Assembly: GCF_964204865.1 (NCBI RefSeq)
Contig: NC_135254.1
Coordinates: 1,927,001-1,991,000, forward strand
From: Styela clava
Taxonomy: Eukaryota > Chordata > Ascidiacea > Stolidobranchia > Styelidae
Direction of reading: 5' to 3'
Length of the DNA stretch: 64,000 bases
Under the pieces are notes generated by a model. The model was not told the DNA's origin and made no database searches. It worked only from the letters and a program-made list of their open reading frames with translations. Shown in pieces: positions 1-64,000 of this stretch. The position numbers and the translations under genes are program-made. Each line of letters starts with the position of its first letter. Position 1 is the first letter of the stretch.

Positions 1-613
1 CCGTCTTCACCAGTCCCCGAGCAAATCAAGTGACCGCAATGGAGCGTGAAGCTGCAGAAACTCGTAACGCGAATAACTTTGTTTGTTTTATTAATGTGGG
101 CGTGGCTTTCTAGGCTAGTTTCATCCCCCTGGTCCGAACGACTTAGAGATTTTATCGATACCCTATATTGTTTTTGGTCCTCACAGATGTATTAAAAGAA
201 GTAAATATAGTAAGAAAAATACTGATCAAAAAACTACAAACCTGGTTACTCGTTTGGATATATTGGGAACTGACTTCATGACAAAATTTCCTATGACCTT
301 GGCCGATGCTGCCAGCCACGTTTTGACTGATATTTGAGAAGACACTCGCCCTACCGCGTCGTTTCAGAGTTCGCGCGGTTGCTATTCGTACCAGCTTTAA
401 AAAGTCATGTTTGTCTGATTTACCCATAGAACGCAGACAATGGCAGAACTGTGTGGCCTGCCGATTTCTTCTAAAAGTTAACGAATTAGGTTTGCGGTTA
501 CAGTTCCACGGTCTGTTTGCAGGTCCGGTTGAGTACCGGTACCATTACCGTAGTGGTTCACCCGTACTACAGTACCATCAGAGGACCGGACACGGTGTCG
601 AATTAGTCTATAG
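1..613. repeat. Segmentally duplicated block P, copy 1 (left part)
   Basis: Bases 274-613, continuing after the hAT insertion at 1473-1620, match blocks at 6970-7420 and 23500-24010. Shared landmarks are GATATTTGAG, GTACCAGCTTTAAAAAGT and TACGGCAAACCTACTT. No conserved reading frame is seen across the three copies. Bases 1-273 show nothing I recognise. Confidence 0.7.
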
Positions 614-1464
614 CAGGGGTGGCCAACCTTTCACATACCATGCGCCACGTTTTAAACATAATGTTTCAGATGCGCCCTAAATCTCTTGTATTCCCACGCC
701 TAATGTCCGCTTCTTGTTGAAATTATATAAATTTATAATACACACACATATATACACACGTATATGTAGATTTTACAATTTACAACTTCACATGAATAGA
801 AATTGAGCAAGGAAGTATAATAAATAAAACTGATCAATTTTATTTAAGTACCGCCTTTATGAGACTTTTGCTGCTGTTTTACTTTCGCCAGTTTTTTTAT
901 TCTTGGAGTTAAGTTTGTTACTGAGAGGAGCAGTGCATTCTTCAAATTTAAATCTGTAAGTCTTGACCTCGCTTTGCTTTTAATTAGTTTCATGGCAGAA
1001 AATGTTTGTTCACATCTATATGTCGTTCCGAAACGACATATAAAACCCTGGGCAAATTTGGGAAGTCTGGGCAACGGAAAATCCATGTTTCAAGCTGATA
1101 AATGACGATTTTCTATTTTTTCAGAAGTTCTGAACTTTTTACTTCAATAGGGAAAAAATAGTAAATTTTACTAATTTTTGCTAAAAGTCTAGAATGAATG
1201 TCATAAAGTCCGTCCAAAAGCTAACGTCGATAATCACCTGTTGTTTCCAATTCCAACAAGCCGTAAGTGGGCGACGTGGAGTAAGGAGAATAGATTTTAG
1301 GTACAATCAAAAGTCACCATGTAAATCGCAAAAAAACGGCTTGGCGTGGAGAAGCCAAGTGCAATTAACAATTTTGGCATGAAAAGGGTTAAAGATGCAA
1401 TGCGCCACCTCTAATCATGCAATGCGCCACGTTTGGCGCATGCGCCATAGGTTGGCCACCCCTG
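614..1464. mobile_element. hAT element, internally deleted (851 bp)
   Basis: The ends are inverted repeats: CAGGGGTGGCCAACC at the left and its complement GGTTGGCCACCCCTG at the right. It is flanked by a perfect 8-bp duplication GTCTATAG (606-613 and 1465-1472). The uninterrupted site is visible near 7258 in a paralogous block (CTAGTCTATAGAGTAC). It retains only the 3' end of a transposase gene. Confidence 0.92.
844..1086 (-). pseudogene. hAT transposase C-terminal dimerisation domain, remnant
   Basis: The 80-residue frame contains FGTTYRCEQTFSAMK, then KSKARSRLTDLNLKNALLL, the pattern of the hAT C-terminal dimerisation domain (strong Cys-Glu-x-x-Phe-Ser and Arg-Ser-Arg-Leu-x-Asp positions). 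The catalytic RNase-H-like part and zinc finger are missing, so the element cannot mobilise itself. The same C-terminal motif recurs in the large hAT copy at 18540-18640. Confidence 0.8.
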
Positions 1465-1472
1465 GTCTATAG

Positions 1473-2352
1473 TGTACCACAAAACTCAAACACTGACATA
1501 TTACGGCAAACCTACTTCAGTACAGTATTTGGACTCAACAAAAAAAAAGATCTCTCAGATCATCTACCGTTAGGGTTACCATATTTTGTGACTTCAAATC
1601 GGGACGCCTCGAAAGACAACGATCTCTTAGCTGTGATTTTATAACTTCACATTTTCCGATTTTACTACATAGGCCTACATTCAAAGCTGTCTCGGCTGTC
1701 TTTATTGACCATATTGTTATCGAAATTTCATGCGCATATTCTCTGTCCAAATATCGGGTTCAGTTTGAAAAATAGGAAGGAATAGACGTTAACGATACCG
1801 GTACAAATAATTCAAATTCAGACTAATCAGTTTCGGTTTTACATGCACAGAGGCTACTACTTGATTCGAGTTTACATTAAAGTAGTACAAGAGTCAATTG
1901 AAGGGAATGACTCAAACTCATATTAGACTAACTGTCGTGGAAACAAGTAATAATGATCGACTTGTCCTCTGACTCGGATGACACGCGACTAGACATGCAA
2001 ATCAGGGTTCAGATCTGTGGGTCACAACTAGGGTCCCGTGCCCCCCAAGGGGGTCACAGAGCAGTCAGAGAGGCCACAATGCTAGGCGCAAGTCATATTT
2101 ATGAGTCTCCTAGCACAGTTGATTTTCATTCGCCTAATGTGGGTCTCAAGCAAAGCACTTAATTATCGAACCACTACTGAACTAAGTTTGTTTTAGAGGT
2201 TTTGCTTAAATACCTGCCTTAACCCAAGATATTGTGGGCGTGGTCATTTTTTCACGCATAAATAATTTTCTATTTTACGGTTCATTTTCTTTTCTGGTGG
2301 ATTCTCATGATTTGATTGGATAATAACAAATTCACAAATGATCGAATCAATA
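1473..2352. repeat. End of block P and duplicated 3' flank of lectin copy 1; no gene seen
   Basis: The segment 1840-2012 is repeated at 9380-9535, just left of the large hAT. The segment 2090-2350, with GAGTCTCCTAGCACAGTT and the GTGGGCGTGGTCATTTT stretch, is repeated below lectin copies 2-4 (from 19465, 26665 and 36105). Part of 2015-2095 looks like an old hAT-like remnant shared with 19060-19110. Confidence 0.6.
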
Positions 2353-2502
2353 TTTATTATCATGTTTGACTATATACAAGGCATGGGTTATACGGTTAAT
2401 AATAGTAACGGGATATTATGAGTAAGTAATAATAAGTGAGAACTCTTTGTCGGTTATATCATTCAGTCCGTCAACAAAGTTCTGTCAGGTATTGAGCTGG
2501 TT

Positions 2503-4498
2503 TTACATTTCACAGATGACACCGTGGCGTGGCTGGAGTGGTTGTTCATTGAACATTCCCTGGGGTGCAAACTCTGAATCTTTATTGACATCGACACCAA
2601 CCTTTGCCCACGATACATCGGGTTTCGGATAACCAGTATACCACACTTCTGTTGCTAAAGTGATTGGCTCTCCACTTGACAGCAAAAGCTGATTGTCCTG
2701 TAACAATTGAATGAACGTCTTAAAATATGTTTGTTTAAATGTTAATGCGACTCACGCAGTGATTTCCACACAAGTAGTCTTATTTCTGATAACAAAATGT
2801 CTATTTGCGACTAACATATTAGAGGAATAACGAAATGATTTGCTTTTAGTAACGAGTTTTATAGTAAAGGTAGTCATCATAGACGAAGTATGACAAGTGA
2901 TGTGTAAGAAAAAAATAATCAAAACCAGAAATTGCTGGAAATATCACAAATTCTAAAATATTCGGCACAAATATCAATTGGACGGTTCGTCAATGACGTC
3001 ACAATTTATTTGTATTACAATCATATTAGGGTTTTTTAATGAATGAATCATAAGGCATCCTCAACATATTCGTCACTTAATAATTTACTCTGCTGAGATT
3101 CTGATTTATTAACTGACCTTATACTCCATCCCAGTCCAGATCTGAATATATGACCAACCAGCAGTCATCATCGAGCGAAGATAAGTGCGAAGTGATTTGT
3201 AATGCACGATGTCGTAAATGTTCGCGGGATTTCCGTTGTTTATTGATTTGCAGATTGATTTGCCATCATTGAAGGTGACATTCCGTGTATCATACACTAC
3301 TATTCGGAAGCATTTTGTCTTATAATTGAAGTCACATTTAACTGAAAGCAACATTATTGTTGTCATTGAATCTTTTATATTAAAATTTTAGAATTTTTCA
3401 ACGACCTGGGATTAAGATTTTGTTGCTTTGCTTATTCTTTCAAAATATAGAAAAACTAATCTATTTATTTCAGAGAGAGGAATGTTGATGTAACGAAACA
3501 AAAAACGACAGAACAAAATTGTTTCAGATGTCATAATAGCTATCAAGTTTAGATATATGGTTGGTGAGCGAAGTCGTAACAGACTAGGAGATGTGTTAAT
3601 CACACAGTGACCACTCAGAGACCAATACTTGAAATTTTCAGTGAATCAAATACTCATACAACAACGGGTGAGACATATTTTATAGGCAAATCATAAACAA
3701 GAAGACACAACGATAACTTACTTTCAGCTTTTTTCTTCTCCTCAAGACTCTTTTTGATCAATCTAGCGATTTCTGTAAATAAATGACATATAACAGTCCT
3801 CATCGTTTTATATTGTCCACAGTTTTGTGTCCATCAAAGACCGTAATACCTTTGTAACCACTGTGTAATTTAAATATCTTACACACCGAGAATATTTTTA
3901 GACCATTGCGTAATTACGACTATGTCATGAAGCAGGACGAACTCACCGGATCCATCGTCTTTCTGTGAAATAAATAAAAAATACAGATGATTAGTAAAGT
4001 GAATATAACATGTAAGTTATATTAGTTGCGTGAGATGAAGAAGTCGGATTTAAAATTTGGCAGATACTTCAGAAAAGAGAGTTTCTATTTCCTCTAAAAA
4101 TATTAGATCTGAAAACATCAGTGGCTACTTTCCCAAAGCCTTGCTTAGAGTCGAACAGTAAAACATTTGATAAAAAATAGTAACTTGATTTAACCTTGCA
4201 ATCTCCAACTTGGTGGAATTTTCCATCCACGATCTTGGAAACGCAGGATCCATCTGTCAAAATAAAACGTGATATTTTTAGGTTCAATTCAACGACATCT
4301 TGTGCCAAGATTATAGGCGTTGCTGCACTCTTATATTTTAGATTTCTTGGTACGAGATTTAGGCGAAGATTGCCTGCCATTCAGTATTTTGAAATCAACC
4401 AAGTATTTGTATTCGAGGCAAACCTTACTTGGAACTTTTAGCTCCGCAACCAAGCCACAGACGAGAGAGACGAACAGAATAATTTTGACAAAGTTCAT
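2503..4498 (-). CDS. Secreted C-type lectin domain protein, copy 1 (six exons, intact)
   Basis: Exons in coding order are 4429-4498, 4195-4253, 3947-3962, 3722-3772, 3118-3341 and 2503-2697. All junctions are GT-AG, phases agree, and the total is 615 nt (204 residues). Residues 1-19 are a hydrophobic signal peptide starting MNFVKIILF. Exon 2 gives a short segment with Cys27 and Cys42. Exon 4 is a charged, helical neck rich in Lys and Glu. Exons 5-6 form a CTLD: Cys68 and Cys76 (long-form hairpin), Cys96 in the first helix, WTGM at 134-137 in place of WIGL, GYPKPD at 162-167 in the EPN/QPD region, and a final ICEM. The inner disulfide pair of typical CTLDs is absent, so Ca-dependent sugar binding is doubtful. 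NGS (24) and NVT (86) are glycosylation sequons. The ATG at 4498 is preferred because the 10-codon upstream extension begins with TTG. An AATAAA lies at 2353-2358 (minus). An extracellular recognition role is inferred from the fold. Confidence 0.85.
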
Positions 4499-4760
4499 GT
4501 TTGCATCCAGAAAGCTTTGATGACGCAACTAATGCTTAGTTACAAAGTAAATATCTAAATACAGAATGATGATTTTTTAGCCTTTTTCCGACGTTCCTGA
4601 TCTATTTAAGATACAAATGTGAAGTTGATATGCAACATTCATGAATAACAATATATAAATTTTAAAATGCAGATAAATTAAAAATAAATAAATGTTCCTA
4701 TCCAGCTGTGCCTGTTCTGAGTTAGAACAGTGATCGGTGGTACACATTTATGTATCAACT

Positions 4761-5160
4761 ATTGTTGGGCGACATAAAGTTCACCCAGATTCCAAACCAC
4801 TCACTGAAAACAGGTCGGTAGTCGCTTAGAGAATCAACGAGCCCGCTATACGCGACTGGCCGTAGCAAATGAACAGACAGATATTTTCTCTGTGCTGTAT
4901 CCTTAAAAAATGAAACATAAAAACATCCGCATGACGCAGAATCCAAACATTAGTTACTTATTATATTTGTGCAGTTGAAAGCAGTTTATATTCGCGTGTG
5001 GTGTTTTGTTTGACGCCACTTCCTGTGGTATATATAAAACAAACTAAAGAACAGAATATTTTTGTTGCACCCTATTACCCTGTGCGTTCAGTATGCTCTG
5101 TTGTACGGCGATACATTGTGGTATATCTACATACTGTATAATAAGGCATTCATTGAACAT
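4761..5160 (+). promoter_or_regulatory. Promoter-like module M, copy 1
   Basis: About 400 bp repeated six times in the window. The core at 5011-5040 reads, on the plus strand, a CRE-like TGACGCCA, an ETS site CTTCCTG, a RUNX-type TGTGGT and TATATATAAA. The order (factor sites, then TATA) suggests transcription to the right, away from lectin copy 1, whose ATG is about 510 bp to the left. Promoter activity is inference. Confidence 0.45.
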
Positions 5161-5205
5161 TGAAAAAAATCGTTAAAAAATGAGATATTTTTTATTACTC
5201 AAGAG

Positions 5206-6245
5206 CAGGCCTGCACAACATACGGCCCGCGGGCCGCATGCGGCCTGCTAGATACTTCTGTGCGGCCCGCGGGTGATTTGGAACCCGCCACTTCTCGGGT
5301 CCAACAATCAAGCCGGTATTGTTACGGAAGCGCGCCGCTACTCCGATCATATTCGAAATCGTGATACAGTATTTATGTTTTGCACTAGTTTCAATAAATA
5401 TCGAACTTTGTGTGAAATTGGTGTGCCCTTTGCGACCCCTAAAATTCGTCGCTCGCCCCCCCCCCCCCCAGTTTGGGAAACCCTGATTTAGATATCTCAG
5501 TATTTAGACTGAATCAAGCTTGAAACAATATCTCACACCCATTAGTGCATATTAGCAACCTATCAATATCCCATTATTTTTTACTAGCAGTTTATGAAAC
5601 CGAAGTTTCTATTTGATTCAAATTTAGAACTTAAAAAACAATTCATTCATTTATGAATGGTGCAGAAATTCTTGCACAAATACTTTTGCTATTTATTGTA
5701 AAATTTCAAATAAATTGGAGCAGATTTTGTAGAAAAATGTAACTTAACAGTCAAAAAAGTACAACAGAGGAAGATCTGCATTGCTACTAAACGTATTGTT
5801 TGTCTAGCCTACAATGGAAATATCCAATAATAGTAGATATAACTAAATAAATTGTCATACATATATTTGGGACGATTTTACAAAACTGAACCTGAGTAAA
5901 ATATTTTTGTGCAGTCAGTTTATACTGCAACACGCAATACCTAATTCTAATAAAAAAGAAATATTGATAATGAAGGGTGGGTTTTCAAGGTAGATGAACC
6001 ACTAAATACATATTTGCCATCTCATATGCAAAAATACTGTAACTTGTTTTTACTCAAGAAAATAAGATTCTTCAAATTTTTAAGCTCCTCAGTAATGAAA
6101 GTGTTTCATTAAATTCAACTGTTTCACAATATTGTTTTGATTTGTAGTTCATCTTGTGAAATACGTATGTGGCGAAGTTTGCGGCCCGCCAGGGCTTCAT
6201 ATTTCTGCTTGCGGCCCTCGTGGTTATTTCAGCTGTGCAGGCCTG
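5206..6245. mobile_element. Non-autonomous hAT-like element (1040 bp)
   Basis: It starts CAGGCCTGCACA and ends TGTGCAGGCCTG, perfect 12-bp inverted ends, with GC-rich subterminal GGCCCGCGGGCC. It is flanked by a perfect 8-bp duplication CTCAAGAG (5198-5205 and 6246-6253). Its segment 5270-5487, including a C homopolymer at 5456-5469, resembles the interior of the element at 34134-34481, so it is composite. No transposase frame is seen. Confidence 0.9.
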
Positions 6246-6969
6246 CTCAAGAGACTCGTACTCATAAATTTTTTACGACATATGCTATAGCGTTTGCAAA
6301 CTAACGAGACAAAAACATTTTTTCGTTTACTGCGAGTGTTTTTTAGTTGTATATCGGACATATTAAATTGACCAGGGGCGGGTAAATTGCGAAACGCGGG
6401 GTGGATCCGGTCTAACCAAGGGTTTTATCCGGCCCACACGTGCCTTCTTATATAACGACTATAGTTTTCACGGAAAGGGGTTTCCACTGAAAATAACGAA
6501 TCGTATTCAACAAAACAGTCCATGACCAAAAAAAGCCTACGAAATATTTAGGTCGGCCATTATTACCGGCTGCTTATCTCAACAGTCAATCAGTACCAAA
6601 AAAAAACTTGTGGGTCCCGCGGAGAAACGCCATTTTTGAATGGTGTGCGGCCTGCGAAACGAGATTTTAACTTAATTTAGTATGTGCGAGTAATTCCAAT
6701 CCCTTGCGTTGCAGAGTCTATACCTGAGTGCAATTCATTATCCATGCCTAAGATGTTCCAATGCCCCAACAGCTAGCTTGTGCGAAACGAACAATGCTTT
6801 TCATAAAATCAATAACCAACTTTTTGTGCCAGTAACCACTTTAAAGCCTATGTTCAATAAAGGTGGGGCCCGTGGTTTGACCCAGTTATTTATATCTGGC
6901 CCACCTTGCGTGACCTTCAACAATTATATAGGGCCTCCATATGCTACATCTATCAACTATTACCAACTT
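6246..6969. repeat. Duplicated tail block T copy 1 with truncated hAT end; no gene seen
   Basis: The sequence from GAGACTCGTACTCATAAA through ATGCTATAGCGTTTGCAAAC recurs at 7890, 22970 and 32615. It is followed by CAGGGGCGGGTAAATT, a hAT-like left end shared with 8015 and 23085 and therefore present before the duplications. Fragments of GC-rich transposon ends follow near 6615-6670. Confidence 0.55.
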
Positions 6970-7446
6970 TCATGACCTTTGACCGATGCTGTCAACAACG
7001 TTTTCACTGATATTTGAGGGGGAGCTCGATTTATCGCATTGTTTCATATTTCGCGGGGTTACTATTTGTACCAGCTTTAAAAAGTTGTGATGTTTGTCTA
7101 ATTGCGCATAGCATGCAGACAAAGGCAGAAATGCATGAACTGCCCATTGCTTCTAAAAGTTTTTATTTACCAAATTATGTTGCAGGTTGGGTTGAGTACC
7201 GGTAACGTAGTGGTGCACCCACTCTGCAGTACCACCAGAAAACCGGATATCGTATCAAACTAGTCTATAGAGTACATTTAAACACAAACACTGACATATT
7301 ACGGCAAACCTATTTTAATACAGTATTTGGAATCAACGAAAAAACTATCTCTCAGATCATCTACCGCCCAAATACTTGCGAATGCAAAGCAGGGAAAAAT
7401 TTGGCTCTGGCAGCAGTCGTCACGTTCCGTTGATTCGTATGTGAGC
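6970..7446. repeat. Block P, copy 2
   Basis: Matches 274-613 plus 1473-1620, and 23500-24010. It contains the empty target site (CTAGTCTATAGAGTAC near 7258) of the hAT seen at 614-1464. No conserved open frame. Confidence 0.7.
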
Positions 7447-7880
7447 TGTTAATAGTTGAACGACATCAAGTTCACCCAGATTCCAAACCACTCATTGAAA
7501 ACAGGTCGGCAGGCGCTTGTAGAATCAACGAGTCCGTTATTTACGACTGGCTATAGCAAGTAATCAGGCAGCGATTTTATCTGTGCTGTATCTAAAAAAT
7601 GAAACACAAATACATCCGCATAACGCAGCATACAAACTTAATTCGCTTATTATATTTGTGCAGTTGAAAGCAGTTTATATCATCGTGTGGTGTTTAGTGT
7701 GACGTCACTTCCTGTGGTATATATAAAACAAACTAAAGAACAGAATATTCTTGTTGTACCCTATTACCCTGTGCGTTTAGTATGTTCTTTTGTACGGCAA
7801 TACATTATGGTATATATACATACTGTATATAAAATGGCATTCATTAACATCTTTAAAAATCGTTACAAAATGAGATGATT
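7447..7880 (+). promoter_or_regulatory. Promoter-like module M, copy 2
   Basis: The core at 7700-7729 has a perfect CRE TGACGTCA, then CTTCCTG, TGTGGT and TATATATAAAA. No lectin gene lies directly beside this copy. It follows block P and is followed by tail block T. Confidence 0.45.
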
Positions 7881-9535
7881 TTTTTTGGATGAGAGACTCG
7901 TAGTTATAAATATTTTACAACATATGCTTTAGCGTTCGCAAACTACCGAGATAAAAACTTTATTCGCTAACTGTGAGTGTTCTTAGTTGCATGTCGGGCA
8001 TATTTAATAGACCAGGGGCGGGTAAATTACGAACCGCGGGCCGGAACCGGCCTAACGAAGTGTTTCATCCGGCCCACTTGTGCCTGCTGATATTATGACT
8101 ATAGTTTTTATGGATATAAATTTCCGCTGAAAATAACAAATCGTTGACTAAAATAAATACCGAACTCTTCACATATCATCCGCACCTGAAGATAATGTGC
8201 AAAACGAGACACAAATATCTCAAACTCACCCATCCGAATTATTTATGCCGTTGTAAAACTGAACAAGAATAGCGCCTGAGAGTAATGTTCAGACCTGCAA
8301 ATTACATTTTTTAGAAAGCTACCTTGAAGGAATTTTTACGTGCGGACGTGAGCCTTCTGTTTAGTACATCAATCAAATTATTCTGTATATATATACACAC
8401 GACACTTGCTAATCTTCATGTTAGATCTCCAGCGCCGGTAGTGTCTATTTCTTTATTGCTGACACGTTTGCATCTTTTCGTTTGTCAACGTCTCCTCTCA
8501 TTACTCGCATTTGATGTGTTTCTTTATTATCAGTAGACCGAGCCGAGAAGGTTTCTGTCTACTGCAATTTGCGTGTTTACATCGTTATTGTATCGCCTCG
8601 CGTTGGGGTCGAAATTGTAAATATGCACAGCTAGTTTGCTGTTGCAATGCGTTACTTCTATGGCGATTTGGCATTGAGAAAAGCTGTATCATATTAATTA
8701 TAGTGGACTAATTATGATTTCCTTTGTTTCATGCTTATTTAACTTGCTAATAGTTTAAAATTTGCTGCATTGAACTCTGGATTATTGAACTGCAATTTGT
8801 GAATCTGTCCTGCGTATTGATTGTTTTGTGAAATATTATTGGTGAATTTTCTGTAGTTATTGCCACAATTAATGTAGTGGGGTTCAGTACTGTTACTGTA
8901 GTGCTTATTTGTTCATGTTTATTTCAGTGTTCTGCAGTTACATAAAAGATTCGATATATTGTTGACCTTGGCTAAAAACAGTCGGTAAGCGATATAATTT
9001 GATTGCATGTTGGTTATTTTTGCGGCAATTTCATAGTATTTATAGTGTATTTTGTTTTCTTTAGAAAACCTCTTTCTCTATCTCATCTCTATTTGTATTC
9101 ATCATCTGTTTCCGTTATCTATTTGGCTCCATCTGACATCTCGATTATATATTTTCTCTAATCTACCCTGTGCAATCGTGCTGGAATATCACAATGCAAA
9201 CACGCTGAGTCATGATTGGCCATCGAACCAAAGTGTTTACATGAACACGATTCACTCAAAATACGGGTTTGGCACGATAATCGTTACCATGTAAACGCAC
9301 TAAATGATAAATACATGCTCGCTTTTCAAACAAGCAATTCAACAAGCGTATGACTTGATAATGAATGCACTGAAACCTGGTTTTAGCTTATTGACTTGAT
9401 TCGAGTTTACATTCATGCACGAGTAAACTTAATGAATTGACTCGAATTCATACTAAACTAACTCTTGTGGAAACAAGTACTAATGATCGACTTGACCTCT
9501 GACCCGCGACTAGACATGCAAATCAGGGTTTAGAT
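7881..9535. other. Tail block T copy 2 and unique AT-rich sequence; no gene seen
   Basis: Bases 7890-8130 repeat tail block T with its hAT-like left end. From about 8130 to 9380 I see only short frames without conserved or recognisable protein. Bases 9380-9535 repeat 1840-2012 and hold the target site of the large hAT. Confidence 0.5.
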
Positions 9536-9667
9536 CAGAGGTGACGAACCTGCGACCCGCGAGCAAATTCCGTGCGGCCCGCGAAGCATTCAGGAGATTT
9601 ATTGTATGCTTCGCGTAAAATCATAACTTTTATGAACTGTGCAAAGAAAAGAAGAGCGCCATAAAGA

Positions 9668-10829
9668 ATGGACAATTATGTTTTTCTTTATAAAAGAGGG
9701 GGGAAACCTTTTTGCCTAAAGTGCGAAAGTTCGCTCGCAGTTATGAAAAAAGAAAATTTGAAAACGTCACTACGAGACCAAACATCCTGAGTTGAAAAAT
9801 TTGGATGGTAAGATGGTCAGAAAAAGTAAGATAGAAGAACTTCAGAGAAATTTGTATGCGCAAAAACGTGTAATGACTTCCTTTTGTAGCACGAATGAAG
9901 ACGTGCTCACTTTGAGCTACGAAGTATCGGAATTGATCGCTAAAAAGCTTAAGCCTTATGACAATGAGGGATGGGTCAAGGAAATACTCGTAAAAGCAGC
10001 TGAAAAGTTGGCTCCAAAGTCGGTTCATTTGTATCAGAGGCTGAGTTTGTCTCGGCCTACTGTTTGTGACCGCATAAAAGAAATGGGTCAAGATATTGAA
10101 GATAATCTCAAAAAAAGAGCAGAGAAATACGAAAACTTCTCCGTCTGTCTCGATGAAACAACGGACATCAAGAATACCGCGCAATTGGCAATATATTTTC
10201 GGGGAGTTACAGCGGATTTTCAAATTGATGAAAACTTGCTATTTCTAGAATCAATGCACAAAACTACTCGTGGCGAAGACGTGATTCAAAAGCTGCTTCA
10301 AGCCCTAATGAAGTTCAATCTGCCGTTAGATAAACTCAGTGGTGTTGCTACTGATGGCGCACCAGCTATGGTCGGAAGACATAAAGGGATGGTAGCACTG
10401 TTGAGGAAAGAAATGGATGCAAGAGGAATTAGCCATGATAAAGTGGTATTTTGTCACTGTATAATTCACCAGAAAAGCCTTTGCGCAAAATCTGTGAGGT
10501 TTGACCATGTTGTTTCTGTGGTAACTGACTGCATAAATTATATTAAAGAAAGAGACCTCAACAACCGCATTTTCAAGCAAGTTCTCAAAGACTTTGACGC
10601 TGATTATGATGATCTTCTTTATTTCTGTGCTGTTCGTTGGACGAGTTGTGGGAATATGTTAGCGCGCTTTCATTCTCTTTTACCAAAAATTGTTGAGTTT
10701 CGAAATTTGTAGAAATGTTTGTTGACTGTGCTGGAAGATGAAAACTGGTTGTGCGACTTGGGATTTATGGTAGATATCACAAAGCATTTAAACGACTTGA
10801 ACGTGCAACTCCAAGGACCAGATCAACTA
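9668..10829 (+). pseudogene. hAT transposase, N-terminal and catalytic part (disrupted)
   Basis: The original ATG is probably 9668, reading MDNYVFLYKRGGKPFCLKC. A BED-type zinc finger follows: C-x2-C in CLKCESS, then HYETKH after the break. One extra A in the run at 9761-9764 shifts the frame between NLK and RHYETKH. From 9765 the frame is open through LSRPTVCDRI, the RNase-H-like segment CLDETTDIKNTAQLAIYFRG and DGAPAMVGRHKG, and the CHCIIHQKSLC segment. An in-frame TAG at 10710-10712 interrupts it before the LEDENWLCDLGF and LNVQLQGPDQL segments. The reading ends where the nested element begins. This layout matches Buster-type hAT transposases (the source of ZBED5-like and GTF2IRD2-like host genes). 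Not functional as it stands. Confidence 0.88.
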
Positions 10830-11245
10830 TGGACCTTTCCCCGACCTTTGACCTTTATTGTTTTGATTTTGGTCGCTCAGACCAATGAGCATATATACAA
10901 TGAGTGGAAACTTGCAAAAATTTGCTCATTTTGGTATTGTTCCCTGCATTTTTTACGTCGTCCGGCTAAATGGTTCGTTGCATATTAAGAAAACGCATTG
11001 CTCGCTGCCAAAATCCCTTGCTTCAGCCGAGTCGGGTGCGAAATTGGCCGTATTGAGGTCTTTAATTCTTCAATACATATTTGGTTTTGGGTTTCGAAGT
11101 ATGGTACGCTGGAAGCATACAACTATGAGCATATGCTTATTGGGAATGCATATCTATTAGACAGAAAACGTAGCTACAGTACAGAATATGAACCAGTCGC
11201 CCAGTGGGGTGCGGTTATTTATGTATTTATTAGGATAATAAGGAT

Positions 11246-11575
11246 AAGGATTTACATATTTATCCCGGGGGAAAGGAAAGCCGATAAGATGACTTATCCA
11301 TATGGCGAACCACGGCCTCTCGTCCGGTTACCATTCCAAGTCGGGTATGGGATTAGTTATATTCTTTGTTTTCGGATGCATGGACTTGGTGGTGGAGGAA
11401 GCCGTAACCGACCAGCGGTTACGTGAATCACCCAATGGCGGCGAGGAGTCCAGCAATCCTCTTGCACATAACCATCCCTGCATGGGATTCGAACCTGCGG
11501 ACCCATGCAGAGTAATTAGAGGTGCGGTGGCGAGCGTATTCCTAACGCTTAGCCCGTTGAGCCACACCGCCGCGC
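11246..11575 (-). mobile_element. tRNA-derived SINE, full length
   Basis: Read on the minus strand, it begins with a tRNA-like head carrying an A box (TGGCTCAACGG, plus positions 11554-11564) and a B box (GGTTCGAATCC, 11485-11495). The body contains the CTGGTCGGTTACGGCTTCC stretch and the 3' end is GATAAATATGTAAATCCT. About 330 bp. A truncated tail copy follows at 11576-11650. Confidence 0.82.
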
Positions 11576-11798
11576 ATGGGATTTACATATTTATCCAATG
11601 GGAGAGGAAAGCCGAGAAGAATGCCTAAACATATGGCAAACCACGGCCTCTCTCAATCATAGCTCTGTGCTCCATATGAATCACATGGCTCTGCGAGCTA
11701 TTCGTTCACTTATTAAAAATACTGATTTTAACTATTTCTCTGGGATATCTTGCCATTGAAAACAAAAGCCAGAAATTGGAAGAATAGCAGAGAATGAA

Positions 11799-11981
11799 AT
11801 GTGTGTATTATGTAATGGAGAACCTGAGTTTGTTTCACATATTTTCATGTATTGTAAATTTACAAAAAATATTTATGAAGATTTAGTTTTAGATATATTA
11901 AAATTGATTAGAATACATTTTGTTATCAATATGATTCTTGCATATTATTTAATTTCAACGATCCTTTATATAGTCATATAG
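11799..11981 (+). pseudogene. LINE reverse-transcriptase C-terminal zinc-binding fragment
   Basis: The 60-residue frame begins MCVLCNGEPEFVSHIFMYC, giving C-x2-C-x8-H-x4-C, the zinc-binding motif usual at the C-terminus of non-LTR retrotransposon polymerases. No upstream polymerase frame remains. The reverse copy at 14655-14935 includes the same tract. Confidence 0.55.
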
Positions 11982-12010
11982 ATACTGTTGATTTGGATGC
12001 AATTATACTT

Positions 12011-14654
12011 TTGTAATCAATAGTGAGATATAAAATTTTGACCATGAGAAATTCTATTATATTCGAAAATAAAACACCCCATTTTGCCTTTCTCAAAAAG
12101 CAGATATAATGGCCATAATATGTAGAAAAATATAGAGAATTATAGAATAAACAACCCATTTGAGAGGGAATTGAAAAATTTATGTAAAGCGTTATTTCAA
12201 TAAGAAAATTATATGTTTATGATATTTATTTTATATTTACTAATTTCATTTTTATTGTTTTATATCAATGCATTTATTAAAATAACCTAATTATGGTATG
12301 GATTACTACTGGAATTGAACAAAATAAATACTGAATCATGGATGCAAAATGGAATATGAACTTATTTATATTATATATAATTTTTTATATTAACCGTAAT
12401 TAAAATCACTCATTGAGTGAACGAATGAGCATACTGTAATGCTTATTGGGAATACATACCATCTATTAGGCAGAAAACTTAACTACAGAACAGAATATGA
12501 ACCAGCCAAGTGGTGACCTGGGATATTGTATTCATTGATATAGATAGAGATAGTTTATTTTGAAAAGTCCACAATCTGACAATACAAACAAATAAAAAAT
12601 GGAAAGTTTTGGAGAGCGAGCAAAACCTTTAAAAAAGTTTAAAACACGATGAGTATCATGTGCCCGCCGTGTTATAGCAAGTAGTAATGTGTAATGAATT
12701 TAATTCACTGTGGTAAATGAATTGCTATCTTTTTATTTGTTATGAGCACACTTGCTGGAACTCCATAATCTATTATTTTATTTGTTAGTAACACCTTTTA
12801 TAAAAATATCAAATTGTTTATCATACTTGCATCCATATTTCGCCCTAAATTCTATGACACTTTCTCTGTATCCAAATAAATATGTACATGACCACATTAT
12901 TTATTTTTTAGTAATACTTCATTTAAAAGTATCTTAATGTTTATTATACTTGCTATTCTGGTATTTAATCAGTTTTTTGCCTTGAATTTTATTCTATGAT
13001 ACTTGCTCTGTAGCCAAATATCTATATGTATATGAGCACTTTATTTATTTTTTAGTACCGGTAATACTTATTTAAAAATAACCTATTGTTTATCATTGCT
13101 ATTTCAGTATATTATCAATATTTCGCCTTAAAATTCATTCTATGATACGTGCTCTGTAGCCGAATATAGATAGATACATGAGCACTTTATTTCATATATA
13201 TATCTGCTGGAGAAGGGTCAAATCCTGATCATGTATTATTGTTTGTCACTATCCTCCAAATCACTTGCCAGTCATAATCAAGTATTATAATTTGATGTGT
13301 TCAAATTATAGTGTATAAAGAAATATACTCATGATTTCATTACTATTATCGAATGTTTATAATTAAAGTGCTATAACAATAGAATTTTCCTCATCTTTGC
13401 TCATAAAAAACCCATGTCCTATCACATTCATTTTTAGTAGACAAATTTTCCAAATAATAGGTATCCTTGCTAACCCATTTTTATGCAGTTGATATGCAAT
13501 ACATGTCAACTTATCAGCTGAATAAATGATGATCTTAGGACAAAACATGATTATTTAGTACTTTCCAAATCAAAAATTCTTGTGAATAATGTATATAGTG
13601 AATACGGTATATGAGAGCTATTGAAGAATTTAACACCGAACCTGTTAAATGACCCCAAATGTTGTAACGTTGTCTCCCAGTCAAACACCTGAGCATCTGT
13701 TTTTTTTTATTATAATTTATATATGTTCATGGTTTGACGAACGAAATAAACTCTCTCTCTCTATTAGTTTAAAATACTGTCTTCTGGACTTGGCTAATTT
13801 TATACATATCAAAACTTGTAAATATTTGCATATCAAAACTTGTCATTTATTTCGTTCCATCCATGTATTTTCAACTGTTTTTCCAATAAAACGTACTTAT
13901 GCCTTACTGTTACTACTGTTATTTGTAGCTTATTATTGTTAGCTAACTATTTTGAGGTGGGGCGCAAGACTTCACAAATTCTAAAAAGGGGGTGCGGCTT
14001 GAAAAGTTTGGGAATGTTTGTATGTAGTAGACCCTAACCTGGTACACATGGTTCCGGTGTCTACCAACTGGGTTTACATACTTCAATTTGAATTACAGTG
14101 GTAAAACAGAAAAAAGCTGAATGTCGGTCTTATTCCATCTGTAAATTTACCAAAATCTCCACAAAGAATGAACAATGTGCCAGACCATGTGTATTATCGA
14201 TGAAATGAAAAGTGACATATAAAAAATACAGAAGCTGTAGAAAATATTTTGCATTCCAAAAAAATTAGTTCACATATTAAATATTTTACATTACAAAAAA
14301 AATGGTGCTCCAGAAGTATGTGTACCAATATGAAGGTAACTAATTTTGTTCGCCTATTTTATATCAAGTTGTGTAAATGGACTAAATTATATCGGTAGGG
14401 GATATTCACTTGTGTAACACAGACAATTCCCGAACTTTTAATAGAACAAAAATAAGGAGAATCGTAACCTAACCTGGTACACATACTACAAGAGTACCGA
14501 AAAAACAGCCCACATAGTAAAAGCAGTTATGGATATACTTTACATTACAGAAAAATTAATTCACATAGTAAATAGCAGACGCAAGATGTATTTTGCATTG
14601 CAGAAAAAATAGCTCACATAGTTAATAGCAGTCCTGAAATATTTCTCACTATTG
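12011..14654. other. Core between the inverted arms; no gene seen
   Basis: AT-rich sequence with the 150-bp triplication and, at 13950-14520, several short pieces related to the CCTAACCTGGTACACAT MITE family. No recognisable protein frame. Confidence 0.5.
12741..13200. repeat. Degenerate tandem repeat, three units of about 150 bp
   Basis: Three successive units share ATGAGCACTTTATTTATTTT, a TAGTAATACTT tract, and TTCTATGATACTTGCTCTG before the next unit. The units differ by many substitutions and small indels. Confidence 0.65.
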
Positions 14655-15430
14655 ATAACAAAAGTATAATTGCATCCAAATCAACAGTATCAGACTATAT
14701 AAAGGATCGTTAAAATAAAATGATATGCAAGAATCATATTGATAACAAAATGTATTCTAATCAATTTTAATATATCTAAAACAAATTCTTCATAAATATT
14801 TTTTGTAATTTACAATACATGAAAATATGTGAAACAAACTCAGGTTCTTCATTACATAATACACACATTTCATTCCCTGATTTTCTTCCAATTTCTGGCT
14901 TTTGTTTTCAAAGGCAAGATATCCCAGAGTAATTTATAGTTAAAATCAGTATTTTTAATAAGTAAACGAATAGCTCGCAGAGCCATGTGATTCATATGGA
15001 GGACAGAGCTATGATTTTGAGAGGCCGTGGTATATTTAGGCATTCTTCTCGGCTTTCCTCTCCCATGGATAAATATGTAAATCCCATGTTATATCAATGA
15101 ATAAATACATAAATAACCGCACCCCTCTCGGCGACTGGTTCATATTCTGTTCTGTAGACGTTTTCTGCCTAATAGATATGCATTCCCAATAAGCATATGC
15201 TCATAGTTGTATGCTTTCAGCGTACCATACTTCGAAACCCAAAACCAAATATGTATTGAAGAATTACAGACCTCAATACGGCCAATTTCGCACCCGACTC
15301 GGCTGAAGAATGCGTTTTCTTAATATGCAACGAACCATTTAGCTGGACGACGTAAAAATGCAGGGAACAATACCAAAATGAGCAAATCTTTGCAAGTTTC
15401 CACTCATTGTATATATGCTCATTGCTCAGA
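14655..15430 (-). mobile_element. Right arm of the LINE/SINE-containing inverted repeat
   Basis: Reverse complement of 10866-12010 minus the full SINE. It retains only SINE tail sequence (AAATATGTAAATCCCAT near 15070). The two arms face each other across about 2.6 kb. Confidence 0.72.
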
Positions 15431-16454
15431 CAAACATTGCAAATATTCAGGCTTGCGTAGGGCGATAGAGTGGTACGTTGCTCGTTTTGAAGGCCTTCGA
15501 ATGGCATTTCACTGATGATGGCGGTATTTTCGTGCTTCTGAAATTATAACATATTGTCAAGTGATCTATTATTAACGGTATCCCGCCTTCACATTGCCGT
15601 TACCGTACCTGACTTAGTTCCAAAAGCCTATTTAACATACAAAAATGGAATCACTTTTCTATGGACTTGATTTCCCAAGAACTTTTCTTTCCACCAGCTG
15701 GAGAAGGATACAAAACTTTTCATTGAAATGTGATATTTAAACTTATATGGTTGAAGAATGTCAGAAGACTGAGAGACCTGCGTGACTACCGGTACCGTAT
15801 CCCATGGTTCATAGACTAATAGTTAGCGTCCAAGTTAGGACTGAATTTGTGGGTTTAGTATAGAAACAAATGAAATGCAGGGGCAGTTTAAAAAGTCTTT
15901 TGAATACATTCTTGGAAACATTGCACAAACTACAGCAATCTGTAATTATGAGCAGATGAATATTTTTTTCAGATTCATGATGGTTCGTTCAATCGTCAAT
16001 CTTGGTTCAACGCTGGAGTTCAAAGCCAAGTGCTATAGATAAGTTCAGGAGTCTCTGCCACCACATCATCTTCAAATAGTGGTGTCGCTGGGTAGTCACC
16101 AAGTCTCTGATGTGAAGGCACTTAAGTTTATGTCCTATCATAGAAACACAGATTTATTAGCTCAGCCTGATGGGTGCAAATATACTATTGAAAGATAGGT
16201 TTTACAATATAGTTTATTCATTCAATGTAGAAATAGAATATAACAGATTATAAAAAAAATATGATGAAGGAACAAGCAAGTAAATCCAAGAAAATTACTA
16301 CAAATTATACATATATGCCTTTAGGCACAACAATGGAACGTCAAAATAATAGAATTAAATTCATTTCACAATTCCATTGACAGACATAATGTATCACAAT
16401 GATTTTACTGCTGAGCTATTTTATTAAAACTGTCTGGTTTCATCTCCTGATAGT
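15431..16454. other. Interior of the nested element; no gene seen
   Basis: Only short frames. The sequence directly precedes the YqaJ-like frame and may include degraded or spliced upstream parts of that gene, but I cannot define exons. Confidence 0.4.
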
Positions 16455-16784
16455 ATGGAAGAATTGCGCTCGCTGAGCACTAACGTTACCTCATTGTTAT
16501 ATAGTCAGATGGGCAAACACCCACCACTTGGTTCGGTTCTAAAGTTATCAGATGATTATGAAGAAGTTGCAATTTATATGACAGTGATAAATGCAAAACA
16601 CCACAGTTACTACAAAGTGCAGGGCCAACTTCTGGTATCAGGAGCAGCTTGGTGTGACTTTGCAGTACGCACAAAAAATTATATTACGATCACCAGGGTC
16701 ACACCAGACATGGCATGCATGCGGAGCATACTCCATAAAGTAACATCATTTTATCACCAATGGATTGTAAAAGATTCTGCCTGA
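16455..16784 (+). pseudogene. YqaJ-type nuclease domain fragment inside the nested element
   Basis: The 109-residue frame contains VQGQLLVSGAAWCDFAVRTK at residues 55-74, matching the conserved core of YqaJ-like recombinases (Gln-x-Gln, then Trp-Cys-Asp-Phe). These PD-(D/E)xK-type nucleases are widespread in animal transposons. Upstream catalytic motifs are not present in this frame, so it is a last exon or a remnant. The position inside TGGACC-ended DNA suggests it is cargo or machinery of that element. Confidence 0.6.
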
Positions 16785-18085
16785 AGTCCCAAGTCTTCAA
16801 TATTGATTTTCCTTCTTTATTCATCATTTTTACAGTTAGCAAATATGACACCAATGCTGGAAGAAGTATGTGTTTTCTCATTTTGAATTATGTTAAAAGT
16901 GTTGCCCGATTCTGAATCTTGTTAATTCTTTCGTGCCCTTTTATTATTATTATTTCTTTTTCTGGTGGGTAGCCGCGTACTTTTTGAAATCTATTTTAAG
17001 TTATGCTCGACTTCCAGTTTTCTCTGCATTTTGTTTGTATGTTGGCTTTTTGTGTTGTTTATGCCAGAGAACCAAAATAAAATGATGATGATGCTGGCTT
17101 ACATTTTTCTGCTGTCTGACAAAGCGCTGTCATTTTCATCAGCGGCACTTGAGGTAGTTTCAACTTTCAACTAAAGAGTCTGAGGGCAGATCTAGTTGGA
17201 TCCTTGACAATCCTTTCTCACTTTCGTCAGATTCCCATGTCTCTGTATCAAATGAAGTATCTGGTGATGATCCTGTTAAATTATGATCCAAAGTTAAATT
17301 ATGGTATAAGTAATCCTTACCTCCCAATTTGATGGTGCTCTTTTGTTGGGCGACAAGAATCTGATATAGGATCAAGGTATTCATCAGTTGGTTAATCGCC
17401 TCTATGAAAATGCATGATGGAACGCATTGCTTGTATGAAAATTCATTTCATATAAGAATTAACATATTGAATATATATCATAGGTAATTTTTCCTAGGTT
17501 GAATTGACTGTGAGGCCTGTTGCATTCCTTTATCCACCTCATTGCTTTTTGGCAGTCACTATGTGGCTTCGGAAAAGGCACAAATCTTACTCCATTTGAA
17601 CGGCAGGGTCACCGTACAGGTTGTCAGACTGGCAAATACCATATGCGCAGCGTTTACACATAGTTAGTCTACCAAAATAATTCACTAATAGATTCTGTTT
17701 AATAAAAATGCAACATCGTATTGAAGGCGAATTCTTCCGTACTCACATACGGTAGGCTACCGGTACTCTTGATTGCATCAGCATGACTGTCTACTATTTT
17801 TTGGTTCGAAATAGCAGTTGGTTGACCTGTACGGTACCGTACCTGTAAGGTGCATGCAGCGGGTACAGCCTTTTAGTATAGATATACAGATTTTGTAAAC
17901 GTGATTTGCAACAAGTAACATACAGTAATACAGCTTTCTAATCATCGCAGCCCTGCGAAGAAAACAAAAAGCGAAAAAAAGGACAAAGATCTGCCTAAAC
18001 CGCCAGCAACCTGTGCGGAACGCGTCCAAAGTTGTCTGAGCGACTTTTCAGCGAAGAATATTTGTTTACATCTGCTCGCTTGTGA
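16785..18085. other. Right portion of the nested element; no gene seen
   Basis: Short frames only, none recognised. The last 70 bases before 18127 resemble the right end of the 501-bp element at 32655-33155 (TTTACAT, GATTGG and AAAGGTCCA landmarks). Confidence 0.45.
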
Positions 18086-18127
18086 TTGGTTGAGAATACG
18101 GATGTTTTGATGTCGGTGAAAGGTCCA

Positions 18128-18690
18128 TTGCACTCGATTTATTCCAAGATCAAGTCTTTTACGTCAATACTTGATCTCTGGTATAATCAATTGAAAGATA
18201 ACGATTGCACGCATTTTCCCACGTTGAAAAAACACAATCCAACTTTTTGTACCCAATATGCTTTGGAATGTTCCAGTCTCTTGGAAAGCTTCCATGCTAG
18301 ATTTACGGATATCAAAAGCAAGAAGCTGAAGCTTGATATCTTTTCTATTCCCTTCATTGTCACACCTGCTTCTGCACCCTCCGAGTCTCATCAAACTCAT
18401 GAAACTACAAAGCGATGACACGCTGAAAGCAATGTATCTGAATATGCCGTTGCTTGAATTTTATCGTGTTTATGTATCAAAGAAAGAGTTTCCAAACTTG
18501 AGAGCTAGCGCTCTTAAATGGTCATCTGTTTTCGGAAGCACCTATTTATGCGAACAATTTTTTTCTAAAATGAATTATACTAAAAGTCGATACAGGTCAA
18601 GGCTGGCAGATGAAAATCTTGGTCTGCAGTTGAGAGTTTCCACATCGTCAATTCGTCCTTCGTCAATTCCATCGTCAACGATTAGTAAAA
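18128..18690 (+). pseudogene. hAT transposase, C-terminal part (disrupted)
   Basis: The frame resumes at 18128 in register with the codon ending at 10829: LHSIYSKIKSFTSILDLWY continues the LQGPDQL segment. It runs through HARFTDIKSKKLKLDIFS, then a frameshift near 18370-18385 moves the reading to another frame: LQSDDTLKAMYLN, KEFPNLRASALKWSSVFG, then the dimerisation motif STYLCEQFFSKMNYTKSR and SRLADENLGLQL. The continuity proves the 7.3-kb interruption is an insertion. Confidence 0.85.
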
Positions 18691-18869
18691 AAGAAAGAAT
18701 ACCAAAAATCTCACTAAGACAAAAAGCATTAAATGTTTCTTTATTTGTTTTCTATTTTATGCTGCAATATAACATTAAATATATTCAGCTGTATGGATAC
18801 ATGGGTTTTATTACTTTCGATTGATTTTGTTAATGATTTTTTTTTTCGTTTTAATGGGTATCATATGAT

Positions 18870-18945
18870 AGGATTTACATATTTATCCCTCCGAACCCAC
18901 GCAGAGGTACGTTAGCTAGCGCATTCCTAACGCTTAGTGCGACGC
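18870..18945 (-). mobile_element. Internally deleted SINE inside the hAT
   Basis: The tail AGGATTTACATATTTATCCC is joined directly to the head region (GCATTCCTAACGCTTAG), so the SINE body is missing. Same family as 53861-54182. Confidence 0.65.
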
Positions 18946-19057
18946 GGGCTCATCGGCGATCGTAATATGACAAAAAAAAGTTGTGCGGCCCGCCTACTCA
19001 GCGGTAACTAAAAAGTGGCCTGCGATAGCAAATGGGTTCGTCACCCCTGGTTTAGAT

Positions 19058-19736
19058 GAACTGGTCCCATTGGTCACGGAGCAGTTGATGGGGTCCACAT
19101 TGCTAGGCGCAAAACTGATTTTACTTTTCTCTTGACTAGAAAACTTCCCGTTTTTCCTAGTTTCATTGCTTGATATGGTTTTTTCACGGGGTGTTTTTCA
19201 CTTTGTTGAGCATGAACTATTTGAACATAATCGGATTTGGAATCTACCAATCAAAATTACACAGATATTATGAACAGGGGACCATGAGTGCTAAATGCCT
19301 CCGGAAGTATGCCACGAGCCATAAAAAGTCAGGAACCACTTGTTTATAGACTTCTACGTGAGTGTGCTTTCTAGCTGTTTAAATTATGCTGAGTCACATT
19401 TCACAGCTTTAGTAGAATTTTGCTGAATAACGTTTTGTTTGAATCTTATAAAGAATGATTATGCCTAGCCATATTTATGAGCCTCCTAGCGCAGTTCATT
19501 TTCATTTGTCTAATGTGGGCAAAGAAAAGCACCTAATTATCAAACTACTACTGAACTAAGATTGTTTCAGAGGTCCTCTCTCCAATATACCTATCCTAAC
19601 CCCAGATATCCATAGTATGGTGGGCGTGGTCATTTTCACGCTTGAGTAATTTTCTATTTTGCGGTTCATTTCCTTTTCTGGTGGATTCTCATAAATTGAC
19701 AAAATAATAACAAACTCACAAATGATCGAATCAATA
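19058..19736. repeat. Duplicated 3' flank of lectin copy 2; no gene seen
   Basis: From 19465 the sequence parallels 2090-2350 and the flanks of copies 3 and 4. Bases 19060-19330 hold a hAT-like remnant (CATTGCTAGGCGCAAAAC) and unrelated sequence. Confidence 0.5.
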
Positions 19737-19958
19737 TTTATTATCATGTTTGGTTGTATACAGAAATCACAAGGAGACAGCTATGAATTTTATTTTCTGA
19801 GCAAAAAGTTCCAATAGACAAGGCGACTAATTCAAAGCATGGGTTATACGGTTAATAATAGTAAAGGAATAATATAAGTAAGTAATAAAAAGTAAGAACT
19901 CTTTGTCGTTTATATCATTCAGTCCGTCAACGAAGTTCTGTCAGGTTTTGAGCTGGTT

Positions 19959-22080
19959 TTACATTTCACAGATGACACCGTGACGTGTCCAGGATGGTTG
20001 CTCATTGTACATTCCCTGAGTTGCAGACTCTGGATCTTTATTGACATCAACAACAACATTTGTCAGCGATGCATCGGGTGTTGGATAACCAGAATACCAC
20101 ACTTCTGTTGCTATAGTGATTGGCTCTCCACTTGACAGCAAAAGCTGATTGTTCTGTAACAATTGAATTAACGGCTCCATATTCTGTTGCTCGACAGGTT
20201 AATGCAACTGACGTATTAATTAGTTGAATGGAAATACTTGCTTTTAGTAACGAGTTTTATAGTAAAAAGAGGCATCATAGACGAAGTATGGCAAGTGATG
20301 TGTTTTTAAGAACTACATGAAAATGAGTGGAAACCAGACATTACTGGAAATATCACAAATTATCGGCAAATACCAGATATTTATCGCACGGTTCGTCTAT
20401 GACGTCACAATATATTCGAAATTATATACTATATATTGGGTTTTTCTAATTATCAAATCTCTTAATAAATCATAAGGCATCGTTGATTATATGCTTAATA
20501 TTTGGTAATTTTATTAAAGACAAGCTTTGAGCCAACCATGGACACGGTGAAGTTTACAAAAATGAATCAAACTCTGCTGAGGTTGTGATCTATTGAACTG
20601 ACCTTATACTGCATCCCAGTCCAGATTTCAACCCATGACCTACCAGCAGGGATCATTGAGCGAAGATGAGTGCGAAGTGACTTGTAATCCGCTATGTCGT
20701 AAATATTCGCGGGTTTTCGTTGTTCATTGATTTGCAGATTGATTTACCATCGTTGAAGGTGACATTGTTTCGACCATACACTACTATTCGGAAGCATTTT
20801 GACTTATATATGACGTCACATTTAACTGAAAGCAACAATATTGTTGTCATTGAATCTTTTATATTAAAATTTCAGAATTTTTTAACGATATGGGATTTAA
20901 ATTTTGTCGTATTTCTTCATTTCGAAATAGAAATTTTGGAAATACTGTAATCTACTAATTTTGGAGAGAGGAAAGTTGATATGACGGAACGTAAATAAAG
21001 CAAACAAATCTTTTTCAGGCATCATAATAGCTATCAAGTTAATATACGCGGTTGGTGGGCAAAGTTGTAACGGACTAGGGTCATAAAATTAAATACTCAT
21101 GCTTTGACGGTGTGGCATATTTTATCGTCAAATTATAAATCTTTAAATTCAAATATAAATTACTTTCAGCTTTTTTCTTTTCATCAAGACTCTTCTTGAT
21201 CAATCTGACGATATCTGCAAAACAATGACATATTTTATTTGTGTGTAGGGTATGGCGTTTTAAATCAGTTCCCATCATATTATAGGTCCATAGTTTTTTT
21301 CATCGACGACCCTAATAACTTTGTAACCGCTTTATACTTTAACTATCTCACTCGCCGAGAATATTTTTGCACCACTTACTATAGCGTAATTATGACTCAA
21401 AAGTCTGTCATACGTTTACGGTGACAAAGGTATTTTCAAACATAATATATATCATGACGTAGGTCGAACTCACCAGATTCATCGACTTTCTGTGAAATAA
21501 ATAAAAAAAAGCAGTTGATTACTAAAGAGAATATAATACGTGAGTTGTTTTAGATTATATTAGTTGCGTGAGATGCAGAAATCGGATTGAAAATTGGGTT
21601 GAAATTTAACCAAAAAGTATCGAGTTCTTACAAAAATATTAACCCTAACAGTACCAATGGTCTCTTTCCTAAAGCATTGCTTGGAGACAAAGTAACTCCA
21701 TACATAAAGTGACTGTCAACCAAAGCCCAGCTTAGAGTCAAACAGTGAAAACACCTGATGATAATAGTAACTTGACTTCACCTTGCAATCTCCAACTTGT
21801 ACGAGTTTCCAATTCACGATCTTGGAAACGCAGAATCCAGCTGTCAAAATGGGATATTTTTAGGATCAATTCAACCATAACTTGTTCCAAGATTATAGGC
21901 GTTGCTACACTCTTATATTTTAGAATTCTTGGTACCGGATTTAGACGAAGATTGCCTGCAATTCAGTATTTTAAAATCAACCAAGTAATTGTATTCGAAG
22001 CAAACCTTACCCGGCACTTTGGGCTCCCCAACCAAGCCACAGATGAGAGAGATAAACAAAATAGTTTTGACAAAGTCCAT
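19959..22080 (-). pseudogene. C-type lectin domain protein, copy 2 (frameshift in exon 5)
   Basis: The exons align one-to-one with copy 1: 22011-22080, 21782-21840, 21474-21489, 21164-21214, 20603-20825 and 19959-20153, with all splice sites present. Exon 5 is 223 nt where copies 1 and 4 have 224. One C is missing from the run near 20718 (TTTTCG against TTTTCCG in copy 3). The frame then meets TAG at 20692-20694, after 43 full codons of the exon, truncating the CTLD. The other exons are well kept: signal peptide MDFVKTILF, two cysteines in exon 2, final ICEM. Exon 6 has also lost a Trp kept in copies 1 and 4 (Leu in the ASLTNV segment). Either this is a young pseudogene or one base is wrong in the assembly. 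AATAAA lies at 19737-19742 (minus). Confidence 0.82.
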
Positions 22081-22522
22081 GTTTGCTACCAGAAAGCTTT
22101 GATGACGCAACTAAATGCTTAGCTATAGACTAAATATCTGTAAAAATATCCGAAGGTATTATTATAAGTTGCTTATTTTATAAGCTCTTCGTTGGTTTCA
22201 GGATGATGTATTTTTAGACCTTTTTCGACTTTCCTGATCTTTTTAATATACAAATTCAAAACAGATATGCAACATTCATGAAAAACATTATATATTAAAT
22301 AATGCAGTTAAATTAAAAGTAAATAAAATTCCCATTCAGTTGTGCCTGTTCTAAGTTAGAACAGTAATCACTGGCACACAGTTACGTACAAATAGACAGA
22401 TAACAGCTAAATTAGTTGTAAACTCCATCATGGCATAATCTTCGACAATTATATATTTTGGGGTATTCATGATATAGTTCACGATACATACGCAAAACGA
22501 ATATGCAACACCTATCAACCAT

Positions 22523-22925
22523 TATTGTACGACATTAAGTTCACCCAGATTTCAAACCAATCACTGAAAACAGGTCGGCAGGCGCTTACAGAATCAACGA
22601 GTCCGCTATATGCGACTGGCCGTAGCAAGTGAACAGGCAGTGATGTTATCCGTGCTGTAAGTAAAAAAGGAAACATAAAAACACCCGCATGACGCAGCAT
22701 CCAAACTGCATTCACCTATTTTATTTGTGCAGTTGAAAGCAGTTTTTATTCCCGTATGGTGTTTAGTTAGACGTCACTTCCTGTGGTATACATAAAACAA
22801 ACTAAAGAACAGAATATTCTTGTTGCACCCTATTACCCTGTGCGTTTACTATATTCTGTTGTACGAAAATACACTGTGGTATATCTACATTCTGTATATA
22901 AAATGGCATTCATTGAACATCTTCA
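22523..22925 (+). promoter_or_regulatory. Promoter-like module M, copy 3
   Basis: The core at 22770-22797 has GACGTCACTTCCTGTGG followed by a TATACATAAAA TATA variant, about 690 bp from the lectin copy 2 ATG. The outer part holds a minus-strand frame with RPVAYSGLVDS and CRPVFSDWFEIW, also open in copy 1 but broken in other copies. Confidence 0.42.
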
Positions 22926-22969
22926 AAAATTTAAAAAAAAACGTTTTTTTTTTTGCTTGAGAAACCCGT

Positions 22970-24026
22970 ACTGATAAATCTTTTACGACATATGCTATAG
23001 CGTTCACAGACTAACGAGACAAATAATTTATTCGTTAACTGTGAGTGTTCTCAGTTGTATGTCGGGCATATTGAATAGACTAGGGCGTCGAAATTACGAA
23101 CCACGAGATGGATCCGGTCTAACGAAGTGTTTTAACGCCCACTTTTTCCTTCGAAATATTTTTGTTATCCATTACTGCCGACTGCTCATCTCAGCAGCCA
23201 ATCAGTGCAAAAAAGAAAAACGTGTGAGTCCCGCCAGTGGCGTAGCAAGACTCTCGGTGGTGCGTGGTTTCATCCGTTTATTTGTATTTATACTTTTGTA
23301 TCGAAGGTTGCACAACCCATTATTAAAAAGTGCAGATAAATTAAAGTTCATATCTAGCTGTTCTAACTTAAAACAGTGATCACGGGTACACAGTCATAAA
23401 CTGATCACAGCTTGATTAGATGTCAACATGAGCATGGCGTAATCTTCAGCAATTATATAGGGTGTTCATATGCTACATCTATCAAGTATCAATACCAACT
23501 TTCATGACCTTTGACCGATGCTGACAGTAACTTTTTCATTGATATTTGAGGGGACGCTCGCTATACCCCATCGTTTACAGAGTTAGCGCGGTTGCTATTC
23601 GTACCAGCTTTGAAAAGTCATGTTTGTCTAATTTACCCATAGCACGCAGACAAAGGCAGAAATGCATGACCTGCCAATTGCTTCTAAAAGTCAACAAATT
23701 ATGTTGCAGGTATGGTACCACGGTCTGTTTGCAGGTTGATTGAGTACCGGTACCGTAGTGGTGCACCCGTACTGCAGTACTATCAAAGGACCGGATATCG
23801 TGTCAAACTAACCTACAGTGTACCTTTAAACTCAAACATTGACATACTACGGCAAACCTACTTTAGCACAGTATTTGGATTCAACGAAAAAACGATCTCC
23901 CAGATCATCTACCGTCAAACCACAAGCGAATTCACAGCAACATCGCAGCGTCCCCTCGAAGCAAGGTAAAACGTGGTTCTGGCAGCAGTCGTCACGCTCC
24001 GTTGAATCGTATGGAAGTTGGTAATT
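22970..24026. repeat. Tail block T copy 3 and block P copy 3
   Basis: Bases 22970-23160 repeat tail block T; 23500-24010 repeat block P, including GTTTGCAGGTTGATTGAGTA and TACGGCAAACCTACTT. No gene seen. Confidence 0.65.
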
Positions 24027-24440
24027 GTAATGCGACATAAAGTTCACTCAGATTCCAAACCAATCACTGAAAACAGGTCGGCAGGCTCTTGTAGAATCAA
24101 CGAGTCCGCTATATGCGATTGGCCGTAGCAAGTGATCAGACAGTCATGGTATGCGTGCTGTATCTACAAAATGAAACATAAAAACATCCGCATGACGCAG
24201 CATCCAAACTTTATTCGCTTCTTATATTTATGCAGTTGAAAGAAGTTTATATTCGCGTGTTGAGTTTTGTTTGAGGGTCACTTCCTGTGGTATATTTAAA
24301 ACAAACTGAAGAACAGAATATTTTTGTTGCACCCAATTACCCTGTGCGTTTAGTATGTTCTCTTGCACGACAATAAATTGTGGTATATCTACATACTGTT
24401 TACAAAATAGCATTCATTGAACATCTTCGATAATCGTTAG
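24027..24440 (+). promoter_or_regulatory. Promoter-like module M, copy 4 (degraded)
   Basis: Core at 24271-24300: the CRE is lost (GAGGGTCA), CTTCCTG and TGTGGT remain, and the TATA is TATATTTAAA. It probably reflects decay of an unneeded copy. Confidence 0.4.
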
Positions 24441-27032
24441 AAAACGAACAATCGAAACATCGTTTTGCAATCGATAACCATGAGTCTCCATGGCGCCAAC
24501 AACTGGTATTTGACTACAAGCTTTGTTGTGTATGATCGGGGTTGCATCTCACTCCGAATTCTGAGTCATTTTAAAAACGATTCCAATTTTTATGTTGTTA
24601 AAAGATTTGACTCGGCCTCGGAGAAACCCTAATTTTGATACAAGACTTGGCCTGCAGTTTAAATTCATATTACATTTTAAATTTGGCCTCCTTTGATTGT
24701 CTGTTAAGAATAATTAGTCAACTTAATGCTTTTTAGGTTTCTTTGGATAATTTTTGAGTTCACCTTTGAACTTTGAAATTCCCAATTCCGCGAGTTTGAA
24801 AGTTCTACTCCGATACCAATCTGCCAAACTCCGACAGCCCCGTTGCCAGATTTGATATATTAGATTGACTGTGAATTCTGCAGATTGTGGATGGAAACAT
24901 ACACATGCACTCAAATCGCTCATTGGCTTTAAGATTCGCTGGGTAGAATAATCAAATAAAAAGCTCTGATTTTAAATGATTCGCGTCAATCAATGGGTTA
25001 AAAGGAGACTCAAAATTCTAATCTCAAAATGGCCGCTTTGTAACGTTATGTCGATATTCTGTGTTGGTATGGAAACACCCGCTAGACGGCGCATTTTGTC
25101 ACGGCACCGAAAATGTGATTTTACCCGGCTGCTCTACTTTCGTGCGAGGAAACACCGACCAATCTGATGGTTCTATTTTTGATGTTTTTACTCGCATATT
25201 ATGCGTCTACGTGGCTGTTTCATTTGTTTCACTAAACTAGCATTCGCGGCTCCTTTCAATCTAATTAATACAATTTTATTCCGATTTCTGTCCATGTCCA
25301 TGTATCTTAAACGAATACCTGGCTAACTAATCCCTTACGCGACATGGAATGGTAACCGGGCGAGAGGCCGTGATTCGCCATATTGTTAACCCGTCTTATC
25401 GGCTTTCCTTTTCCCCGGGATAAATATGTAAATCCTATCCTTCGTGTGAAACAGCGCAATAAACTGGCGGATGCAAAGAAATCTTAAAGTAATATAAATT
25501 CAAATCAAGAAGTATGATTTTTTTCCAACCCTTTGTAATCCCAAACTTCATTTTGACGAAGTTGAAAAACCGAATCCCTCGTTTTGTGAAGTTCGACTGA
25601 AATTCTTATCATTGACCTTTAACCGCAACCAGAACTCGACCCTGCTCCGTCTTCAGATAGTTCTCCCAATCCCCACCCCTTGTCCTGGATATAATAAGCT
25701 GAGCATCGAATACTATATCGAAAAGATTTTCGTCTATTTTAAATAAAATTGTAAATTATTAAAACCAGTGAAATATTTCGAGATAAAAAAATGAAAATGA
25801 AACGTATTCCTAAATTTATTTTATACGTTTTATTTTAATTTTTAATTTTTTTTTGGGAGGGGGGGTGGAGAGGCGGGGTTGTACAAGTTCGCTACTAAGT
25901 AAAGTTTTACCAACTGCCAACCAGTTTTGAGTAAATATCTTTAAAAGGCACTTGTTATAAAGCCCCCCCCCCCTTTATTTAGGTCAAGTCTAGCACCCCA
26001 CCTCAAGAATAATTAGATAACAACAAGCAAGCTGCATATAACAGATAGTAAGGCGAAAGTAATATAGCATATAATAAAAATAACAGTATTTATCTCTGCA
26101 CATTTTACACAATAAAGAAACTGAAATATCCAAAATAAGGCATAAAAATCATATCTAACCACGATTTTAATTAGCTGCACGCTCCTTCAAAAAATGCTAC
26201 GTTTACGCCCTCTTTTGGGGCGCGTTCCACTGTTTGAGAAACACTGATATAGAAAGATTGCATGGAATGACTCAGAATCGACATCAACTAACGAAATTGG
26301 AATTTAACTCAGCGATTGACTCGGATGACTCGTAAAATGACCTGACTCGCGACGGGCAGTTCAGGATCTTTTACACCTAACAGTGGTTTCCAGTTGTTCA
26401 AATTACGCTGAGTCACGTTTTAGCAAGCTTTGATGAATTTTGCCGATTACCGTTTTGCGCCTAGCATTGTGACCTCTCTCCAATTGCTCTGAGGCCCCCT
26501 TGGGGGAGTCGCGAGCCCCGGTTGGAAATCGCTGATTCAGAAACTAGAGTCCTAAGTGTGCTTTCTAGCTGTTCAAATAATGCTGAGTTATATTCTACAA
26601 GCTTTTGTAAAATTTTGCTGAGTAACTTTTTATTTGATCTCTATAAAGTATAATTTTTCAAAGTCATATTCATGAGTCTCCTAACGCAGTTGAATTTCAT
26701 TTCCCTGATTTGGGTCTCAAACCAACTACTTAATTATCGAACCACTACTGAACTAAATTTGTTTTAAATGTTTACTCCCTAATACACCTGCCCTAACCCA
26801 AGATATGGTAGGCGTGGTCATTTTACACGCATGACCAATTTTCTATTTTACGTTTCTATTCATTTTCTGGTGGAATCCCATAAATTGACAAATTAATAAC
26901 AAACTTACACAAATAATCGAATCAATATTTATTATTATTTTCGGTTATATACAGAAATCACATGGAGACAGCTATGGATTTTATTTTCTGAGCAAAAAGT
27001 TTCAACAGACAAGGAGATCAATTCAAGGCATG
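24441..27032. repeat. Segmental duplication partner of 33470-34060 and 35455-36360; no gene seen
   Basis: 24440-25560 parallels 33470-34020 (CATCGTTTTGCAATCG, GCACTCAAATCGCTCATTGG, GTGTGAAACAGCGCAATAAA) with an extra piece here. 26170-27032 parallels 35630-36470, including shared old transposon ends (GTTTGAGAAACACTG; GTTTGAGAACCACTG). The stretch 25560-26160 shows low-complexity G and C runs and no gene. Confidence 0.6.
25321..25437 (+). mobile_element. SINE 3' fragment
   Basis: Contains GGAATGGTAACCGGGCGAGA and ends GATAAATATGTAAATCCT, the 3' half of the tRNA-derived SINE, reading head to tail on the plus strand. The same truncated copy sits at the same duplicated site at 33694-33810. Confidence 0.75.
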
Positions 27033-27040
27033 GGTTATAC

Positions 27041-27534
27041 CAGGGGTGGGCGACATACGGCTCGCGGGCCGCGTACGGCCCGCGACGCGATTTTGTCCGG
27101 CCCGCTGACTGTATCCAGCCACACTCTGTAATGTGATCCGACGCATCATTCCTAAACATTGCCAATCTCTCTACTCTCACCGCACTGTCAGTGCGAGCTG
27201 GTGAAATAAACAATTGCCTTTGTGAACAAACAATTGCGTTAGCACACTTGTTAAACAAACAATATAAGGTCAAAGCAGAGAGCGTTGTAAACATTCTTCA
27301 CTACTGTTATTAGTTATATTTATATTTAGATTCCAAATTTAAATAGATTTTAGAAATCAGATTTCACATTAAGTTTCATTAACCATAGAATACCCCAAGA
27401 AACGTGAAGTTGACTGAGAGTGTTGAGCATTTAATAAAGATTGGATACCGAAGTATTTTTTGTAATAATCCGGCCCGCCGAGTACTTCATTTTTCCACAT
27501 CTGGCCCGCCAACTAGAGAAGTTGCCCACCTCTG
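27041..27534. mobile_element. hAT MITE in the 3' UTR of lectin copy 3 (494 bp)
   Basis: Starts CAGGGGTGGGCGACATA and ends GTTGCCCACCTCTG. The flanking duplication is GGTTATAC (27033-27040) against GGTTAAAC (27535-27542), 7 of 8. Lectin copies 1 and 2 show the intact site GGGTTATACGGTTAATAA. Confidence 0.9.
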
Positions 27535-27647
27535 GGTTAAACGGTTAATAATAGTAAAAGAATAATATAAGTAATAAAAAGTGAGAACTCTTTGTCGTTT
27601 ATATCATTCAGTCCGTCAACGAATTTCTGTCAGGTTTTGAGCTGGTT

Positions 27648-29544
27648 TTATATTTCACAGATGACACCGTGGAATGACGAAGATGGTGGATAATTGACCA
27701 TTCCCTGAGATGCATACTCTGGATCCATATCGACCAAAACAGGAACATTTGTTCTCGATACAGCGGATATCGGATAATCAGGATACCACACTTCAGTTGC
27801 TATAGTAATTGGTCCTCCACTTGATAGCAGAAGTTGATTGTTCTGTAACAATTAAATGTACGGCTTCAAAGTCTGTCTGCAACTGACATATTGGTAGTCA
27901 TCATAGAAAAATCATATTGCGTTTTTCTAAATATCCAATCCATTGATAAACCATGAGGCATCGTTAACCTGCCCATTATTTAGTAATTTTATTGAAGACA
28001 AACTTTGAGCCAACCTTTGACCCGATGAAGTTTACAAAAATAAGTCAAACTGAGATTGTGATTTATTAACTGACCTTATACTCCATCCCAGTCCAGATAG
28101 AAATCCATTCCGCAGGTATCAGTAAGCGAAGATGAGGGAGCAGCCACTTGTAATGCGCGAGGTCGTAAATGTTCGCTGGTTTTCCGTTATTCATTGATTT
28201 GCAGATTGATTGAGCGTCATTGAAAGCGACATTCTGTGTAACATACACAAATGCTTTGTAGCATTTGGAATCGTATTTGAAGTCACATTCAACTGAAAAC
28301 AACATTATTGTTGTCATTGAATATTTTATAATAAAATTTCAGAAAATATTTTAACGATCTGGAATTAAGATTTCGTCGCTTTGCTTATTCAATAAATCTT
28401 CCTTTTAAAATAGAAATTTTAGAAATACTGAAATCTAATCTTTTTTGGATGGCGAAAGTCGATGAGACAACAGAAGTCTGTTTCAGATGTTATAATAACT
28501 ATCAATTTTAGACACATGGTTGGTGGAGGGTGAATCACCCAGTGACAATTCAGGCTTCAATACTTAAAGTTTGGGTAAATTAAAACTGATGCTTTGACGG
28601 GTGTAGCATATTTCATAGTCATATTATAAATAAACAACATTTGCATTAACAAATATAATTACTTTCAGCTTTTTTCTTTTCATCAAGACTCTTCTGGATC
28701 AATCTGGCGATTTCTGTAAATAAAAAAAACTATTTTATTTGTGTGTAGAGTATGGCATTTTAAATCAGTTTATCGTTCACAGTTTTTTTTTCTTTGACGA
28801 CCTTGTTTAACTTTTACACCACTGTATACTTCGACTATCTTACACAACGAGATTATTTTTGGAACATTGCGTACGTATTTATGACTCAAAATTCTGTCAT
28901 ACGTTCACGGTCACGTAAGTATTTTCAAACATAATATATATCATGAAGTAGGGCGAACTCACCGGATCCATCGTCTTTCTGTGAAATAAATAAAAAATGC
29001 AGTTGATTAGTGAAGTGAATATAACACGAAAGGTATATTAGATTATAATAGTTATATTAGAAAGTTATATTAGTTGCGTGAGATGCAGAAGTCTGATTTA
29101 AAATTGGCCAGGCAATTCAGAAAGCCCTTCCAAAAATAGCAGTTCTGGGAGTATCAATGGCTGCTTTCTTTAATCTTTACTTGGAGACAAACTACGTAAA
29201 CACCTGATAGAAATAGCAACAAAAATTTACCTTGCAGTCTCCAACTTGAACGAGTTTCCCATTCACGATCTTGGAAGCGCAGAATCCAGCTGTCAAAATA
29301 AAGCGTGATATTTTTTGGTTCAATTTTACGACATCATGTGCCAAAATTATAATTGTTGTTACACAATCAATGTGATACATTTTGCAAATGATTTAAAAAG
29401 CTCTTATATTTTACAATTATTGATACCATACGACGGATAAGTTATTTAGTAATTTTATTTGACACAAATCTTACCCGGAACTTTTAGCTTCGCACGCAAG
29501 CCACAGATGAGAGAGATGAACAAAATAAAGCTGACGAAGTCCAT
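27648..29544 (-). CDS. Secreted C-type lectin domain protein, copy 3 (six exons, intact)
   Basis: Exons are 29475-29544, 29231-29289, 28963-28978, 28663-28713, 28075-28292 and 27648-27842, totalling 609 nt (202 residues). Exon 5 is 6 nt shorter than in copies 1 and 4, which keeps the frame. Layout is signal peptide (MDFVSFILF), two-cysteine exon 2, Lys/Glu-rich neck, then CTLD with the hairpin Cys pair, SIC helix, WTGM and final ICEI. It is the most diverged copy in the ligand region: YPDYPISAV replaces YPGYPKSDA, and the following Trp is Arg. Different ligand specificity or relaxed constraint are both possible. The 3' UTR is interrupted by a 494-bp hAT element at 27041-27534, between the stop codon and the AATAAA shared with its paralogues (26928-26933, minus). 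Confidence 0.83.
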
Positions 29545-29986
29545 GTTTGCTTCTAGAAAGGTTTGATGACGCAACTAAAAACTTAGGTATAAAGTAAATA
29601 TCTGTAAAAATATCCGATGGTCTTATATGTTGCTCATCTTTTGGGCTCTGGCTAGAGCTCTTGGTTAGTTTCAGGAGGATCTATTTTTGAGACATTTTTC
29701 GACTATTCCGATCTTTTTAGGATACAAATTTGAAGTTGATATGCAACATTCATGAAAAACATGATATATTAAATAATGCAGATAAATTGAAGATAAATAA
29801 AAGTTTCCATCCAGCTGTGCCTGTTCTGAGTTACTGAGTCACTGGTACGTACACATAGACAGATAACAGCTAAATTAGAATAAACACCGGCATGGCGTAA
29901 TCTTCGACAATTATATATTTTTGGGTATTCATTATATAGTTTACAATACATACGCAAAGCAGATATGCAACATCTATCAATCATTG

Positions 29987-30420
29987 TTGTACGACATCAA
30001 GTTCACACATATTCCAAACCACTCATTGAAAACAGATCGGCAGGCGCTTGTAGAATCAACGAGTCCGTTATATACGACTGGCTATAGCAAGTAATCAGGC
30101 AGCGATTTTATCTGTGCTGTATCTAAAAAATGAAACATAAAGACATCTGCATAACGCAGCATACAAACTTAATTTACTTTTTATATTTGTGCAGTTGAAA
30201 GCAGTTTATATTCGTGTGTGATGTTTTGTTTGACGTCACTTCCTGTGGTATATATATAAAGCAAACTAATGAACAGAATATTTTTGTTGCACCCTATTAC
30301 ACTGTGCGTTTATTATGTTCTGTTCTACTTCAATACATTGTGGTATATCTATATACTGTTTATAAAATAGCATTCATTGAACATATTCGATATATAATAA
30401 GGCATTCATTGAAAATCTTC
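29987..30420 (+). promoter_or_regulatory. Promoter-like module M, copy 5
   Basis: The core at 30231-30262 has a perfect TGACGTCA, CTTCCTG, TGTGGT and TATATATATAAA, about 690 bp from the lectin copy 3 ATG. Confidence 0.45.
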
Positions 30421-31675
30421 AAAATTTGACCCTTTGTCCCCCGTGGTTCCTCAGGGATTTTTACACTTTTTATACAAACAGTTGTTCCTCCCCGTTCAAA
30501 CGTGCTAGAATTACCAATCAAGTATCTCTAAATGGATTACTAGACCTCTTTCTGCGTGACGCTGCCAAAGAGTGATATCGCTATTCTCCCTACCGTGGTG
30601 AGTTGTTGAATCAGGATTTTCAAAAAATTTTGTTCGAGAATTTTCAATCAAAGTCAGCCGTAGTAAACAGAATAGCGATAACAACTACTTTACTATTTCT
30701 GTGAATAGTACTTTACCTTCCCTTTTTAAAGAAACAAGATTGACAATCTGAAAATAAACCAGACACGAGATATCGCCGTGAAAGTCAAAACACGGCTAGA
30801 TTTTCACTACGATATGACGTCATATGTTTTCAGCTATTTATGCCAAAAAAGTTTTTTATGTATTTTTAGAAACGTTATTTCGGTCTCTTCATGTTGGTTC
30901 ATTCGAGAGAGTGATAACTGGCCTTGTTTCTATTGCAGTGGGGCGAAAATAATAATTTGGTGAAAAATATTTAGTACAAGTTTTTTTTATTCTGCATCAT
31001 TATAATATATAAGGATGTGATAGAAACGATTTTTTTTATTTTTCCAAAATGCGTTTTATCTACCTTTTTAAAAAAGTCTTTTTTAAATCGAAATAAGATG
31101 AGACATATTGTCTTCAAAAGATGCAGAGACTGTCGGCTCCCATTTTTTTTTTCTAAAACTGTTACGTCCTAAACATATTTTTTCAGCCTTCAATGATCTT
31201 GAATGACGGAATAAACCCAGGTGGTCGTTACAATATCTCTTTCATTGAGATTCTATACTTGAAAGCAATAATTCCTATGTAGAAAGGTCAATATAGGGTT
31301 TTATACATCACGTCTCGCCTATCACCACACTTTAGATTAGAAGATCTGATTAGGTAGTTATAAATTCTAACTTAATATAAATACTCAAATTTCAAAACCC
31401 CCGACAACCTTTTTCTATTTCTGTGACGTATTCTCTCTTTCAGATGAGACAATAACCTATTACTACTATATCATACATTCGGAAGGCGTAAAGTAATCAT
31501 TACCAATGAGTTACGATCAGGCATGCCCAACCAAAACAATTTTTGGCGATGACGGGACAAGCTTCGAGACGGACCATTTTGGCTTATATTGCGGGCATTG
31601 GGAAGAGGATAGAGGCATGTAATTAATATTCCAGAGTCAATTCATGACCCAGGTGACACCGGGTACCTATTAGGG
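30421..31675. other. No gene seen
   Basis: AT-rich sequence with short frames and several T runs. I recognise no protein, repeat or RNA gene in it. Confidence 0.5.
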
Positions 31676-32565
31676 CAGTGGTTCTTAAACTTTTTCGAGC
31701 GCGACCCAAATCTGAGATTTATGAATACTCGCGACCCAATCCTAAATAACGCAAAATGTGTTAGTGCAGTTTGACTCAAATACAGACAACTATTTATTAG
31801 AAACAGTCCATTGACTCAGTGAGATTGATGGAACTGAAATTTCCTTTTCATTATATCTTCAATACACAGCTCTATTTTACTTAACGCAATACGCAAGTTG
31901 TCACGGGTATCGGGGCGATTGCGAGCTCAGTTTTGTTAACCGTCAGTGCCCAATATCCTCGCTCGCACAAGTGCCTTGTCGCGAATTGTAGCAGAAAAGG
32001 CGCCCGCTGTCCGTCGCAAACACGACATCCTAGCTGGCCTTCGGTATCTCTCGCAATATACAGCTTTTTACTCATCAAATGTGCATGCACTGCTTCGTTC
32101 GCGGTAAATGGTGCTTCGAGATGAAGTCACATTTTCTCTAGATATTGAATAGTCTAATGTCGAGAAGCGAGCTTTTTCATTGCGTCGTCTATTACAATTT
32201 ACATTACCAAAAAGACACTCATTTTTGGTTATTTTAATCCACTAAGACGACATTCCACGCGGTCAACACAACGACAAGCGACGTGCATGGTTATTGGTTA
32301 CCGATACCATAAAAATAATACACGTGACTGGCATATCAGAATTGTGATGTAACAATGAGCTCAAGACAGTTCTTTCCGTGAATGAAATTTTATATTTCAT
32401 TATTTTTAAATACCAGAGTTTAGAAGCTAAATTGAAACATTGGGAAAGCTGAAAATTCGTCCTTCTCCTCTTAGATTGCCCTTGCATTGACGACCTTGTC
32501 GCGACCCATTTTTAAACCTTCCGCGGCCCATGTTTGGGTCGCGACCCATACTTTAAGAACCACTG
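31676..32565. mobile_element. Non-autonomous hAT element (890 bp)
   Basis: Ends are CAGTGGTTCTTAAA and TTTAAGAACCACTG, with subterminal GCGACCCA repeats. The duplication is CATTAGGG (31668-31675) against CATTAAGG (32566-32573), 7 of 8. Internal frames on both strands resemble nothing known. Confidence 0.88.
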
Positions 32566-32614
32566 CATTAAGGGATAGTCAGATCCAAATGGGTAAAACG
32601 GGATTTTTTTTGCT

Positions 32615-33165
32615 CGAGAGACTCGTACTCATAAATCTTTTGCGACATAAGCTATGGACCTTTCCCCGACCTTTAACCCCCGAAAAACTCTTCCTATACT
32701 TTACCATTGCAAAATTTTCGGGAATATTTTAAGAGTGCTTTTGCGAGTTAGCGCCTGTAAAATGGGATATATAATTTCAAACCATCATTATGATTCATCG
32801 CATACAATAATCTGTTTTTTAAAAGTACTGGTGAAGAATTTCAGGCTAGTCTATCACAGCTATTTCTACACTAATTTTTATTACTGCAATTAAATTAAAA
32901 CTACTAGGAAGACAGAGTGATCATTGAATTATCTGATTTTTATTAAAGTTTCCGGAACACAACTGAAAACTAACGAATAGAGTTCAAAAACGCGAAAACG
33001 AGGTAATGTTTACATCCACGCTTGAAAATCTGTCTGAGTGAGAAAAGTGTCTGAGCGGATGCGAAAAGGGGACATTGTTACGTCACTTTTTGCATTTTAC
33101 TGATTGGCCAATGTCACGAAGTAAACAAGGAAGTCGATGCTTGGGGAAAGGTCCATAGCGTTCGC
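32615..33165. repeat. Tail block T, copy 4 (interrupted)
   Basis: GAGACTCGTACTCATAAATC and GCGACATAAGCTA on the left, TAGCGTTCGCAAAA on the right, with the 501-bp element between. Other copies read through as ATGCTATAGCG. Confidence 0.7.
32655..33155. mobile_element. 501-bp MITE with TGGACCTTTCCCC ends and TA target duplication
   Basis: Starts TGGACCTTTCCCC and ends GGGGAAAGGTCCA, perfect 13-bp inverted repeats, with TA on each side (32653-32654, 33156-33157). The empty site GCTATAGCG is visible in tail blocks at 6286 and 22994. It shares termini with the 7.3-kb element in the hAT, so it may be its deletion derivative. Confidence 0.88.
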
Positions 33166-33171
33166 AAAATA

Positions 33172-33480
33172 ATTAGGCAGCGTTAACATCTGTGCTGTTT
33201 CTAAAAAATGAAACATAAACACATCAGCATAACGCAGCATACAAACTTAATTCACTTAATATATTTGTGCAGTTGAAAGCAGTTTATATTCGCTTGTGAT
33301 GTTTTGTTTGACGTCACTTCCTGTGGGATATATAAAACAAACTGAAGAACAGAATATTCTTGTTGCACCCTATTACTCTGGGCGTTTAGTATGTTCTCTT
33401 GCACGCCAATACATTGTGGTATATCTACATACTGTTTATAAAATAGCATTCATTGAACATCTTCGATAATCGTTAAAAAA
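33172..33480 (+). promoter_or_regulatory. Promoter-like module M, copy 6
   Basis: The core at 33310-33337 has GACGTCACTTCCTGTGG and ATATATAAAAC. The left part of the module is missing, replaced by tail block T with its MITE. Confidence 0.42.
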
Positions 33481-33693
33481 CGAACAATCGAAACATCGTT
33501 TTGCAATCGGAAACCATGAGTCTCCCTGGCGCCAACAACTGTTGAATTCTGCAGATTGTGGATGGAAACACACACATGCACTCAAATCGCTCATTGGCTT
33601 TAAGATTCGCTGGGTAGAATATTCAAATGAAAAACTATGATTTTAAATGATTTGCCGATTTCTGTTCAAGTCCATGTATCTGAAACGAATACC

Positions 33694-33810
33694 TGGCTAA
33701 CTAATCCCATACGCGACATGGAATGGTAACCGGGCGAGAGGCCGTGATTCGCCATATTGTTAACCCGTCTTATCGGCTTTCCTCTTTCCCGGGATAAATA
33801 TGTAAATCCT
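33694..33810 (+). mobile_element. SINE 3' fragment, duplicate of 25321-25437
   Basis: Same truncated SINE with the same flanks (AACGAATACCTGGCTAACTA before, CCTTCGTGTGAAACAGCG after), so the insertion predates the segmental duplication. Confidence 0.75.
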
Positions 33811-34133
33811 ATCCTTCGTGTGAAACAGCGCAATAAACTGGCGGATGCAAAAAAATATTAAAGTAATATGAATTCAAATCAAGAAGTATGATTTCATTCC
33901 AACCCTTCGTTATCCGAAACTTCAATATGACTAAGTTGAAAAACCGAATCCCTCGTTTTTTGAAGTTCGACTGAAAATCTTTATCATTGACCTTTAACCG
34001 CAATCAGAACTCGACGACCTTGCTTCCAACTTCAGATAATTTATTGAGAAATCAATAGCCTTCAGCCCATGTCACAGACTCTTATTACGCATATAATCCA
34101 CCCCGTTTTTAACCCATGGCTGGACGTTTAGAC

Positions 34134-34481
34134 CAGGACTGCCCAAACTTTTAAGCTTGCGACCCCAATATATAAAAATTTTCCGCGACCCCTGGTCGGC
34201 TTTGTTATGCAAGCGCTCATCTTCTCGGGTCTTACGATCAAAGTCGGCATTGTTTTGCAGGCGCACCGCTTCTTTGATTACATGTATTCTATCGAAATCG
34301 TGAAGATTATGTCCCGCACTAGTTTTATTAATTGTGCTTTGAATCAACTTCTAAAAATTTAAAATAGATATATATAGTGTTTTGCATAGTACTTTGTGTG
34401 AAATTGATGTACTCTTTGCGACCCCTCAAATTCGTTGCGCGGCCCTCAGGGGTGTCGTGACCTCCAGTTTGAGAAGCTCTG
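34134..34481. mobile_element. hAT MITE (348 bp)
   Basis: Starts CAGGACTGCCCAAACTT and ends AGTTTGAGAAGCTCTG, imperfect inverted ends, with GTTTAGAC (34126-34133) and GTTCAGAC (34482-34489) as target duplication, 7 of 8. The interior resembles 5270-5487. Confidence 0.8.
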
Positions 34482-34489
34482 GTTCAGAC

Positions 34490-35098
34490 TACCAACTGTT
34501 ATTTCTGGTCAATCGCGAGCATTTTTGGGTCAATGGCGATACTTCCCAACTTATGACTGCCATTTCAAATAATTGTCTGCTGTTTCCGATTGATGTCGGC
34601 TTTTATCGACCAATGAAGACTCTATGTGACCATTTGCTCCGCTTTTGGGGGAATTGGAAATCATTTCGCATTGTGCCAAGCATTTTATGTTGAGTTCTCT
34701 TGATCTTATTCGGGCCGATTTTCCGCGATCTGTCTGCAACCTTGCAATTCGAAAAAAACTCAGTCATTTAACTAGAATTCGATAATAACTGGATTGTACT
34801 TACTTGTCGAGTCTGGATTGTTAAATTACAATATTTTTATTTCGTGATGTTGGACATTTTTTTCTCTCTTCATTTTTTTCTATTACAATTGTAAATTATT
34901 GGATAAAATAAACCAAAAAACATTGCATATTGATATATATTGTTCACGGAATGAAAAATCCGAAAAAAGAAGATTATTTTTTAATTGTATGAACGTAACT
35001 ATGGAAACAATCAAGAATCCGCCATTCCTATTTTCAGAAAGGCATGAATTTTTGAGACAAAAAATAAAAAAATACGGTTTTTAGGATGTGAATTACAC
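34490..35098. other. No gene seen
   Basis: Short frames only, no family recognised on either strand. Confidence 0.45.
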
Positions 35099-35100
35099 TA

Positions 35101-35239
35101 TACAGGGTGTCCATAAAGTCAGTTCTCAATATAACTATTTTTTACTTCATCAATACATCTGTGGGGGCCAAACTATATATGGTGTCGATAAATTCTGTTT
35201 GCAATTTTAAATAATTTAGGACTTAATGGACACCCTATA
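35101..35239. mobile_element. Small Tc1/mariner-like MITE (about 139 bp)
   Basis: Starts TACAGGGTGTCCATAAAGTC after a TA and ends GACTTAATGGACACCCTATA. Inverted ends with the CAGGGTGTCC motif are common in mariner-type MITEs. The right target TA is unclear. Confidence 0.65.
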
Positions 35240-35369
35240 TTACGCCGAGTCGCGTTTATGTTTTGTCTAGCCGCGTTGGAAAGATTCGGGTCATTTACTG
35301 GATGAACTGAAGTACGAAAATTCTTGTGTTTTCTAACATTCAATGAAGTTTAACTTCAGGCTAGATTAG

Positions 35370-35430
35370 GTGGTCGCGATGACTCAGAGGTTAAAGCGTT
35401 GGTTCCAATATGTTGGTGCCAGAACTTGAA
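35370..35430 (+). mobile_element. Possible tRNA-like SINE head, degenerate
   Basis: GATGACTCAGAGGTTAAAGC resembles a Pol III A box in a tRNA-like context. The expected B box is poor (AACTTGAAGTTC), so this is weak. Confidence 0.3.
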
Positions 35431-36578
35431 GTTCTCATTCCCCCACCCCATATCGAAGTGAGCAGGCTGGGAAACTACGCATTTGCGGAAATCTCACCTC
35501 AAAAATAACTAGATAAGAATAAGCTACAAAAACATATAATAAAAATAACAGAAAGCACAACATCTCTCTGCAATCTCTAAACTTCTAAACAATAAAAAAA
35601 TGTAAAAAAGATCAAATCTTACTTTTTGTTTTTAATTGGCTTCACGCCCTTTCAAAAAAAATGTTTGCGATCTCTTGTGCGGCGCGTCCCACCGTTTGAG
35701 AACCACTGTTATAAAGAAACTGCATGGAATGACTCAGAATCGACATCAACTGACGGCAGTGGAATTTAACTCAGCGGTTTACTCGGATGACTCGTAAAAT
35801 GACCTGACTCGCGACGGGCAGTTCAGGAACTTTTACACCTAACAGTGGTTTCCAGCTGTTCAAATTATGCTGAGTCTAGCTTTACAAGCTTTGATAAATT
35901 TTGCCGATTAACGTTTTGCGCCTAGCATTGTGACCTCTCTCCAATTGCTCTGAGACGGGCCCCGGTTGGGAATCGCTGATTCAGAAACTAGAGGCATAAG
36001 TGTGCTTTCTAGCTGTTCAAATAGTGCTGAGTCATATTCTACAAGCTTTTGTAGAATTTTGCTGAGTAACTTTTATTTGAACCTTATAAAGAATGATTAT
36101 GCCAAGTCATATTTATGAGTCTCCTAGCACAGTTGAATTTCATTTGCCTAATGTGGGCAAAGCAAAGCACTTAATTATAAACTACTACTGAACTAACTTT
36201 GTTTCAGAGATTCTCTCCCTAATGTGCCTGCCCTAACCCAAGATATGGTAGGCGTGGTCTTTTTTTCACGCATGAGTATTATTCCATTTTACGGTTCCTT
36301 TTCTAATGGGTTCGCATAAATTGACAAAATAATAAAAAATCACAAATTATCGAATCAATATTTATTATCTTGTTCGGTTATATACAGAAATCACTTGGAG
36401 CAACTTATGAATTTTATTTTCTGAGCAAAAAGTTTCAATAAGAAAGGAGACCAGTTCAAGGTATGGCTTATACGATTAACAATAGTAAAGAAATAATATA
36501 AGTAATAAAAAGTGAGAACTCTTTGTCGTTTATATCATTCAGTCCGTCAACGAAGTTCTGTCAGGTTTTGAGCTGGTT

Positions 36579-38878
36579 TTATATTTCACAGATGATACCG
36601 TGGAGTGAATAGGATGGTTGCTCATTGAACATTCCCTGACGTGAAAACTCTGGATCTTTATTAACATCAACACCAACATTTGTCCACGATGCATCGGATT
36701 TCGGATAACCAGGATACCACACTTCAGTTGCTATAGAGGTTGGTTCTCCACTTGACAGCAAAAGCTGATTGTTCTGTAACAATTAAATGAAGGCTTTAAA
36801 ATCTGTTGCTTGAAATGTTAATGCAACTGACATATTAGATGAAGAATGAAAATATTTGCTTTCCGTGATGAGTTTTATAGTAAAGGTAGTCATCATAGAC
36901 GAAGTCTTGTAAGTTATGTGTAGGAACTACATGAAAATGAGTGAAAACCAGAAAATACTGGAAAAATCACAAATTCTGAAATATTCGGCAAATACCACAA
37001 TATCAATTACACAGTTCATCTATGACGTCACAATATAATTGAAGTTACAATGATATTGGGTTTTTCTAATTATTCAATTCATTAAAAAATCATAAGGCAT
37101 CGTTAACCTGCTTATTATTTGGTAATTTTATTGAAAACTGCTTTGAGCCAACCTTGGACCAGGTGAAGTTTACGAAAATGAGTCAAACTCTGCTAAAATT
37201 GTGATCTATTAAACTGACCTTATACTGCATCCCAGTCCAGATGGCTTTATATGTCGAAGAAGCAGGAATCAGTGAACGTAAGTAAGTGCGAAGTGACTGG
37301 TAATGCGCGAGGTCGTAAATGTTCGCGAGTTTCCCGTTGTTCATTGATTTGCAGATTGGTTGGGCATCATTGAAGGTGACATTCCGTGTATCATACACGA
37401 CTATTCGGAAGCATTTCGTCTTATACGTGACGTCACATTTAACTAAAAACAACATTATTGTTGTCATTCAATTTTTTATATTAAAATTTTAGAATATTTT
37501 AACGATCTGGGATTTAAATTTTGTCGGATTGCTTCATTTCAAAATAGAAATTTTGGAAATACTGTAATCTACTAATTTTGGAGATGGGAAATATGATAAG
37601 ACGAAAACTAAATAAAACGACAGAACAAATTTGTTTCAAATATCATAATAGCTATCAAGTTTAGATACATGGTTGGTGGGCTTAACAGAAATCGTAACAG
37701 ACTAGGGGTTGTGTTGATCACCCAGTAGCAACTCAGGGCCCAATACTTAAAATCTTCATAAAATGAAATACTAATGCTTTGAGGGGTGTGGCATATTTTA
37801 TAGTCAAATTATAAATCAGAAAACACACATATAAATTACTTTCAGCTTTTTTCTTTTCATCAAGACTCTTCTGGATCAATTTGAGGATATCTGTAAATAA
37901 ATGACATATTTCATTTGAGTGTAGATTAATGCATTTAAGTTAGTTTCGATTATTATATCGTCCACAATTATTTTTTCATCGACGACTTGTTTAAATTTTT
38001 ACCCACTGTATAATTTAACTATCTTACACACCACGAATATTTTTAGACCATTGCGTAATTACGACTATATCATGAAGTAGGACGAACTCACCGGATCCAT
38101 CGTCTATCTGTGAAATAAATAAAAAATACAGATGATTAGTAAAGTGAATATAACACGTAAGTTAGGCTATTTTATATTAGTTGCGTGAGATGCAGAAGTC
38201 GGATTAAAAATTGGGGGCTCCCGAAATATGCGAACCAAGATGGCTGACATCGGAATGTAATATGTGTACTAGGTTAGGGTTAGGCCATAATTTTAGGTAT
38301 AAATACTACGGGAGGCTCTTGGCTAGTCTTCGAACTAATAATAGGACTAAAATAAGGAAAATTGGAAAAAAATTATGGCCTAACCTGTTACCTATGTTAC
38401 GTTCCGATGTCCGCCATCTTGGTTCGCATACTTCGGGAGCACCAAAAATTGTGTTGGGAATTAAGAAAAAAAAAGCTTCGAGTCCTTTCAAAAGTAGTCA
38501 ATCTGAAAGGTCTAAGCCTTCCTTGGAGACAAAGCGTGAAAAAGCTGATAAAAAACACTTGATTTTACCTCGCAATCTCCAACCTGGACAAGTTTCCCCT
38601 TCACGATCTGGGAACGGCAGATTCCAGCTGTCAAAATTAAACGTGAAGTTCAATATAACAACATCATGCGCCAAAAATTATAGATGTTGCTACACTCGTT
38701 GAATGTGATATCTTTTGCAAATGATTCAGAAAGCTCTTATATTTTAGAATTCATGGTGCCAGAAGACGGATAAATTTATCTAGTAATTGTATCCGAAACA
38801 AATCTTACCCGGTAATTTTACTTCAGCCAGCAAGCCACAGATGAGGGAGAGAAAGAAAAGTATTTCGACGACGTCCAT
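36579..38878 (-). CDS. Secreted C-type lectin domain protein, copy 4 (six exons, intact)
   Basis: Exons are 38809-38878, 38569-38627, 38092-38107, 37840-37890, 37219-37442 and 36579-36773, 615 nt in all (204 residues). Signal peptide MDVVEILFF, exon 2 with two Cys, basic helical neck, then CTLD with KCDV/KCFR hairpin cysteines, SICK helix, WTGM, GYPKSD and final ICEI. Only four CTLD cysteines are present, as in copy 1. The second intron carries a 230-bp MITE (38214-38443) absent from the paralogues. Unlike copies 1-3, no CRE/ETS/TATA module is seen upstream; the sequence above 38880 is unrelated. AATAAA lies at 36361-36366 (minus). Confidence 0.84.
38214..38443. mobile_element. 230-bp inverted-repeat MITE in intron 2 of lectin copy 4
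   Basis: Left arm GGGGCTCCCGAAATATGCGA and right arm CATACTTCGGGAGCACC form long inverted repeats. The 8-bp target duplication AAAAATTG is perfect (38206-38213 and 38444-38451). The same family occurs at 59203-59432 and 62673-62901. The other lectin copies lack it. Confidence 0.88.
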
Positions 38879-40459
38879 ATTTGCTTCTCGAAAGGTTTGG
38901 TGACGCAACCAAATGCTTATCTATGAAGTAAATATCTGTGATATTCAAGGTTATTGTAGGTTTAGTAGCGTTACAATTGGCTGTATTGGGTGGCATTTTT
39001 TGTAATATTTGTAGCAAGTTTCGTGGGTAAAGGTAACGCAGAGGCGTTGTACTATATAAGATGGAGCGCCACTCCATAAACTTTAAGTCGAAGCAGCTCG
39101 GAGGTTTTTGATTTTGAATAGCGAAGCTCGAAAATTTAGAATTTTAGATGACCCTGCTTGACTTACGTATGACCCAACGAACTAGCTTGGAAAGTATCAA
39201 TCGTACGTTGCCGCCATGACTATTAAACACCACTCTTACAATCTTTCATTGAAGCCTTTTCCTGCACAACTACCACAATTACACATTCCTGTTTCTATTA
39301 ATTCATAACTACTGAGGAATTCATACCTACTGAGAAATTCATAACCTTTTTTGCATATTTTACCCCTTCATCAAACAGGATTACAAAATTTACCCCTAAA
39401 ACATCATTAATTAAAAGTTATCAAGTAAAGTATAAAGGGCCCTAACTGTAGACGCGAAGCCTTTTTTTACTCTCTTTTTTAATCCATATTCGCTTCTGTA
39501 TTGAAAAAAGGACCGGTTTTTACTTAATCATGCTAAGTGCTGTTTTAGTTGGACAGGTTTCATGATACTATTTGAAAAGATTTCCATGCACAGAAGATAC
39601 GTATACGTAAACTCAAAATCTAAATATTCGTCCTGATCAGGGGCGCAGCCAAGATTTTAAAGAAAGGGGGGAGGGGATCGAAATCTAAAAATCTCATTCA
39701 CTGTTGAAACAGTGGTCGCGATTACGCGCTCGTTAAAAGAACCGTCTTTCCTCCAATCCCTGAGAATTTCTGTGCTATTTTTAGTAGCATTTTGTTTCAA
39801 CAACTTTTAGTGTGCTATTTTGGGGACAACATTTAATGGAATGGTTAAAATAACAAAGAACACCACTTAATTGAAGGTGTTGGTTTTCGGTTTCGTTTGA
39901 AATATAAGACTACTGTTAATAATACGATAACACTGATTTATCGCAACATAACGAGCCGTGGTTTATGTATGTTCATAATCATTTTTTACAATAACCAAAT
40001 TTACCCCCAAGAACGAAGAAATTTACCCCCAGGGGTAAATTTACCCCAGGTTAAGAAGTGCTGATCTAGACTTAATTTACTAAACACTAAGATACCGTTG
40101 GAAAATCGTCTATGAAAATTTACGCGGTTCCCCATTTGCATGTGCTTATTTTCCTCAAGTGTTAATCCAACAATGAGATGGACAAATGAATGACTTAGAA
40201 TGCTTCAAAGCCTAGTAAATTATTAAAAAATTTGATTGCCGTACACGAGTTATTACTTCGTATGAAATTGTGTATTGTATGACGTAACAATGGTTGAATT
40301 TCATTATTATATCTTGGTTATTTCAGAATTTTCACATGCATTTTGTGGTATATAGGCAGTAATCAGAGCGTAAAGGAGTTATTGTTATTTCAATATGTCT
40401 CGATTACGTGAATTCAAAAGTTGGTTTATTTTACGTCGTATGACGTATAATATCCAAGC
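38879..40459. other. No gene seen; old repeat pieces
   Basis: The stretch contains several TTTACCCC-type repeats (near 39360, 40000 and 40040) that look like ends of a decayed transposon. No protein frame is recognised. Confidence 0.45.
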
Positions 40460-43400
40460 AGCATGCCCTTCCGCTCAATAGTAGTCAAGTTTCAATATTT
40501 AATAGAAAAAAGGGCTAACTGAAGTATTTCTCGCAACTTGGACAAAGCTTTTCGAATTTTAGAATTTAGAGTATTCTCACAGCGAAAATGGATTCATTTG
40601 GTAAAATCACATATGTCAAAAAATGGTAAAGATTACCCTTTACAAATCCAAGCAGCCAAAAAGAGGGTAAAATTACCATTTTCAAATCCTAATACAAAGC
40701 CATTCCGCCCAAGAGGCACGAGATTCAACTATTCAATAATTAAGAGGGTTACCTTAAGTTTTTCATACAACTCGAAACAATCCCTGCAAAATTTTAGAAA
40801 TTCGAGTATTGTCACAGACAAAATGCCCTTATGTCAAAATACTTATAGCGAAAAAATCTGATTTAGCCAAATTTGAAAGCCTAGCAGCACACTCTTCCGC
40901 CCAAGAGGCATCCGATTTGATTATTTATTATTAAAGATGTTTATCTGAAGTTTTTCACACAGTTCGAACCTAAGCCTTGTTTTTATTAGAATCTAGGGTA
41001 TTATCGAAGCGAAAATGGCCTTATTTGGAAAAATTACTTAGAGCGAAAAAAGCTGATTCAATCAAATTTCAAAGCCTAGCAGCACAACCTTCCGCCCAAG
41101 AGGCATCCGATTTGATTATTTATTATTAAAGGTGTTTATCTGAAGTTTTTCACACAGTTCGAACCTAAGCCTTGTTTTTATTAGAATCTAGGGTATTATC
41201 GAAGCGAAAATGGCCTTATTTGGAAAAATTACTTATAGCGAAAAAAGCTGATTTAGCCAAATTTCAAAGCCTAGCAGCACACCCTTCCGCCCAAGAGGCA
41301 TCCGATTTGATTATTTATTATTAAAGATGTTTATCTGAAGTTTTTCACACAACTCGAAGCTAAGCCTTATTTTTATTAGAATCTAGGGTATTATCGAAGC
41401 GAAAATGGCCCATTTTTGAAAAATTACTTATAGCGGAAAAAGCTGATTCAATCAAATTTCAAAGCCTAGCAGCACACCCTTCCGCCCAAGAGGCATCCGA
41501 TTTGATTATTTATTATTAAAGAGCTTTATCTGAAGTTTTTCACACAACTCGAACCTAAGCCTTGTTTTTATTAGAATCTAGGGTATTATCGAAGCGAAAA
41601 TTGCCCATTTTTGAAAAATTACTTATAGCGAAAAAAGCTGATTCAATCAAATTTCAAAGCCTAGCAGCACACCCTTCCGCCCAAGAGGCATCCGATTTGA
41701 TTATTTATTATTAAAGAGGTTTATCTGAAGTTTTTCACACAACTCGAACCTAAGCCTTGTTTTTATTAGAATCTAGGGTATTATCGAAGCGAAAATTGCC
41801 CATTTTTGAAAAATTACGTATAGCGAAAAAAGCTGATTCAATCAAATTTCAAAGCCTAGCAGCACACCCTTCCGCCCAAGAGGCATCCGATTTGATTATT
41901 TATTATTAAAGATGTTGATCTGAAGTTTTTTACACAGTTTGAACCTAAGCCTTGTTTTTATTAGAATCTAGGGTATTATCGAAGCGAAAATGGCCTTATT
42001 TGGAAAAATTACTTATAGCGAAAAAAGCTGATTTAGCCAAATTTCAAAGCCTAGCAGCACACCCTTCCGCCCAAGAGGCATCCGATTTGATTATTTATTA
42101 TTAAAGAGGTTTATCTGAAGTTTTTCACACAACTCGAACCTAAGCCTTGTTTTTATTAGAATCTAGGGTATTATCGAAGCGAAAATGTCCCATTTTGAAA
42201 AAATTACGTATAGCGAAAAAAGCTGATTTAACCAAATTTCAAAGCCTAGCAGCACACCCTTCCGCCCAAGAGGCATCCGATTTGATTGTTTATTATTAAA
42301 GAGGTTTATCTGAAGTTTTTCACACAACTCGAAGCTAAGCCTTGTTTTTATTAGAATCTAGGGTATTATCGAAGCGAAAATGGCCCATTTTTGAAAAATT
42401 ACTTATAGCGGAAAAAGCTGATTCAATCAAATTTCAAAGCCTAGCAGCACACCCTTCCGCCCAAGAGGCATCCGATTTGATTATTTATTATCAAAGAGGT
42501 TTATCTGAAGTTTTTCACACAACTCGAACCTAAGCCTTGTTTTTATTAGAATCTAGGGTATTATCGAAGCGAAAATGGCCCATTTTTGAAAAATTACTTA
42601 TAGCGAAAAAAGCTGATTCAATCAAATTTCAAAGCCTAGCAGCACACCCTTCCGCCCAAGAGGCATACGTTTTGATTATTTATTATTAAAGAGGTTTATC
42701 TGAAGTTTTTCACACAACACGAACCTAAGCCTTGTTTTTATTAGAATCTAGGGTATTATCGAAGCGAAAATGGCCTTATTTGGAAAAATTACTTATAGCG
42801 AAAAAAGCTGATTTAACCAAATTTCAAAGCCTAGCAGCACACCCTTCCGCCCAAGAGGCATCCGATTTGATTATTCATTATTAAAGAGGTTTATCTGAAG
42901 TTTTTCACACAACTCGAACCTAAGCCTTGTTTTTATTAGAATCTAGGGTATTCTTGAAGTGAAAATGGCCTTATTTGGAAAAATTTCTTATAGCGAAAAA
43001 TGCTTATTTAGCCCAATTTCAAAGCCTAGCAGCACACCCTTCCGCCCAAGAGGCATCCGATTTGATTATTTATTATTAACGAGGTTTATCTGAAGTTTTT
43101 TACACATCTTGAACCTAAGCCTTGTTTTTATTAGAATCTAGGGTATTATCGAAGCGAAAATGGCCCATTTTTGAAAAATTACGTATAGCGAAAAAAGCTG
43201 ATTAACCAAATTTCAAAGCCTAGCAGCACACCCTTCCGCCCAAGAGGCATACGATTTGATTATTCATTATTAAAGAGGTTTATCTGAAGTTTTTCACACA
43301 ACACGAACCTAAGCCTTGTTTTTATTAGAATCTAGGGTATTATCGAAGCGAAAATGGCCTTATTTGGAAAAATTACTTATAGCGAAAAAAGCTGATTTAA

Positions 43401-44785
43401 CCAAATTTCAAAGCCTAGCAGCACACCCTTCCGCCCAAGAGGCATCCGATTTGATTATTCATTATTAAAGAGGTTTATCTGAAGTTTTTCACACAACTCG
43501 AACCTAAGCCTTGTTTTTATTAGAATCTAGGGTATTCTTGAAGTGAAAATGGCCTTATTTGGAAAAATTTCTTATAGCGAAAAATGCTTATTTAGCCCAA
43601 TTTCAAAGCCTAGCAGCACACCCTTCCGCCCAAGAGGCATCCGATTTGATTATTTATTATTAACGAGGTTCATCTGAAGTTTTTCACACATCTTGAACCT
43701 AAGCCTTGTTTTTATTAGAATCTAGGGTATTATCGAAGCGAAAATGGCCCATTTTTGAAAAATTACGTATAGCGAAAAAAGCTGATTAACCAAATTTCAA
43801 AGCCTAGCAGCACACCCTTCCGCCCAAGAGGCATACGATTTGATTATTCATTATTAAAGAGGTTTATCTGAAGTTTTTCACACAACACGAACCTAAGCCT
43901 TGTTTTCATTAGAATCTAGGGTATTATCGAAGCGAAAATGGCCTTATTTGGAAAAATTACTTATAGCGAAAAAAGCTGATTTAACCAAATTTCAAAGCCT
44001 AGCAGCACACCCTTCCGCCCAAGAGGCATCCGATTTGATTATTCATTATTAAAGAGGTTTATCTGAAGTTTTTCACACAACTCGAACCTAAGCCTTGTTT
44101 TTATTAGAATCTAGGGTAGTCTTGAAGTGAAAATGGCCTTATTTGGAAAAATTTCTTATAGCGAAAAATGCTTATTTAGCCCAATTTCAAAGCCTAGCAG
44201 CACACCCTTCCGCCCAAGAGGCATCCGATTTGATTATTTATTATTAAAGAGGTTTATCTGAAGTTTTTCACACAACTCGAACCTAAGCCTTGTTTTTTTT
44301 AGAATCTAGGGTATTCTCGAAATAGTTATGAACTACTTACGCGACGAGGCCTATTAGTGAAAAATTACGTATAGCGAAAAAAGCTGATTTAGCCAAATTT
44401 CAAAGTCTAGCAGCACACCCTTCCGCCCAAGAGGCATTCGATTTGATTATTTCACTTTAAAGAGGTTTACCTGAAGTTTTTCACACAATCAAAACCTAAG
44501 CCTTTTTTATTTTAGAATCTAGGCCGATCTAGAGTATTCTAATAGCGAAAATCGCCTTATTTGGAAAAATTACTTATAGCGAAGAAAGCTAATTTAGTAA
44601 ATTTTCAAATCCTAGCAGCACATCCTTCCGCACAAGAGGCATTCGATTTGATTATTTCATGTTAAAGAGGTTTACCTGAAGTTTTTTACACAACTAGAAT
44701 CTAAGCCTTTTTTATTTTAGATTCTAAGGTATTCTCGAAACCTAAAAAGGACCTTAATCGGAAAAATTATTTATAGCAGAAAAGG
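40460..44785 (+). repeat. 195-bp satellite array, plus-orientation arm
   Basis: About 22 monomers of 195 bp; the phrase GCCTAGCAGCACACCCTTCC recurs at 41269, 41464, 41659 and 41854. Each monomer has GAGGCATCCGATTTGATTA, GGTATTATCGAAGCGAAAA and a TATAGCGAAAAAAGCTGAT segment. Edge monomers (40460-40880 and 44320-44785) are diverged. From about 42730 to 44230 a three-monomer unit repeats with a 584-bp period, marked by GGTATTCTTGAAGTGAAAAT at 42947 and 43531. No convincing coding frame. Confidence 0.95.
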
Positions 44786-44989
44786 GTAATTTTGAACTAT
44801 ATTTAGATGTATCGATATGTCGGTACCGGCAATATCGGAGGCATTCGTATAAATATCGGCTAAATGTAGCCCTTTATTTCCTATTTGATTCGTCTGATCC
44901 AAAACATGGTAAAAGATATGTTTAATTCGGGTATTCACTCCTCAGAATTTAATTCTAATGTGATTTTGATCTTACGTAATTTTTGGTAC
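44786..44989. other. Spacer between the opposed satellite arms
   Basis: Roughly 200 bases of non-satellite sequence, with GTCGGTACCGGCAATATCGG at 44819-44838. It is not repeated elsewhere in the window as far as I can see. It ends abruptly at canonical inverted monomers. Confidence 0.7.
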
Positions 44990-47900
44990 ATCAGCTTTTT
45001 TCGCTATAAGTAATTTTTCCAAATAAGGCCATTTTCGCTTCGATAATACCCTAGATTCTAATAAAAACAAGGCTTAGGTTCGAACTGTGTGAAAAACTTC
45101 AGATAAACACCTTTAATAATAAATAATCAAATCGGATGCCTCTTGGGCGGAAGGGTGTGCTGCTAGGCTTTGAAATTTGATTGAATCAGCTTTTTTCGCT
45201 ATAAGTAATTTTTCCAAATAAGGCCATTTTCGCTTCGATAATATCCTAGATTCTAATAAAAACAAGGCTTAGGTTCGAACTGTGTGAAAAACTTCAGATA
45301 AACATCTTTAATAGTAAATAATCAAATCGGATGCCTCTTGGGCGGAAGGGTGTGCTGCTAGGCTTTGAAATTTGATTGAATCAGCTTTTTTCGCTATAAG
45401 TAATTTTTCGAAAATGGGCCATTTTCGCTTCGATAATACCCTAGATTCTAATAAAAACAAGGCTTAGGTTCAAGTTGTGTGAAAAACTTCAGATAAACCT
45501 CTTTAATAATAAATAATCAAATCGGATGCCTCTTGGGCGGAAGGGTGTGCTGCTAGGCTTTGAAATTTGATTGAATCAGCTTTTTTCGCTATAAGTAATT
45601 TTTCAAAAATGGGCCATTTTCGCTTCGATAATATTCTAGATTCTAATAAAAATAAGGCTTAGCTTCGAGTTGTGTGAAAAACTTCAGATAAACATCTTTA
45701 ATAATAAATAATCAAATCGGATGCCTCTTGGGCGGAAGGGTGTGCTGCTAGGCTTTGAAATTTGGCTAAATCAGCTTTTTTCGCTATAAGTAATTTTTCC
45801 AAATAAGGCCATTTTCGCTTCGATAATACCCTAGATTCTAATAAAAACAAGGCTTAGGTTCGAACTGTGTGAAAAACGTCAGATAAACATCTTTAATAAT
45901 AAATAATCAAATCGGATGCCTCTTGGGCGGAAGAGTGTGCTGCTAGGCTTTCAAATTTGGCTAAATCAGATTTTTTCGCTATACGTAATTTTTCAAAAAT
46001 GGGCCATTTTCGCTTCGATAATACCCTAGATTCTAATAAAAACAAGGCTTAGGTTCGAGTTGTGTGAAAAACTTCAGATAAACATCTTTAATAATAAATA
46101 ATCAAATCGGATGCCTCTTGGGCGGAAGGGTGTGCTGCTAGGCTTTGAAATTAGGCTAAATCAGCTTTTTTGGCTATAAGTAATTTTTCCAAATAAGGCC
46201 ATTTTCGCTTCGATAATACCCTAGATTCTAATAAAAACAAGGCTTAGGTTCGAACTGTGTGAAAAACTTCAGATGAACATCTTTAATAATAAATAATCAA
46301 ATCGGATGCCTCTTGGGCGGAAGGGTGTGCTGCTCGGCTTTGAAATTTGGCTAAATCAGCTTTTTTCGCTATACGTAATTTTTCTAAAATGGGCCATTTT
46401 CGCTTCGATAATACCCTAGATTCTAATAAAAACAAGGCTTAGGTTCGAGTTGTGTGAAAAACTTCAGATAAACATCTTTAATAATAAATAATCAAATCGG
46501 ATGCCTCTTGGGCGGAAGGGTGTGCTGCTAGGCTTTGAAATTTGATTGAATCAGCTTTTTTCGCTATACGTAATTTTTCAAAAATGGGCCATTTTCGCTT
46601 CGATAATACCCTAGATTCTAATAAAAACAAGGCTTAGGTTCGAGTTGTGTGAAAAACTTCAGATAAACCTCTTTAATAATAAACAATCAAATCGGATGCC
46701 TCTTGGGCGGAAGGGTGTGCTGCTAGGCTTTGAAATTTGGTTAAATCAGCTTTTTTCGCTATAAGTAATTTTTCCAAATAAGGCCATTTTCGCTTCGATA
46801 ATACCCTAGATTCTAATAAAAACAAGGCTTAGGTTCGAACTGTGTGAAAAACTTCAGATCAACATCTTTAATAATAAATAATCAAATCGGATGCCTCTTG
46901 GGCGGAAGGGTGTGCTGCTAGGCTTTGAAATTTGGCTAAATCAGCTTTTTTCGCTATAAGTAATTTTTCCAAATAAGGCCATTTTCGCTTCGATAATACC
47001 CTAGATTCTAATAAAAACAAGGCTTAGGTTCGAACTGTGTGAAAAACGTCAGATAAACATCTTTAATAATAAATAATCAAATCGGATGCCTCTTGGGCGG
47101 AAGAGTGTGCTGCTAGGCTTTCAAATTTGGCTAAATCAGATTTTTTCGCTATACGTAATTTTTCAAAAATGGGCCATTTTCGCTTCGATAATACCCTAGA
47201 TTCTAATAAAAACAAGGCTTAGGTTCGAGTTGTGTGAAAAACTTCAGATAAACATCTTTAATAATAAATAATCAAATCGGATGCCTCTTGGGCGGAAGGG
47301 TGTGCTGCTAGGCTTTGAAATTAGGCTAAATCAGCTTTTTTGGCTATAAGTAATTTTTCCAAATAAGGCCATTTTCGCTTCGATAATACCCTAGATTCTA
47401 ATAAAAACAAGGCTTAGGTTCGAACTGTGTGAAAAACTTCAGATGAACATCTTTAATAATAAATAATCAAATCGGATGCCTCTTGGGCGGAAGGGTGTGC
47501 TGCTCGGCTTTGAAATTTGGCTAAATCAGCTTTTTTCGCTATACGTAATTTTTCTAAAATGGGCCATTTTCGCTTCGATAATACCCTAGATTCTAATAAA
47601 AACAAGGCTTAGGTTCGAGTTGTGTGAAAAACTTCAGATAAACATCTTTAATAATAAATAATCAAATCGGATGCCTCTTGGGCGGAAGGGTGTGCTGCTA
47701 GGCTTTGAAATTTGATTGAATCAGCTTTTTTCGCTATACGTAATTTTTCAAAAATGGGCCATTTTCGCTTCGATAATACCCTAGATTCTAATAAAAACAA
47801 GGCTTAGGTTCGAGTTGTGTGAAAAACTTCAGATAAACCTCTTTAATAATAAACAATCAAATCGGATGCCTCTTGGGCGGAAGGGTGTGCTGCTAGGCTT

Positions 47901-50140
47901 TGAAATTTGGTTAAATCAGCTTTTTTCGCTATAAGTAATTTTTCCAAATAAGGCCATTTTCGCTTCGATAATACCCTAGATTCTAATAAAAACAAGGCTT
48001 AGGTTCGAACTGTGTGAAAAACTTCAGATCAACATCTTTAATAATAAATAATCAAATCGGATGCCTCTTGGGCGGAAGGGTGTGCTGCTAGGCTTTGAAA
48101 TTTGATTGAATCAGCTTTTTTCGCTATACGTAATTTTTTCAAAATGGGCCATTTTCGCTTCGATAATACCCTAGATTCTAATAAAAACAAGGCTTAGGTT
48201 CGAACTGTGTGAAAAACTTCAGATCAACATCTTCAATAATAAATAATCAAATCGGATGCCTCTTGGGCGGAAGGGTGTGCTGCTAGGCTTTGAAATTTGA
48301 TTGAATCAGCTTTTTTCACTATACGTAATTTTTTCAAAATGGGCCATTTTCGCTTCGATAATACCCTAGATTCTAATAAAAACAAGGCTTAGGTTCGGGT
48401 TGTGTGAAAAACTTCAGATAAACCTCTTCAATAATAAACAATCAAATCGGATGCCTCTTGGGCGGAAGGGTGTGCTGCTAGGCTTTGAAATTTGGTTAAA
48501 TCAGCTTTTTTCGCTATACGTAATTTTTCCAAATAAGGCCATTTTCGCTTCGATAATACCCTAGATTCTAATAAAAACAAGGCTTAGGTTCGAACTGTGT
48601 GAAAAATCTTCAGATCAACATCTTTAATAATAAATAATCAAATCGGATGCCTCTTGGGCGGAAGGGTGTGCTGCTAGGCTTTGAAATTTGATTGAATCAG
48701 CTTTTTTCGCTATACGTAATTTTTTCAAAATGGGCCATTTTCGCTTCGATAATACCCTAGATTCTAATAAAAACAAGGCTTAGGTTCGAACTGTGTGAAA
48801 AACTTCAGATCAACATCTTTAATAATAAATAATCAAATCGGATGCCTCTTGGGCGGAAGGGTGTGCTGCTAGGCTTTGAAATTTGATTGAATCAGCTTTT
48901 TTCGCTATACGTAATTTTTTCAAAATGGGCCATTTTCGCTTCGATAATACCCTAGATTCTAATAAAAACAAGGCTTAGGTTCGAGTTGTGTGAAAAACTT
49001 CAGATAAGCCTCTTTAATAATAAACAATCAAATCGGATGCCTCTTGGGCGGAAGGGTGTGCTGCTAGGCTTTGAAATTTGGTTGAATCAGCTTTTTTCGC
49101 TATACGTAATTTTTCCAAAATGGGCCATTTTCGCTTCGATAATACCCTAGATTCTAATAAAAACAAGGCTTAGGTTCGAGTTGTGTGAAAAACTTCAGAT
49201 AAACCTCTTTAATAATAAATAATCAAATCGGATGCCTCTTGGGCGGAAGGATGTGCTGCTAGGCTTTGAAATTTGGCTAAATCAGCTTTTTTGACTATAA
49301 GTAAATTTTCCAAATAAGGCCATTTTCGCTTCGATAATACCCTAGATTCTAATAAAAACAAGGCTTAGGTTCGAGTTGAGTAAAAAACTTCAGATAAACC
49401 TCTTTAATAATAAATAATCAAATCGGATGCCTCTTGGGCGGAAGGGTGTGCTGCTAGGCTTTGAAATTTGGTTAAATCAGATTTTTTCGCTATACGTAAT
49501 TTTTCCAAAATGGGCCATTTTCGCTTCGATAATACCCTAGATTCTAATAAAAACAAGGCTTAGGTTCGAGTTGTGTGAAAAACTTCAGATAAACCTCTTT
49601 AATAATAAATAATCAAATCGGATGCCTCTTGGGCGGAAGGGTGTGCTGCTAGGCTTTGAAATTTGGCTAAATCAGCTTTTTTCGCAATAAGTAATTTTTC
49701 CAAATAAGGCCATTTTCGCTTCGATAATACCCTAAATTCTAATAAAAACAAGGCTTAGGTTCAAGATGTGTGAAAAACTTCAGATAAACATCTTTAATAA
49801 TAAATAATCAAATCGGATGCCTCTTGGGCGGAAGGGCGTGCTGCTAGGCTTTGAAATTTGGCTAAATCAGCTTTTTTCGCTATACGCAATTTTTCAAAAA
49901 TAGGCCATTTTCGCTTCGATAATACCCTAGATTCTAATAAAAACAAGACTTAGGTTCGAGTTGTGTGAATAACTTCAGATAAACCTCTTTAATAATAAAT
50001 AATCAAATCGGATGCCTCTTGGGCGGAAGGATGTGCTGCTAGGCTTTGAAATTTGACTAAATCAGCTTTTTTAGCTATAGGTAATTTTCCGAATAAGGAC
50101 GTTTTTTAGCTATGAGAATACCCTAGGTTTTAAAATTTGG
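44990..50140 (-). repeat. 195-bp satellite array, inverted arm
   Basis: About 26 monomers of the same family as 40460-44785 in reverse complement. Two blocks of six monomers, about 45690-46859 and 46860-48029, match with a 1170-bp period through several private variants (GAAAAACGTC at 45871 and 47041; TGCTCGGCTT at 46331 and 47501). The last monomer (50040-50140) is diverged, as at a natural array edge; the first is not. Confidence 0.95.
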
Positions 50141-50984
50141 AAGGCTTATGTTCTCCTATGGGGGTACGCTGACTCCCCATTTTTTAAACTCGTCATCCAT
50201 CTCCTTAGTTTTGTTTACTGTACAACTTGACTTGATTTAGGAATTGCTCATCTGCTATTTCGAAGGAAGTTAAATAAAATTCATGTCATTTTTATTGTTT
50301 TTTCATTGTTTATCATGTAATTTATTGTTATTTTTTGCTTTGTAGATGTTAATTTATCGTAAATGATTAGTATCTTCCCATTGATCGTATTCTAAATTCG
50401 TTTTTCTACATTTTTTCGGATGTAGATTATGATACTCCTTCATTTCTGCTGCCAATATTCACCTTTCCGCTTCGCCGCACACAAAGGTCAAATTGCTACT
50501 AGCTTCACAGTGGTCTTTGACCTTCTATAAAAATTTCACAGCCCTTATTACTAGAATTGCTAGATTTGTGCCTGTACCGTAATTAACAGCTTTAAGTTAA
50601 CCATTCAGCCATCAGGGAGGGAAAATTAAGCGGTTAGAACAACATACAATAATTTTAGTGCCTGTTTTGGCAAGGAAGGTCAGTCCTAGGCAAGATAAAA
50701 ATAAATTTCGGCTCAAGCATTTGAGTATTTGAAAGCAGTTCGCGGTGATTTCATTTCAGCATTTTGGTACCGGTACCGTATTTGTTTCAGATGCATGGAC
50801 TTGACGGTGGAGGACGCCGTAACCGACCAGCATGAACGACTCTACCACCCGTTTTGTGACATTTTCTGTATTTAATTGGTAGAATGGCTGAATGGTAAAT
50901 GAATATTTTATGATCTAACCAAACTTGGTTCATCTAGGAGACAAATTAAAACTGTTGTGGCCTTAAAACCAAATTCTAATAATT
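50141..50984. other. Between satellite and minisatellite; no gene seen
   Basis: AT-rich unique sequence. Bases 50787-50836 are a SINE fragment (ATGCATGGACTTGACGGTGG and GCCGTAACCGACCAGC). Confidence 0.5.
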
Positions 50985-51180
50985 GTTTTGCATTCCATTT
51001 CCTTCATTTGCCTCTGCATTATCTAGTCCGTATGGTGTCAAGCACTTTTCATATTCACTTTGCATTTTATTTTTTGTAATTTTCCTCTGCCTTATCTCAG
51101 TATCTAGTACGTGCGGCTGTGAGAGATTTTAATATTCGTTTTGCATTTTTTTTCTTCATTTGCCTCTGCTTCATTTAGTA

Positions 51181-52149
51181 CAGTGTTCCCTAAGTGTGGT
51201 CCACGAATCTTTTGGGGTCTGTGAAGCACTTTCGGGGGGACCACTGATGACTGATGAGTATAATAATTTCCCACTTTCTGGTTTCGAACACGCTGCCTCG
51301 TTGTGATGTCACAAAGCTGTGGCTTATGATATCACAGAGAGAGTTTAATTGCTGCCATTACAGCATTACGAGTTAACTAACTACATGTAGATGTAGCTGA
51401 CACTGCCTTTTTGCATGTTCGTTGGCATACCGTGTTTCATTGAAAATACGACTGGGTCCTATTTTTATTCGAAAAATAACATTGAGCTTATTTTTGGGGG
51501 ATGTCTTTCATTTTCATTTATCAAAAACTAAATTACGAAGTAGAGAATTACCGAGAATATGAAAAACGATATCCATTTACCTCTAAATAACATTTTACCT
51601 CTCTCATGCGTTTCAAATTAATCATTTAAAACGTGTAGGAGAGATTTTTTGCTATCAACCAGTTAAAAAACATTTGCGTTATTGACTAGGTCTAATTTTA
51701 AAGGGAGGACTTATATTAAAATTTATTTTCAAAATTCAGGGCTGGTATTATTTCCGGGGAAACACGGTAGGAGGGATTCAAAGTAGACAGTTTATAACGT
51801 TATGCTAGTCCGCTTCTGAATGCTGTTTTACGCCTATATATTGAAAATAGCGTTAGTAGAGTGTAGCAAGAGAGGCACTATGTTTTAGTTTTTAGCTGTC
51901 AAATTTAGCCTTCAACATACATTAACGTTAGGGCTGACTATATTTTGACGTTTTCAACCCTGTAATATTAATTTCAAGATGAAATTGGGAAACAATGAAT
52001 CTTGAATCGTGATAAACGCAGAGGAGAGATGTTTTTCACTATACTGTATAGCGCATTGATTTTATGATCTTTTAATGTTGCACGGATATCATTGAAAAAA
52101 TTGCAAGGGTCCGTCATGGATTTTTTTTTTAAAAGTTTAGCAACCACTG
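51181..52149. mobile_element. hAT element in the minisatellite (969 bp)
   Basis: Starts CAGTGTTCCCTAAGTGTGG and ends AGTTTAGCAACCACTG. Flanks are ATTTAGTA (51173-51180) and ATCTAGTT (52150-52157), a diverged 8-bp duplication within the repeat unit. No transposase frame seen. Confidence 0.75.
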
Positions 52150-52209
52150 ATCTAGTTCGTATGGCTGTATGAGATTTTCATAATCCGTTTGCCTATGCTT
52201 CATCTAGTG

Positions 52210-52753
52210 CAGTGGTTCCCAAACCGCGGGCCAAATCTGGCCCGCGTAACGATTTAAAATGGCCCGCCGAGCTAACGTAAAATAGTGTTCAACAGATTAT
52301 ATTTCTACCTTTTTGCGATCTAGATAGCGCTAATTTATGTCATTATCAGAGTTCAAGCAAGTGTTTATCGTAACAATTCAATTATACAGTATCAATTATA
52401 GGTACCGGTGTTAGGATTACATAGGGCAGTAATTTAGTTATCAGCCATATAGGAAAGCTTAAAGATGTCAGAAATCAAACGAAAACTAACGTTTTTTGGA
52501 TAAATGGCAGTGTTCGTATTTCTCCATTGAAAAGTATCAACAAGTATAACTTTAGAGATTTGTCTTCTTTGCCAACGAACTATTTCAGTTCTGAAGGAAT
52601 ACAACATTGAGCGCCATTATGAGTCAAACAAACATGTTTCAAAAAAATGTCGAATGAAAGTGAATCCACTTTTGGGCGCTACATTCTTCCGGCCCGCGAA
52701 CGTCTTTCCGATTCTAATTTTGGCCCGTGGCCAGTAAAGTTTGGGAACCCCTG
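52210..52753. mobile_element. hAT MITE in the minisatellite (544 bp)
   Basis: Starts CAGTGGTTCCCAAACCGCGG and ends AAGTTTGGGAACCCCTG, with GGCCCGC subterminal repeats. The duplication is ATCTAGTG (52202-52209) against ATCTGGTG (52754-52761), 7 of 8. Confidence 0.88.
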
Positions 52754-53860
52754 ATCTGGTGTATGTGAGAGATTTTCATAATCACTTTGCATTTTATTTT
52801 TTGTAATTTTCTTCTGTTTATCTAGTACGTGCGTCTGTGAACAATTTTAATAATTACTTTGCGTTTCATTACCTTCATTTGCCTCTGCTCCATCTAGTAT
52901 GTGCGTATATAAGAGATTTTCATAATCATTTTGCATTTTATTTTCTTCATTTGCCTCTGCTTCATCTAGTATGTGCGTATATAAGAGATTTTCATAATCA
53001 CTTTGCATTTTATTTTCTTCATTTGACTCTGTTTCATCTAGTACGTGCGTATGTAAGAGATTTTCATAATCACTTTGCATTTTATTTCCTTCCTTTGACT
53101 CTGTTTCATCTAGTATGTGCGTATATAAGAGATTTTCATAATCACTTTGCATTTCATTTCCTTCATTTGACTCTATTTCATCTAGTACGTGCGTATATAA
53201 GAGATTTCCATATTCACTTTGCATTTTATTTCCTTCATTTGACTCTATTTCATCTAGTACGTGCGTATATAAGAGATTTTCATAATCACTTTGCATTTCA
53301 TTTCCTTCATTTGACTCTATTTCATCTAGTACGTGCGTATATAAGAGATTTTCATAATCATTTTGCATTTTATTTTCTTCATTTGACTCTGTTTCATCTA
53401 GTACGTGCGTATATAAGAGATTTTCATAATCATTTTGCATTTTATTTTCTTCATTTGACTCTGTTTCATCTAGTACGTGTGTATATAAGAGATTTTCATA
53501 ATCATTTTGCATTTCATTTCCTTCATTTGACTTTGTTTCATCTAGTAAGTGCGTATATGAGAGATTTTCATAATCATTTCGCGTTTTATTTTTTGTAATT
53601 TTTCTCTGCTTCATCTAGTGCGTGCATACGTGAGCTTATTTCATAACCGCTTTGCATTTTATCATTTTTTTTCTTCTGCTGATGCCGGTTTATATTTTGT
53701 AAAATACACAAACAAATGGCTCGATGGTGTGTCACGTCGTGCTAAGCGCTGGAATACGCTCGTCTGTGTGCTTTATTTAAAAAATTGAAAATACGGTGTA
53801 CATAATAAATAAATAGGTAAACAATAAAGAAATATAAATATCCCAAAAAAGCGGGCGGAT

Positions 53861-54182
53861 AGGATTTACATATTTATCCCGGGGAGAGGAAAGCCGATAA
53901 GACGGCTTATCCATATGGCGAACCACGGCCTCTCGCCCGGTTACCATTCCAAGTCGGGTATGGGATTAGATTTACTATATTGTTTGTTTCGGAAGCATGG
54001 ACTTGGTGGTGGAGGAAGCCGTAACCGACCAGCGGTTACGTGAACCACCCAACGACGGCAAGGAGTCCAGCAATCCTCTCGTACATAACCATCCCTGCAT
54101 GGGGTTCGAACTGCGAACCCACGCAGAGTAGTTAGAGGTGCGGTGGCGAGCGTATTCCTAACGTTGAGCCACACCGCCGCGC
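53861..54182 (-). mobile_element. tRNA-derived SINE, full length (322 bp)
   Basis: Read on the minus strand: GCGCGGCGGTGTGGCTCAAC head with A box, then a B-box-like GTTCGAACCCC, a body with GGTCGGTTACGGCTTCC and TGGAATGGTAACCGGGCGAG, and the tail CCCCGGGATAAATATGTAAA. Best-preserved member in the window, about 650 bp upstream of IFT43. Confidence 0.85.
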
Positions 54183-54836
54183 CAAATAATCGCACTGAAA
54201 AGTTTGATAGTGATAGGATTTTGAGACATTTCTCATCGTTATTAATAATAAAGTAAAACATAACAATAATGGTTCTTAATAAAAATAATTGATGTGGCTA
54301 TACCATCCGAAAGAAACAACTCTAAAAAATATTTGAAAAACTCTCAAAATACAAAGATCTAGAGATCGAGATACAAAAGATGTGGGGACTCAAAACTTCA
54401 ACAATACCGGTAGTGGTGGGGGCGGTTGGACTTATCGGAAGAGAATTTGAAAAATATGTCTAATATATTTCAGGAAAAATTAATGCAGAACAGCTCCAAA
54501 AAAACGTTCTTCTTGGAACAGCTCACATCTTACGTAAAGTACTTTCTATCAATTGATGACCTCAGGAACTTGAAAAGTTCCCGGTCGCCAGAAGGTTAAA
54601 ATATTAACATAAAAAAGAAACTAAGAAATAATTATTTTCCGCAACCACCTGCTGTTATAAGTGCATACAACATGTCACGATTTGTAGGGTCTCCTGAAAT
54701 GAGGGAACCTGTTGTTAGTGAGTTCTAGACAAAAGCGAACCCGTTCTAAAAATTTTGCCCACTACTTATAAGCTTCATGTTTTGTATTTCTGAACAGACT
54801 TTATACCTTAAAATTTTAAATATTTAAAATATAAAA
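54183..54836 (+). other. Upstream region of IFT43
   Basis: No other gene is seen. The last 60 bases before the ATG are AT-rich with no clear TATA box at a usual spacing. A CTGAACAG near 54790 could serve as a 3' splice acceptor for a leader, which is speculative. Confidence 0.4.
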
Positions 54837-56595
54837 ATGGATTTTGATTTCGGCATCGGCAAAAAGAGTCAAGCAAAAACTGGGCGTAGAGCGAAGTCGA
54901 CTAAATCTAATGCATCACTGAACACAAACGAAAAAGAAAGTGTAGTTCCGAAAGAAATCGCTCCAAAATCTCAACTCAAAGAAATTGGGGCTGATTCCCC
55001 TCCCCGGCCGTCAAGACGAATGGCGGGCTGGGGGGATGCCGATAATAAACGTGACCGTAATAAGGGGGTGGAGGATTCTAGATTGTTAGTAACAGGGGAT
55101 TCCCCTAGAACACGAATTCACTCCTCAGACGAAGAAGGCGATGATCTCCAAGTAATACCTGATTTGGACGATGTTCAGGTAACCCAGTTTTTAATGGTGT
55201 GGTTTTAATATTAGGGAAGTGATTTTCAACTTTCATGGAACCCCTTGATAAGCGATTGGGGCCCATGACATCTTGATATGCTATTGGGGCTTATCACGGT
55301 GCCCCTGTTAACAATTACGATATTGTATTTTTTGTATAAATCCCCCACCAATAATACGAAAATGTGAGATTTGAGAAAAACACCTTATCCATGTTTTCAA
55401 ATAACAAATTAGTAATTATCGAGTTGGTGTTAGGAATAATTCAAATTTTCTGCACAATCTGCACTCCTAGCCCCGACTGGATAATTAGTAAGTTTTTATT
55501 TGAGCATTGGCCGGTTGTTTGTTACTCATAGATCTTGAGATCGGTTAGTATGTTGATAGGTATTTGTGTGTTTGTCTGTTAGACACTTTGTATGTTACGC
55601 GATATCTCTCGAAAGCAGAGTTGAATCTCCTCCATATTTTGCATGTGCATTCGTCATATCTCGGACTAGAAGCCTATTGATTTTGGATGAATTCTGCCGT
55701 GTAATTAGCGAGTTATTAATTAATTAGTGGGACACGTGGTGTCACTATAGAGTCATGAATTGAAACTGCAGTTTCGATCGATAAGTCTTCGGTCTCCGAC
55801 CGATATTCTCGTTTTGACTTTGTACAAAATATCCTTATTACTTAAAAACACTTATAAATGTATGAAAGTTTAAATATTTAAAAACGTGGGGTTATCACAA
55901 ATGTTGAAACGTCAGGGGTTCAATGATGACCCCTTCGCTGCCCCATTTCTCTCATTCTTTTAATTCATTGCATGATGTTGCTCAATGCAATATCACCGAC
56001 ATAGCAAATTTTTGAAATGAAACAACCCCAGCGAATTTTTGAAATGAAACAACCCCCCAGACAATGAATGAAAAATGAAATCATGTCTACTACTGAATAC
56101 AGACACACATTTTCAGGGCATAATAATATCTATGACATCATAAACTTTCACCTCTCTCTAGATGAAATCCTGGGTATGCCACTGAAAGCAGCCACCAACT
56201 TTTTTATGACATGGCATATTATTATGACATCACAATATTTCTGATTTTTACCCCCCATTCATCCACCTCAAAAAAACTTTGGGTTTAGCCAGCCACTAAC
56301 ATTTTCATAATTTCCACAGAATGAAGATATCGCACAACAAATGGCTGCCCCACCTTCAGTTGCGATGAATCAAGTCGCTACGTATCGTGAACTTGACAGT
56401 GACCTTCAACGACATTCGACCTTCACACTTCTAGACAATGAAATCGATCTCAAACTTCTTGCGAAACACATGACAACTGGCATCGACGAACCAGACGAGA
56501 CATGGGATTGGGATATATTATTCGCACAAATATCAGGAGCCTTAAGACAGAAAAATAATTCCTCAACAACAGCGACTAATGATAAACTGATTTAA
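54837..56595 (+). CDS. IFT43: Intraflagellar transport protein 43 (IFT-A subunit), two coding exons
   Basis: Exon 1 is 54837-55178 (114 codons) and exon 2 is 56320-56595 (91 codons plus stop), joined in phase 0 across a GT-AG intron. The product is 205 residues; human IFT43 is of similar length. Residues 1-60 are basic and disordered, followed by a PPRPSRRMAGWGD segment and an acidic stretch ending in IPDLDDVQ. Exon 2 opens NEDIAQQMAAPPS, and its conserved core runs TYRELDSDL (135-143), NEIDLKLLAKHM (154-165) and DETWDWDILF (173-182), which is the signature I recognise. IFT43 is a small subunit of IFT complex A, which works in retrograde transport along the ciliary axoneme. The ATG follows an AT-rich leader. 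A poly(A) signal lies at 56660-56665. The 1.1-kb intron holds transposon-like sequence. Confidence 0.93.
55179..56319 (+). other. IFT43 intron with transposon-like sequence
   Basis: Begins GTAACC and ends TTTCCACAG. Bases 55215-55950 contain GTGATTTTCAACTTTCATGG and a GGGGTTCAATGATGACCCC end, resembling a decayed hAT-like insertion, with a short tandem copy (GCGAATTTTTGAAATGAAAC) near 56030. Confidence 0.6.
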
Positions 56596-56659
56596 TGCTT
56601 AGTCATGGTTGGTGATTTGTTTGCTGAGTTACTTTGAAACGTGCTTAGTCATCTTCAGT

Positions 56660-56665
56660 AATAAA
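56660..56665 (+). promoter_or_regulatory. Poly(A) signal of IFT43
   Basis: AATAAA begins 64 bases after the IFT43 stop codon, on the same strand. Confidence 0.6.
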
Positions 56666-57694
56666 AATAGTCTCGAATGTATTTTTACTTAAAGAGCAGT
56701 GGTTTTCAACCCATATCTCTCTCACCCACCCCTTCACCCCCAAATATTTTTTTTGATTTTCTTTTTGTTAAATGCCTATAATGTAACACTTCTTTTTTAA
56801 TGAACGGGTTAAAAATTACGGGTTCCTGATTTCTTGACCTTCATGTGTGGAAACTCTGATTCCGAAGCATATAAAACACTTTATAATGATACGTCAACTA
56901 TTTTTTAAGGAATCCCACTCTCAGTTATATTTACGGAATAGAATTGTATCAGTTCCCCACGAGCCTTGGCCTATGACGATGGGGTTTCAGAAATTTCATA
57001 TTTTTTCGCTTTGGGATTTTTTAATTCGTTGTGTAAATGGAAACACTGAATTTTTGTTGAGCCCAGATTAGAACTAAGATCTGAAGCCCGGGTCGGACCT
57101 GTCAATCATTACGTTTGGGTCGGGCTTCTCTACCGCTGACTTTTTTTTAAGTGAGGCGTTTTGGCCACGAGAGACAATGGTCTGTAAAAAACCTCATCAA
57201 CACGACACATACTGTTCTAAATGAACTCTCGCAATGACAATTCAAAGAACTCCTAAATATGAAATTTTTGGCTCGGGCCTGCAAATTTAGTCACCGTAAT
57301 TAGTCGGGGTCGGGTCAGGTTCAATACCCACGGGCCTGGGTCAGGTCAGGCTGGAATTTTGGGACCCAATCTTACCTCTAGTCCAGCTAGATGTCTGAAA
57401 TTAGTTATATTGCCCGCCAAAAAAATGTTGCACCCCCGGTCTATATAAACTGGTGAAAGAACGAGAAGCCATGGAAAAGGATGACTCATCAACTTTCCTC
57501 TCCTACTGTAGTAAAATGAAAATCCTATCCTAACCTCCAGTCTAAACAGAGTCTGAATTTTTATAGCTTACTAAAAAAGTGTTTCATATTCAATGGATTT
57601 CAAACAGCGTGTTGTCACGGCAACCTTGGGTTACGTATAAGCGCAGTCCAGGGGTTTCATAATGTCTTTCTTATTGAAATGCGAGAGTCTATAT
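56666..57694. other. No gene seen; hAT-like left end
   Basis: CAGTGGTTTTCAACCC at 56697 looks like a hAT terminus whose partner I cannot place. The stretch 57060-57370 is rich in GGGTCGGG-type motifs. No protein is recognised. Confidence 0.4.
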
Positions 57695-58009
57695 CAGTGG
57701 TTCGCGACCTTTTATGGCTTGTGCCCCCTTTTTGGAAGCTTTTAGAACTTATGGCTCCTGCTTATTATCCCAGTGGTATTTATAGTGTTATTATGGTTGG
57801 TAGATTCCAAATCCCATTGTGTTCAAGCAATTCAAACACAAAAAAGCGAAAAAAAAAACTGTGAAATAAATTAACCTTTTCAAGCAATGAAACTGGGAGT
57901 TTTCTTGTAAAGTGAAAAGCAAAATCAGTTTTGCGCCCAACATCATGGCCCCCCTCCGACTGCTCCGTGGCCCCTTGGGAGGCCGAGACCCCACTGTTGG
58001 GAACCGCTG
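57695..58009. mobile_element. hAT MITE (315 bp)
   Basis: Starts CAGTGGTTCGCGACC and ends GGGAACCGCTG, with a perfect 8-bp duplication GTCTATAT (57687-57694 and 58010-58017). Confidence 0.9.
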
Positions 58010-58179
58010 GTCTATATTATCATTTATATATTATTTAAACATAGGTAAATACTTATTTTTGCCACAATTCTTAAACTTGTTGCTCCTAAAGATTATTTGT
58101 TTTGCCAGTATTAGGTATGCATTATATAAATTCATAGTTTATACAATTCAGACAATAAAAGACAATTGAACTATTGCAC

Positions 58180-58370
58180 AAGGGTTCCTGGGCCCTCTGG
58201 AATGTTTCATTGGGGTTCTGCTACAAGAATAATGTTGAAAACCCCTGTTCTAAAGGGTTCTGTAGCAATAATGCAATAGTCAGCCAAGGAAAAGAAATAA
58301 AACGGGTTCCTCCAGCCTCCGGAATGTTTCATTGGGTTCTGCTCTTACCAAAAAGGATGACAACCACTGT
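58180..58370. repeat. Two adjacent hAT-like right ends
   Basis: The motif GGAATGTTTCATTGGGGTTC, then a AAAACCCCTGTTCTAA end, occurs at 58199-58254; a close variant ending ACAACCACTGTTCTAAC follows at 58310-58376. This suggests tandem or repeated insertion. Confidence 0.5.
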
Positions 58371-58384
58371 TCTAACGGCGATCC

Positions 58385-58490
58385 GGAAGAATGTGTACCA
58401 AGATGACGCACAACCTGAAAACCCTAACCTGGTACACATACTATGTTCAGGTTGTACGCCATCTTAGTGCACATACTTCGGGAGCACGTT
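58385..58490. repeat. Short palindromic MITE
   Basis: GTGTACCAAGATGACGCACA at the left is complemented by TGTACGCCATCTTAGTGCAC at the right around a CCCTAACCTGGTACACATAC core. It looks like an internally deleted relative of the 230-bp family. Confidence 0.7.
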
Positions 58491-58746
58491 CCAGCTTCTA
58501 ATTAAGCCCTGAAAGATTTCTTTTTTGTAGCCATATCTATAAACTCTTTTATGTTACACTTATACTGTCTTAGCTGCTTACATAATGTACCTAGTAAATT
58601 AGATATTTGTCACGACTATGTTTTATGTTTAAATGAATTTTTTTTTTTAGAGGGGGTGGGGGGGAGATGTGTTAACTTATTCTTGTAGCACCTTGCTCGT
58701 TTGCTATTTCAGGTCTTGGAAAAGTCTGCCATTTCACCATTTTATT

Positions 58747-58923
58747 CAATGTTTCCCAACCGGAGAGGAGATCTCCCCAAGTGATTGCGACTAGCGTAAT
58801 ATTCTACCTAAAGATCAATTAATGATTAAATAAATAAAGCAACTTTTATGCTTAGTTAGGGAGGAATGAAGTGTTAAAAAATTGACGAAGGGAGGACTAT
58901 AACAAAAAGGTTGGGAGCCACTG
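58747..58923. mobile_element. Small hAT-like MITE (177 bp)
   Basis: Starts CAATGTTTCCCAACC and ends GGTTGGGAGCCACTG; flanks ATTTTATT (58739-58746) and GTTTTATT (58924-58931) match 7 of 8. Confidence 0.7.
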
Positions 58924-58987
58924 GTTTTATTAACCACTGATTATATTTTCTCAATAGTAACATAGACGTTCATGCAACACTGAGAGG

Positions 58988-59094
58988 CGCTCCCATAGTA
59001 TGTGCACCAAGATGTCGTACAACCTGAACCCTAACCTGTACACATACTGTGTTCAGGTTGTGCGTCGTCTTGGTGCACATACGTCTGGAGCTTC
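58988..59094. repeat. Short palindromic MITE
   Basis: GTATGTGCACCAAGATGTCG and its near-complement CGTCTTGGTGCACATACG enclose an ACCTGAACCCTAACCTG core. A second short member next to 58385-58490. Confidence 0.7.
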
Positions 59095-59202
59095 CACTGA
59101 GGACTACCTTTTACCTGGCAAGCATGTCTCCAGCAACAATCGCAAAATGCCAATGTCGAGCACAAGCTATTTTTCGAGTTTCAATTTTCCTCTCCATTTA
59201 TC

Positions 59203-59432
59203 GGTGCTACCAAAGTATGTGAACCAAGATGGTGGACACCGGAACGTAGTATGTGTACCCGGTTAGAGTTAGGCCAGCATTTTATTCCAATTTTCCCAAT
59301 TTTAGTTCTATTACGAGTTCAGGGACTAGCCAAGTCACTCCTGTAGTATTTGTACCTGAAATTATGGTCTAAGCTGGTACACATACTACATTATGGTGTC
59401 CGCCATCTTGGTTCACATACTTCGGGGGTATT
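59203..59432. mobile_element. 230-bp inverted-repeat MITE
   Basis: Starts GGTGCTACCAAAGTATGTGA; the right arm contains CATCTTGGTTCACATACTTC. Flanks CATTTATC (59195-59202) and CATTTATT (59433-59440) match 7 of 8. Exactly the length of the copy at 38214-38443. Confidence 0.85.
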
Positions 59433-60898
59433 CATTTATTCCATTTATCATATAATTTGTGATGGAAGTTTTATATTTACCATGGAAAAAGGGAAACTGA
59501 TAGGACGGTTCAATCTTGTGACGAACCGAGCTTTCTCTCGTTAGATATCAGTTATGTTGGCTGTGGGAATAGTTAATCAGCTTCAGGTTTTATGAACTTA
59601 TTCAAATGTTTTTTTTTAATTGTTTGTATGAGGTGGACATTGAACAACTTTAATTATTACACATTCATATGGAAATAGATCACTGTTATATTTTCACAAA
59701 ATAAAACTTGCAATCGAAAGATATTGGTTTGACATGTTGGGAACAAGTTGTTTTCGGCGGGGTGCTGATGAGAAAACAGCTGAGGCCAGTAATTTTTCTA
59801 TCTCCCTAGCCCATACAGGGGTGATTTCAATCACCTCCACTGATTTGGGGGGAACCCACAATTCAATTCCTAACTCCTCCTTAGGTTAATTGTATTTGAA
59901 TATCCAGAGAGCAGCGTATATACCAGTGCAGATGATCAGTCAGTACTTTAAAAAAAGTTACAAATAGTTTTATCGCTCTTAAAATATCTACCACCTCGTA
60001 AATTTGAAAGCACCCCCCTTAAATGAAAATCCAGGGGCACACTCACTGATGCATAATTCTGTCGACAGAGGTGAGAGAAAATTTTCTGCTGCCGGGGCGA
60101 GTTGCAGATGATGCAGACATGTCGCTTATACCTACGGTACCTTCAGGAATAATTCGGGCAATAAACAAATTATAGATGTTGTTATACATGAATGAATTGA
60201 AGGTCAAGTAAGAGTGGAATGTTTGTATTATTATTAATATTTAAATCGTCAAACTAAGCAACAAACTCACACCTATAACTTGCACCCGCACCTGGGTACA
60301 TGCTCTTTTTATTTTTTTAATGATTAAATGCAGTGATTTGGATCTCCGCCGCCACAGGGTGTTTCAATTGCCACTACTTCGCCACGCCATCACGGATATG
60401 TACTCTACTCTATAGCGCCACCTAGGATAGGACTTTTTTCAACACTCGCGCTGAAATTAGGGAAAGGTATTACATACTTACCCCGGGAGTCGTAGTCAAG
60501 TTTGTTTTTTCACCCAATAAAAAATGGCATGCGGAATTTAAAAAAATTCGTGTGTAAAAAATTTAATTCTCATTTTACTGGAAAAGAAGGACCCACGGGG
60601 ATCAAAACTGGTTATCGAGCTGCGACACCGAATGTTCTAATATCTAATTACACATTGGTAAGTCTAAAATAAACACGTTCCAATTGTGTGGCGAACTACG
60701 CCGATTACCATTTTATGCCCGCCCGCCAAAAGAAATTGGAACAATTGGCGAGTCTACCATTAAATGAGGGTCAATGCCCAACATAGGTTGAAAATTTTTG
60801 ACGTTTTCATGACGTCACGAGGAAGATGTATGATAATTGCATCTTCGTCGAACACGATCCCTCGAACACTGGCTCGGTCAGGAGAATAGATAACAAAG
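59433..60898. other. No gene seen
   Basis: Intergenic sequence between the convergent genes. Short frames only. I recognise no repeat family beyond low-complexity runs. Confidence 0.45.
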
Positions 60899-61030
60899 TC
60901 CATGCATCTGGAGAAAAAAATAACCGGCTAACTAATCCCACACTCGGTATGAACTGGTAACCGAGCGAGGGACCGTGGTTCGTCATATGATTAATCCGCT
61001 TTATCGGCTCGTTCTTTCCCTAAATCTTAT
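60899..61030 (+). mobile_element. SINE 3' fragment
   Basis: TCCATGCATCTGGAG, GGCTAACTAATCCCACACTC, TGGTAACCGAGCGAGGGACC and a degraded tail mark the same SINE family, reading head to tail on the plus strand. Confidence 0.65.
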
Positions 61031-61228
61031 CCAGTTAACCGTCCTAATAATTTTTTGTTTCCAAAAAAATTTGGAATTTTTAAAATTAACTATTTATGTT
61101 CCACGTATGAATACTAATATCAGGTTCCCGATTTAAATATGCATCTAATTGTATGTTATGCAAATAAATTTACGTACTTTTTGATGAAATTTATTCCTGA
61201 AAACGAGGAAATCTATCTCTTATTTGTG

Positions 61229-61500
61229 TCTGATCAGCTCTAGTACGATATTGACTTTTTCGTGTGTAAAAATTATTGAGCCATGACTGGTCAGAATAAT
61301 CATGTTCCAACATAACGGCACCGTTGCTGCTTTGTCTCATGCCATTGTCTTTTGGGTTCGTTTGGAGTAAAATTGTTTCTGATCAGCTTGATACGATAAT
61401 GAATTCTTCGTGTGTAAAAATCAACAAGCCATGACTGGTCAGAATAATCGCGTTCTAACAATACGGCACCGTTGCTGCTATATTTTGCGCCATTGTTTTC
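61229..61500. repeat. Tandem duplication of a unit of about 150 bp
   Basis: Two copies share CTGATCAGCT, TTCGTGTGTAAAAAT, CATGACTGGTCAGAATAATC and CGGCACCGTTGCTGCT, offset by about 150 bases. Confidence 0.75.
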
Positions 61501-61968
61501 TGTATTAATTTGAATTTAAATCTAAATGTGACTAGCCTGCCCCAGTGGCGTATCTAGGGGCAGAAATTTCCCTACCCCCCCAACCTTATAGGGGGTGAAC
61601 AACATCCCTAAAATCCCAAATAGTGAACTATGGGAATACAAACATACATGATTATATCATTTGGACGCGAAAGCTACCTTTCATTTTATTCTCTTAAAGC
61701 AAGCTAGTATAAATATTCTAAATATTCACGCAAAACTAAATATTCTTACTGACAGAAAAATTAGGCTTGAAAAAAAAAGAGTGCAAATAAGCAAGGCAGT
61801 TAGGGCAAAGTTTATATTCGTGACGTCATTAGGTCAACATGGTGATGTCATATTCATTACGTAAGTTTGAAGTAAATTTTTTAACTTCGTTTATATTACG
61901 TCATTGTAGTGTTTTTGTTTCGCATTGTTTTTATGTATGACGTCATCAATAAGTTTGTGACGTCATCA

Positions 61969-63740
61969 TTATTTTTCGCCGTCTTTGATTGTGGGCGTGT
62001 CACTCATTTCTCCCTCATCCGTGTCAACTTTTCTCTCTTCTTCCGAACGATTTTCTCTCTCACTTTCGGATGACGTAACAATGTCGATGTTTTCCTAAAA
62101 GCAAACGATTCACAAGAGTAATATAGTGTGTGGAGTCACAGAAAATGAGTATCCTGATCAAAACCCGACTTAGATTTGACTCCGGATCTGGATAGGCCAA
62201 AATCGACTCCGAGCACTTAATTGAAACGAATCCATTCCTCATTCGCAAATAACAAAATCTGGTTGACGATAACTTCGCAAGTTTAAGCCGGTCCGCGACT
62301 TCGGAGAATATAACGTCTGACACCAATAGCGGCCAAAAGTTTAGAATTCTTCCATCAGTGGTTTGAAAAACTAGGCGAACCACGCCCTTTCGTCCGGTTA
62401 CCAGTCCATGTCGGGTATGGGATTTATGGCCAGCTATTCATTTTCACATATGCATGGACTTGATGGCGGGCGAAGGCGTAGCCAACCAGTGGTTACGTGA
62501 CCACCGTACAGTAGTAAGGATTCCAGCAATCTTCTCGCACATAAATATCTCCCACGAGATTTGAACCGGCAAACCCACGTAGGGTAATTAGAGGTGCTAA
62601 TGCAATCGCATTTCTTAGCACAGCGGTTCCAAACTTTTTTTCGTTTAATGCCCTCCCCCTCGAGGCGTCGAGGGTACTCCCGAAGTATGTGAACCAAGAC
62701 GGCGGACACCGGAACGTAGTATGTGTACCAGATTAGGCAATAATTTTATTACAATTTTCTTTATTTTAGTTCTATTAGGAGTTCGGGCACTAGCCAAGTG
62801 ACTCCCGTAGTATTCGTACCTGAAATTATGGCCCAACCTAACCTGGTACACATACTACGTTCGGGTGTCCGCCATCTCGGTTCACATACTTCGGGAGAAG
62901 AAAAATCTATGCTGAGTTTCAATTGCACTCATTTTCCTCTGGTAGTAAAGGATATTAAAAAATAGCAACACATGAAAACTCAACTGCCATCCAATTACCT
63001 CCGGGGGTGCGCGAACCCCAGGTTGAGAACACTAGTATGTGCTAACCGCCATGCAAGAATGAAGTTTCACATACCTGTCTCACGAATCCAATGTCTCCCC
63101 TTTTCGGTGGTTTCCAAGCAGTGATCCTCCATAGTCTGCAGCCAACGATTTCTGCGCTTGAGTCTCGAACTCTGATTGGCTCAGACGCTATGTTCAAGGA
63201 CTCCACGTGAATCTGAAATGAAAATGTAGGATTTTTTTAGGTGAGTGAACACGTACCACTTCTTCTTTGCAAAACTTTACAATTTTATATTCCGTGGGTA
63301 TCAAACCTTGTCTAAGGTTTTTTCGTTCTCCTGAAATTTTATTTAGTTTTAATTTATTTGTTTTTAGCAATTAGTTTATTGTTATGCTGATTATGGAGTC
63401 GAAATAAACCTATACTTATCAGATTTTGACCTATTTACTAGGGACATGCCTTCTTGCCAGTATTCCCTCCAAACTAGGAGCCACGGAACATCTATAATTA
63501 AAGCGATGTTAAGTTATCCAATTCGGAGTAACAATTTATCACTGAAATCGCAATCGGGCGCAAGCGACATTCCTCTCCAAGAACGACAAAACGTCCCCCT
63601 GAACAGTAAATATGTACGTACTTTGACATGTTTCTCTCCCGGCATAACAAGCAACACAATCTCGTCTTCCTGTGCCTGCCTTTCCAATGTGCGCAGTTCT
63701 CTGACTTCCCCGCAAACAAACATGTAGCAATAGTCACAAC
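61969..63740 (-). CDS. Unrecognised gene, last three coding exons (5' part beyond the window)
   Basis: Three exons fit in phase: 63622-63740 (119 nt, entering with two bases of a split codon), 63075-63212 (138 nt, 46 codons) and 61969-62094 (126 nt, 41 codons plus TAA). Acceptors have good pyrimidine tracts (a long T run before 63740; TTTGCTTTTAG before 62094). Donors are GTACGT and GTATGT. The first exon encodes CDYCYMFVCGEVRELRTLE, then VLLVMPGEKHVK. The second starts IHVESLNIAS and contains GCRLWRITAWKPPKRGD. The last is a 41-residue acidic tail rich in Glu and Ser. I do not recognise the family. It is called a gene because three independent exons keep phase, the codons look coding-like, and the last ends cleanly at a stop. 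The last intron carries a SINE and a MITE. A possible AATAAA lies at 61685-61690 (minus). It is convergent with IFT43. Confidence 0.68.
62374..62620 (-). mobile_element. Degraded SINE in the last intron of the right-edge gene
   Basis: GGCGAACCACGCCCTTTCGT, GTCCATGTCGGGTATGGGAT, CGTAGCCAACCAGTGGTTAC and a decayed B-box region (GAGATTTGAACCGGC) identify the tRNA-derived SINE. Confidence 0.72.
62673..62901. mobile_element. 229-bp inverted-repeat MITE in the same intron
   Basis: Starts GGTACTCCCGAAGTATGTGA; its right arm includes CATCTCGGTTCACATACTTC. Same family as 38214-38443 and 59203-59432. A target duplication is not clear. It may be nested in a further element opening with CAGCGGTTCC at 62621. 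Confidence 0.78.
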
Positions 63741-63792
63741 CTGGATAAAACGATAAAAAAAAAAAAAAATTTACGAGGCCAGTGGTTTAAAA

Positions 63793-64000
63793 CAATGGTG
63801 TGCAACCTGTGACCCGCGAGCCAAGGGCGGCGTTCAAGGAAAATTTATGCGCCCGCGGGGAAGGGCCAATTTTGAATGATGTGTGGCCCACAGTACCTGA
63901 GTCCAATTTATATATGCCAATGACTTTACAACGTCCCACGGCGTAAAAACTCGGACCCATCTATTTTTCCCAAGTAAAGCCATGCCATGCACGGTTTTGA
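63793..64000. mobile_element. Left end of a hAT element running off the window
   Basis: CAATGGTGTGCAACCTGTGA followed by GACCCGCGAGCC and GCGCCCGCGGGG resembles the left ends at 9536 and 27041. The preceding 8 bases, GTTTAAAA (63785-63792), should recur beyond the right end. Confidence 0.65.

Follow-up and report, generated by a model that had tools for sequence, protein, structure and literature searches.

A single satellite locus with two opposed arrays of one 195-bp monomer in Styela clava

Results

Genes and repeats at the locus

The window, by which we mean the whole stretch of 64,000 nucleotides of Styela clava DNA that was analysed, contains no N, has 28-43% G+C per 2-kb stretch and a CpG observed/expected ratio of 0.98. 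In it lies a tandem repeat with a unit of 195 bp, which TRF reports as 20.1 copies on the plus strand at 40836-44783 (91% matches) and as 26.2 copies on the minus strand at 44982-50088 (94% matches). Searches by BLAST with one monomer and by nhmmer with an HMM of the family show that both arrays consist of one monomer of about 195 bp in opposed orientations, and they place the plus array at 40452-44804 and the minus array at 44982-50153, with a spacer of 177 bp (44805-44981) in between. Beyond the TRF call the plus array thereby gains 40452-40601 and 40676-40834 leftwards (about 70% identity) and extends to 44804 rightwards, and the right limit of the minus array moves to 50153. The parts of the two arms are as follows.

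40452-40835, plus strand: outer left edge of the array, with two degenerate monomers (about 70% identity; nhmmer E = 1.7e-18 and 5e-19)
40836-44148, plus strand: 17 homogeneous 195-bp monomers, p01-p17 (TRF, BLAST), with a 3-monomer block repeat in p10-p17
44149-44804, plus strand: the plus arm's decayed inner edge, with three divergent monomers, p18-p20, and one partial (about 83% to the consensus; small insertions)
44805-44981, no strand: spacer of 177 bp, unlike the monomer, the flanks and the rest of the window
44982-45016, minus strand: partial monomer (positions 1-36), the clean inner cut of the minus arm (BLAST, nhmmer), with a candidate breakpoint at 44981/44982
45017-50087, minus strand: 26 full monomers, m01-m26, with m01 closest to the spacer (TRF, BLAST)
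45691-48104, minus strand: tandem duplication of six monomers (1170 bp), 1244 bp exact
50088-50153, minus strand: degenerate partial monomer (positions 131-194), the decayed outer edge of the minus arm (nhmmer E = 1.5e-4; 72% to the consensus over 64 positions)

The plus arm, 4353 bp long, is thus made up of two degenerate, 17 homogeneous and three divergent monomers and one partial, and the minus arm, 5172 bp long, of 26 full monomers with a partial at either end. The best full monomers reach E = 8.9e-71 with the family HMM, which rules out chance as an explanation, and outside the masked array the 64-kb window has no further copy (best E = 4.7). The longest ungapped inverted arms measure 2378 nt, and the 25 longest of 193 inverted pairs are 93-95% complementary in many registers. 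None of the 88 stop-to-stop frames of at least 75 aa in the window lies inside 40862-50153, and one of 112 aa (40523-40861) spans the degenerate left edge; in the window there are no Rfam matches at gathering score and no tRNAs found by ARAGORN. One 27-base exact monomer pattern had no match in collections of viral and genome contigs from which the window's own genome was possibly left out.

Head-to-tail non-coding monomers with shared variants and blocks of local duplication are what is found here, and the locus is in that sense a satellite DNA array. The initial annotation had described such an array with a switch of orientation, about 22 plus and 26 minus monomers long and explained by no gene, and this is borne out by TRF, BLAST, nhmmer and the monomer tree below, as well as by the lack of frames of at least 75 aa in 40862-50153. 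It had also put the spacer at some 200 bp and the limits at 40460-50140; the opposed arrays and the spacer stand, at 177 bp and with limits of 40452-50153.

To the right of the array two frames match IFT43, a weak one at 54828-55205 (E = 0.14, below the cut-off) and another at 56311-56592 (E = 1.6e-23, 83.9 bits against a cut-off of 27). The former has its first ATG at 54837, which puts it 4.7 kb beyond the minus arm. To the left of the array are, among the matches listed, four diverged copies of a segment of several kb, at about 2090-5200, 19361-22960, 26165-30390 and 35630-38940, with pairwise matches of about 69-87% (45 of the 58 listed). Minus-strand frames that look alike by eye are present in copies of this segment (3109-3387, 28066-28338 and 37183-37467), and of the three the last alone has a match to Lectin_C, with a score slightly under the Pfam cut-off (20.2 against 22.6 bits, E = 0.0011).

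Kinship of the monomers

The mean identity is 94.0% within the plus arm (17 homogeneous monomers), 94.9% within the minus arm (26 monomers) and 94.2% between the arms, p18-p20 being excluded from these means. The excluded monomers are 83.1-83.9% identical to the consensus, against 95.9% for m01 on the other side of the spacer. In a maximum-likelihood tree of 48 monomers (41 of them different), with both degenerate ones included, the orientation changes 11 times, and at least 6 of these changes are forced by starred branches. With shuffled labels there were on average 16.1 to 16.2 changes, and 4 of 500 shuffles were as low as the 11 observed. Starred clades that unite plus and minus monomers include p01 with m05 and m11, p02 with m01 and m02, and p03 with m04. 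Orientation is therefore clustered in part, as is expected with local duplicates, yet the two arms do not form separate lineages. They share exact tracts, the longest of which is 242 bp (41145-41386 and 45877-45636). The families of monomers are mixed across the arms, and the two arms are one monomer pool.

Over the satellite 60 of the 195 columns are variable. The longest invariant run in the 43 homogeneous monomers (40836-44148 and 45017-50087) is 18 bp, columns 59-76 of the 195-column consensus. Such a run is hint at most of a putative protein-bound site, and as a conserved protein-binding box we rejected it, since 105 of 2000 shuffles equal it.

Duplications inside each arm

An excess of identity at a lag of three monomers is seen in both arms (95.75% in one and 95.72% in the other), and in the minus arm also at lag 6 (96.46%). 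In the latter, 45691-46934 is the same as 46861-48104, 1244 bp exact at a spacing of 1170, and within this match m05-m09 are identical to m11-m15. The longest exact repeat in p10-p17 of the plus arm is 405 bp at a spacing of 584, and 3-monomer blocks are present in both arms. An excess at lags 3 and 6 together with exact tandem blocks is the usual signature of unequal exchange.

Order of the monomers in the two arms

We aligned p01-p17 with m01-m26, one monomer against one, in the direction that an inverted copy would have, and compared the scores with those of shuffled orders. Over five settings the observed score was equalled or exceeded in 488, 843, 964, 1346 and 1169 of 2000 shuffles; in the opposite direction, used as a control, the numbers were 634, 639, 495, 815 and 986 of 2000. 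With the duplicates m11-m16 dropped, 789, 1224 and 681 of 2000 shuffles reached it in three settings. The best mirror register with at least six pairs averages 96.15% (six pairs). Nor was the closeness of p01-p05 to m01-m05 significant in a box test with m11-m15 dropped (375 of 5000 at a threshold of 98.4%, 1576 of 5000 at 97.9%). A mirror copy that has kept its monomer order is thus unsupported by the alignment against shuffled orders. The initial annotation had seen the array as repeated head-to-tail and then inverted into a large imperfect palindrome, and of this the opposed arms remain; as a mirror-image copy the structure does not hold, because the order is not detectably conserved.

Spacer and edges

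The spacer has no significant match to the monomer, the flanks or the rest of the window, and as a whole it is not palindromic. A dyad of 25 nt close to its left end was rejected as a real feature, since with a proper control 87 of 1000 shuffles equal it.

Divergent monomers mark three of the four array ends, i.e. the outer left, the inner plus and the outer right, and not the inner minus end. Where the homogeneous consensus has TATTATC, the monomer at 40452-40601, p18, p20 and the outer right partial at 50088-50153 have TATTCTC; the second degenerate monomer and p19 are exceptions that differ from this edge state. Judged from the monomers of the locus themselves, those at the edges are probably old and the edge-type states probably ancestral. 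The inner partial of the minus arm is 91.4% identical to the consensus over 35 positions (94.4% by BLAST), and that of the plus arm 65.9% over 41 positions (75.6% by BLAST). Since the inner end of the minus arm alone among the four is a clean cut in homogeneous monomers, 44981/44982 is the likeliest candidate for a rearrangement breakpoint, even if the cut rests on 35 bases and a deletion could have left it instead.

The inner ends of the two arms, 44764-44804 and 44982-45016, stop at nearly equal monomer positions (about 39 and 36), which may be due to chance or to a preferred break point.

Discussion

The most reasonable explanation to the locus, to which we give a probability of roughly 60%, is that a single small satellite locus got its two opposed arms by an inversion or a fold-back duplication in one array and was then reshuffled by unequal exchange. 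A head-to-tail array of about 195-bp monomers would have been amplified out of older monomers that persist at its edges. A break within the array would then have led to a part of it being inverted, or copied back by a fold-back switch of template, and later unequal crossing-over in each arm would have gained and lost blocks of three and six monomers, so that any mirror order became blurred. The identity across the arms, which is about the same as that within them, the cross-arm clades, the 242-bp tract, the excess at lag 3 and the pattern of the edges all speak for such a history. That no collinear mirror copy is detected counts against it, and so does the orientation, whose clustering on the tree exceeds that in 496 of the 500 shuffles. 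The clustering is expected from local duplicates, but separate arrays would give it too. By the order tests, what we see is not a recent fold-back copy, be it natural or an artefact, and it may be an old one that has been reshuffled. That an inversion took place within an array had also been suggested at the outset, and the shared monomer family and the cross-arm clades are consistent with it, although the inversion as such is something that we infer. The locus needs no function.

An unlikely alternative, if the most probable of those that we have weighed, is that two separate arrays of one dispersed family were juxtaposed in opposite directions, for instance when an excised circle was reinserted, and that no local inversion has occurred. 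The undetectable mirror order, the blocks that are specific for one arm (p10-p17 and m17-m21), the partly clustered orientation and a spacer that resembles neither monomer nor flanks would all fit with this. What speaks against it is the close kinship of the arms, which share several starred clades and exact tracts as long as 242 bp. As there is no other copy in the 64 kb, two arrays 177 bp apart would moreover be coincidental if the family were not a very common one.

It is still less probable that the locus is a foldback-type DNA transposon, or a derivative of one, with long terminal inverted repeats built of tandem repeats and the spacer as its middle domain. The model for this is Tetris of Drosophila virilis, which is described as having tandem repeats of about 220 bp (TIR-220) in inverted terminal repeats that flank a middle domain (PMC4079207). 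In that account the repeats are also found in satellite-like arrays of kb size, 39 of 69 contigs with the repeats are without the terminal domain, and copies outside complete elements are about 94% alike (PMC4079207), so missing ends at our locus leave such a descent conceivable. As in the described Tetris there are here AT-rich tandem repeats of about 200 bp in two opposed blocks, with a middle that has no protein-coding capacity (PMC4079207). Unlike Tetris as described, however, our locus shows neither a terminal nor an inner domain in inverted form, and we found no target-site duplication. The outer flanks of 2 kb have no inverted similarity (38452-40451 against the reverse complement of 50154-52153 scored 27, the shuffled mean being 26.8, and 98 of 200 shuffles were as good), and neither have the two spacer halves (equalled or exceeded in 197 of 200 shuffles), with shuffles that preserve base composition only. 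There is no direct word of 7 bases or more shared within 40 bp of 40452 and 50153, and no target-site duplication of 8-10 bp at these edges, although the edges are decayed and an old one could have been lost. The 64-kb window holds no second copy, and the arms of 4353 and 5172 bp exceed the Tetris ends, for which lengths of up to 1735 bp are given. With the terminal, target-site (40452/50153) and inner-domain tests all negative, we rejected the foldback transposon as a candidate.

Weakest of the alternatives is an artefact of assembly, in which the switch of orientation comes from a hairpin (fold-back) read or from array ends wrongly joined at the spacer: long homogeneous arrays are difficult to assemble and the 1244-bp exact match in the minus arm is possibly a miscount of copies, but a fold-back read would give nearly perfect mirror arms, whereas here the best register reaches only 96.15%, the arms are unequal (4353 and 5172 bp), divergent monomers stand on a single side of the spacer and the halves of the spacer are not inverted copies, so that a simple mirror-copy artefact appears unlikely and a mis-join at the spacer is possible.

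The locus can be compared with some described systems. Macro-dyad symmetries are described in the satellites of Tribolium madens, and similar tendencies in those of T. freemani and T. castaneum; the macro-dyads consist of opposed subarrays, predominantly two, of a few to tens of kb, the longest annotated being 75 and 26 kb (PMC13081366). In TmSat1 the unit on one side of the inversion point has degenerated and is 23.5% or 10.7% divergent, and the function of the macro-dyads is, according to the same source, unclear without experiments (PMC13081366). Our locus likewise has two opposite subarrays of one monomer family in one array at kb scale, and degenerate units on one side of the switch, p18-p20 being about 17% off the consensus. 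By analogy it matches this arrangement, the closest one described. The macro-dyads in that account, however, lie in multi-megabase, putatively (peri)centromeric regions and recur at conserved inversion sites, whereas ours is a single locus of 9.7 kb with a gene at 4.7 kb and an unrelated spacer of 177 bp. Another comparison is with the TCAST-like repeats of Tribolium castaneum, which are reported as dispersed in euchromatin near genes, preferentially as single repeats, with some families forming multimers with inverted repeats around unrelated sequence (PMC5844308). Our arrays are similar in being satellite-like, close to a gene and inverted around unrelated sequence, and differ from the single repeats of that report in being two and long (PMC5844308). 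In itself the locus is thus an ordinary and previously described kind of repeat arrangement. If the assembly is right, it is at the same time a compact single locus, in which the switch of orientation, a probable breakpoint and divergent edges can be read together beside a gene. That would make it a useful case for the question, raised by the work on Tribolium, of how opposed satellite arrays arise and go on exchanging monomers.

A pericentromeric or heterochromatic site, as was also proposed in the initial annotation, finds no support in the window. An IFT43 frame has its first ATG 4.7 kb away, and the core of the CENP-B box has no exact match in the window (0.16 expected by chance). Many centromeric satellites are without a CENP-B box, so that the latter result excludes nothing, and nor does the nearby frame.

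The initial annotation had also raised the possibility of a cruciform. The 645 nt around the spacer are predicted with DNA parameters to fold at -154.3 kcal/mol, against a mean of -56.0 (sd 3.6) in 20 shuffles. A single strand can thus be predicted to form a long hairpin, as with any two opposed arrays, and the prediction is silent on the living cell, a cruciform included. It is a far-fetched extension of this that transcription across the spacer would give a hairpin RNA of about 4 kb that is cut into abundant siRNAs of the satellite. If that were true, a satellite-built locus at the side of a gene would set the chromatin of the family it belongs to, and perhaps that of IFT43 and the lectin-like cluster nearby.

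Two further features of the window may be added. A minisatellite with a unit of 72 bp sits between the satellite array and IFT43, at 52761-53662 (12.5 copies, 89% matches), and has relatives at 50972-51186 and 52132-52192. It has an open frame on either strand, of 263 and 255 codons, and would give a putative repeat of 24 residues; its minus-strand frame scores 21.7 bits against Fibrinogen_BP, under the Pfam cut-off of 50. To the left of the array there are also remains of hAT-type transposases, among them a frame of 316 codons at 9762-10709 with a match to DUF4371 below the cut-off, and two matches to Dimer_Tnp_hAT, one at 844-1086 below the cut-off (E = 6.3e-4) and one at 18330-18821 above it (E = 1.1e-5).
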